Assembly: GCA_944319815.1 (NCBI GenBank)
Contig: CALUEX010000005.1
Span: 1 to 64,000, forward strand
Origin: an uncultured Prevotella sp.
GTDB lineage: Bacteria; Bacteroidota; Bacteroidia; Bacteroidales; Bacteroidaceae
DNA length: 64,000 nucleotides
Reading direction: 5' to 3'
Under the pieces are notes generated by a model that saw only the letters and a list, made by a program, of their open reading frames with translations, did no database searches and was not told where the DNA came from. Made by a program: the position numbers and the translations under genes. This document shows positions 1 through 64,000 of the stretch, in pieces (within the stretch, counting starts at the first letter, position 1; each line of letters starts with the position of its first letter).

Positions 1-714
1 TTCTTCGCCGTGAAATACCAGTCGCTCGTGATGATTTCGCTTTACGCCATCGGCATAATAATGGCCGTGCTGATGAGCCGCCTGTTCAGCAGGTGGATGA
101 TAAAGGGCGACGACACGCCATTCGTCATGGAGCTCCCCCCCTACCGCTTCCCCACGGGCAAGGCCATAGCACGCCACACATGGGAGAAAGGCAAGCAATA
201 CCTCAAGAAGATGGGAGGCATCATCCTCGTGGCCAGCATCATTGTTTGGGCGTTAGGCTATTTCCCGCACAACGAGCAACTTGACAACCAGGCACAGAAG
301 GAGCAAAGCTACATCGGGCGCATAGGCAAGGCCGTAGAGCCGGTGTTCCGCCCGCAGGGCTTCGACTGGAAACTTGACGTCAGCCTCATTGCCGGCGTCG
401 GTGCAAAGGAGATTGTAGCCTCAACGATGGGCGTGCTGTACGCCGACGACGAGAGCGTGGCCGACGACACTGCCGACAACACACGCAAATACGAAGTGTT
501 GCGGCAGAAGATGGAAGCCGACGGCGTGACGCCACTCATAGCCTTCTCTTACCTCCTGTTCGTGCTTATTTATTTCCCATGCATCGCCACTATCGCCGCG
601 ATAAAAGGCGAGACGGGCAGCTGGCGCTGGGCAGCCTTCGCGGCCTGCTATACCACCGCGCTCGCATGGGTCGTGTCGGCCTGTGTCTACCAAATAGGCC
701 GTCTTGTATTATAA
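1..714 (+). CDS. feoB: Ferrous iron transporter FeoB, C-terminal part (partial, 5' end outside window)
   Basis: Frame 1 is open from base 1 to the TAA at 712-714, so this is the last ~237 residues of a longer protein; the GTG at base 10 is internal and not a start. The sequence holds the distal membrane half of FeoB: hydrophobic segments, the second gate-type motif GAGAKEIVAS-like (here GVGAKEIVASTMGVLY), a soluble loop rich in acidic residues, then the helix pair FSYLLFVLIYFPCIATIAAI. FeoB moves Fe(II) across the inner membrane using an N-terminal G domain, which is not in this window. The gene is followed at once by a strong hairpin terminator, so it ends its transcript. Family assignment is firm; whether feoA is fused or adjacent cannot be seen. 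Confidence 0.93.
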   Translation, partial: FFAVKYQSLVMISLYAIGIIMAVLMSRLFSRWMIKGDDTPFVMELPPYRFPTGKAIARHTWEKGKQYLKKMGGIILVASIIVWALGYFPHNEQLDNQAQKEQSYIGRIGKAVEPVFRPQGFDWKLDVSLIAGVGAKEIVASTMGVLYADDESVADDTADNTRKYEVLRQKMEADGVTPLIAFSYLLFVLIYFPCIATIAAIKGETGSWRWAAFAACYTTALAWVVSACVYQIGRLVL

Positions 715-733
715 TATGCCACATATCACAACG

Positions 734-776
734 CAAAAGGTGCCCTTTCATCAGCTGAAAGGGCACCTTTTGTTTT
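734..776. terminator. Bidirectional hairpin terminator between feoB and the 810-1973 gene
   Basis: A perfect 17-bp stem (arms 734-750 and 756-772) with a 5-nt loop is followed by TTTT. It sits between two convergent genes and can serve both. Its arm words (AAAGGTGCCCTTT) belong to the AAAGG/GGCAC family of intergenic modules found in several other gaps. Confidence 0.85.
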
Positions 777-809
777 CGGCATGGACATCACGCCGCCTAC
801 ATGGCGGCA

Positions 810-1973
810 TCAGTCATGCGAATTGCCATAAAAATAATAACACCAATAGGTTCCGCCATACACATCCCTTATCTCCGCCTCGCGCACGGTCTTGTCTACA
901 TAAGTGCGTCCAAGTTTCTGGAAATCTGCATAATCGACATCCATAACCTCATTATGGTAAACGATGGACGGGTTCGAGCGAAGATGCGTATACAAGGTCA
1001 ACGCTTCCTTGTAATGCCTCGGCAATGACGGCGAAGACACGTCATACTTCCTCAAGACAGTCTTGACAAATCCGTCAAGGTCCCTGTCAAGTAAATATCC
1101 GCAAAGGATATAGTCTACGGCCGGCTTCATCGCAAGGCCGTTACTTTCAATGTAACGCAAGTATTCCATCGGCGACATATTGCCTTTTTTGCGTATGCTC
1201 AACGTCTTGAATATTTGCCGTTCAGGATAAAAAAGGCAACGCACTGTCTTCCCGTCAGGCAGCAAGGCGTCCGAACCGCCAGCAAGCGGATACTCGAAAA
1301 GGCGCTCGCCCATCTGCTTGCCACGGGACAAGGCGTAAGCCCTCAGCATGGTAAGGCTGGCATCGGCGTCTGCCGACTTGTCACCTACACGCAACGCCGC
1401 GCCGAAATTGCCGGACAGGAGCAAACGCTCTACCCGAAGCCTGTAATGGAACACCCTGTCACTGTTGCCGCATAGGCACACGGCAATGAACATCAAGGCC
1501 ATCAATGACAAATTCTTCCATAACGTACCCAAGAACGTGGAATTAACGCCTGTGCCCGGCTGTATGCCGCCGCACTTGAACCTTACCAGCAACGCCGCGC
1601 ACACATACAAGGCAAGCAACAACGGCGCAAGCCACAACCATAACCTGCGGAACGGAATTTCGACAAAATCACTGTTGACACCGGTCAGGACCACAAGCAG
1701 CAACAATGACGGGAAATAAGTCAACGCATACAAAGAACCGCCAAAGCCACCTATCTTCCTGACACCGACGTGAACCAAGTAAAGCACCAGGCCTATGACT
1801 ACCGTACCTATTGTCTTGTCGTAACGGGTTGTGCCGCCGGACAAGACGTGCTGCAACATGAACAATAGGTCAGCCTGGAAGAAGTATAAGTATATGAAAA
1901 CAAACAAAATGAAAACAATAGCACACGCCGAACGGAGCAATGTGCTATTGTTTGCCTTGTGATAACTATCCAT
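810..1973 (-). CDS. Multi-spanning membrane protein of unknown function (DUF6057-like)
   Basis: 387 residues. About five hydrophobic segments can be seen at roughly residues 14-34, 53-70, 80-97, 110-130 and 152-168, followed by a soluble C-terminal half of about 215 residues that ends in an aromatic patch GGTYWCYYFYG. The overall plan (N-terminal membrane bundle, soluble helical tail with an aromatic end) resembles the Bacteroidetes family annotated DUF6057, although this copy seems shorter than I expect for that family; that is recall, not a search result. Its ATG lies one base after the stop codon of the branching enzyme gene, so it is almost surely co-translated with glgB. No enzymatic motif was recognised and no function is claimed. 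Confidence 0.75.
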   Translation of the reverse strand: MDSYHKANNSTLLRSACAIVFILFVFIYLYFFQADLLFMLQHVLSGGTTRYDKTIGTVVIGLVLYLVHVGVRKIGGFGGSLYALTYFPSLLLLVVLTGVNSDFVEIPFRRLWLWLAPLLLALYVCAALLVRFKCGGIQPGTGVNSTFLGTLWKNLSLMALMFIAVCLCGNSDRVFHYRLRVERLLLSGNFGAALRVGDKSADADASLTMLRAYALSRGKQMGERLFEYPLAGGSDALLPDGKTVRCLFYPERQIFKTLSIRKKGNMSPMEYLRYIESNGLAMKPAVDYILCGYLLDRDLDGFVKTVLRKYDVSSPSLPRHYKEALTLYTHLRSNPSIVYHNEVMDVDYADFQKLGRTYVDKTVREAEIRDVYGGTYWCYYFYGNSHD

Positions 1974-1974
1974 A

Positions 1975-4047
1975 TCAATTCTTCTTTAACACTACAGCCG
2001 AACGCGCCGGTATGTACAGTTTCAACCATTCCTTATGGTCTTTCACATACAGCGGGTCATAGTTGGTTACATGAGTCATCGAGTCATCCGCCAAGCCATT
2101 CCCCCCGAATGCTTTTGCATCCGTGTTCAACACGACATCGTATGACCCCGTAGGCACAAGGAACCCATAATCCGTAAACGAACGTGTCGGGCTGAAATTG
2201 AAGACAAACACCAAGTCGCCGCGCATGAAAGCGAGCACTTGGTCTCCGTCGTTGTGCCAAATCTCACGTACAGGCGTCTTCTGGAAATTGCGCACAGTCT
2301 TTATCACCTTCAGCATTTCACGGTCAAAGTCGCCAAGATAATGGTAGCACAAGTCATGGTTGTCTACAAGGTTCCACTGCCGGCGGGCATACTTGTAGCT
2401 CCAGCCGTTACCCTCGCGCGGGAAGTCTATCCATTCCGGGTGGCCGAACTCATTGCCCATGAAGTTCAGATAACCGCCGTTGATGGCAGCCGCCGTGACA
2501 AGGCGTATCATCTTATGAAGGGCTATGCCGCGATGCACGGTCTCGTTCTCGTCCCCCTTCTTGAAATGCCAGTACATATCAGCATCAATAAGGCGGAATA
2601 TGATGGTCTTGTCGCCCACCAAGGCCTGGTCGTGGCTTTCGCAATAGCTTATTGTCCTCTCGTCCGGCCGACGGTTCTTGACCTCCCAGAAGATACTGCT
2701 CGGCTTCCAGTCCTCGTCCTTCTTCTCCTTGATGGTCTTAATCCAGTAATCCGGAATGTTCATTGCCATGCGATAATCAAAGCCGAAACCTCCGTCCTCG
2801 AACTTCGCCGCAAGCCCTGGCATACCACTGACCTCCTCGGCTATGGTTATTGCATCAGGGTTGATTTCATGTATCAGCTTGTTCGCGAGAGTAAGGTAAC
2901 AGATGGCGTTGTCATCCTCATGCCCGTTAAAATAGTCACCGTAATTACAGAAAGCCTCGCCAAGGCCGTGGCTGTAGTACAGCATTGAGGTAACACCGTC
3001 AAAACGGAAGCCGTCGAAGTGGTATTCTTCGAGCCAATACTTGCAGTTGCTGAGCAGGAAATGTATTACGTCGTCCTTGCCGTAATCGAAGCAAAGGCTG
3101 TCCCATGCCGGATGTTCATGCCTGTCGCCCGGATAGAAATACTGGTTAGGGTCGCCTGCAAGGTTACCAAGTCCTTCAACCTCATTCTTAACCGCATGGC
3201 TGTGGACGATGTCCATTATCACCGCTACGCCGTTCCTGTGGGCTTCGTCTATCAAGGCTTTCAATTCCTCCGGCGTACCGAAACGGCTTGAAGGAGCGAA
3301 GAAACTGCTCACATGGTAACCGAACGAACCATAATAAGGATGTTCCTGTATGGCCATGATTTGTATGCAGTTATACCCGTCGGCTATGACACGAGGCAAG
3401 ACGTTGTCCTTGAATTCCGTATATGTACCTACCTTTTCGGCATCCTGCGCCATACCTATATGGCATTCGTAGATAAGCAGAGGATTTTTGTTCGGCTTAA
3501 ACTTCTTCTTTTTCCAGACGTAAGGTTCAGCAGGGTTCCACACTTGGGCGGAAAAAATCTTGGTCGCATCATCCTGCACTACGCGCCGCGTCCATGCCGG
3601 TATCCTCTCTCCCTGGCCACCTTCCCAATAAACGTGCATTTTGTAAAGGTCGCCATGCTTCATGCCCTTTTCCGAGATTTTCAGTTCCCAGTTGCCCGTG
3701 CCTTCTATTCTCTTGGCCTTATACCGGTCAAGTTCCTCCCAATTACTGAAGTCTCCTACAAGATAAATAGCCGTAGCGTTAGGTGCCCACTCCCTGAACA
3801 CCCATCCGCGCGACAACTTATGCAAGCCATAATAATCATGCCCGCTGGCAAAGCTACTTAACGTTTCCTTCCCGTTTTTGGTCAGTTGGTTTATCTTCCA
3901 TACTGCATGGTCATGACGTCCCTTTATAGCATCTTCGTAAGGTGCAAGGTAACCGTCATTGGCAACCAAGCCTATATGCTTAGGCTCGCTTGCCCCCGAT
4001 GTCGCTCCGGTCTTCGTTCCGGCCGATTTGTTTTTCCTTGTTACCAT
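1975..4047 (-). CDS. glgB: 1,4-alpha-glucan branching enzyme (GH13, eukaryote-like subfamily)
   Basis: 690 residues. It makes the alpha-1,6 branches of glycogen by cutting an alpha-1,4 chain and moving it to another chain. N-terminal CBM48-like region (GWVFREWAPNATAIYLVGDF, about 81-100), then the GH13 barrel: nucleophile D350 in DGFRFDGVT, acid/base E404 in AEEVSGMPG and the third acidic residue D473 in YCESHDQAL; the C-terminal beta domain ends near the stop. The AEEVSGMP and CESHDQA signatures are those of the GH13_8 branch (shared with eukaryotic GBE1) rather than E. coli GlgB. It lies in a minus-strand unit behind the MORN and YhcH-like genes and 1 bp ahead of a membrane protein. No other glycogen gene is in the window. 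Confidence 0.95.
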   Translation of the reverse strand: MVTRKNKSAGTKTGATSGASEPKHIGLVANDGYLAPYEDAIKGRHDHAVWKINQLTKNGKETLSSFASGHDYYGLHKLSRGWVFREWAPNATAIYLVGDFSNWEELDRYKAKRIEGTGNWELKISEKGMKHGDLYKMHVYWEGGQGERIPAWTRRVVQDDATKIFSAQVWNPAEPYVWKKKKFKPNKNPLLIYECHIGMAQDAEKVGTYTEFKDNVLPRVIADGYNCIQIMAIQEHPYYGSFGYHVSSFFAPSSRFGTPEELKALIDEAHRNGVAVIMDIVHSHAVKNEVEGLGNLAGDPNQYFYPGDRHEHPAWDSLCFDYGKDDVIHFLLSNCKYWLEEYHFDGFRFDGVTSMLYYSHGLGEAFCNYGDYFNGHEDDNAICYLTLANKLIHEINPDAITIAEEVSGMPGLAAKFEDGGFGFDYRMAMNIPDYWIKTIKEKKDEDWKPSSIFWEVKNRRPDERTISYCESHDQALVGDKTIIFRLIDADMYWHFKKGDENETVHRGIALHKMIRLVTAAAINGGYLNFMGNEFGHPEWIDFPREGNGWSYKYARRQWNLVDNHDLCYHYLGDFDREMLKVIKTVRNFQKTPVREIWHNDGDQVLAFMRGDLVFVFNFSPTRSFTDYGFLVPTGSYDVVLNTDAKAFGGNGLADDSMTHVTNYDPLYVKDHKEWLKLYIPARSAVVLKKN

Positions 4048-4081
4048 GTCTTCAAGATATTAATTTACGGAACAATGTCAA

Positions 4082-4525
4082 CTAAGCCAAGACCTTGAAT
4101 ATGGCTTTCTTTATTTCCGGCGCATCAGTAATGCACGGAGCATGGCCGTCTTGCGGGAAGAAAATCGCAAACTCACCGGGCTTACACGTAACGTATGTGT
4201 CTGCCGCGCCCTCATATTTAGTTATGTCCTTTTCTTCATTATAGTCAGCCGAAGGCAAACCGCACAAAGGAGTATAACCGTATGTCTCAGGCGCACTGAG
4301 CGGTATTTGTATATCTATCATCTTCTTGTGGGTTTCAAGCAAGGCTGCCTCCTTTGTCTTTCCTTTCGCAACCTGGATATTTACGAACAGGTCGCCTCCC
4401 TTTATCTGGTGCTTTCCAACCTCAAGGGCATTTAAGTCATTCGACTTAACGAACTCCACTACATCTTTGAATAAAGGGTTGAGCGATACATATTTCTCCA
4501 AATTCTCAAGCGTGTCTATTACCAT
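4082..4525 (-). CDS. YhcH/YjgK/YiaL-family protein (cupin-like sugar enzyme)
   Basis: 147 residues, the normal length for this family. Recognisable features are GGDLFVNIQ near residue 44, a conserved ETHKKMIDIQIPL segment (about 64-76) and the C-terminal FFPQDGHAPC segment; the Glu/His residues of these segments bind a metal in solved relatives. Members act on free sugars: E. coli YhcH (NanQ) is an N-acetylneuraminate anomerase and EbgC is a small partner of a beta-galactosidase. The substrate here cannot be told. It lies 22 bp after the MORN gene and 34 bp before glgB on the same strand, so the three are probably one transcript. Confidence 0.85.
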   Translation of the reverse strand: MVIDTLENLEKYVSLNPLFKDVVEFVKSNDLNALEVGKHQIKGGDLFVNIQVAKGKTKEAALLETHKKMIDIQIPLSAPETYGYTPLCGLPSADYNEEKDITKYEGAADTYVTCKPGEFAIFFPQDGHAPCITDAPEIKKAIFKVLA

Positions 4526-4547
4526 AACATTAAAAATTAAAAGATTA

Positions 4548-5663
4548 TTATTGAACTCTGTTACCTAAGATATACATTCCCTGGGAAACGATATTGCCGT
4601 TGTGGTCTTTCTCAATGTACTTCCCGTCACGCAAATCGTCCTTATATGTGCCTTCAAAGCGGCGGCCGTCCTTATCAACTTCCAAGGCCTTGCCGTTCCT
4701 TTTCCCGTTACGGTACATTCCCCGGAACTTGCCGCCACCGGCAAAATGTATTATCACCTCGCCGTTGAACACTCCGTCTTTAAATTCACCTTCATACACA
4801 TCACCATTCTTTTTGGTCAACTTGCCATGGCCATTCTGCCTGTCAGCTTTCCAGTAACCGTTGTAAACGTCACCATTCTTCCACTGCAACACCCCATGGC
4901 CATCCTTGTCACCGTTGGTGAAATGCCCTGTATAGCGGTCGCCGTTGGCAAACGTAAAGATGCCTTCGCCCGTGCGCTTGCCCCGAACGTAGTCACCTTC
5001 ATACACGTCGCCGTTCTGGAATCTGTAAATACCTTTGCCGTTCTGCACGTCTTCAAGCCATTCACCTGTGTATACGTCGCCATCGGCATATTTATTCGTT
5101 CCGTACCCAGAACGCAGGTTGTCATTCCACATACCGTCATAAGTCGTGCCGTCACCCCAATCGAAAAAGCCCTTGCCGCACTTCTTGTCGTCTTTCCATT
5201 CACCGTCATAATAGGCTCCACCGCTGTAGGTGTACTTTCCCTTGCCGTTGCGTTTGTCCTGGTACCAATCGCCGTCGTACTTGTCGCCGTTGTAATAATA
5301 CATTATCCCATGTCCCTGCTGGTAATCACGGAACCACAGGCCGACGTACTTGTTGTTGTTCATGAAATAATAAGTGCCACGGCCATGCTGCTGGTCCTGG
5401 AACCACTCACCGTCGTATTTTTCGCCGTCCGAAAAAGTATATACACCATACCCCTGGCGTTTACCCTTCACGTAAGAGCCTTCGTATGTGTCGCCGTTTT
5501 TGTAAACTGTCTTACCTTTCCCGTTAGGCTTGCCCGACACAAGCTCACCCTGGTACATTCCCCCGTCTTTTGTCTCGCATGACCCCAACGTTATCTTCTG
5601 GGCGCAACAAAACAACGGCAATGCAATAAAAGCCAGCAATATATATTTTCTCACGATTGTCAT
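4548..5663 (-). CDS. Exported protein made of fourteen MORN repeats
   Basis: 371 residues. A signal peptide (hydrophobic core ILLAFIALPLFCC, probable cut after CAQ) is followed from Y37 to about residue 358 by 14 units of exactly 23 residues with the pattern Y-x-G-x-[WYF]-x(6)-G-x-G-x-[YF]-x(3)-G-[DE]-x. Only the last three units depart from the consensus. MORN repeats fold as a long beta-hairpin stack and usually mediate binding to lipid or protein; no catalytic domain is attached, so this is likely a periplasmic or surface binding/scaffold protein. It is the first gene of the minus-strand unit with the YhcH-like gene and glgB, and has its own clear promoter 9-45 bp upstream. Function unknown. 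Confidence 0.85.
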   Translation of the reverse strand: MTIVRKYILLAFIALPLFCCAQKITLGSCETKDGGMYQGELVSGKPNGKGKTVYKNGDTYEGSYVKGKRQGYGVYTFSDGEKYDGEWFQDQQHGRGTYYFMNNNKYVGLWFRDYQQGHGIMYYYNGDKYDGDWYQDKRNGKGKYTYSGGAYYDGEWKDDKKCGKGFFDWGDGTTYDGMWNDNLRSGYGTNKYADGDVYTGEWLEDVQNGKGIYRFQNGDVYEGDYVRGKRTGEGIFTFANGDRYTGHFTNGDKDGHGVLQWKNGDVYNGYWKADRQNGHGKLTKKNGDVYEGEFKDGVFNGEVIIHFAGGGKFRGMYRNGKRNGKALEVDKDGRRFEGTYKDDLRDGKYIEKDHNGNIVSQGMYILGNRVQ

Positions 5664-5677
5664 TTTAAATTTATCAC

Positions 5678-5708
5678 CAAAAGTAATAAAAAATCAGCAG
5701 ACGGCAAA
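5678..5708 (-). promoter_or_regulatory. Promoter of the MORN-protein unit
   Basis: Read on the minus strand: TTTG (5708-5705), 19 nt, TACTTTTG (5685-5678), which fits the Bacteroidetes -33/-7 consensus exactly. Transcription would start near 5672, leaving a leader of about 9 nt before the ATG at 5663. Confidence 0.7.
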
Positions 5709-5758
5709 AATATTTAATAAAAATCAAGTCGCAAAACATATTTATTGGGAAATATTAG

Positions 5759-5766
5759 TATCTTTG
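5759..5766 (+). promoter_or_regulatory. -7 box of the kdsB promoter
   Basis: TATCTTTG matches TAnnTTTG; start expected near 5772, about 20 nt before the ATG. No good TTTG stands at the usual distance upstream, so the -33 element is weak or absent. Confidence 0.55.
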
Positions 5767-5791
5767 TAAAAATATTAAACCAAATAAAGCT

Positions 5792-6544
5792 ATGAATTTT
5801 GTCGGCATCATACCAGCAAGATACGCTTCAACGCGCTTCCCGGGCAAGCCATTGGCCATGTTAGGAGGGAAAACTGTAATACAACGAGTTTACGAACAAG
5901 TGTCAAAAGTATTGGAATACGTGTATGTCGCAACTGACGACAGCAGGATATTCGACGCCGTAACCCAATTCGGTGGCAAGGCTGTCATGACGTCACCCAA
6001 CCACAAAAGCGGCACTGACAGAATAGAAGAGGCTGTCAACATCATAAACAAGGACTTCGACGTCGTGATAAACATCCAGGGCGACGAACCTTTCATACAC
6101 GAATCGCAAATACGCACGGTATGTGAATGTTTCGCCGACCCACAGACAATGATTGCCACATTGGGACGCCCGTTTACCGAAAACGACACATTGAGTGACT
6201 TGGAAAACCCTAACTCCCCAAAACTTGTTTGCGACAACAACGGCTTTGCCTTATATTTCAGCCGCAGCGTAATACCTTATGTACGCAATGCCGAGAAAGC
6301 CGAATGGCTTACCAAGTTCAACTACCTCAAGCACATCGGACTATACGCTTACAGGAGGAACGTATTGGCCGAAATAACAAAATTGCCACAGTCAAGCCTT
6401 GAAATAGCCGAAAGCCTCGAACAACTGAGATGGCTACAGAACGGTTATAAAATCAAAGTCGGCATCACCGATGTCGAAACAATCGGCATAGACACACCGG
6501 CCGACTTGGAAAAAGCCGAACTCTTCTTGACAAAAAGGCACTAA
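5792..6544 (+). CDS. kdsB: 3-deoxy-manno-octulosonate cytidylyltransferase (CMP-KDO synthetase)
   Basis: 250 residues, usual length. It activates KDO with CTP so that it can be added to lipid A, in the cytoplasm. Start IIPARYASTRFPGKPL (residues 6-21) is the classic nucleotide-binding signature; DVVINIQGDEPFI near residue 90 carries the metal-binding Asp, and HIGLYAYRR and the C-terminal GIDTPADLEKAE are also family hallmarks. The gene leads a plus-strand unit with the FolK-like gene 11 bp downstream and is divergent from the MORN unit. The KDO 8-phosphate phosphatase (kdsC) is in the same window at 25513-26031, so two KDO steps are present but unlinked. Confidence 0.96.
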   Translation: MNFVGIIPARYASTRFPGKPLAMLGGKTVIQRVYEQVSKVLEYVYVATDDSRIFDAVTQFGGKAVMTSPNHKSGTDRIEEAVNIINKDFDVVINIQGDEPFIHESQIRTVCECFADPQTMIATLGRPFTENDTLSDLENPNSPKLVCDNNGFALYFSRSVIPYVRNAEKAEWLTKFNYLKHIGLYAYRRNVLAEITKLPQSSLEIAESLEQLRWLQNGYKIKVGITDVETIGIDTPADLEKAELFLTKRH

Positions 6545-6555
6545 AAGCAGGCACC

Positions 6556-6936
6556 ATGACCGAAAACAAGGAGCTTATATTGGCGCTCGGGAGCAACTGT
6601 GACCAAGAAACGTGTATGCATGAAGCCATATCAAGGCTCAAGGATATGTTTGGTTCGGACATCGTGTTCAGCGAACAGATGTGGACAGCTCCTGTAGGAA
6701 TTGAATCAGACAAATTCCTTAACTGCCTTGTGTTCACCCACACATCGCACAACCTCGGGAATGTAACCAAGGCCATTAAGCATATAGAAAAGATGTGCGG
6801 CAGCAGAAAACGGGCACGCACGAACAACATCGTAAAGATGGACATTGACATATTAAAGTACGGTGAACAAGTCTTGCACGAAAACGACTGGACACGTGAT
6901 TACGTGATAAAACTCATGAAGTTCAGTCCTTTTTAA
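6556..6936 (+). CDS. Short FolK-like (HPPK-fold) protein
   Basis: 126 residues. The N-terminus ILALGSNCD and the pattern SEQMWTAPVG, FLNCLVF and KMDIDILKYG are those of 6-hydroxymethyl-7,8-dihydropterin pyrophosphokinase, the enzyme before dihydropteroate synthase in folate synthesis. The DID of KMDIDILKYG keeps the two metal-binding aspartates. The family is normally about 155-165 residues, and the canonical PHPRxxxRxFVLxPL segment is reduced to DWTRDYVIKLMKF at the very end. It therefore may be a divergent or non-catalytic second FolK. It follows kdsB by 11 bp, so it is likely co-transcribed. Confidence 0.75.
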   Translation: MTENKELILALGSNCDQETCMHEAISRLKDMFGSDIVFSEQMWTAPVGIESDKFLNCLVFTHTSHNLGNVTKAIKHIEKMCGSRKRARTNNIVKMDIDILKYGEQVLHENDWTRDYVIKLMKFSPF

Positions 6937-7046
6937 CCACACGGCCGGACTTCGTCCGCGCAAAAAGCAAAGGAGGACAAGCTCCTGGCTGGTGGACACA
7001 TCTCGAAAAAGAACACAAACAACGCAATTTAATTGCACAACGCAAT

Positions 7047-8339
7047 ATGAAAACAGCACAACACTTGCTCATAGTCACGTTCTTAACAGCCTTTATGGCA
7101 AACTTAAACGCCCAAGACTTCGACACTTATTTTACCGACAACACATTACGCATAGACTACATTTTCTCAGGCAACAAGCAAATGCAGGCCATAAGCCTGT
7201 CAAACATATACTCCTCACCACGCTGGTACGGCAAGCGCCAGCGGCTTGCCGAAACCCCGTTGGAAGGCAACGGCCAGATAACCGTGAAGAAGCACAAGAC
7301 CGACACTGTCATATACAAAAACTCCTTCTCTACCCTATTCCAGGAATGGCTTACTTACGACGATGCTGACGGCCCGGGCAAGGCTTTTGAGAACGTGTTT
7401 CTCGTCCCCATGCCCAAAGACACCGTGGACGTCACCGTTGAGCTACGCGACAACCGGAGGACAGTAAAGTCCCGCTACACGCACACCGTGATACCGACCG
7501 ACATCCTGATACGGCGTACAGGCGAAAGCGGCGTTACGCCATACACCACGCTGCAACAAGCCGCCGACACTACCAAGTGCATACACATAGCGTTCGTGGC
7601 CGAAGGCTACACCGAAAGCGAGATGCCAACGTTCATCAACGACGCAAAAGAAGCGACGGAAGCTATATTCGCACATGAGCCTTTTAAGTCGTCGAGAAGC
7701 AAATTCAACATCGTGGCGGTAAAAGCGGCATCTAACGAAAGCGGCACAAGCGAACCTTCAAAAGGCGTATGGAAAGACACCGCATTAGGTTCACACTTCG
7801 ACACCTTCTATTCCGACCGCTACCTTACGACGCTGAACCTCTGCACGCTTCACGACAGACTTGCCGGCATTCCCTACGAACACATCGTCATCCTGGTGAA
7901 CACCGATAAATATGGCGGCGGAGGAATACTTAACTCCTACGTGTTGTCAATGACCCACAATGAGCAGTTCAAGCCGGTTGTCGTACATGAGTTCGGGCAC
8001 AGTTTCGGCGGACTTGCCGACGAATACGCATACGACTTCGAGCAAATCCCGATGTACCCACATGACGTAGAACCGTGGGAGGCAAACATTACGACACTGA
8101 AAGACTTTCACGGAAAATGGGAAGACATGATTGCACCGGGCACCCCCGTCCCGACACCTGAAAGCGCCACCCCCGATGGTGCCAAGCCCAAGGTAGGGCT
8201 GTTTGAAGGCGCAGGATACAGCCTTAAAGGCATTTACCGCGGAGCGCAGGACTGCAGGATGAGGACTAACGACAACCCGGAATTTTGTCCCGTGTGCCGC
8301 AGGGCCCTGCAACGCCTCATTGACTTTTATACGAAGTGA
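7047..8339 (+). CDS. Exported M64-family zinc metallopeptidase (IgA-peptidase type)
   Basis: 430 residues. A signal peptide (cut after NLNAQ, about residue 22) precedes an M64 N-terminal beta domain (to about residue 150) and the catalytic domain. The zinc site HEFGHSFGGLADEY gives H314, E315, H318 and D325. The M64 prototype, from Clostridium ramosum, cuts human IgA; homologues in Bacteroidales are common and their substrates are mostly unknown, so IgA cleavage here is only a family-level suggestion. A CPVCRRAL motif lies near the C-terminus. The stop overlaps the start of the next gene by 4 bp (ATGA), so the TPR protein is translated with it. Confidence 0.9.
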   Translation: MKTAQHLLIVTFLTAFMANLNAQDFDTYFTDNTLRIDYIFSGNKQMQAISLSNIYSSPRWYGKRQRLAETPLEGNGQITVKKHKTDTVIYKNSFSTLFQEWLTYDDADGPGKAFENVFLVPMPKDTVDVTVELRDNRRTVKSRYTHTVIPTDILIRRTGESGVTPYTTLQQAADTTKCIHIAFVAEGYTESEMPTFINDAKEATEAIFAHEPFKSSRSKFNIVAVKAASNESGTSEPSKGVWKDTALGSHFDTFYSDRYLTTLNLCTLHDRLAGIPYEHIVILVNTDKYGGGGILNSYVLSMTHNEQFKPVVVHEFGHSFGGLADEYAYDFEQIPMYPHDVEPWEANITTLKDFHGKWEDMIAPGTPVPTPESATPDGAKPKVGLFEGAGYSLKGIYRGAQDCRMRTNDNPEFCPVCRRALQRLIDFYTK

Positions 8340-8932
8340 AACGCATCCTTTCATTATTCATGCTCGTATGCTTCGTCTTCAATCCATCGTATGCGCAAAG
8401 AGGCGACGCGGGGACGGACACGCGCAAATTGGGCATGGCGCTCGATTATTTCGCAGGGGGCAAGTACCACGAAGCGCTGATGATGTTCCTGAAACTTGAC
8501 AAGAAGTATAAGCTAAACCCACGTTTCAAGGCTTATATCGGCATCTGCCATTACCATGAATGGAATTACGAGGAAGCGTGCAGGTATTTGGACGAAGCCA
8601 TACCCGAGCTTGACGCTTTCTCGCCAAGCGAACGCAGCGTATATTACAGCGCCGCAGCCGAAAGCCACTTTGAACTGGCCGAATACAACAAGGCCATACC
8701 GCTATACGAGCGGCTGCTGCTCGTATGCCGCAACAATGAAAAAGGAGACGCCCTGTTCAGGCTCGGCTTTTGCTATATGTTCAAGGAAGACTGGACTAAT
8801 GCATCAGGATATTTCAGGTCGGCACTTGCCTACTACACACATTTTCCAAGAACAGACAGGGCATCACGCATAAGCCAGCTCGAAAACATGATAAAGGGAT
8901 GCGAAGCACAATTACCCACACTGCAGCCTTGA
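8336..8932 (+). CDS. Exported TPR protein coupled to the M64 peptidase
   Basis: 198 residues. Signal peptide ends near SYAQ (residue 21). The rest is alpha-helical with three to four tetratricopeptide-like units (for example ALDYFAGGKYHEALMMFLKL at about 34-53, then YYSAAAESHFELAEYNKAIP and ALFRLGFCYMFKEDW). TPRs bind partner proteins; the ATGA overlap with the peptidase gene suggests a role with that enzyme in the periplasm, which is inference only. Confidence 0.85.
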   Translation: MKRILSLFMLVCFVFNPSYAQRGDAGTDTRKLGMALDYFAGGKYHEALMMFLKLDKKYKLNPRFKAYIGICHYHEWNYEEACRYLDEAIPELDAFSPSERSVYYSAAAESHFELAEYNKAIPLYERLLLVCRNNEKGDALFRLGFCYMFKEDWTNASGYFRSALAYYTHFPRTDRASRISQLENMIKGCEAQLPTLQP

Positions 8933-9226
8933 ACGCAGGCAACGGTTACGTGCGCAACTATATGCTGACGGTTAAAACCGTCGCGTACTTACAGTAAACT
9001 TGCTTCACTGACTTGTCTTTCCAAAGCCTGTTTACGGCAATACTCCGGCCCGGCAACCAACGTTTTTCCCAAACATTACCTTTTGCCTCGCGAAAGGCCA
9101 TCTTTTGAACCTTGAAAGATAACCTTTAACGAGGCAAAACGTGGCCTTACATAAAACGCCTTGTTTCACCACAGGGGAACAGGGGGCACAATGACACCGC
9201 CCAAGCCAAAGCATCCATGCCTTTAC
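8933..9226. repeat. Gap with a hairpin and an AAAGG/GGCC palindromic module
   Basis: No gene is supported here. A 16-bp palindrome (arms 967-973 and 976-982 of the 8000s, GACGGTT/AACCGTC) could end the TPR transcript. At 9074-9150 is a composite of short words including TTTTGCCTCG (9081-9090) and its exact inverse CGAGGCAAAA (9130-9139), with AAAGGCCATCTTTTG and AAAGATAACCTTT between. The same words recur in gaps near 17040, 26870, 36870, 48944 and 56705. Confidence 0.55.
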
Positions 9227-9940
9227 TCAACAAAGGCTGTGCTTGTCGATGTATTCCTGCACTATGTCCTTATAGCTTTCAGATACAGGGATGAACGTAT
9301 CGCCGATGACTATCCGGCTGCGCTCTATCATGTCAACCTTCGCCATGTTGACGATGAACGAACGGTGCACGCGAAGGAACTGCGGGCGAGGCAGGCTGTC
9401 TTCCACGGTCTTCATGTTCATCAGCGACATCACAGGCTTGCGGTTTTCGGTGAAATAAAACTTCACGTAGTCCTTGACGCCCTCGACATAGAGCACTATG
9501 TCAAAAGGCACCCTCACCAATTTGTACTCGCTCTTGACGTAAACGAACCTGTCATGCGACATCACGTCCTTACGCTCCTTGGCGCCAAACCACTCGACAA
9601 CCTTATCGACAGTCTTTATGAAGCTGTCGTAACTTATAGGCTTGAGCAGGTAGCCGGCGGCATCGACCTTATAGCCGTCAACGGCATAGCGGTCAAACGC
9701 CGTCGTGAAGACCACGCGCGTCTCCTTCGGCAGCAGCGTGGCAAACTCGAGGCCGCTCAGTTCAGGCATCTGTATGTCAAGGAACAAGAGATTAACGGGG
9801 TTGCCGCGAAGCTCTTTCATGGCCGTCACGGCACTGCCGTACACGCCGATAAGCCGTAATTCGGGCGTCTTCTTGGCATACGAGGCAAGAAGTTCCGCTG
9901 CCAGCGGCTCATCATCTATGATTGCACAAGTCAGTATCAT
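9227..9940 (-). CDS. LytTR-type response regulator
   Basis: 237 residues. Receiver domain at 1-120 with acidic pocket IIDDEP, phospho-acceptor D55 in LLFLDIQMP, T/S at VFTTAF and K in YLLKPI. The LytTR DNA-binding domain follows (about 135-235) and includes VKSEYKLVRVPFDIVLYVEG and FLRVHRSFIVNM. It partners the kinase encoded directly upstream, whose 3' end overlaps it by 29 bp. Both are the last genes of the efflux operon, so the system probably controls that operon; a 15-bp inverted repeat upstream of the operon promoter is a candidate target. Confidence 0.93.
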   Translation of the reverse strand: MILTCAIIDDEPLAAELLASYAKKTPELRLIGVYGSAVTAMKELRGNPVNLLFLDIQMPELSGLEFATLLPKETRVVFTTAFDRYAVDGYKVDAAGYLLKPISYDSFIKTVDKVVEWFGAKERKDVMSHDRFVYVKSEYKLVRVPFDIVLYVEGVKDYVKFYFTENRKPVMSLMNMKTVEDSLPRPQFLRVHRSFIVNMAKVDMIERSRIVIGDTFIPVSESYKDIVQEYIDKHSLC

Positions 9941-11018
9941 ATATTATAATTTTAGAGTAATATACATTATTTTGCCTGTCTACGCCGCGCTGCCACTCGT
10001 AACGCCCGGCATAAGCCAAATCCAACCGTCGCGCCACCTGCTCGAGGCCTATGCCGTGGCCGCTCTTGTCCGACGAGCTTTTAGGATGGTTGCTGTTCTT
10101 TATCTCACACTCGATTTTGCCGTCGCCCGCCATTATACTGATGGAGATGAAGCTTGGCTCGGTAGGGCTGACGCCGTGCTTGAAGGCGTTTTCAACAAGC
10201 GATATTAGGATGAACGGCGCCATGTAGACGTCGTGGCCGTCAGGTATGCGCACGTTGAAGTCTATCTTTACGTTCTTGTTGAGCCGCAGCTTCATCAGCT
10301 CAACATAGTTGCGGATGAAGTCGGCCTCGTCTTTTATGCTTACCGATGCCTTCTTGCCGCCGTACAGCATCTGCCTGAGCAACGCACTAAGCGAGAGCAC
10401 GGCCCGCTGCGCCTTGTCGCTGTCGAACGATATTAGGGCATATATGTTGTTGAGGGTGTTGAGCAGGAAGTGCGGGTTAATCTGGTTTTGCAGGTTCCTC
10501 AGTTCAGACTCCACCTTTTGCTTCTCCATCTCCTTGCGCGCAGCCTCGGTGGCCTGCCAGCGCATGGCCATACGCAGCAGCGTGGCAAGGACTACCGACA
10601 GGATGAACGGCATCACGTTGCGCGACGACCGCAGTAAGTACATTAACGGGCTGCCGTCGGGCTCATGGATAGGAGGTGGCCTGAAACCGGCCTCGAACTC
10701 CATTGTATGCAGCACGTTTGACAGCACTTGCATAAACACGGCCAGCACCACCACGACAACGACGTTGACACAGGCATACACCCTGACACGCCTTTGCATC
10801 AGGCAGCGCGGCACGAGCCAAAGGTAGTTCATGTAAAAGATGACACACAGGAAGAGCGGCATACTCAGGTGTATAAGCGTCATGTCGACGGTCTGTTCGA
10901 TGTGCATCGGGACAAACGTCACCGACGGCAAGGTCACCAATATCCAGCACACGGCATGGAACACAATGGTAAAGAACTTGTTTCTCGTCATGACTGCCTT
11001 TGCCTTATGCTTATTCAT
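9912..11018 (-). CDS. LytS/YehU-type sensor histidine kinase
   Basis: 368 residues. About four N-terminal membrane helices (13-35, 48-68, 78-100, 133-150) and no obvious extracytoplasmic sensor domain, a short coiled segment, then the His_kinase domain with acceptor H183 in QNQINPHFLLNTLNN and the HATPase region (FILISLVENAFKHGV, GHGIGLEQVARRL). It overlaps the permease gene by 8 bp upstream and the regulator gene by 29 bp downstream, so all three are translationally linked. Small membrane-only sensors of this type often sense membrane stress or work through a transporter; here the transporter is the adjacent MacB-like pump. Confidence 0.92.
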   Translation of the reverse strand: MNKHKAKAVMTRNKFFTIVFHAVCWILVTLPSVTFVPMHIEQTVDMTLIHLSMPLFLCVIFYMNYLWLVPRCLMQRRVRVYACVNVVVVVVLAVFMQVLSNVLHTMEFEAGFRPPPIHEPDGSPLMYLLRSSRNVMPFILSVVLATLLRMAMRWQATEAARKEMEKQKVESELRNLQNQINPHFLLNTLNNIYALISFDSDKAQRAVLSLSALLRQMLYGGKKASVSIKDEADFIRNYVELMKLRLNKNVKIDFNVRIPDGHDVYMAPFILISLVENAFKHGVSPTEPSFISISIMAGDGKIECEIKNSNHPKSSSDKSGHGIGLEQVARRLDLAYAGRYEWQRGVDRQNNVYYSKIIIYDTDLCNHR

Positions 11019-12249
11019 ACCTTATTGCCTCTATCGGGTCGAGCATCGCCGCCTTCTTCGCCGGATACCAGCCGAAGAACACGCCCGTGGCCGTACATAC
11101 GCAGAAACTCAACAGGACACTCCACGGCTGGATGAAGACGGGCCACTTTGCGAAGATGTTTACGCCGTAGGTAGCCCCTATGCCGATAAGGACACCTATT
11201 ATTCCGCCCGTCACGCTAAGCATGATTGACTCAATCAGGAACTGGCTAAGGATGTCCATCCCCCTTGCCCCGACGCTCATGCGAAGGCCTATTTCGCGCG
11301 TGCGCTCGGTCACGCTGACGTACATTATGTTCATGATGCCTATGCCGCCCACCACCAACGATATGCCGGCGATGCAGGCAAGGAGTATCGTCATGAGGTC
11401 GGTGGTAGAGTTCATCATCGTGGCGAGCTCCTCCTGCGAACGTATGTTAAAGTCATCCTCATCGCCCTCGCTGTCTTCGGTGGCGTCCTTCAGCTTATGC
11501 TGGGTGCGCAGTATGGCGGTGATTTCCTCCGTAGCCTTGTCGGTAAGGCCATCGGTCAGTGCCGAGCAGTTGATGCTCCCCAAGTAGGTTACGGCGAGGA
11601 TGCGCTTCATCACGGCCGAGTAAGGCGCAAAGACGAGGTCGTCCTGGTCCATGCCCATAGAATTGTAGCCCTTGCTTTTCAGCACGCCCACTATGCGGAA
11701 AGGTATGGTGTTGAACCTGATAACCTTGCCGACGGGGTCGCCGCCGTCCGGGAACAGGTTGTCTACGACGGTCTTCCCCACTACGCACACCTTTGCGCTT
11801 GACTTGATGTCCTCGTCAGTGAACATTTCGCCGTCCTCAACCGAAAGCTGGCGGATGGTGAGGTAGTCGCCGTTGACGCCATAGATGGTTGACGGAGTGT
11901 TGTTGTTGCCGTAAATAAACTGCCCCGAACTGCTGACGACGGGACTTATTGCGCTGATGTACTGGCACTGGTCTTTAAGTGCGTCATAGTCTGTCAGCTT
12001 CAACGTCTCCATCTCGGAAGCGTCACGGCGCACGCCGCCACGCATATCCTGGCCGGGCATTATCATAATCATGTTCGACCCCATTTCCGAGATTTGCTTC
12101 TGTATGCTTTTCTTGCTGCCCTGCCCTATGGCAAGCATCGTGATGACCGATGCCACGCCTATTATGATGCCGAGCATCGTCAGGAACGAGCGCAGCTTGT
12201 TGGCGGCGATGGCGCGCAAGGCTATTTTGAAAAGATTGGCTATGCTCAT
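11011..12249 (-). CDS. MacB-like ABC transporter permease
   Basis: 412 residues. N-terminal cytoplasmic helix and first membrane helix (ALRAIAANKLRSFLTMLGIIIG), a periplasmic MacB_PCD domain of about 200 residues, and three C-terminal membrane helices of the FtsX fold (VVGGIGIMNIMYVSVTERTREIGLR is split around residue 305). MacB-type machines do not carry substrate through the membrane but drive a TolC-linked periplasmic exit. In this operon the ATPase is a separate protein (12299-13066), unlike E. coli MacB where it is fused. Substrate is unknown: macrolides, peptides or lipids are all seen in the family. Confidence 0.93.
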   Translation of the reverse strand: MSIANLFKIALRAIAANKLRSFLTMLGIIIGVASVITMLAIGQGSKKSIQKQISEMGSNMIMIMPGQDMRGGVRRDASEMETLKLTDYDALKDQCQYISAISPVVSSSGQFIYGNNNTPSTIYGVNGDYLTIRQLSVEDGEMFTDEDIKSSAKVCVVGKTVVDNLFPDGGDPVGKVIRFNTIPFRIVGVLKSKGYNSMGMDQDDLVFAPYSAVMKRILAVTYLGSINCSALTDGLTDKATEEITAILRTQHKLKDATEDSEGDEDDFNIRSQEELATMMNSTTDLMTILLACIAGISLVVGGIGIMNIMYVSVTERTREIGLRMSVGARGMDILSQFLIESIMLSVTGGIIGVLIGIGATYGVNIFAKWPVFIQPWSVLLSFCVCTATGVFFGWYPAKKAAMLDPIEAIRYE

Positions 12250-12298
12250 GCTTTGCTTTAAGGTTTAAAGTTTTTGACGGGATACCGCACACAAAGGC

Positions 12299-13066
12299 TC
12301 AATCGTCCCTCGCGGGCGGCAGTTCGGCAAGCGACTTGGCCGCCGAGAGGATGTTGTCGTTCAGCGTGTCGCTGCGGATTTTGCCGTCACGCAGCACGAT
12401 GTTACGGCTCGAATAAGCGGCAATGTCCGGGTTATGTGTCACGAATATGATGGTGCGTCCTTCCGCATGGAGCTTCTGGAACAGCACAAGGATTTCGAAA
12501 GACGTGCGCGTGTCAAGGTTGCCTGTGGCCTCGTCGGCAAGCAGCACTGCCGGGTTGTTGACCAAGGCACGCGCTATGGCAACGCGCTGCATCTGCCCTC
12601 CCGACATCTGGTTTGACTTATGGTAAAGCCTGTCGCCAAGCCCTACGGCCTCAAGGGCGCGTATAGCACGTTCGCGGCGTTCCTTCGCGCTGACCGAAGG
12701 GTTGTACATCAACGGCAACTCGACATTATCCACGCTCGTCGTCTTTGGCAAAAGGTTGTAGTTCTGGAACACAAACCCGATTTTGCGGTTGCGCAACACG
12801 GCCCTGTCCGGCTTCTTCATCTTGCGCACGGAGATGCCGTCAAGGTAGTATTCACCGCGTGTCGGGGTATCCAAGCATCCTAACTGGTTAAGCAACGTTG
12901 ACTTACCCGAACCCGACTTGCCCATGATTGTGACGAACTCACCTTCGTAAATCTTGAACGAAACGCCACGCAAGGCATGGACGGTCTCGTCCCCGACACG
13001 AAACTCACGGTGCACATCCTGCAACTCTATGACAGCCTTCCTGCCGTCTCTAACATCCTCCGCCAT
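12299..13066 (-). CDS. MacB/LolD-type ABC transporter ATP-binding protein
   Basis: 255 residues from the ATG at 13066-13064. I prefer this start to one at 13177 because the longer form would overlap the adaptor gene by 107 bp and add 37 basic residues without family resemblance, while the chosen start lies 4 bp after the adaptor stop. Walker A GKSGSGKS is at 49-56, signature MSGGQMQRVAIARAL near 155, Walker B VLLADEAT next and the switch His in FVTHN. It energises the permease encoded 49 bp downstream. Confidence 0.94.
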   Translation of the reverse strand: MAEDVRDGRKAVIELQDVHREFRVGDETVHALRGVSFKIYEGEFVTIMGKSGSGKSTLLNQLGCLDTPTRGEYYLDGISVRKMKKPDRAVLRNRKIGFVFQNYNLLPKTTSVDNVELPLMYNPSVSAKERRERAIRALEAVGLGDRLYHKSNQMSGGQMQRVAIARALVNNPAVLLADEATGNLDTRTSFEILVLFQKLHAEGRTIIFVTHNPDIAAYSSRNIVLRDGKIRSDTLNDNILSAAKSLAELPPARDD

Positions 13067-13070
13067 ATCA

Positions 13071-14261
13071 TCACTTTTTGTCCTTCTTGTTCTGTCCAGG
13101 CCCTTTGGGAGCAAAAGGACTTGATTCTTGTTCGCCTCCGTCAGCTTCAGCAGGCACTTCGGGACCTTTCTGGGCAACCTTTATCTCCGTAACGACACGC
13201 GTGCCTTTCGCCAACCCGCCGAGAAGCTCGGTGTTAACACCGTCACTTATGCCTATTGTCACCGGGTGGGCCGTGAACACATTGTTGGCAAACGTCCACA
13301 CCTTGTTCTTGCCCTTGCAGTCTTTCACCTGTGCGTCGCCTATAAGTTCCTTTGTAGGCGTAAAGCGCAACGCCTTGTTCGGCACGCTAAGGACATCTTG
13401 CTTGTCAAGAGTATAGATTGTCACGTTAGCCGTAAGTCCCGGCTTCAACTTCAAGTCTTTGTTCGGCGCACTGATTACGACCTCGTATGTCACCACATTA
13501 TCCTCGGTATTGCCTTCCTGGCGCACTTGCGTGACCGTACCGCTGAACGTGTCATCAGGATATGCATCAACGGTAAACGTAACACGCTCACCTTCCCTCA
13601 CTTCACCAATGTCGGCCTCGTCAACATCGGCTATTACGCGCATATCGGTCAAGTCTTGGGCTATGGTGAACAGCGTAGGCGTCTCAAAGCTCGCCGCAAC
13701 GGTCTGCCCTTCCTCAACTTCACGTGAAAGCACCACGCCGTCAACAGGCGATGTTATGGTGGCATAGCCGAGGTTTGTCTGCGCCTGTTGCAGACTTTCA
13801 CGCCTTTGCTTTACCTCATCCTGTGCCTGGCGGTAAGCAAGCAGTGCCGTCTCATACTCGTCGGCACTTACAAGTCCCTTCTTGTAGAGCGTGCTGTAAC
13901 GGTTGTAGTTTGCCTTTTGGTAAGTCAACTGGCTTTGGGCATTGTTGAGGCTTGCCTTTGCCGTGTTGACCTCACTTACCAAGTTGGTCTTGTCAAGTTC
14001 GGCGATTACCTGGCCTTTCTTCACCACACTGTTGTAGTCAACGTAAATGTTGGCCACTATACCCGACACCTGCGTACCTACATCCACAGACGTCACTGGC
14101 TCTATCGTACCCGTGGCCGTGACACTGTTGGATATATCTCCATTGCCTATCACGGCCGTCTCGAATGACACTTCACGCTTGTCATTGCCGCAAAACGCGA
14201 GGCAACAACACAGCACCACAACTGCGGCAACGGCCAACCCTATAAAGATTTTCTTCTTCAT
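13071..14261 (-). CDS. MacA/HlyD-family periplasmic adaptor
   Basis: 396 residues. One N-terminal membrane anchor (IGLAVAAVVVLCCCLAFC), then the adaptor layout: half-lipoyl GTQVSGIVANIYVDYNSVV, alpha-hairpin of about 80 residues (LVSEVNTAKASLNNAQ to SLQQAQTNLG), second half-lipoyl ITSPVDGVVLSREV, beta-barrel and membrane-proximal domain. The last 30 residues are charged and low in complexity (Glu, Gly, Lys, Pro). It should join the MacB-like permease to a TolC channel in the periplasm. It is followed 4 bp later by the ATPase gene. Confidence 0.93.
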   Translation of the reverse strand: MKKKIFIGLAVAAVVVLCCCLAFCGNDKREVSFETAVIGNGDISNSVTATGTIEPVTSVDVGTQVSGIVANIYVDYNSVVKKGQVIAELDKTNLVSEVNTAKASLNNAQSQLTYQKANYNRYSTLYKKGLVSADEYETALLAYRQAQDEVKQRRESLQQAQTNLGYATITSPVDGVVLSREVEEGQTVAASFETPTLFTIAQDLTDMRVIADVDEADIGEVREGERVTFTVDAYPDDTFSGTVTQVRQEGNTEDNVVTYEVVISAPNKDLKLKPGLTANVTIYTLDKQDVLSVPNKALRFTPTKELIGDAQVKDCKGKNKVWTFANNVFTAHPVTIGISDGVNTELLGGLAKGTRVVTEIKVAQKGPEVPAEADGGEQESSPFAPKGPGQNKKDKK

Positions 14262-14271
14262 ACCTGTCTTT

Positions 14272-15594
14272 TTATATCATGTCTAATGTTTCCCCTTTAT
14301 AAAAATCAAGCAACTTCAGGTAGAGTATAGCCGTGTACTTGCTCTCCAAGCGGCTCTGCTGGGCATTGAGCAACGTCGTCTTGGCCGTTGTCAACTCCAC
14401 TATATTCTTCAAGCCGAGACTGAATTGCTCGCTCAACAGTTCGTAACTGTCCTGCGCGCTGCTTACGCTCACGCCGGCAGCCTTGAACCGTTCTTGGTTT
14501 GTCGTGGCGTTAATCCAATATCCCTGGATTGTAAGCGCGAGCTGGGCCTTGGCATCGTCAACCTCCGCCTTCGACTGTTGCAGGGCGATTTCGGCCTTGT
14601 TGACCGACGTCTTCGTGGCTCGGTTGTCAAAGATGGGGATGCTCAAGGTCACGCCAAGCGAACCGTTAAAGTTGCCCTTCATCTGGCTGCCCCATGCCGT
14701 ACCTGTCCCGCTCATTGTGTTAGTGCCTATGCCGCCGCTCAAGCTGACGGTGGGCATACGCCCGGCCTTTGCGATGTCGATGCTTACGTTGCCGCTCTCG
14801 ACGCCGAGCAAGGCGTTCCTTATCTCCGGGCGCACGGCCAAGGCGCTGTCAAGCACTTCACTCACCGAGGGCACGGCGGCAAGGGCCTGCCCGTCGGTTG
14901 ACGATGGCACGGCCAAGTCGAACACTACGTCATGGTCAAGCCTGAGCAGGTATTTCATTTGCTGCTTATAGTCCTCAAGCTGGCCTTGCATATTTACGAG
15001 ATTGTATTCGTCGGTTGCCACCTGGGCTTCAAGCTGCGACAAGTCGGCACGCGAAAGCGAGCCTACCTTATACATCTCCTCGCCGCGCGCGGCGTTCTGG
15101 CGGCTGATGTCGAGGATTTGACGGTCAACCTCCACCGCCTCGGCCACATACAAGATTTGTACGTATAGCTGCAAAATCTGTTCCTGTATGCTGTTGATGC
15201 TTTCCTCAAGCTGCAACTGCTCCTGTTGGCCCACTATTTTCTGTAGCTTCAGAGTGTTGCGGTTAGCATTTCCGTCCCATACTGTCCAGCTTGCGTTTAG
15301 CCCATAGTCACCAGAATAGGTGCCCTTGTCCTCATACGTACCGCCGTCGTCGGCAAAAGGCCGATAGCCTCCTTGGTGTGTCGTCGAGAACGACAGCGAA
15401 GGGAACAGCTTGGCGCGGGCCTCCTTAACGTCTTCCTCTGCCGAGAGCACCTACAGGCGAGCCGTCTTCACACTGATGTTGTGCTCCAAGGCGTAATCAA
15501 TGCAATCCTTCAAGGTCCATTGCCGCCCCGTGCCGGCCAACGCCCCGCACGACAGCAGCAGTCCGGCAACGCCCATTATAACCTGTTTTCTCAT
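14272..15594 (-). pseudogene. TolC-family outer membrane channel gene interrupted by an in-frame TAG
   Basis: Translation from the ATG at 15594-15592 gives a signal peptide (MRKQVIMGVAGLLLSCGALA) and the usual TolC opening WTLKDCIDYALEHNISVKTARL, then TAG at codon 48 (15453-15451), then continues in the same frame as VLSAEEDVKEARAKLFPSLS for 392 residues to the stop at 14272. The frame is otherwise intact, so the only lesion is one codon; TolC relatives have a residue such as Gln here, and CAG to TAG is a single transition. A downstream GTG directly after the TAG could restart translation, but the product would lack a signal peptide. The gene leads the efflux operon, so the pump may have lost its own exit duct or borrow another. 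A sequencing error or a readthrough codon cannot be excluded. Confidence 0.85.
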
Positions 15595-15618
15595 ATTACT
15601 GCAATTCTTTTTCTGAAA

Positions 15619-15626
15619 CAAAGTTA
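15619..15626 (-). promoter_or_regulatory. -7 box of the efflux operon promoter
   Basis: On the minus strand TAACTTTG fits TAnnTTTG. Transcription should start near 15612, about 18 nt before the tolC-like ATG at 15594. There is no clear TTTG at the -33 place, which would suit a promoter that needs an activator. Confidence 0.6.
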
Positions 15627-15652
15627 CACAGAAAATGGCAGCCGATAAAACG

Positions 15653-15695
15653 AAATGGATATATGTCGCCGATTAGTAGAGACACATATCCATTT
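15653..15695. promoter_or_regulatory. Inverted repeat, candidate regulator site for the efflux operon
   Basis: Arms AAATGGATATATGTC (15653-15667) and GACACATATCCATTT (15681-15695) are complementary at 14 of 15 positions, with a 13-bp spacer. The site centres about 50 bp upstream of the -7 box of the operon that encodes the LytTR regulator, a suitable distance for an activator dimer. Direct binding is inferred. Confidence 0.5.
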
Positions 15696-15738
15696 TGTCG
15701 ATACTAAGAAAACGGATTAACAATCTTTTAAGATTTTA

Positions 15739-16015
15739 CGGTTATGGGGTTATGGGGTTGTACGGTTGTGAGGTTGTACGGTTGTGAGGTTATGAGGTTA
15801 TGAGGTTGTACGGTTATGAGGTTGTGGGGTTATGCAGTTTTACGGTAATTGGGTTGTGAGGTTGTATCCGAGACGTTACACAACCCAGGGTCGCATAATA
15901 TAATAACCGCACACCTTAAACCATATAATAAACCCTATAACCGCACAACCTTAAAACCCTATAACCTCACAACCGCATAACCGCATAACCGTACAACCTC
16001 ATAACCCCATAACCT
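15739..16015. repeat. Two opposed arrays of 8-bp units (large hairpin-forming element)
   Basis: From 15739 to 15866 there are 16 back-to-back units of exactly 8 bp with consensus [CAG]GGTT[AG]T[GA] on the plus strand; 14 of 16 fit, two near the end are degenerate. From 16015 back to 15928 the same unit occurs at least 11 times on the minus strand, again at strict 8-bp spacing. About 60 bp of unrelated or decayed sequence lies between. The minus-strand array starts at the last base of the ribE stop codon. The two halves can pair into a very long imperfect hairpin. No coding frame is kept by an 8-bp unit. The element separates ribE from the efflux operon on the same strand. Confidence 0.9.
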
Positions 16016-16614
16016 CAAAACTGGTTGAGCCGTGCGATGTACTTGCCGAGGATGTCAAACTCGATGTTCACCTTCGAACCTATATGTATGTCGCTGAAGT
16101 TGGTATGCTCGAACGTATAAGGGATTATGGCCACGGTGAAAGTGTCGTCTGTAGGGTTGCACACCGTAAGCGAAACGCCGTTGACGGTTACGCTGCCCTT
16201 GTCGACAGTGAAGTAACCACGGCGCGCCATCTCTCGGTCGAACGGATACTTGAACGTGAAATACGTGCTGCCGTCGGCATCCTGCACGGCCACGCACTCT
16301 GCCGTCATGTCAACATGGCCCTGCACGATATGGCCGTCAAGACGACCGTTCATCATCATCGAGCGCTCCACGTTCACCCTGTCGCCCACCTTCAGCAGCC
16401 CGAGGTTCGAGCGGTCGAGCGTCTCCTTCATCGCCGTCACCGTGTAGCAGCCGTCGCCAAGGCGCACAACCGTAAGGCACACGCCGTTGTGCGACACGCT
16501 CTGGTCTATCTTCAACTCGCCCGCGAACGAGCATTCAAGCGTCAGGTCGATATTGCCCTGGCTTCTCTCTACGGCCTTGACAACAGCCGTTTCCTCAACT
16601 ATTCCGGAAAACAT
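16015..16614 (-). CDS. ribE: Riboflavin synthase alpha subunit
   Basis: 199 residues, standard length. It joins two 6,7-dimethyl-8-ribityllumazine molecules to give riboflavin. Starts MFSGIVEETAVV; the two lumazine-binding repeats span about 1-95 and 96-190, with SVSHNGVCLTV in the first, IVQGHVDMTA at the junction and GSVTVNGVSLTV in the second. It stands alone on the minus strand; no other riboflavin gene is near. A leader of about 255 nt with strong predicted structure precedes it and an 8-bp repeat array begins at its stop codon. Confidence 0.96.
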   Translation of the reverse strand: MFSGIVEETAVVKAVERSQGNIDLTLECSFAGELKIDQSVSHNGVCLTVVRLGDGCYTVTAMKETLDRSNLGLLKVGDRVNVERSMMMNGRLDGHIVQGHVDMTAECVAVQDADGSTYFTFKYPFDREMARRGYFTVDKGSVTVNGVSLTVCNPTDDTFTVAIIPYTFEHTNFSDIHIGSKVNIEFDILGKYIARLNQF

Positions 16615-16646
16615 TGCTATTTTTTAATGGTTTAATGATACAATAT

Positions 16647-16669
16647 AGGGCAGGAACACGTCCTGCCCT
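16647..16669 (-). promoter_or_regulatory. Hairpin just upstream of ribE
   Basis: Perfect 9-bp stem AGGGCAGGA/TCCTGCCCT with a 5-nt loop, ending 33 nt before the ribE ATG. It is not followed by a T run on the minus strand, so it is a poor intrinsic terminator; it may be an attenuator or the 3' border of the structured RNA. Confidence 0.5.
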
Positions 16670-16674
16670 TATAG

Positions 16675-16872
16675 TAAAGACCGTACCGGTGATGTGATGA
16701 AAACTCCGAGCTATATAAGATTTGAGAGCTCTCCGCCTTTGTAATCCACCGGCTTTACAGCTATGCCTCGCGGCATTGTGGCCCGCCATTAGCAAGAGAA
16801 GTCATCTCGGTTTTCGTTTTTTTATTGATGAGTATCCCGATCGAACCAAGTACGGCCTGTTTCTCTCTTGGT
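16675..16872 (-). ncRNA. Candidate structured leader RNA or stand-alone small RNA upstream of ribE
   Basis: The minus-strand transcript from the promoter at 16908-16877 can fold extensively. A closing helix of 8 pairs (16850-16857 with 16679-16686, one G-U) encloses about 160 nt. Inside are a 5-bp stem with a GCGA GNRA tetraloop (16763-16776) and a GAGCU/AGCUC stem (708-712 with 727-731 of the 16000s). A rival 5' hairpin (AACCAAG/CTTGGTT, 16844-16850 with 16867-16873) cannot coexist with the closing helix, so two states are possible. I looked for the FMN riboswitch core (GGGUGAAAUUCCC, ACCGGCGGU, GCCGACAGU) and did not find it; cobalamin and TPP boxes are also absent. A 6S-type RNA is another option. 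Identity is open. Confidence 0.45.
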
Positions 16873-16876
16873 TTTG

Positions 16877-16908
16877 CAAAGATAAGCATTTATTCCAAAC
16901 CGCACAAA
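16877..16908 (-). promoter_or_regulatory. Promoter for the ribE leader RNA
   Basis: Minus strand TTTG (16908-16905), 20 nt, TATCTTTG (16884-16877): an ideal Bacteroidetes promoter. The predicted start near 16871 lies about 255 nt from the ribE ATG, leaving room for the structured RNA. Confidence 0.75.
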
Positions 16909-16920
16909 TATTTAAGCGTG

Positions 16921-17500
16921 AAAAATTCATAACCGAGCCCTGCCCTGTCTAAATGCGGCGGCACAATCGCCCCGCCAGCCTGCGCCAACGGTTCGCGCAG
17001 GCTGGCATGACGGCAAGCAGGCAAGCGCCTGGCTATCAACGCCTTGCCAAAAGGCCGCAAATCGCATTGCAAGACGTGCCCTTTTACCGTGCGATTTGTG
17101 CCGTTTCGCATGACGATTTGTGGCCTTTTTCAACACGGCTTTACTGAGCCTATGCGCAAGGAGAATTACAGCGGACGCAAAAACAAGTTAGGCTTCAGAT
17201 GAAAGCCCAAGGCGGCCAAACAGCAAAATTAATGGAAGCAAGACTTGAATTTTTGCATTACATACGCAGCTTGCCAAATAAAAATTCGTAACTTTGCAAT
17301 CAACAATGGTCATGGGCACGAGCTTAATATGCCCAACAGAAGCAAAAAGTACCGACCATAACCAACTTGGCACACATACCTTACGAAGGTTCAACAAGGC
17401 TTAAACTTAATCTGGGACACACGGAACGGAAACTTGCACGCGGTTACCTTGGCTTAACGGACACGCCAAAAGCCAATGCATGAAAAACCGCCGTCATTAA
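16921..17500. repeat. Gene-free gap with an AAAGG/GGCC module (17035-17135)
   Basis: No plausible gene is present. At 17035-17135 lie words of the dispersed module family (CCAAAAGGCCGC, GACGTGCCCTTTT, TGTGGCCTTTTT) mixed with repeated CGATTTGTG/CGCAAATCG words. A TAACTTTG at 17289-17296 could be the -7 box for the restriction endonuclease gene, but it lacks a well placed TTTG and would give a leader of over 200 nt in which nothing else was recognised. Confidence 0.45.
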
Positions 17501-17527
17501 ATGATAATATTAAAATGTAACATACAA

Positions 17528-18331
17528 ATGACGAAAGAAGAATTTTTCAATCTTCTATCAGAAGAAGTCAAGACATATAAAACATATCTTGAAACCGACG
17601 GGCACGATTGGATTGTGAAGGGATTTGTTGACGTCAACAAGAACGTCTACACAATAACGAATGACACGAAAGTTGTTTCCAAGATTATAGAGATACTGCT
17701 CATTCCCAAGTTAGACAAATTCGCCAACGACAATGGATTGGTGATGGAATTGCCGTCAAAGCAAAACTTCTACCCTGATTTGACGTTCAAGGACAACTCT
17801 GGCAATCTTTTTGCAGTAGATTTTAAGTCAAGCTATTATTCGGGCGACAGCGTTAACGGCTTAACGCTTGGCTCGTATTGGGGATATTTCCGGGACAGGG
17901 ATACAGTGAAAAATATGGATTATACGTATAATTCGTATATTTCACACAACGTTTTGGGCATATTATACAAAAAAAGCGTTGCCGGCGGAAATGAAAAAAA
18001 CATATTCTCCATTGATGAATTGCCAATCATCCATTCTGTTATCGAGAATTTCATCTTCTTCGTGCAGCCTAAATGGAAAATTGCAAACGACATACCTGGA
18101 AGCGGAAATACGAGAAACATTGGCGGCATAACAAACATACAGGACTTAATAAGCGGGAACGGCCCTTTCTCGTCGTTAGGTGAAGATGTCTTTAATGATT
18201 ATTGGATGGGATACTTCAACAATGCAGATGCTAAAAACGCCGGTATCGGAGTGCCTAAATACCATAATCTGAAGACATACCAAGAATATCTTGAACAGCA
18301 AGCCGCAAAATTAGACAAACTAAAGAAATAA
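17528..18331 (+). CDS. EcoRV-type type II restriction endonuclease
   Basis: 267 residues from the ATG at 17528; an in-frame ATG at 17501 would add nine residues, but similarity to EcoRV begins with MTKEEFFNLL so I prefer the inner one. Shared with EcoRV: NDTKVVSKIIEIL (E55, cf. E45), NFYPDLTF (D84, cf. D74), FAVDFKSS (D98 and K100, cf. D90 and K92), and the DNA-recognition loop GSGNTRNIG against GSGNTTNIG. Conservation of that loop predicts blunt cutting in GATATC. The partner methylase starts 3 bp after the stop. The pair is visibly AT-richer than its neighbours, which suggests acquisition. No controller protein gene was found. Confidence 0.9.
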   Translation: MTKEEFFNLLSEEVKTYKTYLETDGHDWIVKGFVDVNKNVYTITNDTKVVSKIIEILLIPKLDKFANDNGLVMELPSKQNFYPDLTFKDNSGNLFAVDFKSSYYSGDSVNGLTLGSYWGYFRDRDTVKNMDYTYNSYISHNVLGILYKKSVAGGNEKNIFSIDELPIIHSVIENFIFFVQPKWKIANDIPGSGNTRNIGGITNIQDLISGNGPFSSLGEDVFNDYWMGYFNNADAKNAGIGVPKYHNLKTYQEYLEQQAAKLDKLKK

Positions 18332-18334
18332 ACC

Positions 18335-19288
18335 ATGCCGACCATTATACCTCCGATAAAATCACAAGGAATAAAGACAAAACTTGTCCCTTGGATAAAC
18401 GACATAATACTTCGCTCAGGAATAGATATTGCAAGGGCGAATTGGATAGAACCGTTCTTCGGCACGGGAGTTGTAGGGATAAATTCTCCGCTTAAGGGGA
18501 ATTTTGTTGTAGGCGACACCAATCCGCACATCATAAATTTCTACAATAGGATATTAAAGGGTGAAATAACCCCAACGAATATGCGCACATACCTTGAGCA
18601 TGAAGCCAAGAAACTTTCTGCAGCCGACGAAAAAGGTTATGCGTATTATCGCGAGATAAAAGACAGGTTTAACAGCCTTCATTCACCATTTGATTTCATA
18701 TTCTTGTCAAGAGCTGGCTTCAACGGTATGATGCGTTTCAACCGTAAAGGCGAATGGAACGTGCCGTTTTGCAAGAAACCTAACAGGTTCTCACCGGCTT
18801 ACATCACAAAAATCTGCAACCAAGTGTATGCGGTTCAGCGCATAATACTGGAGAAAAAATGGGAATTTATCAACCAAGGCTTCACCGAAACAATAAAAAG
18901 AGCAAGGAAAGGAGACTTGATTTATTGTGACCCTCCGTATTTCGGAAGGTACGTTGACTATTACAATGGATGGACAGAAAGAGACGAGCAAGACCTGTTT
19001 GAGGCTTTATCCAATACGGAAGCCAACTTCATTTTATCCACATGGCACCATAACGAGTTTCGCTCGAACGAAATGCTCACACGCTATTGGGGCAGGTTTA
19101 ACGTATTGACTAAAGAGCATTTTTATCATGGAGGCGCACATATCGAAAACAGGCATAGCATGATTGAAGCCTTGGTATTCAACTTTGAACTGACAGACGT
19201 ATCCCTATCCAGGACGAAACGGGTAATCCAATACGACCTATTCAGCAACAAGCCACAAGAAAAACCAGTTTCGACAACCGTATATTGA
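18335..19288 (+). CDS. DNA adenine methyltransferase, M.EcoRV/Dam type
   Basis: 317 residues. Alpha-class N6-adenine methylase of the Dam group: AdoMet motif I as IEPFFGTGVVGIN (about 39-51), VGDTNPHIINFYN next, SRAGFNGMMRFN in the middle and the catalytic DPPY in DLIYCDPPYFGRY (about 193-205). It should protect the host by methylating an adenine of the site cut by the adjacent EcoRV-like enzyme, predicted GATATC. It is 3 bp downstream of the nuclease gene, so nuclease and methylase come from one message, with nuclease first. Confidence 0.93.
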   Translation: MPTIIPPIKSQGIKTKLVPWINDIILRSGIDIARANWIEPFFGTGVVGINSPLKGNFVVGDTNPHIINFYNRILKGEITPTNMRTYLEHEAKKLSAADEKGYAYYREIKDRFNSLHSPFDFIFLSRAGFNGMMRFNRKGEWNVPFCKKPNRFSPAYITKICNQVYAVQRIILEKKWEFINQGFTETIKRARKGDLIYCDPPYFGRYVDYYNGWTERDEQDLFEALSNTEANFILSTWHHNEFRSNEMLTRYWGRFNVLTKEHFYHGGAHIENRHSMIEALVFNFELTDVSLSRTKRVIQYDLFSNKPQEKPVSTTVY

Positions 19289-19401
19289 TTTCAAGACTTT
19301 CGCCAGACCGAAACAATAAAGACTCAAACGTTACGGAATTAGCCAAGCGCACATACATTAAAATATAAGCGAAGAACATACTCTATTTCAAAAATAAAAT
19401 G

Positions 19402-19409
19402 TAATTTTG
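19402..19409 (+). promoter_or_regulatory. -7 box of the mltG promoter
   Basis: TAATTTTG fits TAnnTTTG; start expected near 19415, about 14 nt before the mltG ATG. The -33 element is not clear. Confidence 0.5.
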
Positions 19410-19428
19410 CGCACAAAATAATGTCAAT

Positions 19429-20454
19429 ATGAAAAAAATAAGCTCAAGGAAATTTATCATTCCAGCCGTGGCTTGCCTCGCCGTGATAATTTTCTTATGC
19501 TATTACTACTTTTTCACGGCAATGACCAACGGTGGCGGCAGCCGCTTCGTCTATATCGACGAGGACGACAACATCGACTCCGTTTACGCCCAGCTTGACA
19601 CCATGTCGTCACGTCACGCCTTGGCGGGCTTCAAGACATTGGTGAGACATAGCTCCTATGAAGACAACATACGCACGGGGCGCTATGAGATTGAGGAAGG
19701 CAACAGCGCATTCACCGTGTTCAGGAAGCTGAAGAACGGCTTGCAGTCATCGGTCAGGCTGACCATCCCGAGCGTGCGCACTGCCGACAAGCTGGCCGGT
19801 GCTCTGTCGAAGAAACTGATGGCTGACAGCGCCGCCATATACGCCGCCCTTACCGACTCGGCCACTTGTGCCAAGTATGGCTATCGGCCGGAGACGATGC
19901 TGTGTATGTTCATCCCGAACACTTACGAGGTATATTGGAATACGTCTATCGGCAAGTTGCTCGACAAGATGGCCGACGAAAGCAAGAAGTTCTGGAACTT
20001 CGAGCGCACGCAGAAGGCCAAGGCGATGGGCTTCACCAAGGAGGAAGTCATCACCCTGGCAAGCATCGTTGACGAGGAGACGGCCAACGACGCCGAAAAA
20101 CCAATGGTTGCCGGGATGTACTTCAACCGCCTGAAAAAGGATATGCCACTCCAGGCTGACCCCACAATCAAGTTCGCCCTGAAGGATTTTGACATTCGAC
20201 GCATATACCACAATATGCTGAATGTCAACAGCCCGTACAACACTTACAAGAACACGGGCCTTCCGCCGGGGCCAATCAGGATACCGACGGTAGCCGGCAT
20301 CGACGCCGTGCTCAACCACGTACACCATAATTATTTATATATGTGCGCCAAAGAGGACTTCAGCGGCACGCACAACTTTGCCGAGACTTACCAAGAGCAC
20401 CTGCAAAACGCCGCGAAATACTCGGCCGCGCTGAACAAGAGAGGAATAAAATAA
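19429..20454 (+). CDS. mltG: Endolytic murein transglycosylase MltG (YceG-like)
   Basis: 341 residues. One N-terminal membrane anchor (FIIPAVACLAVIIFLCYYYFF), then the LysM-like region and the YceG catalytic domain. The hallmark ASIVDEETA (211-219) carries the catalytic Glu, by alignment with ASIVEKET most likely E217; MYFNRLKKDMPLQADPT and SPYNTYKNTGLPPGPI are also invariant family segments. It cuts nascent glycan strands and so sets their length. It lies after the restriction-modification pair and is followed by glnS. Confidence 0.95.
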   Translation: MKKISSRKFIIPAVACLAVIIFLCYYYFFTAMTNGGGSRFVYIDEDDNIDSVYAQLDTMSSRHALAGFKTLVRHSSYEDNIRTGRYEIEEGNSAFTVFRKLKNGLQSSVRLTIPSVRTADKLAGALSKKLMADSAAIYAALTDSATCAKYGYRPETMLCMFIPNTYEVYWNTSIGKLLDKMADESKKFWNFERTQKAKAMGFTKEEVITLASIVDEETANDAEKPMVAGMYFNRLKKDMPLQADPTIKFALKDFDIRRIYHNMLNVNSPYNTYKNTGLPPGPIRIPTVAGIDAVLNHVHHNYLYMCAKEDFSGTHNFAETYQEHLQNAAKYSAALNKRGIK

Positions 20455-20455
20455 A

Positions 20456-20530
20456 GCAGACAAGAAACGAGGGACGAGCAGACAAGAAACAGGGTAAACA
20501 TCATTGCAAACTTGCATCTTGTCACTTGTC
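20456..20530 (+). repeat. Degenerate GACAAG-word array between mltG and glnS
   Basis: Repeats of GACAAGAAACGAG-like words (twice as CAGACAAGAAAC) are followed by CTTGTCACTTGTCAACTC, the inverse word. A related tract, with GACAAGTTGACAAGTAACAAG-like sequence, lies at 39712-39765. Confidence 0.5.
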
Positions 20531-20554
20531 AACTCAAAAAAACATAAAAGGAAC

Positions 20555-22267
20555 ATGACAACGGAAGTAAAGAATGAAGAGGAAAAAAAGAGCCTCAGCT
20601 TTGTAGAGCAAATAGTAGAGAAAGACCTGGCCGACGGCAAGAACGGCGGACGAATACAGACACGCTTCCCGCCGGAACCTAACGGATACCTCCACATCGG
20701 GCACGCAAAGGCCATCTGCATGGACTTCGGCGTGGCCGAAAACTACGGCGGGGTGTGCAACCTGCGTTTCGACGACACCAACCCGAGCAAGGAGGACACC
20801 GAATATGTTGACTCCATACTGAACGACATCCAGTGGCTTGGCTTCCATTGGGCCAACGTCTACTACGCTTCAGACTACTTCCAGCAGCTGTGGGACTTCG
20901 CCGAATGGATGATTAAGCAGGGCATGGCTTACGTTGACGAACAGACCAGCGAGCAAATCGCAGAGCAGAAGGGAACTCCGACACAGCCGGGAACGCCCTC
21001 GCCATACCGCGACAGGCCCGTGGAAGAGAGCCTTGAACTGTTCCACAAGATGAACACTCCGGAGGCTGAGGAAGGCTCGATGGTACTGCGTGCAAAACTG
21101 GACATGGCCAACCCCAATATGCACTTCCGCGACCCAATCATGTATCGCATAATACATACGCCCCACCATCGTACCGGAACCAAGTGGAACGCTTACCCGA
21201 TGTATGACTTCGCCCACGGGCAGAGCGACTATTTCGAGGGCGTAACCCACTCAATCTGCACGCTTGAGTTCGTCCCCCACCGTCCGCTGTACGACAAGTT
21301 CATCGACGAGCTGAAGACCTATAAGGGCGAAGGTGACAACCTTGGCGACTTCCGCCCGAGGCAGATAGAGTTCAACCGTCTCAATCTCACCTACACCGTG
21401 ATGAGCAAGCGCAAGCTGCACGCGCTGGTGGACGAGGGCAAAGTGAACGGATGGGACGACCCCCGTATGCCCACCCTGTGCGGTATGCGCCGCCGCGGAT
21501 ACTCGCCTGAAAGCATCAAGAACTTCATAAAGAGCATCGGATACACCAAGTTTGACGCACTTAACGACATGGCCCTGCTTGAAGCCGCCGTGCGCGAAGA
21601 CCTTAACAAGCGTGCCATCAGGGTGTCGGCCGTGCTCAATCCCGTAAAGCTCGTTATCACGAACTACCCTGACGGACAGACCGAGGAAATGGAAGCTGTG
21701 AACAACCCGGAGAACGAGGCTGACGGAACGCACACAATAACGTTCAGCAAGAACCTATGGATAGAGCGCGACGACTTCATGGAAGATGCCCCGAAAAAGT
21801 TTTTCCGCATGACCCCAGGACGCGAAGTGCGCCTGAAAAATGCCTATATAATAAAATGTACAGGCTGCACGAAAGACGAAAACGGCAACATTGTTGAGAT
21901 ACAGGCAGAATATGACCCTGCAAGCAAAAGCGGCATGGAGGGTGCCAACCGCAAGGTAAAAGGCACGCTGCACTGGGTAAGTGCTGACCACTGCAAGAAA
22001 GCCGAAGTGAGGATTTACGACCGTCTGTTCAACGTCGAGAACCCGTCAGCCGACGAGCGGGACTTCAGGGAACTGCTAAATCCCGATTCGTTGACAATCA
22101 TGGACAACTGCTACGTAGAGAACTACGCCGCAGATAAACACCCCGGAGAGTACCTGCAATTCCAACGCATAGGTTATTTCATGGCCGACCTCGATTCTTC
22201 ATCCGACAAACTCGTGTTCAACAAGACCGTCGGACTGAAAGATACATGGTCTAAGATAAACAAATAA
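20555..22267 (+). CDS. glnS: Glutaminyl-tRNA synthetase
   Basis: 570 residues from the ATG at 20555, preceded by AAAAGGAAC. An in-frame ATG at 20504 would place 17 unrelated residues in front and lies inside repeat sequence, so it is rejected. Class I synthetase: HIGH motif in PPEPNGYLHIGHAK (47-50) and KMSKS-type VMSKRK near 283. The usual GlnRS anticodon-binding beta-barrel follows from about 340. Presence of GlnRS means Gln-tRNA is charged directly. Confidence 0.96.
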   Translation: MTTEVKNEEEKKSLSFVEQIVEKDLADGKNGGRIQTRFPPEPNGYLHIGHAKAICMDFGVAENYGGVCNLRFDDTNPSKEDTEYVDSILNDIQWLGFHWANVYYASDYFQQLWDFAEWMIKQGMAYVDEQTSEQIAEQKGTPTQPGTPSPYRDRPVEESLELFHKMNTPEAEEGSMVLRAKLDMANPNMHFRDPIMYRIIHTPHHRTGTKWNAYPMYDFAHGQSDYFEGVTHSICTLEFVPHRPLYDKFIDELKTYKGEGDNLGDFRPRQIEFNRLNLTYTVMSKRKLHALVDEGKVNGWDDPRMPTLCGMRRRGYSPESIKNFIKSIGYTKFDALNDMALLEAAVREDLNKRAIRVSAVLNPVKLVITNYPDGQTEEMEAVNNPENEADGTHTITFSKNLWIERDDFMEDAPKKFFRMTPGREVRLKNAYIIKCTGCTKDENGNIVEIQAEYDPASKSGMEGANRKVKGTLHWVSADHCKKAEVRIYDRLFNVENPSADERDFRELLNPDSLTIMDNCYVENYAADKHPGEYLQFQRIGYFMADLDSSSDKLVFNKTVGLKDTWSKINK

Positions 22268-22283
22268 GGCCAACCACCATGCG

Positions 22284-22321
22284 ATTAAGGAGCCAAGCGG
22301 ATTGTTGCTTGGCTCCTTAAT
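22284..22321 (+). terminator. Terminator after glnS
   Basis: Perfect 15-bp stem ATTAAGGAGCCAAGC/GCTTGGCTCCTTAAT with an 8-nt loop, 16 nt after the glnS stop. There is no long T run, but the stem is strong. Confidence 0.7.
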
Positions 22322-22352
22322 TGCCATTGCATCAACCTGAAACAGAACGAAA

Positions 22353-23786
22353 ATGTCATACAATTCTGAAGATTATTTCTTGTCAAACGATTTCAAGACC
22401 TTACTTAAACGGTTCGAGGAAGCCGAGAATGAAGGTCGATTTGCAATGCTCGACCCTGACGAGCTTGTTGACATTGCCGAGTATTATTACAACAACGGCA
22501 AGGCCGACAAAGCTGACGAAATAATCGAAAGAACCCTCTCGGTGTATCCAGGAAGTGCCGCCCCGCTATTGTTCAAGGCGCGGCTGGCTCTTATCGAGGA
22601 TAAAGACACGGCAAAAGCTGAATACTTCACCGAAATGATTGAAGACAAGACGGACAATGAATACTTCTACATGAAAGCCGAAATCTTGCTATACCAAGGC
22701 AAGACAGAAGAAGCCGATGCATACTTAAAAGAAAAATTTGACGAGACAGACGAAGAGGATAAAGACTATTTCGCCATTGATTCCGCAGCCCTGTTCATAG
22801 ACTATGATGCGATAGGGACTGCCGAGAAATGGCTGAAACTCAGTGAAGACACCGACTCGATTGACTACAAGGAACAGGCGGCCCGCATCTGTCTTGAAAA
22901 CGGCGAGTACGAAAAGAGCAAAAAACTTTACAACGAACTGATTGACAACGACCCGTTTTCGACACAATACTGGAACTCCCTGGCCTCGTCGCAGTTCTTC
23001 AGTAACAACATAGAAGAATCCATCCAGAGCAGTGAATACTCAATAGCAATAAACCCGAACAACACTGCAGCACTGCTCAACAAGGCAAACGGCCTGTACA
23101 ATCTCGGAAACTACAAAGAGGCGTTAGTGTATTACAAAAGATACAACAAGCTGTGCCCAAACGATGAAAACGGTGAAATGTTGGTGGGATTTTGCTGTCT
23201 GCTCTTAGAAAATTACGAAGAAGCCATTGAGCATCTCAGAAAAGCCGAGAAGCTGTCAGAGCCGCAATCACCAAGCCTCATCGACATATACAAAGACTGG
23301 GCGTTCGCATTGTGCAGAATTGGAAGAATTGAAGAATGCATGGCCGTACTTGACAAGACAAACCTACTTGACTGCGACCACGACGAAATCCTCATCTACC
23401 GCGGTTGCCTGCTTGCAGGAAGTGGCTACCATACTGAAGCCAGGCGACTTTTCCTGAAAGCGCTCAAAAGGTCTGGATATTCACCAAATACATTCACGAA
23501 AATCGCCATAACCGTCTATGAAAGCGGCGACCCGGCTTTCGCTTACAGCATATTCAAGAATATGTATGGCTTCTATAAACATTGGACCGATGGCTATGCC
23601 TACTTTGCCGCGTGCTGTTACGACCTTGGCAAAACGAACGAATTTCTACAAAGTCTTGACTCCGCAGCCAAATATTCACCAAAAGAGCTGAAGTTCCTTA
23701 TCGGGAAACTTTTTCCTGAAGGAATGGAACCCAAAGACTACTACAAATATATGGTTGACAAAATAAAGAGAGACGGAAAGATTTAG
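22353..23786 (+). CDS. Cytoplasmic TPR-repeat protein
   Basis: 477 residues without a signal peptide or membrane segment. Helical repeats run through most of the length, clearest at ELVDIAEYYYNNGKADKADE (about 37-56), ARICLENGEYEKSKKLYNEL, ALLNKANGLYNLGNYKEALV and MLVGFCCLLLENYEEAIEHL. It is strongly acidic. This looks like a scaffold or adaptor protein; no partner is visible in the neighbourhood, since glnS ends with its own terminator and the next gene is convergent. Confidence 0.88.
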   Translation: MSYNSEDYFLSNDFKTLLKRFEEAENEGRFAMLDPDELVDIAEYYYNNGKADKADEIIERTLSVYPGSAAPLLFKARLALIEDKDTAKAEYFTEMIEDKTDNEYFYMKAEILLYQGKTEEADAYLKEKFDETDEEDKDYFAIDSAALFIDYDAIGTAEKWLKLSEDTDSIDYKEQAARICLENGEYEKSKKLYNELIDNDPFSTQYWNSLASSQFFSNNIEESIQSSEYSIAINPNNTAALLNKANGLYNLGNYKEALVYYKRYNKLCPNDENGEMLVGFCCLLLENYEEAIEHLRKAEKLSEPQSPSLIDIYKDWAFALCRIGRIEECMAVLDKTNLLDCDHDEILIYRGCLLAGSGYHTEARRLFLKALKRSGYSPNTFTKIAITVYESGDPAFAYSIFKNMYGFYKHWTDGYAYFAACCYDLGKTNEFLQSLDSAAKYSPKELKFLIGKLFPEGMEPKDYYKYMVDKIKRDGKI

Positions 23787-23873
23787 AGCTTTCGTTTTAT
23801 AAACGCTACACTTATAACACACATCCACAAATACGCTCCTGCCGCCACAATGAAAGTCGATAGGAAACAAGAA

Positions 23874-23929
23874 CAAAAAACTTTCGTCTTCTGCCTAAAC
23901 CGTTTGTCAGTTTGCGCAGAAGGCGAAAG
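23874..23929 (-). terminator. Terminator of dedA-like gene
   Basis: Arms at 23881-23894 and 23916-23929 (CTTTCGTCTTCTGC and GCAGAAGGCGAAAG, one G-T pair). On the minus strand the stem is followed by TTTTTTG (23880-23874), so it is an intrinsic terminator for the gene at 23978-24619; on the plus strand it may also stop the TPR transcript. Confidence 0.75.
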
Positions 23930-23977
23930 ACTAAAGATTAAGCGCTGTAGCCTCGACAACGCACAGGCTTAAAACGC

Positions 23978-24619
23978 CTATTTCTTTTTCTTCAAGCCCT
24001 TGTAAACCAATATACCAACAACTATTACAGCCAAGGCCAAGAGCACGTATCCGATTTCGTGGCTGTATTGAGTAGCCAGTTCATATACCTTTTGGGTATC
24101 TACATCCGGGAAAGACAGGTATATCAAATAACCGATAAATGCAAGCACACAGTTCCACACACCTGCGCCCAAGGTTGTGTAAAGGAGGAAATGGTCCATC
24201 CTCATTCCCGCAAGACCTGCCGGGATACTGATAAGCTGACGGACGGCTGGGATGAGACGCCCGAAGAACGTGGATGCAGCTCCATGGTCGCGGAAATACT
24301 GTTCGGCACGCTCAACGCTTTGGCGGTCAATCAAGCACATATGCCCGATGCGGCTGTCTGCAAACTTATAAACCACGGGGCGGCCAAGCCACTTGGCAAG
24401 ATAGTAATTGAACAACGCCCCAATATCGGCCCCGATTGTAGCAAAGATTACCACAAGAAAGATGTTCATCTCGCCATCAACCATCGATTTCCATGCTGCA
24501 GGCGGCACAATGACTTCTGACGGGAAAGGGATAAACGAGCTCTCTATGGCCATGAAAATCACGACCACCCAATAGTCCAGGTTCTCAAGAACCCACTTTA
24601 TTAATTCTGCTGAATCCAT
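23978..24619 (-). CDS. DedA-family (SNARE-associated) membrane protein
   Basis: 213 residues with about five membrane segments. Family marks are ESSFIPFPSEVIVPP (about 26-40), GADIGALFNYYLAKWLGRP, and the FGRLIPAVRQLISIPAG segment (about 117-133) with its two key arginines. DedA proteins act as lipid flippases or keep proton motive force; UptA-type members recycle undecaprenyl phosphate. Which lipid is moved here is unknown. The C-terminus is a Lys-rich tail (GLKKKK). Confidence 0.92.
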   Translation of the reverse strand: MDSAELIKWVLENLDYWVVVIFMAIESSFIPFPSEVIVPPAAWKSMVDGEMNIFLVVIFATIGADIGALFNYYLAKWLGRPVVYKFADSRIGHMCLIDRQSVERAEQYFRDHGAASTFFGRLIPAVRQLISIPAGLAGMRMDHFLLYTTLGAGVWNCVLAFIGYLIYLSFPDVDTQKVYELATQYSHEIGYVLLALAVIVVGILVYKGLKKKK

Positions 24620-24650
24620 TAAGACTGATAATATTATTTAAAATCCGGCA

Positions 24651-24658
24651 CAAAGATA
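24651..24658 (-). promoter_or_regulatory. -7 box of the dedA-like gene
   Basis: TATCTTTG on the minus strand; start expected near 24645, about 26 nt before the ATG. No clear TTTG at -33. Confidence 0.5.
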
Positions 24659-24767
24659 CGCACTTATTGCCGAAGAAACGAATAATACGCCACTTAAAAA
24701 CATTAAATATGCCACAACCACCCATGAATATTGCGCAGCGAAAAGCAACGGCCAAACGGTTTGACGC

Positions 24768-25340
24768 CTAAAACGCGCACAGTTCCTCGTATATGCGCTG
24801 CACTGGCAAGCCCATGACGTTAAAGTAACTGCCGCGAATGGAAGTGACGCCGACATAACCAATCCACTCTTGGATGCCGTATGCGCCAGCCTTGTCGAGA
24901 GGTTTGTAACGGTCAACGTAATAGTCTATTTCACTGTCTGACAGCTCCTTGAACGTCACGTCGGTCACAACGGAAAACTTCCTTTGCTTGTCGCGCGACG
25001 TAAGGCACACGCCCGTCACCACCTGGTGTGTCTTCCCGCTGAGAAGCCTCAGCATCCGGCGGGCATCGTCAAGCCCCGTCGGCTTGCCAAGCACACTGTC
25101 ACCCAAGACTACAACCGTGTCGGCCGTTATGACGAGAACGTCTGGCGCAAGCCCATCCCTGTAGGCCTCGGCTTTCTCGGAAGCGATATATTCGGCTATG
25201 TCCATGACGGGCAAGCCCGGCGGGTAAGCCTCGCTTACGCCATTGATTACATACACGTCAAAGTCAATGTCGAGCCCTGCAAGGAGTTCTTTTCGCCTCG
25301 GGCTGTTGCTGCTTAATATTATATGGTATTTCGTTTTCAT
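24768..25340 (-). CDS. maf: Maf-family nucleoside triphosphate pyrophosphatase
   Basis: 190 residues. Motif SSNSPRRKELLAGL at 10-23 and catalytic Asp D74 in LVITADTVVVLG, with GKPTGLDDARRML and KAGAYGIQEW further on, are those of the Maf fold. Relatives hydrolyse dTTP, UTP and modified nucleotides and are linked to septum control. The order kdsC then maf on the same strand is common in Bacteroidales as I recall, but a 172-bp gap separates them here. That gap holds only an 8-bp inverted repeat (CATGAATG/CATTCATG, 25473-25501). Confidence 0.93.
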   Translation of the reverse strand: MKTKYHIILSSNSPRRKELLAGLDIDFDVYVINGVSEAYPPGLPVMDIAEYIASEKAEAYRDGLAPDVLVITADTVVVLGDSVLGKPTGLDDARRMLRLLSGKTHQVVTGVCLTSRDKQRKFSVVTDVTFKELSDSEIDYYVDRYKPLDKAGAYGIQEWIGYVGVTSIRGSYFNVMGLPVQRIYEELCAF

Positions 25341-25512
25341 CTACTCACATTATTATATGAATGCCCGCAACCGCCATACAACGCCAATCGCACACATAAG
25401 CCTACAAGGCAAACGTCTTTAACTACTTGGCGACCGCTGGGAGCCATAACTACCTTAACTACTTTAATTACCCATGAATGGAAGCCTTGCTGACATTCAT
25501 GACTTATTTACT

Positions 25513-26031
25513 TCACCACCCGAAGGCTTCGTTGTCACTAAGCCATTTACCCTGCGCACGGAGCACCTGCTCCAAAACGTCGCGCCCGCAACCACGACCG
25601 CCGGGCACGTGGCTGACATACCTGCTAACGGCCTTGATGTCCGGACAAGCGTCAGACGGGCAGCAAGGGCAGCCGCAACGGCACATGATTTCATAGTCAG
25701 GAATGTCGTCGCCCATGTAAATCACCTCCTCCTCGGCCAGCCCATACTTGGCAAGGAAGCTCTCGTAATCGCGGATTTTCACGGAGCTGCCCATTATTAT
25801 GTCCTCAACGCCGAGATGCTCATAACGCAAACGGACACTCTCCGTGATGCCGCCGGTCAATATCGCTATGCGCAGTCCTGACTTGCAGGCCAACTGTATG
25901 GCGTAGCCATCCTTTATGTTAACTGTGCGCATAGGCTCTCCTGACGGGTGCAACGGTATTGTCTCCTCGCTCAACACTCCGTCTACGTCGAAAACCACGG
26001 CGCGGATTTTGCTCAAGTCGTAATTTATCAT
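25513..26031 (-). CDS. kdsC: KDO 8-phosphate phosphatase (HAD family)
   Basis: 172 residues, the short cap-less C0 type HAD fold. Nucleophile and acid D15 and D17 in [11 protein letters not shown], motif II in ILTGG and motif IV in [12 protein letters not shown]. It removes phosphate from KDO 8-P to give KDO for lipid A. The C-terminal [14 protein letters not shown] segment is also typical. It starts 3 bp after the stop of the DUF2520-like gene, so both are co-translated. Four cysteines in a CRCGCPCC run near residue 117 are unusual for this enzyme. Confidence 0.92.
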
Positions 26032-26034
26032 AGG

Positions 26035-26817
26035 TTATTCATCTTTATCTTGGGCCGCGCGATGTATGCTAAGGCTCATGCTTTCGTAAATTTGCTTGTA
26101 AATAGGATTGTCGCGGAGCATCTCCGCTTGCATCCGTATCACGTTCTGGTCGTACCGCACGGCCGGTCCCGTTTGTGCGTCGATGGGCTTCAGGTGGTGC
26201 ACCTTGCGCGCCGTCTCGTCTATCAGGGGCAGCATGATGTCGAACGGCACGCCGTGCCGCGCCAGTATGTCCGACGAGATGGCGTAACAATGGTTAACGA
26301 AGTTGCAGGCAAACACCGCCGCCAGGTGCAGGTGCTTGCGCCCCTCGGAGTTGAGCGGGGCCACGCGGCCCGACACAGAGTGCGCCAGCGTGCTTACGGT
26401 CTCGAACGACAAGTCGTCGCTCCACTCAATAAAGCACGGTATTTCGCCAAAGTCCAACAGCCTGTCCTTCGAGAATGTCTGCATAGGGTACAGCACGCCG
26501 TAATGCAGGGCCATACCCTCGAACACGCCGGCCGATACGCTCCCGGCCGTATGCAAGAACACCTTTTCCTCCCTACCCTCGCACAAGCGCGGCACAAGTT
26601 CGGCCAGCACGCTGTCCTTCACTGCCACTATGTACACGTCGGCGTCACGGCTCACCTTTTCCAAATCAGTGACTGGCGAACCGCCCAGCATCTCGGCCAG
26701 GCGCGAAGCCGACGCTTGCGTCCGGCTGTACACCTGCAATATGTCATTACCTGCGCCAAGCAAGGCCCTGCCCAAATTCGTGGCCACGTTGCCCGCGCCT
26801 ACCATTACGATTTTCAT
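26035..26817 (-). CDS. Rossmann-fold oxidoreductase, DUF2520 type
   Basis: 260 residues from the ATG at 26817, which gives MKIVMVGAGNVATNLGRAL, a clean dinucleotide-binding start; an ATG at 26931 would add 38 residues that run into intergenic repeat sequence and is rejected. The N-terminal NAD(P) domain resembles F420/pyrroline-carboxylate reductase-like folds, and the C-terminal helical DUF2520 domain contains HLHLAAVFACNFVNHCY. The substrate is unknown. Coupled to kdsC (3-bp spacing). This order is frequent in Bacteroidetes and suggests a link with cell envelope sugars, though no direct role is known to me. Confidence 0.88.
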   Translation of the reverse strand: MKIVMVGAGNVATNLGRALLGAGNDILQVYSRTQASASRLAEMLGGSPVTDLEKVSRDADVYIVAVKDSVLAELVPRLCEGREEKVFLHTAGSVSAGVFEGMALHYGVLYPMQTFSKDRLLDFGEIPCFIEWSDDLSFETVSTLAHSVSGRVAPLNSEGRKHLHLAAVFACNFVNHCYAISSDILARHGVPFDIMLPLIDETARKVHHLKPIDAQTGPAVRYDQNVIRMQAEMLRDNPIYKQIYESMSLSIHRAAQDKDE

Positions 26818-26869
26818 CCTTAAACAAATATACCTATCAATATAACCGCTGCCGCAACAGCCGCAAAAA

Positions 26870-26965
26870 GACCATCTTGCAAAACGTGGCCTTTCGCCTC
26901 GCAAAAGGGCATCTTTCTCACTGCCATTCATGGCCTTTCAAACGCTGAAAGGACACATATTGCAA
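26870..26965. repeat. AAAGG/GGCC module in the gap between divergent genes
   Basis: Words CAAAACGTGGCCTTTCGCC, GCAAAAGGGCATCTTT, ATGGCCTTTCA and TGAAAGGACACATATTGC follow one another. They match the module at 56705-56800 most closely (there CGCCTTGCAAAAGGTGGCATATTGC). Confidence 0.6.
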
Positions 26966-27035
26966 ACCGGCTCGGAGCCGCCAGCCGGCAACCTTGCGCA
27001 AAGGTAGGCAATAAAAGGGAAAATAACGTACCCTT

Positions 27036-27067
27036 ATTGTTTTTTTAGAAAAGATTTATTATTTTTG
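27036..27067 (+). promoter_or_regulatory. Promoter directly abutting the 27072 gene
   Basis: ATTG (27036-27039), 20 nt, TATTTTTG (27060-27067). The start of transcription would fall at about 27072-27074, right at the ATG, so the message may be leaderless. Confidence 0.55.
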
Positions 27068-27071
27068 CGGT

Positions 27072-28043
27072 ATGAACGAAATCAACGTCGTCATCGTCAC
27101 CAAAGGCAAGGACTTGCCGCCGATGGGCTGCAAGAACTTCTTTCACAGCGAAGCCCTGTTCAGGATGATAGAGAACACTCCCGGACAAAGGCCATACATG
27201 GCGATAGCATACGACGGCGGCAAGATAGTGGGGCATATGCTCGTGATGCTGCGCCGACGGGGGTCGCTCATACCTCCATACCTGTTCACCCAGGCGAGAG
27301 TCTACGGCGAAGGCGAATACGAGGAGGGCTGCGACAAGGAGGAAGTGTTCGGCCAAATACTGCAGCACACAATGAAGAAGCTGCGCCGGGATTTGTGCCT
27401 GTACGTAGAGTTCAGCGACCTCAGCGTAAAAATGTTCGGCTACGGAAAGTTCAGGGAAAACGGCTTCTTCCCCGTTCACTGGATGGAAATCCACAACTCG
27501 CTGCACAGCCTACCTCCGGCCAAGCGCCTTACATACAGGACGAGGAAAAACATCATCAAGGCAAGAAGGGCCGGACTGACAACGGCAATAGCACAGACCG
27601 AGAAAGAATACAACGACTTTTTCAGGATTATCAAGAACTACTTGACGTTCAATATAAGGATGTACATCCCTGACCTGCGCCTGTTCCACGAGCTAAAGGA
27701 CAACGGCAGCTGCAAACTTTTCATAACCAAATACAACGGCAAAATCATCAGCGGATGCCTATGCGTTTACTCCGACGGCAACTGCTACCTGTGGTACTTG
27801 GCCTCAAGACACAAAATCCACCGTAGGCGCGTCAACGCCCTTACCGTCTGGGGCGCCATGCAAGACGCCTACGAGGACGGCTACAGGCACGTATATTTCA
27901 TGGACGTCGGCCTGCCATTCAGGAAAAACCGCTTCCGCGAGTTCATCCTCGGCTTCGGCGGCAAGCCCGTCGGCACATACAGGTGGTTCCGCTTTTCGTT
28001 CAAATGGCTCAACAACATCCTGTCGTGGATTTACCGTGAATGA
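27072..28043 (+). CDS. FemAB/GNAT-fold acyltransferase-like protein
   Basis: 323 residues. The pattern of two GNAT-like halves can be seen: CKNFFHSEALFRMIENTPGQ near 20-39, a basic linker RTRKNIIKARRAGL (about 157-170), then LFITKYNGKIISGCLCVYSD, LWYLASRHKIHRRRVNALTVWGAMQDA and DVGLPFRKNRFREFILGFGGKP, the last two typical of Bacteroidetes GNAT/FemAB-like proteins in envelope or exopolysaccharide loci. It probably transfers an acyl or aminoacyl group to a sugar or lipid acceptor. No operon partner; the TonB receptor gene follows after 108 bp. Confidence 0.75.
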   Translation: MNEINVVIVTKGKDLPPMGCKNFFHSEALFRMIENTPGQRPYMAIAYDGGKIVGHMLVMLRRRGSLIPPYLFTQARVYGEGEYEEGCDKEEVFGQILQHTMKKLRRDLCLYVEFSDLSVKMFGYGKFRENGFFPVHWMEIHNSLHSLPPAKRLTYRTRKNIIKARRAGLTTAIAQTEKEYNDFFRIIKNYLTFNIRMYIPDLRLFHELKDNGSCKLFITKYNGKIISGCLCVYSDGNCYLWYLASRHKIHRRRVNALTVWGAMQDAYEDGYRHVYFMDVGLPFRKNRFREFILGFGGKPVGTYRWFRFSFKWLNNILSWIYRE

Positions 28044-28151
28044 ACGCCGCCACGACCGCCCTCACTACCGTTTCCCGTTTGCCGCCCTTAACTGCCGTCA
28101 AATAACATCACGGGCACAATATTTCAGGCACGGCAGCGTTATATATACCAA

Positions 28152-30530
28152 ATGGCAAAAATACGTTTCATCATAATAACCATATCGCTGCTTCTGGCCT
28201 CAATAGGCGCAAAGGCGCAATCTTTCACGTTGCAGGGGAAAGTAACCGATGAACAAATGAACCCAATCGAGCTGGCCACCGTCGCCGTAATACAGCAAGG
28301 CAAGATGACGATGACCAACCTGAAGGGCGAATACTCCATAAGGCTCCAGTCTGCCGACAGCGTGGTAGTAAGGTTCTCCATGCTGGGCTACAAGACGAAG
28401 ACCCGCGTGCTTAGGCGTCCGAGGGGCAAGCAGACGCTGCTCATACAGCTGTACAGCGACAACGAACTGGCCGGTGTCACCGTCACGGAGCAACGTCGCC
28501 AGATGGGCAGCACGCAGCAACTTGACGTTGAAGACCTGAAAAAGGCACCGAGCGTTACGGGCAACGCCGTCGAGGAACTGATACAGTCGCAAGCCGGAGT
28601 GTCAACCCACAGCGAACTGTCGTCACAATACAACGTGCGCGGCGGCAGCTTCGACGAGAACAGCGTATACATCAACAACGTAGAAATCTACCGCCCGTTC
28701 CTCGTGCGCAGCGGCCAACAGGAAGGCCTGTCAATCATCAACCCCGACATGGTGGAGTCAGTCGGCTTTTCCACTGGCGGCTTCGAAGCCAAGTATGACG
28801 ACAAGATGTCGTCAGTGCTCGACATTACTTACAAGAGGCCAAAGAAGTTCGAGGCCAACGTATCGGGAAGCCTTCTTGGCGCAAGCGCATACGTAGGCTT
28901 CAGCACGAAGAAGTTTTCGTGGAGCAACGGCCTGCGCTACAAGACCAACAAGTACCTGCTCGGCTCGCTCGAGACAAACGGGGAGTACCAGCCGAACTAC
29001 CTCGACTACCAGACTTACCTTACTTACGAACCAAGCAAGCGGTGGTCAATAGAGTTGCTCGGCGACATATCGGAGAACCATTACAACTTCTACCCCGAAG
29101 ACCGCGAGACCTCTTTCGGCACGCTTGAAAACGTCAAGTCGTTCCGTGTCTACTTCGACGGAAAGGAGAAGGACGTCTTCCGCACGTATTTCGGCTCTTT
29201 AAGCATAACGAGAAAGTTCGGCGAACGTACAAAGGTGTCGCTTTCCGCCTCGGCATTCCACACCAACGAGCAGGAAAAATACGACATTCAAGGGCAATAC
29301 TGGCTGACGCAGACCGAGACAAGCGAGAACCTCGGCGTGGGCACTTACATGGAACACGCCCGCAACTACCTTGAGGCTACGGTGAAAAGCCTGAAACTAA
29401 CCCTCAGCCACAAGACGCGCAAACATGACATCCTGGCCGGACTGACCTATAAAATCGAAAGCATCAAGGAGAACAGCAAGGAGTACGAGATGCGCGACTC
29501 AAGCGGTTACAGCATTCCGCACACGGGCGAAGACCTGTACATGATATATTCGCTCAACGCACGCAACCAGCTTGACGCCAACCGCCTGGAGACGTTCGTA
29601 CAAGACACATGGCGCTTCACCAGCCGCGGAGGGCACACGTTCTTTACGCTCAACTACGGCATACGCTTCAGCCACTGGAACTTCAACAAGGAGAGCATCG
29701 TCAGTCCACGCGTGTCGCTCGGCGTCGTGCCGGCGTTCAACCACGACGTAACGCTGCGCTTCGCCACAGGTATCTACTACCAGGCACCGTTCTTCAAGGA
29801 ACTGCGCGATACCGCCACGGTAAACGGGGTGACGCACGCCACACTGCGGCGAGACATAAAGAGCCAACGCTCTATACACTTCATAGCCGGCTTCGACTAT
29901 CGTTTCAAGATGAAAGAAAGGCCTTACAAGTTTACGGCTGAGGCTTATTATAAAGCCCTTTCAAACATAGTACCCTACACGGTAGACAACGTTAAAATCG
30001 TGTACGACGCGAGCCAGCAGTGCAGCGGGCACGCCATGGGTCTCGACCTTAAGCTCTACGGCGAGTTCGTGCCGGGCACAGACTCGTGGGTGAGCTTGTC
30101 ACTGATGGACACTAAAATCAACATCAACGGCAAGAGCATCCCCATGCCGACTGACCAACGCTACTCCGTTAACCTTTTCTTCACCGATTATTTCCCCGGA
30201 ACCGACCGCTGGCGGATGTCGCTGAAGATGGCTTTTGCCGACGGACTGCCGTTCGGCGCACCCCACCGCAGCCTTGACACTATGCCCTTCCGTGCCCCGG
30301 CATACAAGCGCGTAGACATTGGCATGAGCTATCGCCTGCTCAACAACGAGAACCGCAGCCGCAAGTCAATATTCCGCAACATCTGGCTTGGGGTTGATTG
30401 CCTCAACTTGCTCGGCATAAGCAACGTCAACTCGTATTATTGGGTAACTGACGTTACAAACCATCAATACGCCGTGCCCAACTACCTGACAGGCCGCCAA
30501 ATCAACGTTAAGGCATCGTTTGAGTTCTAA
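28152..30530 (+). CDS. TonB-dependent outer membrane receptor
   Basis: 792 residues. Signal peptide to about residue 23 (IGAKAQ), a CarboxypepD_reg-like domain (24-105, with LQGKVTDEQMNPIELATVAV), plug domain (about 115-225: NAVEELIQSQAGVSTHSELS, YNVRGGSFDENSVYINNVEI) and a beta barrel ending in QINVKASFEF with the terminal Phe. There is no SusD-like gene beside it, so it is unlikely to be a SusCD glycan importer; siderophore, vitamin or peptide uptake is possible. The gene ends at a strong terminator facing the fucose operon. Confidence 0.93.
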   Translation: MAKIRFIIITISLLLASIGAKAQSFTLQGKVTDEQMNPIELATVAVIQQGKMTMTNLKGEYSIRLQSADSVVVRFSMLGYKTKTRVLRRPRGKQTLLIQLYSDNELAGVTVTEQRRQMGSTQQLDVEDLKKAPSVTGNAVEELIQSQAGVSTHSELSSQYNVRGGSFDENSVYINNVEIYRPFLVRSGQQEGLSIINPDMVESVGFSTGGFEAKYDDKMSSVLDITYKRPKKFEANVSGSLLGASAYVGFSTKKFSWSNGLRYKTNKYLLGSLETNGEYQPNYLDYQTYLTYEPSKRWSIELLGDISENHYNFYPEDRETSFGTLENVKSFRVYFDGKEKDVFRTYFGSLSITRKFGERTKVSLSASAFHTNEQEKYDIQGQYWLTQTETSENLGVGTYMEHARNYLEATVKSLKLTLSHKTRKHDILAGLTYKIESIKENSKEYEMRDSSGYSIPHTGEDLYMIYSLNARNQLDANRLETFVQDTWRFTSRGGHTFFTLNYGIRFSHWNFNKESIVSPRVSLGVVPAFNHDVTLRFATGIYYQAPFFKELRDTATVNGVTHATLRRDIKSQRSIHFIAGFDYRFKMKERPYKFTAEAYYKALSNIVPYTVDNVKIVYDASQQCSGHAMGLDLKLYGEFVPGTDSWVSLSLMDTKININGKSIPMPTDQRYSVNLFFTDYFPGTDRWRMSLKMAFADGLPFGAPHRSLDTMPFRAPAYKRVDIGMSYRLLNNENRSRKSIFRNIWLGVDCLNLLGISNVNSYYWVTDVTNHQYAVPNYLTGRQINVKASFEF

Positions 30531-30551
30531 ACGCTAACCAAGCGCAACAAA

Positions 30552-30586
30552 AAAGGCGGCAAACCGCATTGCGGCTTGCCGCCTTT
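30552..30586. terminator. Bidirectional terminator between TonB receptor and fucose operon
   Basis: GC-rich stem AAAGGCGGCAA...TTGCCGCCTTT with a short imperfect inner stem (CCGC/GCGG), flanked by A and T runs; lies between two convergent genes. Confidence 0.8.
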
Positions 30587-30601
30587 AATCAAATATTTAC
30601 G

Positions 30602-31618
30602 TTAAAACTCAACCAATATGCGGAACACCTTGCCGGGGTTCTCGCTCCATTCCTTCATGGCTGCAGCCGCGTCTTCGGGCTTCACCACCTTGGTAATGAA
30701 CTTCTCGATAGGATACTTGCCCGTGTTAATGCTGTTGATGACTGCACGGAAATCAGACGGAGTAGCGTTGCGCGAGCCCCTTATGTCAAGTTCCTTCTGC
30801 ACAAACAGCTTCGTCTGGAAGGCCACTTCCTTCTGTGAATAGCCAATGCACGTAACACATCCGGTAAAGCCAACCTCGTTGACAGCCATAACATAAGTCA
30901 CAGGACTGCCAACTGCCTCGATTACAACGTCAGCCCCGCGTCCTCCTGTTATTTCCTGTATACGCTCATGCACGTTTTCCGTCATCGTGTTAACGGTGTA
31001 TTCCGCACCGGCCTCACGTGCAAGGGCAAGTTTCTCGTCGTCAATGTCTGCAGCTATGACCTTGGCCCCGCGCAGCGACGAACGCACCACGGCACCAAGT
31101 CCAACCATGCCGCAGCCTATCACCATGACGAAGCTGTTGTCGGTGACTCCTGCACGCGAAACGGCATGGAAGCCAACGCTCATAGGCTCAATCAGGGCAC
31201 AACTGCGCACGGGAATGTCCCCGGCAGGTATGATTTTCTGCCAAGGCAGGGCTGCATACTCACACATTACGCCCTGACGCTGCACTCCAAGCGTCTCGTT
31301 ATGCTCGCAAGCGTTGTAGCGTCCGTTGTGGCACGAGGGGCAGTTGCCGCAGTTTGTGTACGGATTTAACGTCACAACCATACCCTTGGTGAACCCTTCG
31401 GGCACGTCGCTGCCTACCTCCTCTATCACGGCACCAACCTCGTGACCCGGCACTACGGGCATTTTCACCATCGGGTTGCGCCCGAGATACGTATTAAGGT
31501 CTGACCCGCAGAAACCTACATACTTGATTTTTACCAACACTTCTCCAGCCTTCAACACTGGCTTCTCAATTTCGGCCACACCCATCTCGAGGGGTTTGGC
31601 AATACGAACTGCTTTCAT
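30602..31618 (-). CDS. Zinc-dependent medium-chain dehydrogenase (fucose operon)
   Basis: 338 residues. Catalytic zinc ligands C37 (GFCGSD) and H59/E60 (PGHEVG), structural zinc cysteines in NCGNCPSCHNGRYNAC (about 93-108) and the Rossmann motif VIGCGMVGLGAV near 165. Close in type to sorbitol/threonine dehydrogenase-like enzymes. As last gene of a unit with a FucP symporter, a lactonase-like amidohydrolase and an aldo-keto reductase, it likely oxidises a later acid intermediate such as 2-keto-3-deoxy-L-fuconate; that role is inferred from context. Confidence 0.88.
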   Translation of the reverse strand: MKAVRIAKPLEMGVAEIEKPVLKAGEVLVKIKYVGFCGSDLNTYLGRNPMVKMPVVPGHEVGAVIEEVGSDVPEGFTKGMVVTLNPYTNCGNCPSCHNGRYNACEHNETLGVQRQGVMCEYAALPWQKIIPAGDIPVRSCALIEPMSVGFHAVSRAGVTDNSFVMVIGCGMVGLGAVVRSSLRGAKVIAADIDDEKLALAREAGAEYTVNTMTENVHERIQEITGGRGADVVIEAVGSPVTYVMAVNEVGFTGCVTCIGYSQKEVAFQTKLFVQKELDIRGSRNATPSDFRAVINSINTGKYPIEKFITKVVKPEDAAAAMKEWSENPGKVFRILVEF

Positions 31619-31709
31619 TAATTTAATGGTTAATCTATATTTACTATGTTATTTTCATCCAACAATGCCACAAACGCGGCCAAACCGCACAGCATCATGC
31701 ACCGTAACG

Positions 31710-32963
31710 TCACTTGACCTTATAACCTCGCCAGCCATAATAAGCACAGAACGCGAAGCAAACCAACGGCACTATGTAGGCAATGTGGTATATATGCTCG
31801 TTGACGTGCATAACGTATGCCGTGAACTGGGGCAGACAAGCATTGCCGACTATGGCCATAACGAGGAATGCCGAACCGCTCTTTGTCTGGTCGCCAAGCC
31901 CCTGCAAGGCCAACGAGAACTGCGTAGGATAGATTATCGACATAAAGAACGACACGGCGAGCATGGCATAAAGACCTACATATCCGCCGAAAACGCTGAT
32001 TACGACGCAAAGGGCTATCAGCATAAGCGAATAGAACATCAGCATACGTTGCGGACTGAACTTGACCATCAAGGCCGTGCCGACCCAACGGCCGACAAGG
32101 AAGGCAAGCATATAAAAGCCGAAGAACGTCGTTGCCGTGGCTTCGTCAAGACCTGCGTAAACGCAGCAATAGACCAGGAAAAGGCTGTTGATGGCCGTCT
32201 GTCCGCCGTTGTAGAAGAACTGGGCGATTACTCCCCAGCGCAGGTGGGAATGCTTCCACACCGAGAAGTCTATCAACTTTGCATCCTTGCCGCCGCTTCC
32301 GGCATCGCTTTCGTCGGCAATCTTGGGGAATTTCGTAAACACGAAGACCAGCGCAACGACAACAAGCAACAAGCCCAACACCAAGTAAGGCAGGCGCATG
32401 GCTTCCGTCTCCTGCTGTATGTAGCCTTCCCAGCCGCCTTCATAACCGGCGGGCAAGGTCTCACGGGTATAGTTGTTGCCGCTCAAGACGAGCTTGCTCA
32501 AGAACATGGCAGCGATGAACGCACCCAAGCCATTGAACGACTGGGCGAGGTTCAGGCGGCGTATAGCCCCCTCGGGCTTGCCCAGCACCGTAACGTAAGG
32601 GTTGGCCGCAGTCTCAAGGAAGCACATACCCGTGGCGATGATGAACAGCACACACAGGTAAACCCAATAAGACTTGACCAACGAAGCTGGAAAGAACAGG
32701 AAGCCTCCGCAAGCCGCAAGCAACAAGCCGAACACGATGCCGGCCTTGTAGCTGTAGCGTTTCATGAACATGGCGATTGGTATCGGGAAGATGAAATACG
32801 CCAGCCAATAGGCGCTCTCGGTAAAAGAGGCCTCGAAAGTGTTAAGCTCGCAGGTCTTCATCAGCTGCCTTATCATCGTGGGCAACAGGTTACTGCTTAT
32901 TGCCCAGAGGAAAAACAGGCAGAATATCAAGGCCAAAGGTATGATGTAATTATTCTTTTTCAT
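31710..32963 (-). CDS. fucP: L-fucose:H+ symporter-like MFS transporter
   Basis: 417 residues with 12 membrane segments. It shows the FucP-group N-terminus (LALIFCLFFLWAISSNLLPT, then SAYWLAYFIFPIPIAMFMKR) and the signature FLETAANPYVTVLGKP followed by RRLNLAQSFNGLGAF. FucP imports L-fucose with protons across the inner membrane; relatives in this group also take glucose, galactose or N-acetylglucosamine, so fucose is the best but not the only choice. Its place beside the two sugar-oxidising enzymes supports fucose or a similar 6-deoxy or L-galacto sugar. Confidence 0.85.
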   Translation of the reverse strand: MKKNNYIIPLALIFCLFFLWAISSNLLPTMIRQLMKTCELNTFEASFTESAYWLAYFIFPIPIAMFMKRYSYKAGIVFGLLLAACGGFLFFPASLVKSYWVYLCVLFIIATGMCFLETAANPYVTVLGKPEGAIRRLNLAQSFNGLGAFIAAMFLSKLVLSGNNYTRETLPAGYEGGWEGYIQQETEAMRLPYLVLGLLLVVVALVFVFTKFPKIADESDAGSGGKDAKLIDFSVWKHSHLRWGVIAQFFYNGGQTAINSLFLVYCCVYAGLDEATATTFFGFYMLAFLVGRWVGTALMVKFSPQRMLMFYSLMLIALCVVISVFGGYVGLYAMLAVSFFMSIIYPTQFSLALQGLGDQTKSGSAFLVMAIVGNACLPQFTAYVMHVNEHIYHIAYIVPLVCFAFCAYYGWRGYKVK

Positions 32964-33011
32964 TGTTTACAGGTTAAGTAGTTTCATTATGCCAGGCCGT
33001 ATAACAAGTTG

Positions 33012-33935
33012 TCACTCTGACATATTCTTAATATAAGGTAAAGACGGAAGGTTGCCGAAACCGTAGAACTTACGGGCGTTCTCGCCAAGGAACAGCCGTT
33101 TTTCGGTGTCTGTCAAGCCGTCGGCCTTGCACACGAAGTCGTATGACATCTTGTAAGTTATGGCCGTGATAGTGCGCGGATAGTCAGAGCCCCACATCAG
33201 CTTGTCAGCCCCAACCATGTCGATTGCCTCGCGTATGGCCTTCACCGCACCCTTGAAAGGATAAAACTCGCTGTTGAAAAGCCACGTTATTCCGCCCGAC
33301 TCGATTAATACATTCTCGTTCAAGGCCAGCTTCACTTGGTCTTCCCACCCCGGGGCTGTCACCATGCCGAAGTGCCCCACGGCTATTTTCAGCTTCGGGC
33401 ACTCCTGGATTACTTCCTTTATCTCGCCCGTTTGCAGGTTGTTTTCGGCAAGGCAAACCGAGAGTATCATGCCGCGTTCTTCCATCATGTGGAACATCTC
33501 CATCATTTCGGGCGAGTTAAGGTACACCCGCCTGTCGTCAAGCAGCAGCCTGTGGCCGGGTATGGCGATGCCCTTGAAGCCGCGGTCGGCCAACTCTCGT
33601 GCGTCGTTGATGAACCCCGGCTTGAAATAGTCGCACATACCGAACACGAAGAAGCGGTCGGGATACTTGCGCTTCACGCTCTCAAGATAATCGTTCTGCA
33701 AGCCGTCGATAAACTCTTGCACCACGACCGCACCGCCCACGCGGGCATAATTCATGTTAGAAATGAACACCTCGGCACTGTTAACGCCGTCAATCATGAA
33801 CGGAGGAAGCATCTGCACCTCCTCCGTAAGGAAGAACGAACGGCCGTTCTCGGTAGTCCTTATCGGCATTCCGTTCCATGTCGTGTCTTGGCGCAGCCAC
33901 AAGTGCGAGTGCGCATCGATAATAGTATATTCCAT
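33012..33935 (-). CDS. Amidohydrolase_2-family lactonase, L-fuconolactonase-like
   Basis: 307 residues, TIM-barrel amidohydrolase with the HxH motif in IDAHSHLWL (residues 6-14), a metal-site His in KIAVGHFGMV and the late Asp in LMWGSDYPRT. Family members include L-fucono-1,5-lactonase and L-rhamnonolactonase. In this operon it should open the lactone made by the aldo-keto reductase, giving L-fuconate. It lies between the reductase gene and fucP. Confidence 0.82.
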   Translation of the reverse strand: MEYTIIDAHSHLWLRQDTTWNGMPIRTTENGRSFFLTEEVQMLPPFMIDGVNSAEVFISNMNYARVGGAVVVQEFIDGLQNDYLESVKRKYPDRFFVFGMCDYFKPGFINDARELADRGFKGIAIPGHRLLLDDRRVYLNSPEMMEMFHMMEERGMILSVCLAENNLQTGEIKEVIQECPKLKIAVGHFGMVTAPGWEDQVKLALNENVLIESGGITWLFNSEFYPFKGAVKAIREAIDMVGADKLMWGSDYPRTITAITYKMSYDFVCKADGLTDTEKRLFLGENARKFYGFGNLPSLPYIKNMSE

Positions 33936-33947
33936 TTCAGCAAATTA

Positions 33948-34032
33948 CGAAGTGAAGGGTTAAGAGTGAAGGACAAAGAATTTACGACCTATTCAATTAA
34001 ATTCTTCACCCTTCATTCCCATCTCTTAACTC
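33948..34032. repeat. Inverted degenerate repeat between lactonase and reductase genes
   Basis: Left half 33948-33984 has words GTGAAGGGTTAAGAGTGAAGG then AAAGAATTT; right half 34001-34032 carries the inverse words AATTCTTCACCC, TTCATT and CTCTTAACTC. The right half ends two bases before the reductase stop codon. It can form an imperfect hairpin inside the operon message. Confidence 0.55.
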
Positions 34033-34034
34033 AA

Positions 34035-34967
34035 TTAAGTGTTCGCCCAGCGCACGCGCATCTGGTCGCCTATTATTTTCTGCACCTCCTCAACTAACTG
34101 CGCGTCCATCGGGTCGTTCACGTAACCGATGTTCTTCAGCACGTTGGCCGGGTTGGCCGAGCTGAACAGCGTCGTGGCTATGCGCGGGTTGCTCGTTGAA
34201 TACTGCACGGCGAGCTTCTCGATTGGGTAGCCTTTCTCAGTGCAATAGTCAGCGGCGCGCTTGCAAGCGGCCTTCAACGGTTCGGGCGCAGGGTGCCAGT
34301 CGGGCGCGCCGCGCTGCGACAACAGGCCCATCGAGAACGGCGACGCATTGACAACGCCTACGTTGTTGGCCTCGAAGAAGTCAAGATAGTCGAGCAGCAT
34401 CTCGTCGTTCAGGCTGTAGTGGCAGAAGCTAAGCACTGACTCAACGGTGCCGGCCGGAACGTGCTCAATCACCCATTTCAGGTTCTCGGGCTGCAAGTCA
34501 GTAATGCCCACATGGCCTACGTCGCCCTTCTCGCGCAGCTTCACGAGGGCGGGCAGCGTCTCGTTCACCACCTGGTTAAGGTCGGCAAACTCCACGTCGT
34601 GAACGTTTATCAGGTCGATGTAGTCGATGTTGAGCCTTTCCATGCTCTCGTAGACACTCGCCGTGACGCGCTCTGCCGAATAGTCCCACGTGTTAACGCC
34701 GTCCTTGCCGTAGCGTCCAACCTTAGTTGAGAGGTAATACTTGTCGCGCGGTATTTCCTTCAGGGCCTTGCCCAATACGGTCTCTGCCTTGTAGTGGCCG
34801 TAGTACGGCGACACGTCGATGAAGTTTATGCCGTTGTCAACGGCCGTATGCACGGCCTTTATGCCTTCCGCCTCGCGTATGTCATGGAACACTCCGCCGA
34901 GCGACGACGCCCCGAAGCCCAAGTTTGACACGCGCATTCCTGTCTTTCCAAGTTCATTATATACCAT
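34035..34967 (-). CDS. Aldo-keto reductase, L-fucose/L-galactose dehydrogenase-like
   Basis: 310 residues from the ATG at 34967 (MVYNELGKTGMRVSNLGFG); the in-frame ATG at 35084 would add 39 residues lying across the promoter and is rejected. AKR catalytic set: D51 and Y56 in FIDVSPYYGHYKAE, K82 in YLSTKVGRYG, and His in LINVHDVEF. This group (like plant L-galactose dehydrogenase) oxidises L-fucose or L-galactose to the lactone with NAD(P). First gene of the minus-strand sugar operon, with promoter at 35084-35053. Confidence 0.88.
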   Translation of the reverse strand: MVYNELGKTGMRVSNLGFGASSLGGVFHDIREAEGIKAVHTAVDNGINFIDVSPYYGHYKAETVLGKALKEIPRDKYYLSTKVGRYGKDGVNTWDYSAERVTASVYESMERLNIDYIDLINVHDVEFADLNQVVNETLPALVKLREKGDVGHVGITDLQPENLKWVIEHVPAGTVESVLSFCHYSLNDEMLLDYLDFFEANNVGVVNASPFSMGLLSQRGAPDWHPAPEPLKAACKRAADYCTEKGYPIEKLAVQYSTSNPRIATTLFSSANPANVLKNIGYVNDPMDAQLVEEVQKIIGDQMRVRWANT

Positions 34968-35052
34968 AGTACCGAAAATTTGGTTATTATTATAATAACG
35001 TAAAAAAACACGATTTGTAATATCAAAAATGCTAAAAGATTGTAATTCGCAG

Positions 35053-35084
35053 CAAAAATATACACAGGCAGACCATTGCGGCAA
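35053..35084 (-). promoter_or_regulatory. Promoter of the fucose operon
   Basis: Minus strand TTG (35084-35082), 21 nt, TATTTTTG (35060-35053). Start expected near 35047, about 80 nt before the reductase ATG. Confidence 0.5.
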
Positions 35085-35192
35085 TTCTTTCCATCAAGAC
35101 GTGGAAAGCCGCACAAAACGCTGACAAATGTTTATATTTTTGCAGAAAATATGATATTTAGCTATTATTTTATAAAAATTCATGTCATTTTA

Positions 35193-35223
35193 TTTGTTTT
35201 TCAAGCAAAAAGGTATATCTTTG
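35193..35223 (+). promoter_or_regulatory. Promoter of gdhA
   Basis: TTTG (35193-35196), 19 nt, TATCTTTG (35216-35223), an exact consensus match. Start expected near 35229, leaving a 62-nt leader. A further TATTTTTG stands at 35135-35142 without a good partner. Nothing else was seen between the divergent promoters. Confidence 0.75.
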
Positions 35224-35290
35224 CAACCGACAAACAACTACATTACGCAATTTTATAGGACATTAAACAACCAATAAACGTAAAAAGATT

Positions 35291-36625
35291 ATGAACGCAG
35301 CAAATGTTATTGAAAACCTGAAACAGCGGTTTCCGAACGAGCCGGAGTACATCCAGGCCGTAAGCCAGGTATTAGGAACTATAGAAGAAGAGTATAACAA
35401 GCACCCTGAATTTGACCGTGCGAACCTCATCGAGCGCCTCTGCATCCCCGACAGGATTGTGCAGTTCCGCGTGACATGGGTTGACGACAAGGGCAAGGTG
35501 CAGACAAATATGGGCTACCGCGTGCAGCACAACAACGTCATCGGCCCTTACAAGGGAGGTATAAGGTTCCACCAGTCGGTAAACCAGAGCATCTTGAAGT
35601 TCCTCGCCTTCGAGCAGACGTTCAAGAACTCGCTCACCACCCTGCCCATGGGCGGCGCCAAGGGTGGCTCTGACTTCACCCCTCGCGGCAAGAGCGACGC
35701 CGAGGTCATGCGCTTCTGCCAGGCCTTCATGAGCGAGCTTTACCGCCACATCGGCCCTGACGAAGACGTCCCCGCCGGCGACATAGGCGTAGGCGGACGC
35801 GAGGTGGCATATATGTTCGGTATGTACAAGAAGCTCACCCACGAGTGGAGCGGCGTGCTCACGGGCAAGGGTCTGCAGTTCGGCGGCTCGCTAATCCGTC
35901 CCGAGGCCACGGGCTACGGCAACGTTTACTTCCTCGTGAATATGCTTAAGACGCGCGGCATCGACATCGCCGGCAAGACGGTACTCGTCAGCGGTGCGGG
36001 CAACGTGGCGCAATACACCATAGAGAAGTGCATCGAGCTGGGCGCGAAAGTCGTAACCTGCTCTGACTCCGACGGATACATCTACGACCCAGACGGCATC
36101 GACCGCGAGAAGCTCGACTACATCATGGAGCTGAAGAACATAGAGCGCGGCCGCATCAGGGAGTATGCCGAGAAGTACGGCGTCAAGTACGTAGAGGGCG
36201 CGAAACCGTGGTTTGAGAAAGGCGACATAGCCCTGCCCTCGGCAACGCAGAACGAAATAAACGAGGAGGCGGCAAAGGCGCTGGTTGCCAACGGCGTAAT
36301 CGCCGTAAGCGAGGGCGCGAATATGCCCACAACGCCCGAGGCTATCAAGGTGTTCCAAGACGCAAAAATACTCTACTCACCGGGCAAGGCGGCCAACGCC
36401 GGAGGTGTAGCCGTGTCAGGTCTGGAGATGAGCCAGAACTCCGAGCGCCTGTCATGGAGCCGCGAGGAGGTAGACGCCAAGCTGCACGGCATAATGAACG
36501 ACATCCACGACAACTGCGTGAAGTACGGCACAGAGCCTGACGGCTACATCAATTACGTCAAGGGCGCTAACATCGCCGGCTTCCTCAAGGTGGCCAAAGG
36601 CATGATGGCGCAAGGTATCGTATAA
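35291..36625 (+). CDS. gdhA: NADP-type glutamate dehydrogenase
   Basis: 444 residues, the length of the hexameric short form. Catalytic lysine K124 lies in TLPMGGAKGGSDF; VQHNNVIGPYKGGIRFH precedes it and the NADP domain has VLVSGAGNVAQYTIEKC near 232. It assimilates ammonia into glutamate or runs in reverse. It stands alone, between its own promoter and a strong terminator. The segment is markedly GC-rich with frequent third-position C/G, consistent with high expression. Confidence 0.96.
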   Translation: MNAANVIENLKQRFPNEPEYIQAVSQVLGTIEEEYNKHPEFDRANLIERLCIPDRIVQFRVTWVDDKGKVQTNMGYRVQHNNVIGPYKGGIRFHQSVNQSILKFLAFEQTFKNSLTTLPMGGAKGGSDFTPRGKSDAEVMRFCQAFMSELYRHIGPDEDVPAGDIGVGGREVAYMFGMYKKLTHEWSGVLTGKGLQFGGSLIRPEATGYGNVYFLVNMLKTRGIDIAGKTVLVSGAGNVAQYTIEKCIELGAKVVTCSDSDGYIYDPDGIDREKLDYIMELKNIERGRIREYAEKYGVKYVEGAKPWFEKGDIALPSATQNEINEEAAKALVANGVIAVSEGANMPTTPEAIKVFQDAKILYSPGKAANAGGVAVSGLEMSQNSERLSWSREEVDAKLHGIMNDIHDNCVKYGTEPDGYINYVKGANIAGFLKVAKGMMAQGIV

Positions 36626-36651
36626 TCCACACACGAGGTAAAAAGATTGAA

Positions 36652-36679
36652 GAGGCACCGCCCAGGCGGTGCCTTTTTT
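36652..36679 (+). terminator. Terminator of gdhA
   Basis: Stem GGCACCGCC/GGCGGTGCC (36654-36662 and 36665-36673) followed by six T, 29 nt after the stop codon. Confidence 0.88.
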
Positions 36680-36867
36680 GTTTATGCACCCACAGAAAGT
36701 GCATCAGCGTGCGACTTGTAAAACATCCATGCGCGTCTTGCGAAATGTCAAAATGCAAGCAACAGACTGTGTGAACACGCCAATATGTCAAACCCAAAAT
36801 ATCCGACAAAATTTTCAAAATAGGCTTACGTCCATGCCGTAAGCATCTCTCAATGTTGCAATTCACG

Positions 36868-36935
36868 CCCTTTCATGCCACAACATACGGCCAAACACAC
36901 TGCAAAAGATAACCTTTCATCCCATCAAAGGTCAC
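36868..36935. repeat. Decayed AAAGG/GGCC module
   Basis: Words CCTTTCATGCCACAACATA, GCAAAAGATAACCTTTCAT and CAAAGGTCACTG resemble the modules at 9074-9150 (AAAGATAACCTTT) and 734-772, with less symmetry. Confidence 0.4.
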
Positions 36936-37348
36936 TGTTCAGCATCGAGAAGGCCACCAAAGAAGGCCTAAGCAGTGGTCTTTTCCGTTTTAAAAGCTAC
37001 TTTTGCCCTATTTACAAGCCTCATTTACTGCACACGCAAGCCACAAAAAGGCAAAGTGCACTTACCAACAGCCATTTATAATTGCACACGAAAAACGTGC
37101 TTAATTCCGTCCCGCAGACTTTTATTGCGAACCAACGCCACTGGTAGAGCGTCAAGCAAAATCAGGATGTAAGCAAACACAGCCTTTGCCTTACATAATG
37201 CTCAAGTCGAAAATGCGCAAGTTATACATAAGACTACGTGAGTTCAGCGTAAGAAGCCGGTCTCTACCGGACCATGTTTTTTGCTTTGCAGTACAAGGTT
37301 TGCGCCGACCATGCGGCAAAAGAGCGACTCCCATTCATTAGGTAGTTA

Positions 37349-37545
37349 AACCCAAATCGGTCATTAGACCGCAATGTCTTAATCTCTATAGTTATATTAT
37401 TGCTTCTTGCCGTCTTATGTCCTCCTGCCGCCGTCTTTTCTTCCGTTCCGTCTCGACGTAGCCCGCTACGCCTTCGACAAAACGGAAGAAAAACCGTCTG
37501 CCATAAGTACATAATCCGTCTAAGCTCTAATGACCGATTTGGGTT
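37349..37545 (-). mobile_element. MITE-like element, copy 1 (197 bp)
   Basis: Ends are exact 20-bp inverted repeats, AACCCAAATCGGTCATTAGA at 37349-37368 and its complement at 37526-37545. The interior is nearly identical to copy 2 at 48674-48870, in opposite orientation and of identical length. Inside is an imperfect hairpin (CTTCCGTT...AACGGAAG) with GTAGC/GCTAC at its tip. No transposase is encoded. A 102-residue frame crosses the whole element on the minus strand and corresponds to the frame in copy 2, but it runs out into unrelated flanks on both sides and is not accepted as a gene. Confidence 0.8.
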
Positions 37546-37549
37546 AAAG

Positions 37550-37695
37550 TAGTTAAGGAAGTTATCGCTCACTACGTTCGCTAAGTAGTTAAAGACAATA
37601 GCCTTTTTTTCTTTAGGAGTTAAGGAGTAATGTAGTAAAGGAGTTAAGACATTAGCCTTTTCATTCCCCTCCCCTCGGGGAGGTTGGGAGGGGGC
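37550..37695 (+). repeat. GAGTTAAG-word array ending in CCTCCCC palindrome, copy 1
   Basis: Starts at the edge of the MITE-like element. Contains AGTTAAAGACAATAGCC, then GGAGTTAA-GGAGTAAT-GTAGTAAA-GGAGTTAA-GACATTAG in 8-bp steps, then TTTT and CCCCTCCCCTCGGGGAGG. The last ~90 bp are nearly the same as 59675-59765, next to the FadL-like gene. Confidence 0.75.
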
Positions 37696-37705
37696 TGCAT
37701 TACCC

Positions 37706-37726
37706 GGACGCTCAGACCGAGCGTCC
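37706..37726. repeat. GC-rich palindrome
   Basis: GGACGCTC, 5-nt loop, GAGCGTCC, followed by CCTACCGG. A compact 8-bp stem of unknown role in the gene-free region. Confidence 0.5.
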
Positions 37727-37860
37727 CTACCGGCTGGATGGCAACGTGGCGGAGGATGAATGCCATGTTTTATCGGGTTTTACGGGATGTTAAGTTGTGG
37801 TCTTCGGCATTGCCTTACACCGAACTGACGTTAAGATAATAAGGCCATATTACATTACTT

Positions 37861-37904
37861 ATTGGAAATATTCCAATTTTCCTAAAATTTAATTATTATC
37901 TTTG
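37861..37904 (+). promoter_or_regulatory. Promoter of the GT39-GT2 pair with an overlapping palindrome
   Basis: TATCTTTG at 37897-37904 is a good -7 box. Where the -33 box should be there is instead a perfect inverted repeat ATTGGAA-ATA-TTCCAAT (37861-37877). Start expected near 37910, giving a leader of about 100 nt before the ATG at 38011. Confidence 0.5.
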
Positions 37905-38010
37905 CACGCGGATAAAAAAACGCATTCGGCAACGAGACAAGCTAACGCCCGTTATGTTTGGCCGACGTGCCACTGCTAACGCTTAATAAAGACTTAACGA
38001 ATACGCTATT

Positions 38011-39729
38011 ATGCACAAACAGATTAACCGCTACACGCTACTGCTGTTGCTGGCGTGCGTAGTTTCGCTCATCGTGTTTCTCGGCAACGCATGGTTCAAC
38101 ACCAAAGGCGAGCCGCGCGAGGCCGTTGTTGCCGTGTCGATGCTGAAATACGGCAACTGGATTTTACCCGTGAACAACGGTGTTGACATTGCCTACAAGC
38201 CGCCGTTCTTCCACTGGTGCATCGCCGCGCTGTCGCTATTGCAGGGGTATGTCAGCGAGTTTACGGCGCGGCTGCCGTCGGCCTTGGCCCTTACGGCCGT
38301 CGCCATCACAGGCTTCAGGTTTTACGCACGGCGAACGTCGGCCGACGTGGCCTTGCTTGCGGCAATAATAACGCTGACGAACTTCGAGCTGCACCGCGCC
38401 GGAACGAACTGCCGTGTTGACATGGTGCTGTGCGCCGCAATGGTGTTGGCACTGTACAGCCTGTACCGCTGGAGCGAAAGGGGACTGCGCGGACTGCCGC
38501 TCGCGGCGGTGTTGTGCATGAGCGCAGCGTTCTTGACCAAAGGTCCCGTAGGCGTGGTGTTGCCGTGCTTGGTGACGTTCGTCTATATGTGGATACGCGG
38601 CGCGGGGTTCTTGCGGTTGGTATGGAAGTTTGCCCTCGTGGCCATTGCCTCGTGCGTGCTGCCTGTGTGCTGGTATGTTGCGGCATGGACGCAGGGTGGC
38701 GACACCTTCCTTGAACTCATATATGAAGAGAACGTGCTGCGCTTCTTGGGAAAGATGAGCTACGAGTCGCACGTGAACCCGTGGTGGTATAACGTGGTAA
38801 CGGTGGTTGCGGGCTATGTGCCTTACACGCTGTTGGTGGTTATGTCGCTGTTCGTCATTAAATATAAAAAGGTGAAAGGTCGGCCGCGCGAATGGTGGGA
38901 GAAGTTCCGCACATACATCAGGGAGATGGACAACGTGCGCCTGTTCTCGCTGCTTGCAACAGTGCTCATATTCGTTTTCTACTGTATACCAAAGAGCAAG
39001 CGCAGCGTTTACCTGCTGCCTATTTACCCGTTCTTGGCTTACTTCCTGGCCGAATACATGGTCTACCTTGCCAAGCGACACCTGCGCACGCTGCGCGCGT
39101 TCGGCTATGTGCTGTTCGCACTGGCCTTGGTAGTGTTCGGGGCGTTCGTTGCCGTAAGGGCAGGAGCTGTGCCTGACACTATATTCAGCGGAAAGCACGC
39201 AGCCGAGAACATAGCGTTCATGCGTGCATTGGAGACGCAGCCGCTCGGTTTCACGGGAATAATTGCCATAGCCGCGCCGCTTGTTGCCGGTGTGGTGTTC
39301 ATCATGTCTCGACGACGCAGCCTTATGGCACAGGTGTACACATTGACGGCTGTGCCTTTCGCCGTGTTCTTCTCGCTTGACGGATGGTACACGGCCACCG
39401 TCCTGAACACGAAAAGCGACATAGGCGTGGCACAGCAGATTAACCGCGTTGTGCCTACTGGCGACGCATACTGGTTCAGCAAGAAAATAGAAAAGGTTGA
39501 CCCGATGAGGCCGTTCACGGTGAATTTCTACTTGAACGACCGCGTAAAGCCGTTTGACGACTTCCTGCCAAAGAGCGGATACGTATTGTCGTCCGACGAC
39601 GATATGCCGGCATTCAAGGAACGGCATCCAGAATATGACATAGCCGAAGTGGCGGACTATAACCACCGAAGCTGCGACACAAAACAATGGTATAAGCTGT
39701 ATAAGTTTAGCAGACAAGTTGACAAGTAA
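38011..39729 (+). CDS. GT39/ArnT-like membrane glycosyltransferase
   Basis: 572 residues with about 11-12 membrane helices. GT-C fold: acidic first loop WFNTKGEPREAVVAVSMLKY (about 28-47, with the Glu pair expected in the active site), YKPPFFHWCIAALSLL, and FNVRAGTNCRVDMV-like FELHRAGTNCRVDM in the second loop. Such enzymes use a polyprenyl-phosphate sugar and transfer it outside the inner membrane to lipid A, protein or another lipid. The GT2 gene that follows after 49 bp can make that lipid-linked donor, as ArnC does for ArnT. Acceptor unknown. Confidence 0.9.
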   Translation: MHKQINRYTLLLLLACVVSLIVFLGNAWFNTKGEPREAVVAVSMLKYGNWILPVNNGVDIAYKPPFFHWCIAALSLLQGYVSEFTARLPSALALTAVAITGFRFYARRTSADVALLAAIITLTNFELHRAGTNCRVDMVLCAAMVLALYSLYRWSERGLRGLPLAAVLCMSAAFLTKGPVGVVLPCLVTFVYMWIRGAGFLRLVWKFALVAIASCVLPVCWYVAAWTQGGDTFLELIYEENVLRFLGKMSYESHVNPWWYNVVTVVAGYVPYTLLVVMSLFVIKYKKVKGRPREWWEKFRTYIREMDNVRLFSLLATVLIFVFYCIPKSKRSVYLLPIYPFLAYFLAEYMVYLAKRHLRTLRAFGYVLFALALVVFGAFVAVRAGAVPDTIFSGKHAAENIAFMRALETQPLGFTGIIAIAAPLVAGVVFIMSRRRSLMAQVYTLTAVPFAVFFSLDGWYTATVLNTKSDIGVAQQINRVVPTGDAYWFSKKIEKVDPMRPFTVNFYLNDRVKPFDDFLPKSGYVLSSDDDMPAFKERHPEYDIAEVADYNHRSCDTKQWYKLYKFSRQVDK

Positions 39730-39778
39730 CAAGCTGACGAGAAACGAGCAAACAAGGGATAAGTTTATTTGGACTAAA

Positions 39779-40720
39779 ATGAAAATAGCAATCATAGTGC
39801 CTTGCTACAACGAGGAGGCAGTGCTGCCGGAGACTACGCAAAGACTTACCGCCGTAATTGACAGGCTGAAAGAGAACCATACCATAGACGAGGGCATGGT
39901 GGTGTATGTTGACGACGGAAGCAGCGACAAGACGTGGGAACTGATTGAACGCTTCGCTGCCGAACGTAAATGCGTGGCCGGCCTGAAACTGTCGCACAAC
40001 CGAGGACACCAGCGTGCCTTGTGGGCTGGGCTTGAGTGGGCTGCCAACAATGTCGATGCCGCAGTGTCGATAGACGCCGACCTACAGGACGACGAGAACG
40101 CAATCATTGACATGGTGAAATTACACTGCGGCGGGGCTGACATTGTCTACGGAGTGCGTCGCGAACGTAAAACTGACACGGCATTCAAGCGCACCACGGC
40201 GCAAACATTCTATCGCATGATGAACGCACTCGGCGCAAACGTGATATATAACCATGCCGACTTTCGCTTGATGAGCCGCCGCACGCTGCAAGCCCTCATG
40301 GCGTTTCCTGAACGCAACCTGTTCTTGCGCGGTATGGTGGCATCGCTTGGTTTCCCTACTGCTTTCGTCTACTACGACCGTCGTGCACGCTTCGCCGGCG
40401 AGTCAAAGTATCCGCTAAAGCGCATGGTGAGTTTCGCCATCGACGGCATAACGTCGTTTTCCACGCAACCGCTGCGCTTTATTACATACATCGGCCTTGC
40501 TTTCATCGTCGTTTCGCTCGGCGTAATAATCTATGCCCTCGCCCGCCACTTCTACGGTCACACAATCGAAGGCTGGACGTCGCTGCTCGTATCGTTGTGG
40601 TTCATTGCCGGGGTCGTGCTGTGTGCCCTCGGCATCGTGGGCGAATATATAGGAAAAATATACATTGAGTCGAAAGCACGCCCACGGTACTTCATAGAAA
40701 AGACCGCAGGATTGCAATAG
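39779..40720 (+). CDS. GT2-family polyprenyl-phosphate sugar transferase (GtrB/DPM1-like)
   Basis: 313 residues from the ATG at 39779 (MKIAIIVPCYNEEAVLPET); an upstream in-frame ATG at 39719 lies inside the GT39 gene and a repeat tract and is rejected. GT-A domain with VVYVDDGSSDKTWE and metal motif SIDADLQDD (about 97-105), then two C-terminal membrane helices (ITYIGLAFIVVSLGVIIYAL and SLLVSLWFIAGVVLCALGIV). It loads a sugar onto undecaprenyl phosphate on the cytoplasmic side. Partner of the GT39 enzyme. Confidence 0.92.
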   Translation: MKIAIIVPCYNEEAVLPETTQRLTAVIDRLKENHTIDEGMVVYVDDGSSDKTWELIERFAAERKCVAGLKLSHNRGHQRALWAGLEWAANNVDAAVSIDADLQDDENAIIDMVKLHCGGADIVYGVRRERKTDTAFKRTTAQTFYRMMNALGANVIYNHADFRLMSRRTLQALMAFPERNLFLRGMVASLGFPTAFVYYDRRARFAGESKYPLKRMVSFAIDGITSFSTQPLRFITYIGLAFIVVSLGVIIYALARHFYGHTIEGWTSLLVSLWFIAGVVLCALGIVGEYIGKIYIESKARPRYFIEKTAGLQ

Positions 40721-40790
40721 ACGAACAATACCTGAAAACTGCTTCAACAGGCGAAACGGATTTCAGCTGAAACTTATTCATAACAAACAA

Positions 40791-40824
40791 AAAAGGGACG
40801 CACCTCATCGATGCGTCCCTTTTA
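40791..40824. terminator. Bidirectional terminator between GT2 and PFOR genes
   Basis: Stem AAAGGGACGCA/TGCGTCCCTTT (40792-40802 and 40812-40822) with 9-nt loop, A run before and T run after, between convergent genes. Confidence 0.88.
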
Positions 40825-40842
40825 TTTAGGATGATTTAATCG

Positions 40843-43800
40843 TTATGCTTCTTCGCTCCAGTCTTCCTTTGACTTGCGGATGTAGCTCTTGTAACGCAGC
40901 TTAGCCATACGCTCAGCCTCAGCGAAGAGTTCCTCAGCCTCGTTAGGATAAGCCTTCTTTACAGAGAGATAACGAACTTCGCCAAGGAGGAAGTCATGGA
41001 ACTTGCTCCAGTCAGGCTCCTTCGAGTCGAGCGAGAACGGGTTTTTGCCCTGCTCTGCCAGCTCGGGATTGTAACGCCACAGATGCCAATAACCGCATTC
41101 AACGGCCTTAGCCTCCTCTGCCTGGCTCTTGCCCATACCGCCCTTAGCCTTAAGGCCGTGGTTGATACACGGAGCGTAAGCGATGATTACAGAAGGTCCG
41201 TGATAAGCCTCTGCCTCGCGGATGGCTTTCAGGCACTGTGCATTGTCTGCGCCCATAGCGATTTGTGCAACGTAAACGTAACCGTAAGTCGTAGCCATGA
41301 GGCCAAGGTCCTTCTTGCGGATGCGCTTGCCTTGTGCGGCAAACTGTGCGATAGCGCCAAGAGGAGTAGCCTTTGACGACTGACCGCCCGTGTTAGAGTA
41401 AACCTCGGTGTCAAGAACAAGGATATTAACATCCTCGCCGCTGGCAATAACGTGGTCGAGACCACCGTAACCAATGTCGTATGAAGCACCGTCACCACCG
41501 ATTATCCACTGGCTGCGCTTGATGAGATAGTGGTCAAGAGTCTTCAGCTCATTGCAAATCTCACATCCAGCCTCAGCACCTGCGGCAATAAGCGGTTTCA
41601 GCTTAGCGGCAGCAACCTTTGATGCGTCAGCATCTTCCTTGCCGTCAATCCACTCTTGGGCAGCAGCCTTGAACTCTGCGGGAGTGTCTTCCTTGGCAAT
41701 AGCCTCATTGAGCAACATCGTGATGCGCTCCTTCATCTTCTTGTTTCCGAGCACCATACCCATACCGAACTCGCAGAAGTCCTCAAACAGAGAGTTGTCG
41801 AAAGCAGGGCCTTGACCCTTGTCGTTAGTGCAATACGGAGTTGAAGGTATAGATGCAGAGTAGATTGAAGAACAACCTGTAGCGTTGGCTATCATTTGAC
41901 GGTCACCGAAGAGCTGTGAAATCAGCTTTACATACGGTGTTTCACCGCAACCTGAACAAGCTCCGGAGAACTCGAACAAAGGCTGTGCGAACTGGGAGTT
42001 CTTAACGTTTGACTTGATGTCAACCAAGTCTTGCTTGCTCTTGACATTCTTAACGAGATAGTCCCAACGTGCAGCTTCTGCGTCATCACCTGCAAACGGA
42101 ACCATAGTAAGAGCCTTGCCCTTCTTCGGGTTGCCGGGACAAACATCAGCACAGTTGCCGCAGCCAAGACAGTCGAGGACGCTCGGCTCGATAACGAAGT
42201 GCATACCCTTCATGGCAGCAGGAGCTTTCATCTCGATAGTTGTGCCATCAAAACCTTTCAGTTCCTCGTCTGTCAGTACGAACGGACGGATTGCAGCGTG
42301 AGGACATACGTAAGCACACTTGTTACACTGGATACAATTCTCGGCATCCCACTTCGGAACGAAAGCCTCAACACCACGCTTCTCGTAAGCTGATGTGCCG
42401 TTCTGCCATGTTCCGTCAACAGTGTCGTGCTTGATGAAGTCAGAAACCTTCAGCAAGTCGCCAGCCTGTGCGTTGATAGGACGAACCATCTCCTTGATGA
42501 ATGCAGGAGCGTCATCCTCAACCTGTGCATCATCAGGCAGGTTAGCCCAAGCCGGGTCAATGGTTAGCTGCTTGTACTCGCCACCACGGTCAACTGCTGC
42601 ATAGTTCTTGTCGACAACGTCCTGACCCTTCTTTCCGTATGACTTAACGATAAACTTCTTCATCTGCTCGATGGCGAGGTCGATTGGAATAACGCCAGTG
42701 ATGCGGAAGAATGCGCTCTGGAGAATGGTGTTTGTACGGTTACCAAGACCTATTTCCTGTGCTATTTTGGTAGCGTTGATGTAATAAACGGTGATATTGT
42801 TCTGGGCGAAGTAACGCTTAACCTTGTTCGGAATGAAGTTAACAAGCTCCTCACCGTCGAAGATTGTATTAAGCAGGAACGTACCGTTCTTCTGCAAACC
42901 GCGCGTAACATCGTACATATGCAGGTAAGCCTGAACGTGGCAAGCCACGAAGTTAGGCGTGTTTACCAAATATGTGCTACGGATGGGAGTATCACCGAAA
43001 CGAAGGTGAGAACAAGTGAAACCACCAGACTTCTTAGAGTCATAAGAGAAGTATGCCTGGCAGTGCTTATCGGTGTTGTCACCGATGATTTTAACGGAGT
43101 TCTTGTTTGCACCTACGGTACCGTCGGCACCAAGTCCGTAGAACTTAGCCTCGAACATACCTTCGCCTCCGAGAGCCATCTCCTCAACCTGGGGCAGAGA
43201 CGTAAACGTAACATCGTCAACAATGCCGAGTGTAAAGTGGTTCTTCGGCTCATTGAGCTTCAGGTTATTGAATACAGAAATGATTTGAGCCGGCGTAGTG
43301 TCGTTTGAGCCGAGACCGTAGCGTCCACCAACGATGAGAGGCTTGTTCTCAACATCATAGTACGCACTCTTTACGTCGAGATACAGAGGTTCGCCTTCTG
43401 CTCCCGGCTCCTTTGTCCTGTCAAGAACGGCTATGCGCTTAACCGTTGCAGGAACAGAAGCGAGCAAGTGCTTTACAGAGAACGGACGATAGAGGTGAAC
43501 CGAAATCATGCCGACCTTCTCGCCGTTCTTGTTCAAGTAGTCAATAGCCTCGCGTGCAGCCTCGGTAGCCGAGCCCATGAGGATTATCATCCTGTCGGCA
43601 TCCTGCGCTCCATAGTAAGAGAACAGATGATACTCACGGCCAGTGATTTTGCTGATTTCGCCGAGATAATGCTCAACAACCTCAGGTACCTTGTCGTAGT
43701 ATTCATTGCAAGCCTCACGATGAGTGAAGAATGTCTCAGGGTTCTCTGCCGTACCACGTGTCACCGGACGCTCCGGAGTAAGGGCACGGTCGCGGAAACG

Positions 43801-44409
43801 CTTAACGTCGTCCATATCAACAAGAGGCCTGATGTCCTCCTCGTCGAGGAGTTCAATCTTGTGGTACTCATGCGAAGTACGGAAGCCGTCAAAGAAGTTA
43901 AGGAACGGCACACAAGTCTTAAGCGAAGCAAGGTGGGCAACAGCCGTAAGGTCCATCACCTCCTGTACAGAACCTTCGCAGAACATTGCGAAACCCGTCT
44001 GGCGGCAAGCCATGACATCCTGGTGGTCACCGAAGATACAGAGAGAGTGCGATGCCAATGTACGTGCCGAAACGTCAAATACGCAAGGCAGCAACTCACC
44101 TGCAATCTTGTACATATTAGGTATCATGAGGAGCAATCCCTGTGAGGCCGTGAACGTAGTCGTCAGTGCGCCAGCCTGGAGCGAACCGTGAACGGCTCCG
44201 GCAGCACCACCCTCTGATTGCATTTCTTGAACGGATACAGTCTGTCCGAAAAGGTTTTTACGTCCTTTCGCGGCCCACTCGTCTACATGCTCCGCCATTG
44301 GTGATGACGGCGTGATAGGATAAATGGCCGCAACCTCGCTGAACATATAACTTATGTGCGCGGCTGCTTCATTTCCATCACAAGTGATAAACTTCTTTTC
44401 TTTAGCCAT
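40843..44409 (-). CDS. nifJ: Pyruvate:ferredoxin (flavodoxin) oxidoreductase, single-chain
   Basis: 1188 residues, all domains fused. It converts pyruvate and CoA to acetyl-CoA, CO2 and reduced ferredoxin in anaerobic metabolism. In order: domain I (ITPSSPMAEHVDEWA near the start), domain II, the gamma domain, a ferredoxin domain with two 4Fe-4S motifs CIQCNKCAYVCP (about 690) and CLGCGNCADVCPGNPK (about 746), then the TPP domain with proximal-cluster CSGCGETPY (about 817) and GDGASYDIGYGGLDH (about 975). It starts 30 bp after the AAA ATPase gene with no recognisable promoter between, so its main promoter was not located. Confidence 0.97.
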   Translation of the reverse strand: MAKEKKFITCDGNEAAAHISYMFSEVAAIYPITPSSPMAEHVDEWAAKGRKNLFGQTVSVQEMQSEGGAAGAVHGSLQAGALTTTFTASQGLLLMIPNMYKIAGELLPCVFDVSARTLASHSLCIFGDHQDVMACRQTGFAMFCEGSVQEVMDLTAVAHLASLKTCVPFLNFFDGFRTSHEYHKIELLDEEDIRPLVDMDDVKRFRDRALTPERPVTRGTAENPETFFTHREACNEYYDKVPEVVEHYLGEISKITGREYHLFSYYGAQDADRMIILMGSATEAAREAIDYLNKNGEKVGMISVHLYRPFSVKHLLASVPATVKRIAVLDRTKEPGAEGEPLYLDVKSAYYDVENKPLIVGGRYGLGSNDTTPAQIISVFNNLKLNEPKNHFTLGIVDDVTFTSLPQVEEMALGGEGMFEAKFYGLGADGTVGANKNSVKIIGDNTDKHCQAYFSYDSKKSGGFTCSHLRFGDTPIRSTYLVNTPNFVACHVQAYLHMYDVTRGLQKNGTFLLNTIFDGEELVNFIPNKVKRYFAQNNITVYYINATKIAQEIGLGNRTNTILQSAFFRITGVIPIDLAIEQMKKFIVKSYGKKGQDVVDKNYAAVDRGGEYKQLTIDPAWANLPDDAQVEDDAPAFIKEMVRPINAQAGDLLKVSDFIKHDTVDGTWQNGTSAYEKRGVEAFVPKWDAENCIQCNKCAYVCPHAAIRPFVLTDEELKGFDGTTIEMKAPAAMKGMHFVIEPSVLDCLGCGNCADVCPGNPKKGKALTMVPFAGDDAEAARWDYLVKNVKSKQDLVDIKSNVKNSQFAQPLFEFSGACSGCGETPYVKLISQLFGDRQMIANATGCSSIYSASIPSTPYCTNDKGQGPAFDNSLFEDFCEFGMGMVLGNKKMKERITMLLNEAIAKEDTPAEFKAAAQEWIDGKEDADASKVAAAKLKPLIAAGAEAGCEICNELKTLDHYLIKRSQWIIGGDGASYDIGYGGLDHVIASGEDVNILVLDTEVYSNTGGQSSKATPLGAIAQFAAQGKRIRKKDLGLMATTYGYVYVAQIAMGADNAQCLKAIREAEAYHGPSVIIAYAPCINHGLKAKGGMGKSQAEEAKAVECGYWHLWRYNPELAEQGKNPFSLDSKEPDWSKFHDFLLGEVRYLSVKKAYPNEAEELFAEAERMAKLRYKSYIRKSKEDWSEEA

Positions 44410-44439
44410 TTCAATAAAATGTTAATGTTAATGTATATA

Positions 44440-45627
44440 TTAATATAAAAATCCCAAAAGCCATAAAGGTATCTGGTTATCCTTACCTATTTCGGTATTA
44501 TACCGTGCATATATCGTATCCGGACTCATGCGTATCTTCCCGTTCAGCGCCGCGTCACACACCCTGAATTTCCGGCTGCCGTCAATAATATAATAGCTGT
44601 CCTTGTTGCCTTGGTTTACCGTATGGTCTTTCCACATCGAGTTAACGAAGAATGTCTCCATGACATCCTGGCGTTCGGTCCTTATGGGATATATTGCATA
44701 CATAAGGTTCGGGTTGTGCATCATAATCTTGCTCGGCTTCTTCGGGAACTCTTGGCCTACAGGGTATATAACATTTATCAACCGTGCTTCGGCCAAGTAT
44801 TTTATGTAATTCATGACCGTAGCCCTACTTGTCTTTATGTCATTTGCGAGCTGGCTCACATTTGGAGCCTTCGGCCCGTCAAGCGCAAGAAGGTAAAACA
44901 GTTTTTTTATCTTGGTCAGGTATTTCAGTTCGATTTGCTTAATCAACAGGATGTCCACCTCGGTCATCATGTTCATGGTTTTCAACAGGTTTTCCGAGAA
45001 ATTCCGGTTCTCGAGGAAAAACGGATAAAACCCATGGTGCAAATATAACGGAAAATATTTATTCGGCGAAATTTTCGGCAGTATTTGTCGTGTTATATGC
45101 TCGTGTCCGTGCAGTATTTCATCAAGCGAATATGCGCGGAAATCCGTCTTGCAGGTAAGATTGAGAAACTCCCTGAAAGAGAACCCGCGCAAGTTGTAAC
45201 TTTCCACTATACCGCTCAGCTCGGGGTTGTCTTCCTTTAAGCGCATTACGCTGCTGCCCGTAAATACAATCTTCAGCTCAGGATACAAGTCGTAGCACTT
45301 GCGCAGTTCCTTACTCCAGTTGGGTTCCTTGAACACTTGGTCAATAAGCAACACCTTGCCCCCGTTTTTGCAAAACTCCCCGGCAAAGTCGGCTATGCCA
45401 CGTCCCTGGAAATAAAAGTTGTTCATGTTGACGTAAAGGCATCGGCGGTCGGTTGAGTCGAAGTGCTCCTTTGCATACTGTAAAAGAAACGTAGTCTTCC
45501 CCACCCCACGAGTCCCCTTGATGCCAATCATCCTATTATCCCAGTTGATTTCGTCCATCAACATGCGACGCACGGGTGCATTGGTATGCTCCACCAAGTA
45601 TGTGTGGGTACGAAAGAAGGCTTCCAT
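44440..45627 (-). CDS. AAA_14/DUF4143-like ATPase
   Basis: 395 residues from the ATG at 45627; an in-frame ATG at 45726 lies upstream of the promoter and is rejected. P-loop GIKGTRGVGKTTFLL at about residue 35-49, Walker B-like GGKVLLIDQVF, sensor LKIVFTGSS, and a C-terminal half with a winged-helix-like segment (VSQLANDIKTSRATVMNYIKYL). This family is abundant and variable in Bacteroidales; biological role is unknown. Walker B has Asp-Gln where the family often has Asp-Glu, so hydrolysis may be weak. Confidence 0.85.
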   Translation of the reverse strand: MEAFFRTHTYLVEHTNAPVRRMLMDEINWDNRMIGIKGTRGVGKTTFLLQYAKEHFDSTDRRCLYVNMNNFYFQGRGIADFAGEFCKNGGKVLLIDQVFKEPNWSKELRKCYDLYPELKIVFTGSSVMRLKEDNPELSGIVESYNLRGFSFREFLNLTCKTDFRAYSLDEILHGHEHITRQILPKISPNKYFPLYLHHGFYPFFLENRNFSENLLKTMNMMTEVDILLIKQIELKYLTKIKKLFYLLALDGPKAPNVSQLANDIKTSRATVMNYIKYLAEARLINVIYPVGQEFPKKPSKIMMHNPNLMYAIYPIRTERQDVMETFFVNSMWKDHTVNQGNKDSYYIIDGSRKFRVCDAALNGKIRMSPDTIYARYNTEIGKDNQIPLWLLGFLY

Positions 45628-45651
45628 TCTTTTTATATTAGTTTTCAGATG

Positions 45652-45682
45652 CAAAGATAATATTTTATTCTTTATTTGCAAA
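45652..45682 (-). promoter_or_regulatory. Promoter of the AAA ATPase gene
   Basis: Minus strand TTTG (45682-45679), 19 nt, TATCTTTG (45659-45652). Start near 45646, about 19 nt before the chosen ATG; this fixes the start codon. Confidence 0.75.
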
Positions 45683-45811
45683 CTGCGCATTGCAAAAAAA
45701 CGTGTATTTATATCATTTTTCATCATTAGTCAAACTCGCTTTGCCATAATCCGCTCGATGGAGGCTTAAACATGACAAACTGGAATAAAGAGCCGTTAGC
45801 CCATCTTTTAT

Positions 45812-45842
45812 TTTGTATTTAACAGGACATATACTATCTTTG
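45812..45842 (+). promoter_or_regulatory. Promoter of the ATP-grasp-like gene
   Basis: TTTG (45812-45815), 19 nt, TATCTTTG (45835-45842), exact consensus. Start near 45848, 30 nt before the GTG start. Confidence 0.75.
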
Positions 45843-45877
45843 CAGTCATAAATTAATGTTTTAACGTTACGACTGAA

Positions 45878-46954
45878 GTGAAATTGCACATTTTTAATGC
45901 CGAGCACGACATGGCATTGGCTTACAACGTGGCTCATTTCACGCTGCCACACGCAATACAGGAATTCAAGACGAACCTGGGATTTTTACCTGCATTGTGG
46001 GCTGACGACGGCGACTTTGTACTTGTTGACGATGTGTTGTTCGCCCTGAAAGCGCTGGCCCAGCTACACGTCAGGCACGCCGACGTATTATTCGTGACAA
46101 CCTCCGACTTGAAAAACTTTGTATTCTCGGATATTGAACCCTGGGGCTGGGACAAGGCTATATGCAGCTTGCTTGCCAATGCCGGGGTCAGCCAGGATAT
46201 AATGCCCACTAATGAATACGTGGAAAAGCTGCGCCACTTGTCAGACAGGAGGCGCACCACCGGCATAACCGCCCGCCTGCGCGACGGTATCGAAAACATC
46301 ACCTGCGGTGAAAGCAAGTGCTGCAACTCGCTCGACGAGGTTCACGAAGAAATGCGCAAGCATGGCAACATTGTCGTAAAAGCGCCTTGGAGCAGCAGCG
46401 GGCGCGGAGTGCGTTACATCAACACAGGCATGGGCGAATCCACGGCAAGGTGGATAGCCAAGACCATTGAACGGCAAGGCGGCGTAATGGTAGAGCCGCA
46501 CTACAGGAAAGTGTGCGACTTCGCCATGGAGTTTTATATCGACAACGGGGTGGCCGACTACCGCGGGATGTCCCTGTTCATGACTAACGGGAGCAGCTAC
46601 TCCGGCAACGTCGTAGCAACCGAGGACGAAAAGATGCGCATGGTCAGCCGGTACATACGCCCCCAGTTGCTGCACGAGGTGAAAGTGCGCATCATGCAGT
46701 ACCTGGCCGACAGTGACTACAATGGTTACAAAGGGGCTCTCGGCATAGACATGATGGCCGTGACAAACGAAAGCGAGGACGGCTTCCTGCTTGACCCATG
46801 CGTTGAACTTAACCTGCGCCGCACCATGGGGCACGTTGCCAACGCCCTTAAACCTACGGACGCCGAGCCAGCACGACTGATGAGAATAGTGCACGACGTG
46901 AACTACAAACTGAAATTCGAGGCGATGGAGAACTGCTTTGTCAAGGTGTACTGA
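45878..46954 (+). CDS. ATP-grasp-like protein of unknown function
   Basis: 358 residues starting with GTG (45878), supported by the promoter 36 bp upstream. N-terminus MKLHIFNAEHDMALAYN. The segment GNIVVKAPWSSSGRGVRYI (about 168-186) resembles the lysine and Gly-rich loop of ATP-grasp enzymes, and DFAMEFYIDN, GALGIDMM and DPCVELNLRRTMGHV fit the metal-binding acidic strand region. ATP-grasp enzymes join a carboxylate to an amine or thiol. The substrate is not known. The GH43 gene follows after 58 bp, but a shared role is not obvious. Confidence 0.7.
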   Translation: MKLHIFNAEHDMALAYNVAHFTLPHAIQEFKTNLGFLPALWADDGDFVLVDDVLFALKALAQLHVRHADVLFVTTSDLKNFVFSDIEPWGWDKAICSLLANAGVSQDIMPTNEYVEKLRHLSDRRRTTGITARLRDGIENITCGESKCCNSLDEVHEEMRKHGNIVVKAPWSSSGRGVRYINTGMGESTARWIAKTIERQGGVMVEPHYRKVCDFAMEFYIDNGVADYRGMSLFMTNGSSYSGNVVATEDEKMRMVSRYIRPQLLHEVKVRIMQYLADSDYNGYKGALGIDMMAVTNESEDGFLLDPCVELNLRRTMGHVANALKPTDAEPARLMRIVHDVNYKLKFEAMENCFVKVY

Positions 46955-47012
46955 CCCATGCCGCGCCTTGGCAATACACCAAGCAAACTACAACTTACCA
47001 AAACATATCAGT

Positions 47013-48659
47013 ATGAAAAAACAAGTATTATTAGCACTGGCGTTCGCCCCTATGCTGGCGAGCGCACAGTACAAGTCGGAAGTGTGGTGCCCGGACAACG
47101 GGGATGGCACATACACGAACCCGGTAATCAACGCCGACTACAGCGACCCCGACGCTTGCGCCGTAGGCGGAGACTACTACATGACGGCAAGTTCGTTCAA
47201 CTGCATCCCTGGCCTGCCGATACTACACTCGAAAGACTTGGTAAACTGGGAGATTATCGGCCACGCCCTGAAGGTGCAATACCCGCGCGAGGAATTTGAC
47301 AAGCCGTCGCACGGCAACGGCGTATGGGCGCCTTCCATACGCTACCACAACGGAGAGTATTACATCTACTGGGGCGACCCTGACCACGGAGTCATGATGG
47401 TCAAGACTAAAGACCCCGCCGGAACATGGTCTGACCCCGTTTGCGTCATCCCGGGCAAGGGCATGATTGACACGACCCCGCTCTGGGACGACGACGGGCG
47501 GTGCTACCTCACATACGCATTTGCCAACAGCCGTTCGCGCTTTGCATCCATCATCGTCGTAAGGGAACTTTCTGCCGACGGCACAAGGGCCATAGGAGAG
47601 CCCGTCATCGTGTTCGACGGCAACGGCACGGAATGCCGCACAAGCGAAGGGCCGAAGTTCTACAAGCGCGACGGATGGTACTGGATAATGTTCCCGGCTG
47701 GCGGAGTGCCCACGGGCTTCCAGGTTGCCATGCGCTCGAAGAACGTCTACGGACCGTATGAGCACAAGATTGTGCTGGCACAAGGCGGCACTAACGTGAA
47801 CGGCCCGCACCAAGGTGCATGGATACATACCGAGCAGGGTGAAGACTGGTTCCTGCATTTCCAGGACAAGGGGTGCTACGGGCGCGTGGTACACCTTCAG
47901 CCCGTGACCTGGCGTGACAACTGGCCCGTGATGGGCAACGACCCTGACGGCGACCTCTGCGGAGAGCCCGTGACCACCTTCCGCAAGCCCAAGACGGCTG
48001 CGCCGTGGCCTATACAGAACCCGCAGGAGAGCGACGAGTTCAACTCGCCCGTGCTCGGCAAGCAATGGCAGTGGCACGCCAACTATTCACAGACGTTCGG
48101 TATGCCGACGGCCTTCGGCACTTTCAGGCTTTATACGCACAAGATGGACAGTTCGGCCGTCAACCTGTGGAGCGTCCCCAACCTGCTGTTGCAAAAAACA
48201 CCTGCCGACGACTTCACGGCTACGGCAAAGGTGCGCGTCTCGGCAAAGGACCAAAACCAGTATGGCGGCATAGTCATGATGGGACTCGACTATTCCGCCC
48301 TCATAGTAAAGCGCGTCGGCGACGAGTTCCTCCTGCAACGCGCCACTTGCCTAAAGGCTGACAAGGGGAAGCCCGAAACCGTTGAAACAATCGCGACGCT
48401 CAAGCCCACGAGCGTTGACAAGATTGACTACCAGCCCGCCATACACGAGGACATATACCTCAGGATGAAGGTCAGCGGCGGCCGGTGCAATTTCTATTAC
48501 AGCCTTGACGGCAAGCGTTACACCAAAGCCGGGGATGAGTTCACCATGCGCGAAGGCAAGTGGATTGGCGCGAAAATAGGCCTTGTTGCCGCCGAACCGG
48601 CAGGAAAGGCCAACCGCGGATGCCTTGACGCCGACTGGTTCAGGGTGACGAAAAAGTGA
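47013..48659 (+). CDS. Exported GH43-family glycoside hydrolase
   Basis: 548 residues from the ATG at 47013, which opens a signal peptide (MKKQVLLALAFAPMLASAQ); an in-frame ATG at 46938 lies inside the previous gene. Five-bladed propeller with the GH43 set: base Asp in NADYSDPDA, pKa-setting Asp in GMIDTTPLWDDDG and acid Glu in CRTSEGPKFYKR. The C-terminal ~190 residues form a beta-sandwich typical of beta-xylosidase-type GH43. Likely periplasmic, acting on beta-xylosides or alpha-L-arabinofuranosides from plant polysaccharide. No SusCD pair or other CAZyme is beside it. Confidence 0.93.
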   Translation: MKKQVLLALAFAPMLASAQYKSEVWCPDNGDGTYTNPVINADYSDPDACAVGGDYYMTASSFNCIPGLPILHSKDLVNWEIIGHALKVQYPREEFDKPSHGNGVWAPSIRYHNGEYYIYWGDPDHGVMMVKTKDPAGTWSDPVCVIPGKGMIDTTPLWDDDGRCYLTYAFANSRSRFASIIVVRELSADGTRAIGEPVIVFDGNGTECRTSEGPKFYKRDGWYWIMFPAGGVPTGFQVAMRSKNVYGPYEHKIVLAQGGTNVNGPHQGAWIHTEQGEDWFLHFQDKGCYGRVVHLQPVTWRDNWPVMGNDPDGDLCGEPVTTFRKPKTAAPWPIQNPQESDEFNSPVLGKQWQWHANYSQTFGMPTAFGTFRLYTHKMDSSAVNLWSVPNLLLQKTPADDFTATAKVRVSAKDQNQYGGIVMMGLDYSALIVKRVGDEFLLQRATCLKADKGKPETVETIATLKPTSVDKIDYQPAIHEDIYLRMKVSGGRCNFYYSLDGKRYTKAGDEFTMREGKWIGAKIGLVAAEPAGKANRGCLDADWFRVTKK

Positions 48660-48673
48660 AGAACGAAAAGTTA

Positions 48674-48870
48674 AACCCAAATCGGTCATTAGAGCTTAGA
48701 CGGATTATGTACTTATGCCAGACGGTTTTTATTCCGTTTTGTCGAAGGCGTAGCGGGCTACGTCGAGACGGAACGGAAGAAAAGACGGCGGCAGAAGGAC
48801 ATAAGACGGCAAGAAGCAATAATATAACTATAGAATTTAAGACATTGCGGTCTAATGACCGATTTGGGTT
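48674..48870 (+). mobile_element. MITE-like element, copy 2 (197 bp)
   Basis: Same 20-bp terminal inverted repeats (48674-48693 and 48851-48870) and interior as copy 1 at 37349-37545, inverted. It starts 15 bp after the GH43 stop. The hexamer AAAAGT flanks both sides (48666-48671 and 48871-48876) and may be a target duplication, although this would place the border two bases outside the left repeat. Confidence 0.8.
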
Positions 48871-48885
48871 AAAAGTGAAAAATCA

Positions 48886-48920
48886 AATAGCCTTGCACGC
48901 AAACAGCAAGGCTATTTTCT
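48886..48920 (+). terminator. Hairpin terminator downstream of GH43
   Basis: Stem AATAGCCTTG/CAAGGCTATT (48886-48895 and 48907-48916) with 11-nt loop, then TTCTT. Confidence 0.65.
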
Positions 48921-48943
48921 TACCCACCCCTTTAACCTAAACG

Positions 48944-49035
48944 CAATATGTGCCCTTTTGCCAGGCAAAAGGGCACATATTGTGTCATAAAACACGGCAT
49001 ATCATGACGCAAAAGGCCACGTTTCAGCAGCTGCG
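48944..49035. repeat. 39-bp perfect palindrome plus AAAGGCCAC words
   Basis: Arms CAATATGTGCCCTTTTGCC (48944-48962) and its exact complement (48964-48982) around one base; followed by CGCAAAAGGCCACGTTTCAGC (49008-49028). It lies between the convergent GH43 and comEC genes and is the most symmetric member of the intergenic module family. Confidence 0.75.
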
Positions 49036-49040
49036 CGGCA

Positions 49041-50558
49041 TCACATCCTGTTCCATCTCATTTTCCGTGCATAGAAAGAAAGAGCGTAAACGGAGAATAT
49101 AACGACATAGACCAAAGCCAGCTGTAACAGGTTTAGCTCAATGCCCTCAATGCCCGCACCAGGCAGCGAAGCCATGAACGACACAACGGTGTTCATCAAC
49201 GACACGACGGCATACAGCAACTTGACCAACGACAGCTGGAGCCACGCCCACCAACCCGACAGGACTACAAACACCGCACCGTAAAGGATAACGGTGGACG
49301 CAGGTATGACGATAAAGTTGGTCAAAAGGAAATAACACGAGAACCTGCCGAAATAAAAAGCCACCAAGGGGGCTGCGCCTAACTGGGCAGCCACGGACAC
49401 TGCCGACATCTGCCAGAGCCACCTGACCGGGGCGACGTCTCTCGCAGCCTGGGGTAACAGGAGATAGAGCGGGCGATAGAATATAACGATGCACATCACG
49501 GACATGAACGACAGCTGGAAACCTACGTCGTAAAAGTTTAACGGATTGGCCACAAGCAAGGCCAGCGCAGCCAAGGCCAGCGTGTTGAGCGACATGGAAT
49601 TACGGTTGAGCAGTGTCACGACGGAATATACGGTGAGCATCACGGCCGAGCGCACGGCTGATACGGGTAAGCCCACTATGAAGACATACACCCATACGGC
49701 ACTGACTATCAACGACTGGGCCACCACCGAATGCCTGCGCCGGAAAAACAAAAGCAGCAGCATGGCATAGATTATGCTTAGGTGAAGGCCTGACAGCGAC
49801 AAGACGTGCAACGCCCCGGAAACTGAATAGTCGTCATTGAGTTCATCCGGTATGTCAACGCGCTCGCCGAGGGTCATGGCTGCAAGGATGGCATACTCTT
49901 GGCCGCCCGTCCCCAAGTCCTCAAACTTTTCAAGCAAGCCGTCACGAAACCGCAAAGCCGCTATTTTAGTCCGCTCGAGATATGTCAGGCCATCCATACT
50001 TACGGATGCACCATGCCAATCGTCAATATAAAGGAACGTGGTGGCGGCTATTCCGTGATAAAGCAGGTAACGCCTGTAATCAAAGTCAGAAGTGCCGTAA
50101 TTCGCCGGTTTTTCCAAGACCGATACAGCCCTGATGCCGTCGCCAGGACGTAGCTTAGCACTCCTTTCGTCGCGGAAAAAAGCGGCACGCACCTTGAAAG
50201 GCCGTCCGCAGTCGGTCACAATGATGTCGCAGCGCACCGTCTTCCCCGTTTCTGCCGGCTGGCTGACCACAACGGCCGAATAACCGACACGCCCTTCGGG
50301 TAGCGTCATGTTAACCTTGTCAAGGCTATAGACCGTGACGCAGCCACCCAACATGAAAAAAGCGAGGAACAGCATGGCCGTCTGCCAAAAACAATACTTC
50401 CTGACAACAAAAGCAAACAGCGACACCACGACAAGCCCCACGAACCAAACACTGACAGAAAGCGCACCATACAGTTGCTCGCCAACGACGATACCGGCAA
50501 CAAGAAACACTGCCAAGCGCAGCATAGGATAAAGCTGGACACGTCCGTTTGGTTTCAT
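49041..50558 (-). CDS. comEC: ComEC/Rec2-family membrane protein
   Basis: 505 residues. N-terminal helices and OB-like DUF4131 region (about 60-180), then the Competence domain with SGALHVLSLSGLHLSIIYAM near 245 and GLPVSAVRSAVMLTVYSV. About ten membrane helices. The C-terminal metallo-beta-lactamase nuclease domain found in Bacillus and Neisseria ComEC is absent, as is usual in Bacteroidetes. It would form the inner membrane channel for DNA uptake; no other competence gene is nearby. It is last in the ileS-lspA minus-strand run, after a 120-bp gap. Confidence 0.9.
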   Translation of the reverse strand: MKPNGRVQLYPMLRLAVFLVAGIVVGEQLYGALSVSVWFVGLVVVSLFAFVVRKYCFWQTAMLFLAFFMLGGCVTVYSLDKVNMTLPEGRVGYSAVVVSQPAETGKTVRCDIIVTDCGRPFKVRAAFFRDERSAKLRPGDGIRAVSVLEKPANYGTSDFDYRRYLLYHGIAATTFLYIDDWHGASVSMDGLTYLERTKIAALRFRDGLLEKFEDLGTGGQEYAILAAMTLGERVDIPDELNDDYSVSGALHVLSLSGLHLSIIYAMLLLLFFRRRHSVVAQSLIVSAVWVYVFIVGLPVSAVRSAVMLTVYSVVTLLNRNSMSLNTLALAALALLVANPLNFYDVGFQLSFMSVMCIVIFYRPLYLLLPQAARDVAPVRWLWQMSAVSVAAQLGAAPLVAFYFGRFSCYFLLTNFIVIPASTVILYGAVFVVLSGWWAWLQLSLVKLLYAVVSLMNTVVSFMASLPGAGIEGIELNLLQLALVYVVIFSVYALSFYARKMRWNRM

Positions 50559-50678
50559 GGCAAAAACATTTAGTTTTTCTCGATGTCATGCAATGCCTGA
50601 AAAAAAGGCTGCACGACAGCGGAATATAAAGGTGGGCTATATGGCCACACGCATAAACGATATGGGGGAAATACAGTC

Positions 50679-50879
50679 TCAGCCGTCAATAATCACAAGC
50701 CTGCCGCCTTCGTCACGCCCAAGCCTCAACGTTCCTCCGCGCCACTCGGTAAAAGGCAACTCGCCTGTGAACGTGTAATAAGCCGTCACAACCCCCTCGG
50801 CATCAAGCTCCACGGCACATTGTGACAACTCCCGGCCGTCAACGACCACCCTGTTGGCTGCTATGCGCTTCACTGTCAT
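50679..50879 (-). CDS. Small conserved-looking protein coupled to the DUF4296 gene
   Basis: 66 residues (MTVKRIAANRVVVDGRELSQ at the start), mostly predicted beta strand, with alternating hydrophobics and no membrane segment. Its ATG overlaps the TGA of the DUF4296 gene by 4 bp, exactly as that gene overlaps lspA, so it is almost certainly translated. Function unknown; a similar small protein follows the DUF4296 gene in other Bacteroidales as far as I recall, which needs checking. Confidence 0.7.
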   Translation of the reverse strand: MTVKRIAANRVVVDGRELSQCAVELDAEGVVTAYYTFTGELPFTEWRGGTLRLGRDEGGRLVIIDG

Positions 50880-51856
50880 TTGGGTTCAGGCCTGTTTGCT
50901 TGCACATTGCGCACAGGCTTCAGGTTATTGACTTTCATGGGTGCCACACCGCCCTTGACGGGAACCAGCCGCCTTTCCATCGGGGCATTGCCACCCTGCA
51001 CTTTATCGGGAGATTTCCTCAAAGATGTATCAGGCACGGCCGGACGCAACGGCGGAACAGAGCCCGTGGTCTTCGCCACACTGCCACGCATCCTTACCAA
51101 ACGAATGTTGTTGACAAACATCAGGTTAATGCCTCTGTCACTATCCTCCCTGCGGTTATTCTCGCCTAAGTAGAAAAAGCCCCTTACGGCCTTGATGCCC
51201 TTGCCGGCACCATCGGCTACGGTGACGCTGTAATTAGAGTTGCCTGACATACGCACCGTATTGCTTGCCACACTGTCATTCTTGAACTGTAGCGCGAGAA
51301 GTGCCACACCGTACCTCGAACTACCCCTGTCGAGGAAATTGCAGTTAAAGCTCAATATGAGCCTGTCCCCTTCGTGGTAAGTGCTGTCAGCCGGCAGCTC
51401 AAACGACATGACGTTATATGGCGCAACAGGCATGAACATTGCCGAAGGTACACCAACCCACATATTGGTCGTGTCGCTCGCTGACTTCATGTCGCCGTAA
51501 CGCCTAATGTCATTTGCTGACGCCCCAAGGGCCATTGCCTCGTTTTCAAAACGCTCTGCTAAGTTCTCGTAAACCTTGTGGAACTTGTCAGCATGGCGCA
51601 TATAGTAAACCAACGAAGAGTCGAATTCGGCCTGTGTTATACCATATTTGCGGAAAACAGCCTGCCTGTAAAGCACGGCGTCGTATGAGGCGTCACCGTC
51701 CGTCCCTGCATTTTCGGCCATTGCGTCGGCCAAGTGATAGTCGTAGAGAATGTCCTCAAACTCGTCTGGCTGAAGATATTGCTTAGGCACTTTCGGCTTG
51801 CAAGCAGAAAAAATTGCCAATAGAACGAAAAATGATATGACACGAAAAAACTTCAT
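50876..51856 (-). CDS. DUF4296-domain lipoprotein
   Basis: 326 residues. Lipoprotein signal with lipobox LAIFSAC (Cys19), then the DUF4296 helical domain (about 25-120: YLQPDEFEDILYDYHLADAM, AVFRKYGITQAEFDSSLVYY) and a beta-rich region (about 140-260). The tail of about 60 residues is rich in Pro, Val and basic residues and poor in complexity. The gene overlaps lspA by 4 bp, fitting since LspA processes lipoproteins. Function unknown. Confidence 0.85.
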   Translation of the reverse strand: MKFFRVISFFVLLAIFSACKPKVPKQYLQPDEFEDILYDYHLADAMAENAGTDGDASYDAVLYRQAVFRKYGITQAEFDSSLVYYMRHADKFHKVYENLAERFENEAMALGASANDIRRYGDMKSASDTTNMWVGVPSAMFMPVAPYNVMSFELPADSTYHEGDRLILSFNCNFLDRGSSRYGVALLALQFKNDSVASNTVRMSGNSNYSVTVADGAGKGIKAVRGFFYLGENNRREDSDRGINLMFVNNIRLVRMRGSVAKTTGSVPPLRPAVPDTSLRKSPDKVQGGNAPMERRLVPVKGGVAPMKVNNLKPVRNVQANRPEPK

Positions 51857-52485
51857 TTCCTCGAAAACGATATTTGCGACAACTCCTTACGGCAAAAAAT
51901 AAACAACAGTATAACGCCAACCGTTATACAAGAATCAGCGAAATTAAACACAGGACTGAAGAAGATGAACTCGTCACCGCCGACAAGCGGCATCCAGTCG
52001 GGCCACGTAGTGACAATCAACGGGAAATAAAACATATCAACCACCTTACCCATCAGGAACGGCGCATATCCATGTCCGAACGGCACGAAATAAGAAACGT
52101 AGTAGGGAGACGAGGCGTTGAATATCAAGCCATAGAACATACAGTCAACCAAATTGCCTACCGCACCTGCAAAAACGACAGCGAGGCAGATGACGTACAA
52201 CGGCCTGGCATCACGTTTCAGCTGCCTGTACAAATACCAGCCGAGCACGCTTATGGCCACGATGCGGAAAAGGCTCAACACTAATTTGTTGACGATTGTC
52301 ATGCCGTAGGCCATACCGTTATTCTCGATGAAACTGATATAAAACCAATCGGTAACGCGGATGCTCTCATGAAGGCACATCCCCGTCTTGACGGAAATCT
52401 TTATAACCTGGTCAATCGCCAACAAAATAACAACCAACAGGATAACTGCAAGTCCTCTTTTCCCAAAAGTATTCAAAGCCTTCAT
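51853..52485 (-). CDS. lspA: Lipoprotein signal peptidase (signal peptidase II)
   Basis: 210 residues with four membrane helices. The catalytic aspartates are D114 in GAVGNLVDCMFYG and D184 in PVFNFADSCIT. LspA cuts lipoprotein signal peptides after diacylglyceryl transfer. At 210 residues it is longer than E. coli LspA (164); the extra part is a periplasmic insert between about 120 and 170, common in Bacteroidetes. It follows the DksA-like gene (111-bp gap) and overlaps the DUF4296 gene. Confidence 0.95.
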   Translation of the reverse strand: MKALNTFGKRGLAVILLVVILLAIDQVIKISVKTGMCLHESIRVTDWFYISFIENNGMAYGMTIVNKLVLSLFRIVAISVLGWYLYRQLKRDARPLYVICLAVVFAGAVGNLVDCMFYGLIFNASSPYYVSYFVPFGHGYAPFLMGKVVDMFYFPLIVTTWPDWMPLVGGDEFIFFSPVFNFADSCITVGVILLFIFCRKELSQISFSRK

Positions 52486-52596
52486 CCTCGCGGAGATATG
52501 TTAACAACGATGATTAGAGACCGGCCCAAGCATAAACAAGGGCCATATCCCTAACCACCGCTAAAAGTAAATACGGTTTTTTATATGATTTTTATC

Positions 52597-52977
52597 TTAC
52601 TTTTTCCTCGCATTCTTTGACGCGACGCTCAATGTTGCATGAGGTACTATGCGCAGACGTTCCTTCGGTATCAATTCGCCGGTTATGCGGTCGATGCCAT
52701 AAGTCTTGTTTTCAATCCTCACGAGAGCGCCCTCAAGTCCCTTGATGAACTTCTGCAAACGCTCTGCCTGCTGGATTAATTCCTCCTTGGTCTGCGTGGC
52801 ACTACCCTCTGCCAAAACCTTGTAAGTAGGCGAAGTGTCGTCAACGTCGTTGCCGTCGGCGTTCATCAGAGTCTTCATCATCTGGTTATAGTCACGCCGC
52901 GCCAACTTCAACTTATCGTTGATGATTCCCCTGAACTCCTCAAGTTCCTCATCGCTGTAACGTGTTTTTTCTGCCAT
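52597..52977 (-). CDS. TraR/DksA-family protein lacking zinc-finger cysteines
   Basis: 126 residues. Coiled-coil region (about 8-90) followed by the remnant of the DksA zinc finger: TYGIDRITGELIPKERLRIV, where the typical first Cys (YGICxxTG) is Asp and no Cys occurs in the whole protein. The coiled-coil tip has NADGNDVDDTSP. DksA-like proteins enter the RNA polymerase secondary channel and modulate transcription. The absence of zinc means a different fold support. Placed between ileS and lspA, a typical Bacteroidetes order. Confidence 0.9.
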   Translation of the reverse strand: MAEKTRYSDEELEEFRGIINDKLKLARRDYNQMMKTLMNADGNDVDDTSPTYKVLAEGSATQTKEELIQQAERLQKFIKGLEGALVRIENKTYGIDRITGELIPKERLRIVPHATLSVASKNARKK

Positions 52978-53042
52978 AATATGTATTTTTTAAAGTTAAT
53001 AATCAGTCATTCATTCCTTGGTTTACACATGGACGGTGCCTA

Positions 53043-56000
53043 TTACACTTTTTCAACCTTTATCTTAACGGGCGTTTCATCAAGAGCCACCTCTTCTCCG
53101 TCATTGTCTGCCACCGTTATGTTGTCAGCAAGCACTTGTCCCTTGATATAATCTGCAAATGAACCTACAGCTGCTTCAACACGGCTGTCGGGCGATATTG
53201 TGACATTCACGCGGTCGATTATCTCCAGTCCACAGTCCTTACGGAGGTTCTGTATCCTGTTTATAAGTTCACGTGCCATACCCTCGTTGCGCAAGTCGTC
53301 AGTAAGCTCTACCTCCAACGCCACGGTCAGGTTGCCGTCGTTAGCCACAAGCCATCCCGGTATGTCCTCGTTTATTATTTCCACGTCGTCAATATTAACG
53401 GTAACACTCTGCCCGTCAACATCCAACTTGAGTTCGCCGGCCTGTTCAAATGCCAATATTCCATCCTGGTCCAGAGCTGACATCTGCGCTGCTATGCCCT
53501 TCATCAGCTTGCCGTATTTCTTGCCCATGGTGCGGAAGTTACACTTCACTTTCTTCACCAAGACGCCGGAACCTTCAACAAACTTAAGCTCCTTGACATT
53601 AACCTCAGTCATGACAAGTTTCTTTACATCCTCGATATACCTACGCTGCGCGTCGTCAACTGCCGGTATCACCATGCACTGGAGCGGCTGGCGCACCTTG
53701 ATGTTGACCTTGCGGCGCAGGGCGAGCACCATTGTCGTCAGCTTTTGGGCCATTCTCATGCGGGCTTCGAGGTCTGCGTCTATTAAGCTCTCGTCGGCAA
53801 CGGGGAACTTAGCAAGATGCACTGACTCTGCCTCGGCACGTCCTGTGGCACGTGTCAAATCCATGTAAAGTTGGTCGGAATAGAACGGGGCGAACGGTGC
53901 AAGCAGCTTGGCCACCGTCTCAAGGCAGGTGTACAACGTCTCGTAAGCCGCGAGCTTGTCATCATCCATCTCCTTGCCCCAGAAACGCTTGCGGTTAAGG
54001 CGCACATAACGGTTGCTCAAGTCGTCACAAACAAAGGCATCAATCAGTCGCCCGGCCTTGGTCGGCTCATAGTCTGCAAGGGCGGCATCAACGCCTTTTA
54101 TCAGCGAGTTAAGCTCCGACAAAATCCAGCGGTCTATCTCCGGGCGTTCGCTTACGGGGATTACATACTGCGAACAATCAAAGCCATCGACGTTGGCATA
54201 AAGGCTGAAGAACGAGTATGTATTGTACAATGTGCCGAAGAACTTGCGCCGAACTTCATCCACACCGTTGGTGTCGAACTTCAAGTTATCCCAAGGCGAC
54301 GAGTTAGTAAGCATATAGAAGCGCACTGCATCGGCACCGTACTTCTCGATTGTGTCGAACGGGTCAACGGCGTTTCCAAGGCGCTTGCTCATCTTGTTGC
54401 CCTTGGCGTCGAGCACAAGACCGCTCGAAATGACGTTCTTGAACGCCACGCTGTCAAACACCATCGTTGCAATGGCGTGCAGCGTGAAGAACCACCCGCG
54501 GGTCTGGTCAACCCCCTCGTTAATGAAGTCGGCAGGGAACGCCGTGCCTTTGTCTATTGCGTCAGCGTTCTCAAACGGATAGTGGATTTGGGCGTAAGGC
54601 ATACTCCCTGAGTCAAACCACACGTCTATCAAGTCTGCCTCACGCTTCATGGGCTTGCCGGCCTTGCTGCACAGCGTTATGTCATCCACATACGGGCGGT
54701 GAAGGTCTATTCTGTCATAGTTTTCCTGCGAATAATCACCCGGCACAAAGCCTTTGTCTTTCAAGGGGTTAGAAGTCATGAAACCAGCCTCGACGCTCTT
54801 TTCTATCTCGTCGTAAAGCTGCTGCAAAGAGCCTATGCAGGTCTCGTTGCCGTCCTCGTCGCGCCATACGGGCAGCGGCGTACCCCAGAAACGGCTGCGG
54901 CTCAAGTTCCAGTCGTTAAGGTTCTCAAGCCAGTTGCCGAAGCGTCCCGTGCCGGTGCTTTCGGGCTTCCAGTTGATAGTCTTGTTAAGTTCAACCATCC
55001 TGTCCTTGCAAGCCGTAGAGCGGATAAACCAGCTGTCGAGCGGATAATAGAGCACGGGCTTGTCTGTGCGCCAGCAATGGGGATAGCTGTGCACGTGCTT
55101 CTCTATCTTGAACGCCATGCCGCGCGCCTTCAAATCCATGCAGATGGCTATGTCGAGCGTCTCGTCCTTGTCGGTCAGGGTGTCGTCGTATGCGTTCTTG
55201 ACGTATCGGCCGGAGTACCTGCCCCACGCCTCAACGTTTACATATTTCTTGACGAACTCCTCGTCGAGGTCTTCCGTAAGGTAATACTTGCCCTCGAGGT
55301 CTACTATCGGCCGCTGGTTGCCCTTCTTGTCAATGAGCACGATGGGCGGCACGCCGGCTTTCTTGGCCACGTTGGCATCGTCGGCACCGAAGTTTGGCGC
55401 AATGTGCACTATGCCCGTACCGTCGTCCGTAGTAACGTAGTCGCCGGGGATTACGCGGAACGCGCCGTCAGTCATCGGACTAACCATCGGCAACAGCTGC
55501 TCGTACCTCATTCCAACGAGGTCGGCTCCCTTATAGTGTGCTATTATATTATAAGGTATAACCTTGTCTCCTTTCTTGTAAGAAGCCAAGTCCGCACCCT
55601 CGCCTTTCGTATTGAAATACGACGGCACAAGAACTTCAGCCAACACGACGGTCACAGGCTCACCGCTATACGGGTTGTATGTCTGCACGGCTACATAATC
55701 TATGTCGGGGCGCACGCACAACGCAGAGTTGGCCGCGAGCGTCCACGGCGTAGTGGTCCATGCCAGGAAATAGGGCTTGCCCCACTCCGCCATCTCGGGT
55801 TTCGGGTCAACCATGGCAAACTGCACCGTCGCCGTAGTGTCCTTAACGTCGCGGTAACAGCCCGGCTGGTTAAGCTCGTGGCTCGACAGTCCCGTGCCGG
55901 CTGCCGGTGAATACGGCTGTATTGTGTAGCCCTTGTATAGCAGTCCCTTGTCGTAAAGCTGTTTCAACAGCCACCAAAGGGTCTCAATATACTTGTTGTC

Positions 56001-56474
56001 GTAGGTTATGTAAGGATGGTCGAGGTCAACCCAGTAACCCATCTTCTCGGTAAGGTCGCGCCACTCGGCGGTGAACTTCATCACGTTCTCTCGGCACTTG
56101 CGGTTATAGTCCTCCACCGATATATATTTGTCCGACTCCTTGTTGTCGATGTCGGCTTTCGTTATGCCCAGCTCCTTCTCCACGCCAAGCTCCACGGGCA
56201 GCCCGTGCGTGTCCCATCCGGCCTTGCGGTGCACCTGGTATCCCTTCATCGTCTTGTACCGGTTGAAGGTGTCCTTTATCGTGCGCGCCAGCACGTGATG
56301 GATGCCGGGGTGGCCGTTAGCCGAGGGAGGCCCCTCAAAGAACACGAACTGCGGGCAACCCTCGCGCTCGGTTATCGACTTGCGGAACACGTCGTTCTTG
56401 TTCCACTCCTCCAGGATGGCCTTGTTCGTGGCTGTAAGGTCAAGGCCCTTATGCTCGGCGAATTTATCAGACAT
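53043..56474 (-). CDS. ileS: Isoleucyl-tRNA synthetase
   Basis: 1143 residues, the longer eukaryote-like class that is often mupirocin-tolerant. HIGH-type motif in PPSANGHPGIHHVLA (about 50-64) and KMSKR in GNKMSKRLGNAVDP near 692; the editing domain lies about 200-400 (WTTTPWTLAANSALCV). It lacks the C-terminal zinc finger of the E. coli type. The first gene of a minus-strand run with dksA-like and lspA; its promoter is at 56546-56516. Confidence 0.97.
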   Translation of the reverse strand: MSDKFAEHKGLDLTATNKAILEEWNKNDVFRKSITEREGCPQFVFFEGPPSANGHPGIHHVLARTIKDTFNRYKTMKGYQVHRKAGWDTHGLPVELGVEKELGITKADIDNKESDKYISVEDYNRKCRENVMKFTAEWRDLTEKMGYWVDLDHPYITYDNKYIETLWWLLKQLYDKGLLYKGYTIQPYSPAAGTGLSSHELNQPGCYRDVKDTTATVQFAMVDPKPEMAEWGKPYFLAWTTTPWTLAANSALCVRPDIDYVAVQTYNPYSGEPVTVVLAEVLVPSYFNTKGEGADLASYKKGDKVIPYNIIAHYKGADLVGMRYEQLLPMVSPMTDGAFRVIPGDYVTTDDGTGIVHIAPNFGADDANVAKKAGVPPIVLIDKKGNQRPIVDLEGKYYLTEDLDEEFVKKYVNVEAWGRYSGRYVKNAYDDTLTDKDETLDIAICMDLKARGMAFKIEKHVHSYPHCWRTDKPVLYYPLDSWFIRSTACKDRMVELNKTINWKPESTGTGRFGNWLENLNDWNLSRSRFWGTPLPVWRDEDGNETCIGSLQQLYDEIEKSVEAGFMTSNPLKDKGFVPGDYSQENYDRIDLHRPYVDDITLCSKAGKPMKREADLIDVWFDSGSMPYAQIHYPFENADAIDKGTAFPADFINEGVDQTRGWFFTLHAIATMVFDSVAFKNVISSGLVLDAKGNKMSKRLGNAVDPFDTIEKYGADAVRFYMLTNSSPWDNLKFDTNGVDEVRRKFFGTLYNTYSFFSLYANVDGFDCSQYVIPVSERPEIDRWILSELNSLIKGVDAALADYEPTKAGRLIDAFVCDDLSNRYVRLNRKRFWGKEMDDDKLAAYETLYTCLETVAKLLAPFAPFYSDQLYMDLTRATGRAEAESVHLAKFPVADESLIDADLEARMRMAQKLTTMVLALRRKVNIKVRQPLQCMVIPAVDDAQRRYIEDVKKLVMTEVNVKELKFVEGSGVLVKKVKCNFRTMGKKYGKLMKGIAAQMSALDQDGILAFEQAGELKLDVDGQSVTVNIDDVEIINEDIPGWLVANDGNLTVALEVELTDDLRNEGMARELINRIQNLRKDCGLEIIDRVNVTISPDSRVEAAVGSFADYIKGQVLADNITVADNDGEEVALDETPVKIKVEKV

Positions 56475-56515
56475 ATCTTATTTCAAAGTTTTAATTCAAC
56501 ACTATATTTGAGGCG

Positions 56516-56546
56516 CAAAGTTAAATAAAAAAATCGGCTTTGCAAA
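56516..56546 (-). promoter_or_regulatory. Promoter of ileS
   Basis: Minus strand TTTG (56546-56543), 19 nt, TAACTTTG (56523-56516). Start near 56510, leader about 36 nt; no T-box-like structure fits in such a short leader. Confidence 0.75.
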
Positions 56547-56704
56547 AAATTACACAAAAGTTTAATCCAAAATACAATTAGTTTTTATATCGTCATTTTA
56601 TTAAATCACACCATGCAACCGATAAAACCATAGCCTGTCTTAATGCCTTTATTTTCATTTCGCCGCAAATAGGAGACGTGACCTTAACTCTACATAAGCT
56701 GTGG

Positions 56705-56800
56705 TATTTCAACACGCCACGCGAAAGGCCACCTTTCGCCTTGCAAAAGGTGGCATATTGCGTCCTAAAAGGGCACGTTTTGCAAGGCCGTTTGCCGCAT
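56705..56800. repeat. AAAGG/GGCC module in the ileS-arginase gap
   Basis: Words GCGAAAGGCCACCTTTCGCC, TTGCAAAAGGTGGCATATTGC and CTAAAAGGGCACGTTTTGCA succeed each other. The first is itself a near-perfect palindrome. The rest of the 56547-56887 gap shows nothing else recognisable. Confidence 0.65.
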
Positions 56801-56887
56801 ATCGGAAACGTGCGGGACAAGGCTTGCATAACGGGGGCGGTAATGTTAATAAAAGGATGATTGTTGGGCAGTTTGCAAACAGTTTTG

Positions 56888-56895
56888 TAACTTTG
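56888..56895 (+). promoter_or_regulatory. -7 box of the arginase-family gene
   Basis: TAACTTTG; a GTTG stands 21 nt upstream (56863-56866). Start expected near 56901. Confidence 0.5.
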
Positions 56896-56917
56896 TGCAG
56901 CAAAAATGGCATACATT

Positions 56918-57797
56918 ATGGAAAAACAAGGAAAGACTATCAGGCTCGTATATCCCCAATGGCAGGGAGCGAGCATAACGCACTGGATTACGGAAATAAA
57001 AGACCCCGAACTGGCGGCAAGGGGGATACTACTTAGGGGCGCAGCTGCTCGACTTCCTCGCGCCTGACAGCGGACAGGAGACGTACACCGTGCCCGTGGC
57101 CACGGACATTGTGGAGCGCAAGGTTACTGACGGCGTGCTTGACAAGGCAGCAATCATAGCGCAGACGAAGGCGGCTCTTAACATTTTGGAGATTGCCCGG
57201 CCTGACAGGATTGTCACCCTCGGCGGCGAATGCTCGGCCAGCGTGGTGCCATTCACTTACCTTGCCGACAAGTACGAGGGCGACGTGGCGATGGTGTGGA
57301 TTGACGCCCATCCTGACATTACGCTTCCGGGTGACGCCTACGCGGGCTATCACGCCATGGCCTTAACGGCTTGCATGGGGCAAGGCGACAAGGACATAAT
57401 GAAAGAACTGCCCAGCAAGCTCGACCCGTCGAAAGTCCTCATCGTTGGCCTTCGCGACTGGGAGCGCGACGAAATAAAGGAGCGGCAACGGCAATACGGC
57501 ATTCGCCACCTCGGCCCGGAAGACGTAAGGCACGACAGCCACGCCGTGGCGGAATGGCTGAAGGCGTGCGGAGCGTCAAGAGTGGTGGTGCATTTCGACA
57601 TGGACGTACTCGACCCTGCCGAAATCGTAGCCGCCGTAGGCGTAGTGCCTGGCGGCATGAAAATCAACGAGGTGGTAAGGGTTATCAACGACATAGCCAA
57701 GGAAAAAGACATCGTAGGCCTGACCGTGGCCGAGCCTATGCCGCGCACGGCCATAAGGATAAAGGAAATGCTCGCCCAGCTGCCACTGCTGAAATAA
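56918..57797 (+). pseudogene. Arginase/agmatinase-family gene with a frameshift
   Basis: From the ATG at 56918 (or in-frame 56906) the frame reads MEKQGKTIRLVYPQWQGASI and on to ELAARG, then derails at a run of five G (57021-57025). Reading four G instead joins it in frame to GYYLGAQLLDFLAPDSGQET and the long frame that ends at 57797, so one extra G is the lesion. The body keeps DAHPDI and HFDMDVLDP metal motifs of the ureohydrolase fold, but the usual GGDHS reads GGECS, losing one expected His ligand. A shorter product from an inner ATG at 57090 would lack the first 57 residues or so. A homopolymer sequencing error is a real alternative. Confidence 0.75.
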
Positions 57798-57850
57798 AAC
57801 AGCTGCAAACAAAAACAACGGGATTGATACCAATACGGAGAACAAAAAGC

Positions 57851-57890
57851 AACGGGAGCCAAGTTCGTAAATACGAGCTTGACTCCCGTT
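57851..57890 (-). terminator. Terminator of the FadL-like gene
   Basis: Arms AACGGGAGCCAAG and CTTGACTCCCGTT (one mismatch), with an inner CGT/ACG pairing. On the minus strand it is followed by GCTTTTTG. Lies between convergent genes. Confidence 0.7.
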
Positions 57891-57937
57891 AAATTATCCA
57901 TCAAGGAGCAACCGACTGCGGGTTGCAACCGCAGTAA

Positions 57938-59515
57938 TCAGAAATGGTAGCCCAAGGTGAGCAACAGCTGGTGGCGCTTGTTGTCAACCTTAACGGCATT
58001 GCAGATGTTGTCGTATTCAGGCGAGTCCTCTGCCGAGGCATAATAATTGGTAAACGGGCTGAAATCGCCGCTCTGCACAGTGTACTGGTAAGCTAAGTCG
58101 AATGAGAAATTTGAAACGTTATAGCCAACGCCGCAGGTAATGCGGTTGGTTGACTTCCAGTTTGTGTAATCGGTTGACGAACTATAATAAGACCCCGGCG
58201 AGTTAATTGTGCCGTCCTTATAGCCGTTTTCGTCGTACATCGGCGATACGTAGTTGTACCCCACACGGATGGCGAGCTTGCTGTCAGGCTTCAGCTCTGC
58301 ACCAATCTTGAACGTGCTCACGCCCTTGAGCGTCTGCTCCGTATGGGAGTTCATGGCGTGGTCGGCCGACGTACTTTCATAATACGTATCATAATACCAA
58401 TCGTATCCGCCGCCCGTGTTGACACGGCTGTCAAGGCTTCCGTAGTCGGCATACTCGTAACCTGCACCTACGGCAAGATAGTTGCCGAACGTCGTGCCGA
58501 GGCTGACGCCGAACTTCCAGGGCGTGTAGAGCTTGAAGTCGTAGCTTTCGCCAATTTCTCCAGAGTCATACATACCCACCGAGGAATTGTTATACAACAC
58601 GGTGCTGTTTGACGTGGTAAGGTCATACCAGGTAGGCGTGGCAACGGACAGGCCGATACGGAATGGCGACGACTCAACTGGGCGGAAGATTATACCAGCC
58701 TTTACGTTGAAGCCCGTACCGTCAATGCGGCGCTCGTCGGCAAGGGTTACGTTGCCTACACCTGCGCCGTTAGTTCCGCCGACAAGCGACTCCGTATATT
58801 CGCTGTAGCCACGATAGTTAACGTCGCTGATGCCGAACGTCAAGCCGAGGTAAACGCGGTCGTTGATGTTACCGCTGATGTTAAAGTCGTACTCACCGAT
58901 ATATCCCGAGTTTGCACGGTTGAACATATAATGGTTGGCGTCATTATAATAAAAATTCCCGTCTTGGTCGGCAAGCAGCGCGTTATAATAGAGATAATCC
59001 ACCTGGCTGAACGAGTTGTCGTCGGCCAGGAAAGTGCCATTGTTATCATAAATATTGAACACGCCTTCAGCTCCCTTCATGTACGAGAGCTTGTTTTGCG
59101 AAGCCCCGTTGAGTGCGTCGGCTGCCGACAGGATGTAATCAAAGTTGCGACTCTTATGGTAGTTGAACGCAAAATTGAGGAATGAACTGCGCCCCGTGCG
59201 CCGCGAATAAACGAAGCCCGCCTGGTCGAAACTCATGTTTGTCTTGTTGCCGTCGGCAAAGCTCTGGCCTCCTTGCTGTGACACGAAGCCGAACGAGAGG
59301 TTGACTGCCGAATGGCGGAAAAGCCCGATGCCCGCCGGGTTGGTGCCGATGGTAGAGATGTCGGCACCGAGGGCGTCCATCGCTCCGCCCATACCAACAT
59401 AGCGGGCCGTACCGTTCAGGTCTTCCGTTGCAATGTTGGCGTTCTCGTAAGTCTCTTGTGCCGAAAGTGACACTGCCGCAAAGGCAGAAATGAATATTAT
59501 TGCTAATCGTTTCAT
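57938..59515 (-). CDS. FadL/OmpP1-type outer membrane transport protein
   Basis: 525 residues. Signal peptide ends near SLSAQ (residue 20). Then the FadL-like opening: ARYVGMGGAMDALGADISTI followed by TNPAGIGLFRHSAVNLSFG, which corresponds to the hatch with its conserved NPAG. The remainder is beta barrel and ends in HQLLLTLGYHF with a C-terminal aromatic. Homologues carry long-chain fatty acids or aromatic hydrocarbons across the outer membrane. It stands alone; the substrate is not evident from the neighbours. Confidence 0.9.
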   Translation of the reverse strand: MKRLAIIFISAFAAVSLSAQETYENANIATEDLNGTARYVGMGGAMDALGADISTIGTNPAGIGLFRHSAVNLSFGFVSQQGGQSFADGNKTNMSFDQAGFVYSRRTGRSSFLNFAFNYHKSRNFDYILSAADALNGASQNKLSYMKGAEGVFNIYDNNGTFLADDNSFSQVDYLYYNALLADQDGNFYYNDANHYMFNRANSGYIGEYDFNISGNINDRVYLGLTFGISDVNYRGYSEYTESLVGGTNGAGVGNVTLADERRIDGTGFNVKAGIIFRPVESSPFRIGLSVATPTWYDLTTSNSTVLYNNSSVGMYDSGEIGESYDFKLYTPWKFGVSLGTTFGNYLAVGAGYEYADYGSLDSRVNTGGGYDWYYDTYYESTSADHAMNSHTEQTLKGVSTFKIGAELKPDSKLAIRVGYNYVSPMYDENGYKDGTINSPGSYYSSSTDYTNWKSTNRITCGVGYNVSNFSFDLAYQYTVQSGDFSPFTNYYASAEDSPEYDNICNAVKVDNKRHQLLLTLGYHF

Positions 59516-59535
59516 AATCGTTCTTACTTAATTTT

Positions 59536-59765
59536 ATAAGGAGTTAAGAAGCCTTGTTCTTTCTTTAGGAGTTAAGGAGTTAGGAAGTTAAGGAGTTAAG
59601 ACAATAGCTTTTTCCTGTAGTTAAAGGGAGTTTTTCGCTCGCCTCACTCGCTAAGGAGTTAAAGACAATAGCTTTTTCTTTTAGGAGTTAAGGAGTAATG
59701 GAGTAAAGGAGTTAAGACATTAGCTTTTTCACCTGTCACCTCCCCTCGGGGAGGTTGGGAGGGGC
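59536..59765 (+). repeat. GAGTTAAG-word array ending in CCTCCCC palindrome, copy 2
   Basis: Units TAGGAGTT-AAGGAGTT-AGGAAGTT-AAGGAGTT and later GGAGTTAA-GGAGTAAT-GGAGTAAA-GGAGTTAA-GACATTAG step by 8 bp, separated by ACAATAGCTTTTT blocks, then CACCTCCCCTCGGGGAGG. The last ~90 bp match 37600-37695 almost base for base. It fills the whole gap upstream of the FadL-like gene and, by the minus-strand view, downstream of the aromatic-rich protein gene. No promoter was recognised in it. Confidence 0.8.
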
Positions 59766-59810
59766 TTCGGGGCTTCATAAGGGGCTTCGGGGCAGCCCCT
59801 CACTTTCCCA

Positions 59811-60722
59811 CTATCGTCTTCCCCTGAAGCCACCGCCACCTCCGCCACCACGGCTGCCGCCTCCAAACGAGCCTCCGCCATGGAAGCCACCGCTACGGCT
59901 GCCGCCGAACGAACCGCTGTTGTTGAACGTCGAACGGCTTGGGGTGTTGTTATAGTTGTTATAAGTGTTCTGGCGGTTTCCACGGAAGCGGTTGTTATAA
60001 TTAGTGGTATTGCGCCCTGTTGAATATCTATTGCCAGTGAAGCTGCTGTTGCCTCGCGTCGTACTGTTGTTGCCTCGGTAGCCACGGAAGTTGTTTGCCG
60101 TGCCGTGATGCCCGTATGGACGCCCGTGGTTAGTCGTTCCGGTCACGCCGCGATAAGGACGGTAATACGAATATACGGGATAATACCACCCCCACGGCCT
60201 ATGCCAACCATAGAACCAAGGGTCATACCATGGGTCGTACCACCAACCGGCATACCAATAGGGACTGCCATACCAGTATGAACCGTACCAATAAGGCGAA
60301 CCGTACCAGCCGCCGTAAAGCCATGGGTCGTACCAATAGTAGTCGTCGTAGCGGCTCATCCGACGACTGTAAGTGTAGTCGTCTTCAGGGTTATAGGCGT
60401 AGTCGAAGTCGTCAGAAACAAACGCAGTGTCAGCCAAAAGGCTGTCTGAAGCCACGCTGTCCAAGACTATTACGTCACTATACAACGAGTCGAGGCCCTG
60501 ACCCAGATAGTTATCGGCAAAACGTCCACGACGGTTGTATTCGTCAACGTCCCTGTAACCATAATTATAATATGTGCCCACGGCATTGTCTGTATCCACA
60601 TATTGCCGCTCGGGCTCAGCCTTGTCTTCTTTCTTCGGCGTAAAATACATATCGTCCTGGGCAAAAACCCCGGATGACATGAAACCGAACAAAACGGCAA
60701 ATAATAAAACAATCCTTTTCAT
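59811..60722 (-). CDS. Exported Trp/Tyr-rich and Gly-rich low-complexity protein
   Basis: 303 residues from the ATG at 60722 (MKRIVLLFAVLFGFMSSG, cut after VFAQ); an in-frame ATG at 60758 lies within the promoter. Three zones follow: an acidic Asp/Tyr-rich part (about 25-125), an aromatic stretch (about 128-190) built of WYGSPYW and WYDPW words, and an Asn/Thr/Arg then Ser/Gly tail (about 200-303) ending GGGGGGGFRGRR. No folded domain was recognised. Such composition suits a surface or periplasmic adhesive or phase-separating protein; function is unknown. The Gly tail is encoded by a run of repeated GGN codons, prone to length change. Confidence 0.8.
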   Translation of the reverse strand: MKRIVLLFAVLFGFMSSGVFAQDDMYFTPKKEDKAEPERQYVDTDNAVGTYYNYGYRDVDEYNRRGRFADNYLGQGLDSLYSDVIVLDSVASDSLLADTAFVSDDFDYAYNPEDDYTYSRRMSRYDDYYWYDPWLYGGWYGSPYWYGSYWYGSPYWYAGWWYDPWYDPWFYGWHRPWGWYYPVYSYYRPYRGVTGTTNHGRPYGHHGTANNFRGYRGNNSTTRGNSSFTGNRYSTGRNTTNYNNRFRGNRQNTYNNYNNTPSRSTFNNSGSFGGSRSGGFHGGGSFGGGSRGGGGGGGFRGRR

Positions 60723-60755
60723 AAATCGAACCTCCGTATACGTAATTTGATGATA

Positions 60756-60763
60756 CAAAAATA
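60756..60763 (-). promoter_or_regulatory. -7 box of the aromatic-rich protein gene
   Basis: TATTTTTG on the minus strand; start near 60750, leader about 28 nt containing GGAGG just before the ATG. The nearest TTTG is at 15-nt spacing, shorter than usual. Confidence 0.5.
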
Positions 60764-60828
60764 CTAATAAATATATTGCAAAAATACGGAAAAACCCTAA
60801 ACATTGATAGGTTTTCCCCTATTTTTTA

Positions 60829-60836
60829 TACATTTG
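60829..60836 (+). promoter_or_regulatory. -7 box of prmA
   Basis: TACATTTG fits TAnnTTTG, start near 60842, about 15 nt before the ATG at 60857. A TTG is 22 nt upstream. Confidence 0.5.
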
Positions 60837-60856
60837 CAGAAGAATTTAACAAGTAT

Positions 60857-61747
60857 ATGAAATATCTCCAGACAATATTCAATATTACCGACAAAAATGG
60901 CCTTAAAATAAACGAAGCCAACCTGCTGCAAACGGCCAAGGACTTGCTGTGCGCCATAGTTGGCAACGTTGGCTACGAAGCCTTTGAAGACAACGGCGAT
61001 ACGGTGACGGGATATGTTCAAAAAGGACTTTACGACGAAAAAGACTTACGTGAAAGCATTGAAACATTCCCTTTGGAGAACATACAAATATCCTATGCCA
61101 CGACTGATTCAGAAGATAAAAACTGGAACGCATCATGGGAAGAACACGGCTTCGAACCGATAACGATAGACGGTAAATGCATTGTGCATGACACTATGAA
61201 CCTTCCGCCCTACATTCCTGAAGAAGCAATGGAAGTGACCATCGACACAAAACAGGCTTTCGGCACAGGCAGACATGAAACAACCGCAATGGTGATAAGC
61301 GAACTACTGGATATTGACCTGAAAGGCAAGAACGTGCTTGACTGCGGTTGCGGCACAGGCATCTTGTCTATCGTGGCGGCAAAGGCGGGGGCAGCAAATG
61401 TCACAGGATACGACATCGACGAATGGAGCGTGGAAAACACAAGGCACAACTGTACCATCAACGGCACAACTAACGTTAACGTATTGCACGGTGACGCTAA
61501 AATAATAAACGGGCTCGACAAGAAATTTGACATAGTGACAGCCAACATCAACCGCAACATCCTGCTGGCCGATATGGACACATTCAAACAGGCATTGGCT
61601 AAAAACGGCATTCTGATATTAAGCGGTTTCTACACGGACGATGCAAAGATGCTGACAGATAAAGCCGGTAATCTCGGTATGGAGCTGAAAAAACAAACCA
61701 GCAAGAACGACTGGTGCGCTCTCGTCTTCGAGAACAAGAACGGCTAA
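60857..61747 (+). CDS. prmA: Ribosomal protein L11 methyltransferase
   Basis: 296 residues from the ATG at 60857; the in-frame ATG at 60776 lies upstream of the -7 box. N-terminal L11-binding domain of about 110 residues, then the methylase: QAFGTGRHETT (about 134-144), AdoMet motif I LDCGCGTGILSI, acidic GYDIDEWSVEN, and the catalytic-region TANINRNIL, which corresponds to the family NPxY-like site. It trimethylates L11. It converges on the GH25 gene with 3 bp between the stop codons. Confidence 0.94.
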   Translation: MKYLQTIFNITDKNGLKINEANLLQTAKDLLCAIVGNVGYEAFEDNGDTVTGYVQKGLYDEKDLRESIETFPLENIQISYATTDSEDKNWNASWEEHGFEPITIDGKCIVHDTMNLPPYIPEEAMEVTIDTKQAFGTGRHETTAMVISELLDIDLKGKNVLDCGCGTGILSIVAAKAGAANVTGYDIDEWSVENTRHNCTINGTTNVNVLHGDAKIINGLDKKFDIVTANINRNILLADMDTFKQALAKNGILILSGFYTDDAKMLTDKAGNLGMELKKQTSKNDWCALVFENKNG

Positions 61748-61750
61748 ACG

Positions 61751-62626
61751 CTAATTCCCTATCGTCAACTTGCGCAAGTCATAATAACTACCGTTATAAA
61801 TATTGAAATCGACGTAGCCCTTGATGCCAGGCAGACGGCCAGCATCAGTATGTTGCCAAAACTTCCATTCGCCGGCATACTCCACCTTATCAACGTAATA
61901 ATGGGCTATCCAATAAGGATAGTCGTCAAACACGGGGTCGTTCAAATAATTTATCTTGAATTTATAATAAGTGTAGATTATAGGTTTCACATGGTATCTG
62001 TCTTCGACAATGTGAAGCCACGTCAACACATCACGCTGGAAATCCTCGACCGTCACGTCTTTAGGCTTATTCTCAATATCGAGAACTGGCGGCAAATCCC
62101 CGTCAATCAAAATGACATTGTCCAAAAAAAAATATGCTTGGTCGCGGGCTGATGACTTATTACTCCAGAAATGGTAAGCACCACGAATGAAACCATATTC
62201 ACGGGCTTGAGTGAAATTCTCTTTGAACTTTGGGTCAACAATGGTCGTTCCCTCGGTTGCCTTTATCAAAATGAAACGCACCGGGCACTTCTCTATCATC
62301 GCATTGCGCAACAATTCCCAATCTATATCCCCTTGATGGTGGCTTATGTCTATGCCGTGTATTTCATATCCGTCAGGATACTTAGCCTCACCATACAAAG
62401 CCCGCCAGCGAAATCCAAAAGGGCCAACAAATACGTTATAGAAGACCCAAACGTAGAACACCACAACACACAAGCCGCCTACCCACCACGCCCAACGCGG
62501 GTAGCGGCGGAAAAAACGTTCGCTTCTCCCCATACGCGAACCGCGACGGTTATATGAAGAACCACCGCCTCTTCTCATAGATGAAGTTCTGCGTCTTGAG
62601 ACTCTTGTCTTATTGTTTTCAGGCAT
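61751..62626 (-). CDS. Membrane-anchored GH25 lysozyme
   Basis: 291 residues. The first 45 residues are strongly basic with Arg, Ser and Gly, followed by one membrane helix (WAWWVGGLCVVVFYVWVFYN, about 45-64), so the enzyme is held in the inner membrane facing the periplasm. GH25 domain from about 88: HGIDISHHQG with D93, and D183/E185 in PVLDIEN, the catalytic acids. It cuts the MurNAc-GlcNAc bond in peptidoglycan. The C-terminus WQHTDAGRLPGIKGYVDFNIY is typical. Confidence 0.93.
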   Translation of the reverse strand: MPENNKTRVSRRRTSSMRRGGGSSYNRRGSRMGRSERFFRRYPRWAWWVGGLCVVVFYVWVFYNVFVGPFGFRWRALYGEAKYPDGYEIHGIDISHHQGDIDWELLRNAMIEKCPVRFILIKATEGTTIVDPKFKENFTQAREYGFIRGAYHFWSNKSSARDQAYFFLDNVILIDGDLPPVLDIENKPKDVTVEDFQRDVLTWLHIVEDRYHVKPIIYTYYKFKINYLNDPVFDDYPYWIAHYYVDKVEYAGEWKFWQHTDAGRLPGIKGYVDFNIYNGSYYDLRKLTIGN

Positions 62627-62635
62627 TCTACATTA

Positions 62636-62701
62636 ATAAAATTAAGGCGTGCCTAAAAACAATGTGCTGCAATGAGCCACACACATTTCAGGCACACCTT
62701 A
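62636..62701 (-). terminator. Terminator of the phosphofructokinase gene
   Basis: Arms TAAGGTGTGCCT and AGGCACGCCTTA on the minus strand (62701-62690 and 62654-62643, one G-T pair) with a 35-nt loop, followed by ATTTTATT. Confidence 0.6.
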
Positions 62702-62722
62702 AAAAACTATCTTCAAAAAGCA

Positions 62723-64000
62723 TCAGGCCTTGTCTTGCTCCAAAGCAAGGGTCCTGGTGGTTCTATCACAAACTTCGGAAGGCCCCCAATACTGTATAGG
62801 CCCTGGATATACATAGCAAGTATCCTTAGACCACCTGTCACGGTTGGCCTCAAGTTCCTTGAACGGCTTGCCTTCCAAGTCAACCAAAGCCTTCCTGATA
62901 ACGGGTTTCATCTCGCCGTTCCTACGCTCAATATTCATCATCATCGTAATCGGCACACCACCAGCCACCCAATCGCTTGCAGGGCGTGTCGTATGCTTTA
63001 CAACAGCCATATAGCCCGTCTTGCCGTTGGCAATAAGGTGAGCAGCACTTGCACCAAGAGCGTAACAATAGTCGGCATCAAAGTTTGAAGGAGCGGCACA
63101 ACGGCCTTCATATCCAAAGAAGTGATGGAGCGAAGCAAACTTTCCTACATACTTGCCTTCTGCCTTCCATTGCGCCAACTTGGCCTCACACATATCAGAC
63201 AGCAGCTTTTCTGTTTCTATAAGAGAAACTTGCACATTTCCATGCGGGTCGCGGTCCAAGGAAAGTTGGCGCGCAACATTATCCGGCAATGTAGAGAACG
63301 TTTGCTTATTGTCGTCACTCAGATGACTCATTATATATTCACGTTGAGCTACAGGGTCAAGTTCCTTATAATCGTTGCCGTGTGAAGCTAAAAGGTCATT
63401 GAGTTCCTCTATCAACTTACCTATTGACGGAATAAACTCAATCAAGCCTTCCGGCACCAATATAACACCGTAATTATCGCCCTTCGACGCGCGATAGGCT
63501 ATCACTTCGCATATTTGCTCAACTATTTGGTTCAATGTCATATTCTTGGCCTTCACTTCCTCGGAAACGAGACAGATGTTAGGCTGACACTGTAAAGCGC
63601 ATTCCAAAGCTATGTGACTTGCCGAACGTCCCATCAACTTTATAAAATGCCAATACTTGCGGGCGGAGTTGCAATCACGCTCGATATTGCCAATCAGCTC
63701 CGAATATGTCTTCGTCGCAGTGTCAAAACCGAACGATGTCTCTATCTGGCTATTCTTCAAGTCGCCGTCTATAGTCTTCGGGCATCCTATCACCTGCACA
63801 CCGTAATTCTTAGCGGCATAATACTCGGCGAGCACGCACGCATTAGTGTTTGAGTCGTCGCCACCGATGATGACAAGAGCCTTGATGCCAAGCTCGCGAA
63901 TTATCTCAAGCCCTTTTTCAAACTGCTCAACCTTTTCCAACTTTGTACGGCCTGAACCTATCATGTCAAAGCCGCCTGTATTACGGTAGTCATCAATAAA
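62723..64000 (-). CDS. pfp: PPi-type 6-phosphofructokinase (partial, 5' end outside window)
   Basis: 425 residues seen; the frame stays open to base 64000 and no start is present in context, the Met at 63964 being internal (preceded by [10 protein letters not shown]). The phosphate-donor site reads GGDDSNTNA; Asp in place of the Gly of ATP enzymes (GGDGS) is the mark of pyrophosphate-dependent forms. The sugar-phosphate site is PKTIDGDLK with the TID catalytic Asp, and [11 protein letters not shown] is the MGR motif. It makes fructose 1,6-bisphosphate in glycolysis, reversibly when PPi is used. Followed by its own terminator. Confidence 0.93.

Follow-up and report, generated by a model that had tools for sequence, protein, structure and literature searches.

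Short-unit repeats in bacteria are mostly regarded as slippage noise or as phase switches. Long simple sequence repeats have units of 5-11 nt, of which heptamers are the commonest (Mrazek 2007, as given in PMC4679880). The closest described case that we found to the element analyzed here is the TAACTGA heptamer system, reported from Beggiatoaceae, Cyanobacteria, and five Bacteroidetes. According to its description from the BOGUAY genome, these repeats are direct, fixed in sequence, and present in two to six copies, with one inverted case in 170 sets (PMC4679880). REP/BIME and REPIN elements are described as dispersed intergenic palindromes that form mRNA hairpins, each short and fixed (PMC3116915, PMC12306157). 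In the Bacteroidales, BrickBuilt is a 23-nt minisatellite within a MITE of Porphyromonas gingivalis, and its copy number varies among strains (PMC4596501). Template switching at quasi-palindromes is a mechanism that makes inverted arms alike; the accounts cited here concern imperfect inverted repeats rather than tandem arrays spread across a genome (PMC7202029, PMC8604942). A survey reports that perfect inverted repeats are enriched after bacterial stop codons generally, and the words Bacteroid and Prevotella are absent from its main text (PMC13155455).

The array described here lies between a ribE-like gene and an efflux operon in a window of 64,000 nt, by which we mean the whole stretch of DNA that was analyzed. 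It belongs to a set of arrays in the same genome, called GGTT arrays after the core of their unit. Like long simple sequence repeats, these arrays are tandem, intergenic, and built of a short unit, and slippage has been proposed for that class (PMC4679880). Unit size and putative slippage place the array among them. They differ from it in their opposed arms, fixed polarity, and strongly degenerate units, in filling gaps from stop to start, and in having the unit replaced by another at the orthologous gaps of sister species. With the TAACTGA repeats they share many intergenic sets per genome, a phylogenetically patchy distribution, and a position near start codons (PMC4679880), but the unit is a degenerate octamer, GGTTRTNN, in opposed arms that are anchored at stop codons too, and the array is not a member of that system. 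Like REP/BIME elements they are dispersed intergenic palindromes, also found between operon genes (operon membership being judged from gene function), but no fixed palindrome of 20-40 nt, of the kind that a RAYT transposase moves, is common to the loci, and the arms are many 8-bp units of free sequence. BrickBuilt resembles them in being an intergenic tandem repeat of Bacteroidales with predicted long stem-loops, but its units measure 23 nt, it ends in terminal inverted repeats, and some copies have target duplications (PMC4596501), features of which none was seen for GGTT arrays. Our searches of open-access papers turned up no account of opposed arrays of 7-9-bp units in Bacteroidales in which one unit is replaced by another. 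We see in the array short-unit repeats arranged as gap fillers that are self-complementary, fixed in polarity, and replaceable.

The octamer array in the ribE gap

The left arm consists of 16 consecutive octamers in strict register, and the core GGTTRT is present in all but AGTTTTAC (position 15836) and GGTAATTG (15844). On the reverse strand, ten octamers run in register from 16014 downwards, nine with an exact core and one with GGTTTT; GGTTTATT follows the tenth, and then the register is gone. The core is the fixed part of the octamer, and unit positions 5, 7, and 8 vary throughout the array. An earlier note on this DNA had counted sixteen exact octamers facing at least eleven. Its sixteen are indeed in strict register, but "exact" is too strong for units with three variable positions, and eleven is reached only by counting GGTTTATT. 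The same note had the array begin at the ribE stop codon, and the first right-arm unit (16014-16007, reverse strand) starts 1 base past the TGA, at the very next base; the decayed middle that it described between the arms is also present. Coordinates are collected in Table 1.

Table 1. Features of the ribE gap and its surroundings in the window.
Feature	Position	Strand	Remark
Outer-membrane efflux protein gene, main open frame, downstream of the array	14272..15450	-	5' part (to about 15594) is cut off from it by an in-frame stop
18-bp inverted repeat in the efflux-operon leader, outside the array	15650..15698		similar sequence kept in L053 and L054
Left arm, 16 GGTTRTNN octamers (14 exact cores)	15740..15867	+	3' hairpin arm on the sense (-) strand
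Decayed middle, register lost	15868..15934		forms the loop and the upper part of the stem in the predicted fold
Right arm, ten octamers (9 exact cores)	15935..16014	-	5' hairpin arm on the sense strand
ribE-like gene with two lumazine-binding domains, adjoining the array on its upstream side	16015..16614	-	
Second array of the same general class, GGAGTTAA units	59540..59725	+	

The regularity is beyond chance, as had been claimed: the identity at lag 8 across 15739-16016 was 0.60, whereas a first-order Markov null gave a mean of 0.253 (sd 0.028) and a maximum of 0.348 in 2000 sequences, and the 8-bp period thus persists under autocorrelation. A three-unit pattern matched 15 times in the window and never in 100 dinucleotide shuffles, and the units lie head to tail in register, as in a short-unit tandem array. 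A repeat finder scored the arms as inverted repeats that are 84% complementary across 90 nt. The proposed giant hairpin is possible, because the sense-strand RNA folds into one long stem of -146.8 kcal/mol; none of 200 shuffles was as good (mean -75.97, sd 4.98; z -14.2), although any two opposed arms would give such a fold. Known identities were rejected, since no Rfam family was detected at the array and terminator-like sites numbered 0 in 15450-16100 (shuffles 0.8), with no stem-loop followed by a T-run. Past ribE, the same strand encodes the outer-membrane efflux protein, a membrane-fusion protein, an ABC ATPase, and a MacB-like permease, followed by a histidine kinase and a LytTR response regulator.

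GGTT arrays in the genome and in relatives

The earlier note had named a genome-wide search for NGGTTRTR arrays as a check. The three-unit pattern matched 65 times at 19 places in the 2.78-Mb own genome (54 contigs) and the reversed-pattern control once; for the two-unit pattern the figures were 154 and 4. Among the two-unit matches listed (100 of 154) there are at least 25 array places, and more may exist. Around 24 places outside the window we retrieved 22 stretches, two of which (L043 and L045) contain only weak two-unit matches. The wider unit GGTTNTNN matched 208 times in the own genome; the genomes of L053, L054 (Marseilla massiliensis), and L057 had 12, 117, and 211 matches, respectively, and five other genomes had none. 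The three-unit GGTTRT pattern occurred in 12 of 151 genomes of the family, the own genome included. In the order, a four-unit GGTTNT pattern occurred in 13 of 247 genomes, several of which have plain simple repeats or a reversed control that is equally frequent. Among the genomes compared, strong expansion is thus confined to this small clade. Five contigs of M. massiliensis (G152: C13, C17, C30, C88, and C290) start or end within GGTT arrays, so draft assemblies may conceal the longest ones.

For the own genome, M. massiliensis, and G153, we studied gaps whose array has three or more units, leaving out four arrays that lie within called frames and gaps at contig ends; the loci of the latter two genomes were selected because they carry arrays. 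Two arms were present in 12 of 23, 12 of 21, and 7 of 27 gaps, respectively. In all 31 two-armed gaps the GGTT arm comes first, orthologous gaps being entered once per species, so that the two halves, when both occur, invariably face each other in the same sense, a point that the earlier note had wanted recorded. One-armed arrays were common (11/23, 9/21, and 20/27 gaps), and 39 of these 48 lay nearer the gene from which GGTT points inward, with 9 that did not. The median array in the 23 co-directional two-armed gaps started 6 nt past the stop codon and ended 9 nt ahead of the next start codon, as we computed from the gap lists. By flanking strands, the 71 GGTT gaps comprised 56 co-directional, 9 divergent, and 6 convergent ones; the GGTT family itself is thus not depleted in divergent gaps. 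The convergent gaps, all from G153, show the same polarity, which speaks against a start codon as the cause of the polarity. Array-flanking gene pairs include an MlaE permease with an ABC ATPase, GreA with a HIT protein, and DUF4374 with PepSY_TM, and on gene function some of these pairs are probably operons. Other arrays separate genes that have no evident connection, for example a class II tRNA synthetase and a deaminase. One gap (L052:4946-5205) has a stop-side arm of AAAGGTA type and a start-side arm of AACC type, which are non-complementary, each in its usual polarity.

Replacement of the unit and the wider class of arrays

The nearest named relative found, L053 (protein 95% identical), has an opposed array of AGGAGTAA-like units directly after the ribE stop codon, followed by the same efflux-operon leader as in the own genome. 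The earlier note would have counted an array-free locus in related genomes against its view. This is half of what we saw: three or more in-register GGTTRT units occurred at only one of 80 other named ribE loci (L120, Bacteroides nordii), but in L053 the same base is the site of an opposed array built of another unit. Neither in M. massiliensis (L054) nor in L057 is ribE followed by an array. In B. nordii, which is outside the clade, one-armed AYAACC-like units lie directly after ribE (L120:5596-5648), and the genome has no three-unit GGTTNT match despite this run. A loose criterion placed a periodic inverted repeat directly after ribE in L053, L058, L078, L095 (with a period of 12), L096, and L106. 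These 6 of 80 named loci are close to the general rate of 15 in 327 gaps, so there is no special link to ribE and we rejected it as an array hot spot.

Among loci selected for their arrays, the orthologs of six own GGTT gaps also have a GGTT array, which differs from the own one in length and in the order of its units; five of these orthologs are in M. massiliensis, and the sixth, where the array is one-armed in both species, is in G153. The own GGTT gap L050 faces a GACAAG-type hairpin whose 46-nt arms are perfectly complementary by eye, and a neighbouring own gap, of AATTGAG units, faces GGTTTT units in the ortholog. We compared 96 pairs of orthologous gaps, from which 23 with both gaps shorter than 40 nt were dropped. 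Among the remaining 73, the 15 pairs in which the own gap has a periodic inverted repeat included 7 in which the other species has one too, as compared with 5 of the 58 pairs in which the own gap has none (odds ratio 9.3, p 0.0018); this result is conditioned on the own genome, because the regions were array-rich 20-kb stretches picked there (L134, L135, L136, and L144), together with 5000-24999 of the window. One own gap may enter several pairs, and the seven shared pairs stem from six own gaps. By eye, one of the five cases found in the other species only (L136 14867) is not an array, and two found in the own genome only (L134 13364 against G151 and G152) resemble arrays despite failing the period test. 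The unit differs in every one of the seven shared gaps, and does so in both arms, as judged by eye on the printed arms. In the other 8 of the 15 pairs the periodic inverted repeat was absent from the other species, so the array is dispensable. The earlier note's idea of a self-propagating repeat finds partial support here, in that units and lengths turn over fast and another unit can occupy the same site.

GGTT arrays are one unit family in a wider class of opposed arrays of purine-rich 7-9-bp units. Our sample from the own genome, 464 kb in all, was made up of 400 kb taken from contig starts and of the window, which includes the array under study. Here and in the gap comparisons above, genes were called by our own simple codon-usage caller, and score and period thresholds were fixed after a first look. 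Intergenic tandem periodicity in this sample was nearly limited to 7, 8, and 9 bp, their sums, and 22 bp, with none in shuffles. Among 249 gaps 50-1500 nt long, 20 had a periodic inverted repeat, and in 19 of these the G-rich arm led; among 44 other inverted repeats, 15 were G-first and 27 C-first. At the 80 ribE loci, 12 of the 15 periodic inverted repeats (327 gaps) were G-first and 2 C-first, as were 15 and 7, respectively, of 24 other inverted repeats. When both samples were pooled and restricted to periods 6-9 (32 of 576 gaps), arrays occupied 25 of 362 tandem and 7 of 80 convergent gaps and none of 134 divergent gaps, against 32 of 442 other gaps (p 0.0003); other inverted repeats fell in 39 tandem, 22 convergent, and 10 divergent gaps (p 0.05). 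The array was nearer the stop than the start codon in 24 of 25 tandem gaps, as were 30 of 39 other inverted repeats. Units of the class include GGTTATNN, GGAGTTAA, AATTGAG, AATTAAG, AATTATG, AATGAAT, AAAAGGTA, and GACAAGC. Several are few bases apart, for example GGTTATGA and AATTATGA, and on this likeness they may descend from one another. Three-unit matches to GGAGTTAA number 49 in the own genome and 112 in that of L116, and arms of this type recur near-identically at many sites. The 22-bp period is frequent in own intergenic DNA (L133-L152; 34 segments in 77.6 kb) and recalls the 23-nt BrickBuilt minisatellite. A dispersed repeat family of about 200 nt (L144:6281-6483) has many copies in the L053 genome at 70-75% identity.

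Nested duplications of 8, 16, 24, 44, and 66 bp, those of 44 and 66 bp lying inside the arrays of L035 and L033, point to growth by slippage. Copying between arms is suggested by irregular stretches common to both arms of one locus: exact stretches of 31 nt in L051, 30 nt in L050, and 23 nt in the ribE array each exceed what the same arm has in common with the opposed arms of 22 other loci. Over the 23 loci, the same-locus shared stretch was above all 22 cross-locus ones in five (in one of them only 10 nt and within a reading frame), and same-locus arms were among the best three by alignment score in six. Most loci showed no excess of arm likeness by either measure. Since only some loci stand out, we claim arm copying for those loci alone; the co-variation between arms that the earlier note had looked to is thus a matter of some loci, L051, L050, and the ribE array among them, and no genome-wide signal. 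Different GGTT loci have no common core beyond the unit, and cross-locus exact stretches do not exceed 26 nt.

Origin and possible role of the arrays

We tentatively favour the reading, with a probability of roughly 45%, that the array is a quasi-palindromic satellite that grows by slippage and arm copying and is kept because it gives the mRNA a hairpin, of whatever sequence, at the ends of genes and between those of an operon. The array itself, its capacity to fold, and its placement, polarity, and turnover are shown; how it grows and what it does are inferred. Tandem 8-bp units in two opposed arms would occupy gene gaps of Prevotella relatives, growing and turning over through slippage, and arm-to-arm copying, as in quasi-palindrome template switching, would keep the arms alike. 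The RNA would fold back from just past the stop codon to just ahead of the next start codon, so that the insert would hide itself in the message. REP/BIME elements occur between operon genes, and the hairpin may work like one of them there and at gene ends. The predicted path from stop to start had a median of 15 nt in 16 two-armed GGTT gaps as compared with 27 nt in 171 array-free tandem gaps (p 0.0012), 38 nt in shuffles of the same gaps, and 21 nt in 36 gaps with other periodic inverted repeats. This short path fits a hairpin that hides the insert. In 16 one-armed gaps the path was 30.5 nt, with no difference from array-free gaps (p 0.30). The reading also draws on the single long stem, the uniform polarity of two-armed gaps and their stop-to-start placement, the avoidance of divergent gaps and the stop-side position of the wider class, the shared presence at orthologous gaps with both arms changed, and the arm-specific exact stretches. 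Against it count the wobble test given below, the frequent one-armed arrays, the arm likeness at only some loci, the presence of the GGTT family in divergent gaps, the negative terminator and Rfam results at the array, and the eight orthologous pairs that do without it.

A bolder form of this reading holds that only the fold is kept: Bacteroidales would harbor, across their genomes, a class of self-homogenising palindromic satellites. From one species to the next, the unit would be replaced in both arms at once, the hairpin would remain at its gene junction and bring the stop and the next start together, and the operon would tolerate or even use an insert of whatever length and sequence. We regard this form as rather doubtful.

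A distinct possibility, though one that we lean against, is that the array grows in the same way and has no function. It would then be a satellite born of a mutational hot spot, able to survive nowhere but in gene gaps and mostly as the least harmful palindromes, and its persistence at orthologous gaps would be inheritance. The fast turnover of unit and length, the one-armed arrays, and the many orthologous gaps that lack the array all agree with this. So does the wobble test. Of the 23 loci, 16 score at least 14 when their own arms are aligned; on the sense strand of these, 31 arm differences were G-U-compatible and 57 incompatible, the wrong direction for RNA pairing (orientation being arbitrary for three divergent loci; p ~0.006 by our own normal approximation), which contradicts fine selection for RNA pairing. 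The lack of function by itself, however, leaves unexplained why the wider class avoids divergent gaps and is anchored at the stop side, and, if arm copying is left out, why the same new unit stands in both arms of every shared gap. If the fold is what is kept, the arrays would be a natural experiment in sequence-free RNA structure of operons; if it is not, they would be a bacterial satellite with concerted evolution. Both readings are testable in a cultured relative such as M. massiliensis.

It is improbable that the arrays are copies of a mobile element, that is, MITE- or REP-like palindromes moved by a transposase and expanded later. Many dispersed sites with a single polarity, the patchy occurrence in the family, and the near-identity of GGAGTTAA-type arms would suit such an origin, but GGTT loci share nothing beyond the unit and short exact stretches, and arrays fit base-exactly between stop and start, not at a fixed target.

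The earlier note had also raised a transcription terminator or barrier separating ribE from the efflux operon, and this we consider very improbable. A strong hairpin directly after the stop codon, a conserved leader of the efflux operon's own beyond the array, and the tie of the wider class to gene 3' ends would be expected of one. But there is no terminator-like site with a T-run at the array, T-rich tails follow 7 of 25 periodic arms as compared with 14 of 66 other inverted repeats, and GGTT arrays also stand between likely operon partners. A barrier special to ribE is not supported, given the 19 places in the genome and the absence of the array after ribE in L054 and L057. A binding array for a sequence-reading protein or an RNA-binding regulator can hardly be credited: the fixed GGTTRT core with its two variable last bases, and AYAACC sides that end a median of 9 nt ahead of starts as TAACTGA repeats do elsewhere (PMC4679880), recall one, but arms flank stops and starts alike, and a sequence reader would not allow another unit at orthologous gaps.

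Beside the array, the TolC-like efflux gene has an in-frame stop after about 48 codons (15451-15594, reverse strand). The efflux gene of L053 aligns full length across this site, and the stop reflects either an interrupted gene or a sequence error. A 6S-type RNA (Rfam RF01693, 130.9 bits) lies directly upstream of ribE at 16673-16857 on the reverse strand. Within 17501-19288 on the forward strand is a gene for an EcoRV-type restriction endonuclease, and the next open frame resembles a DNA methylase.
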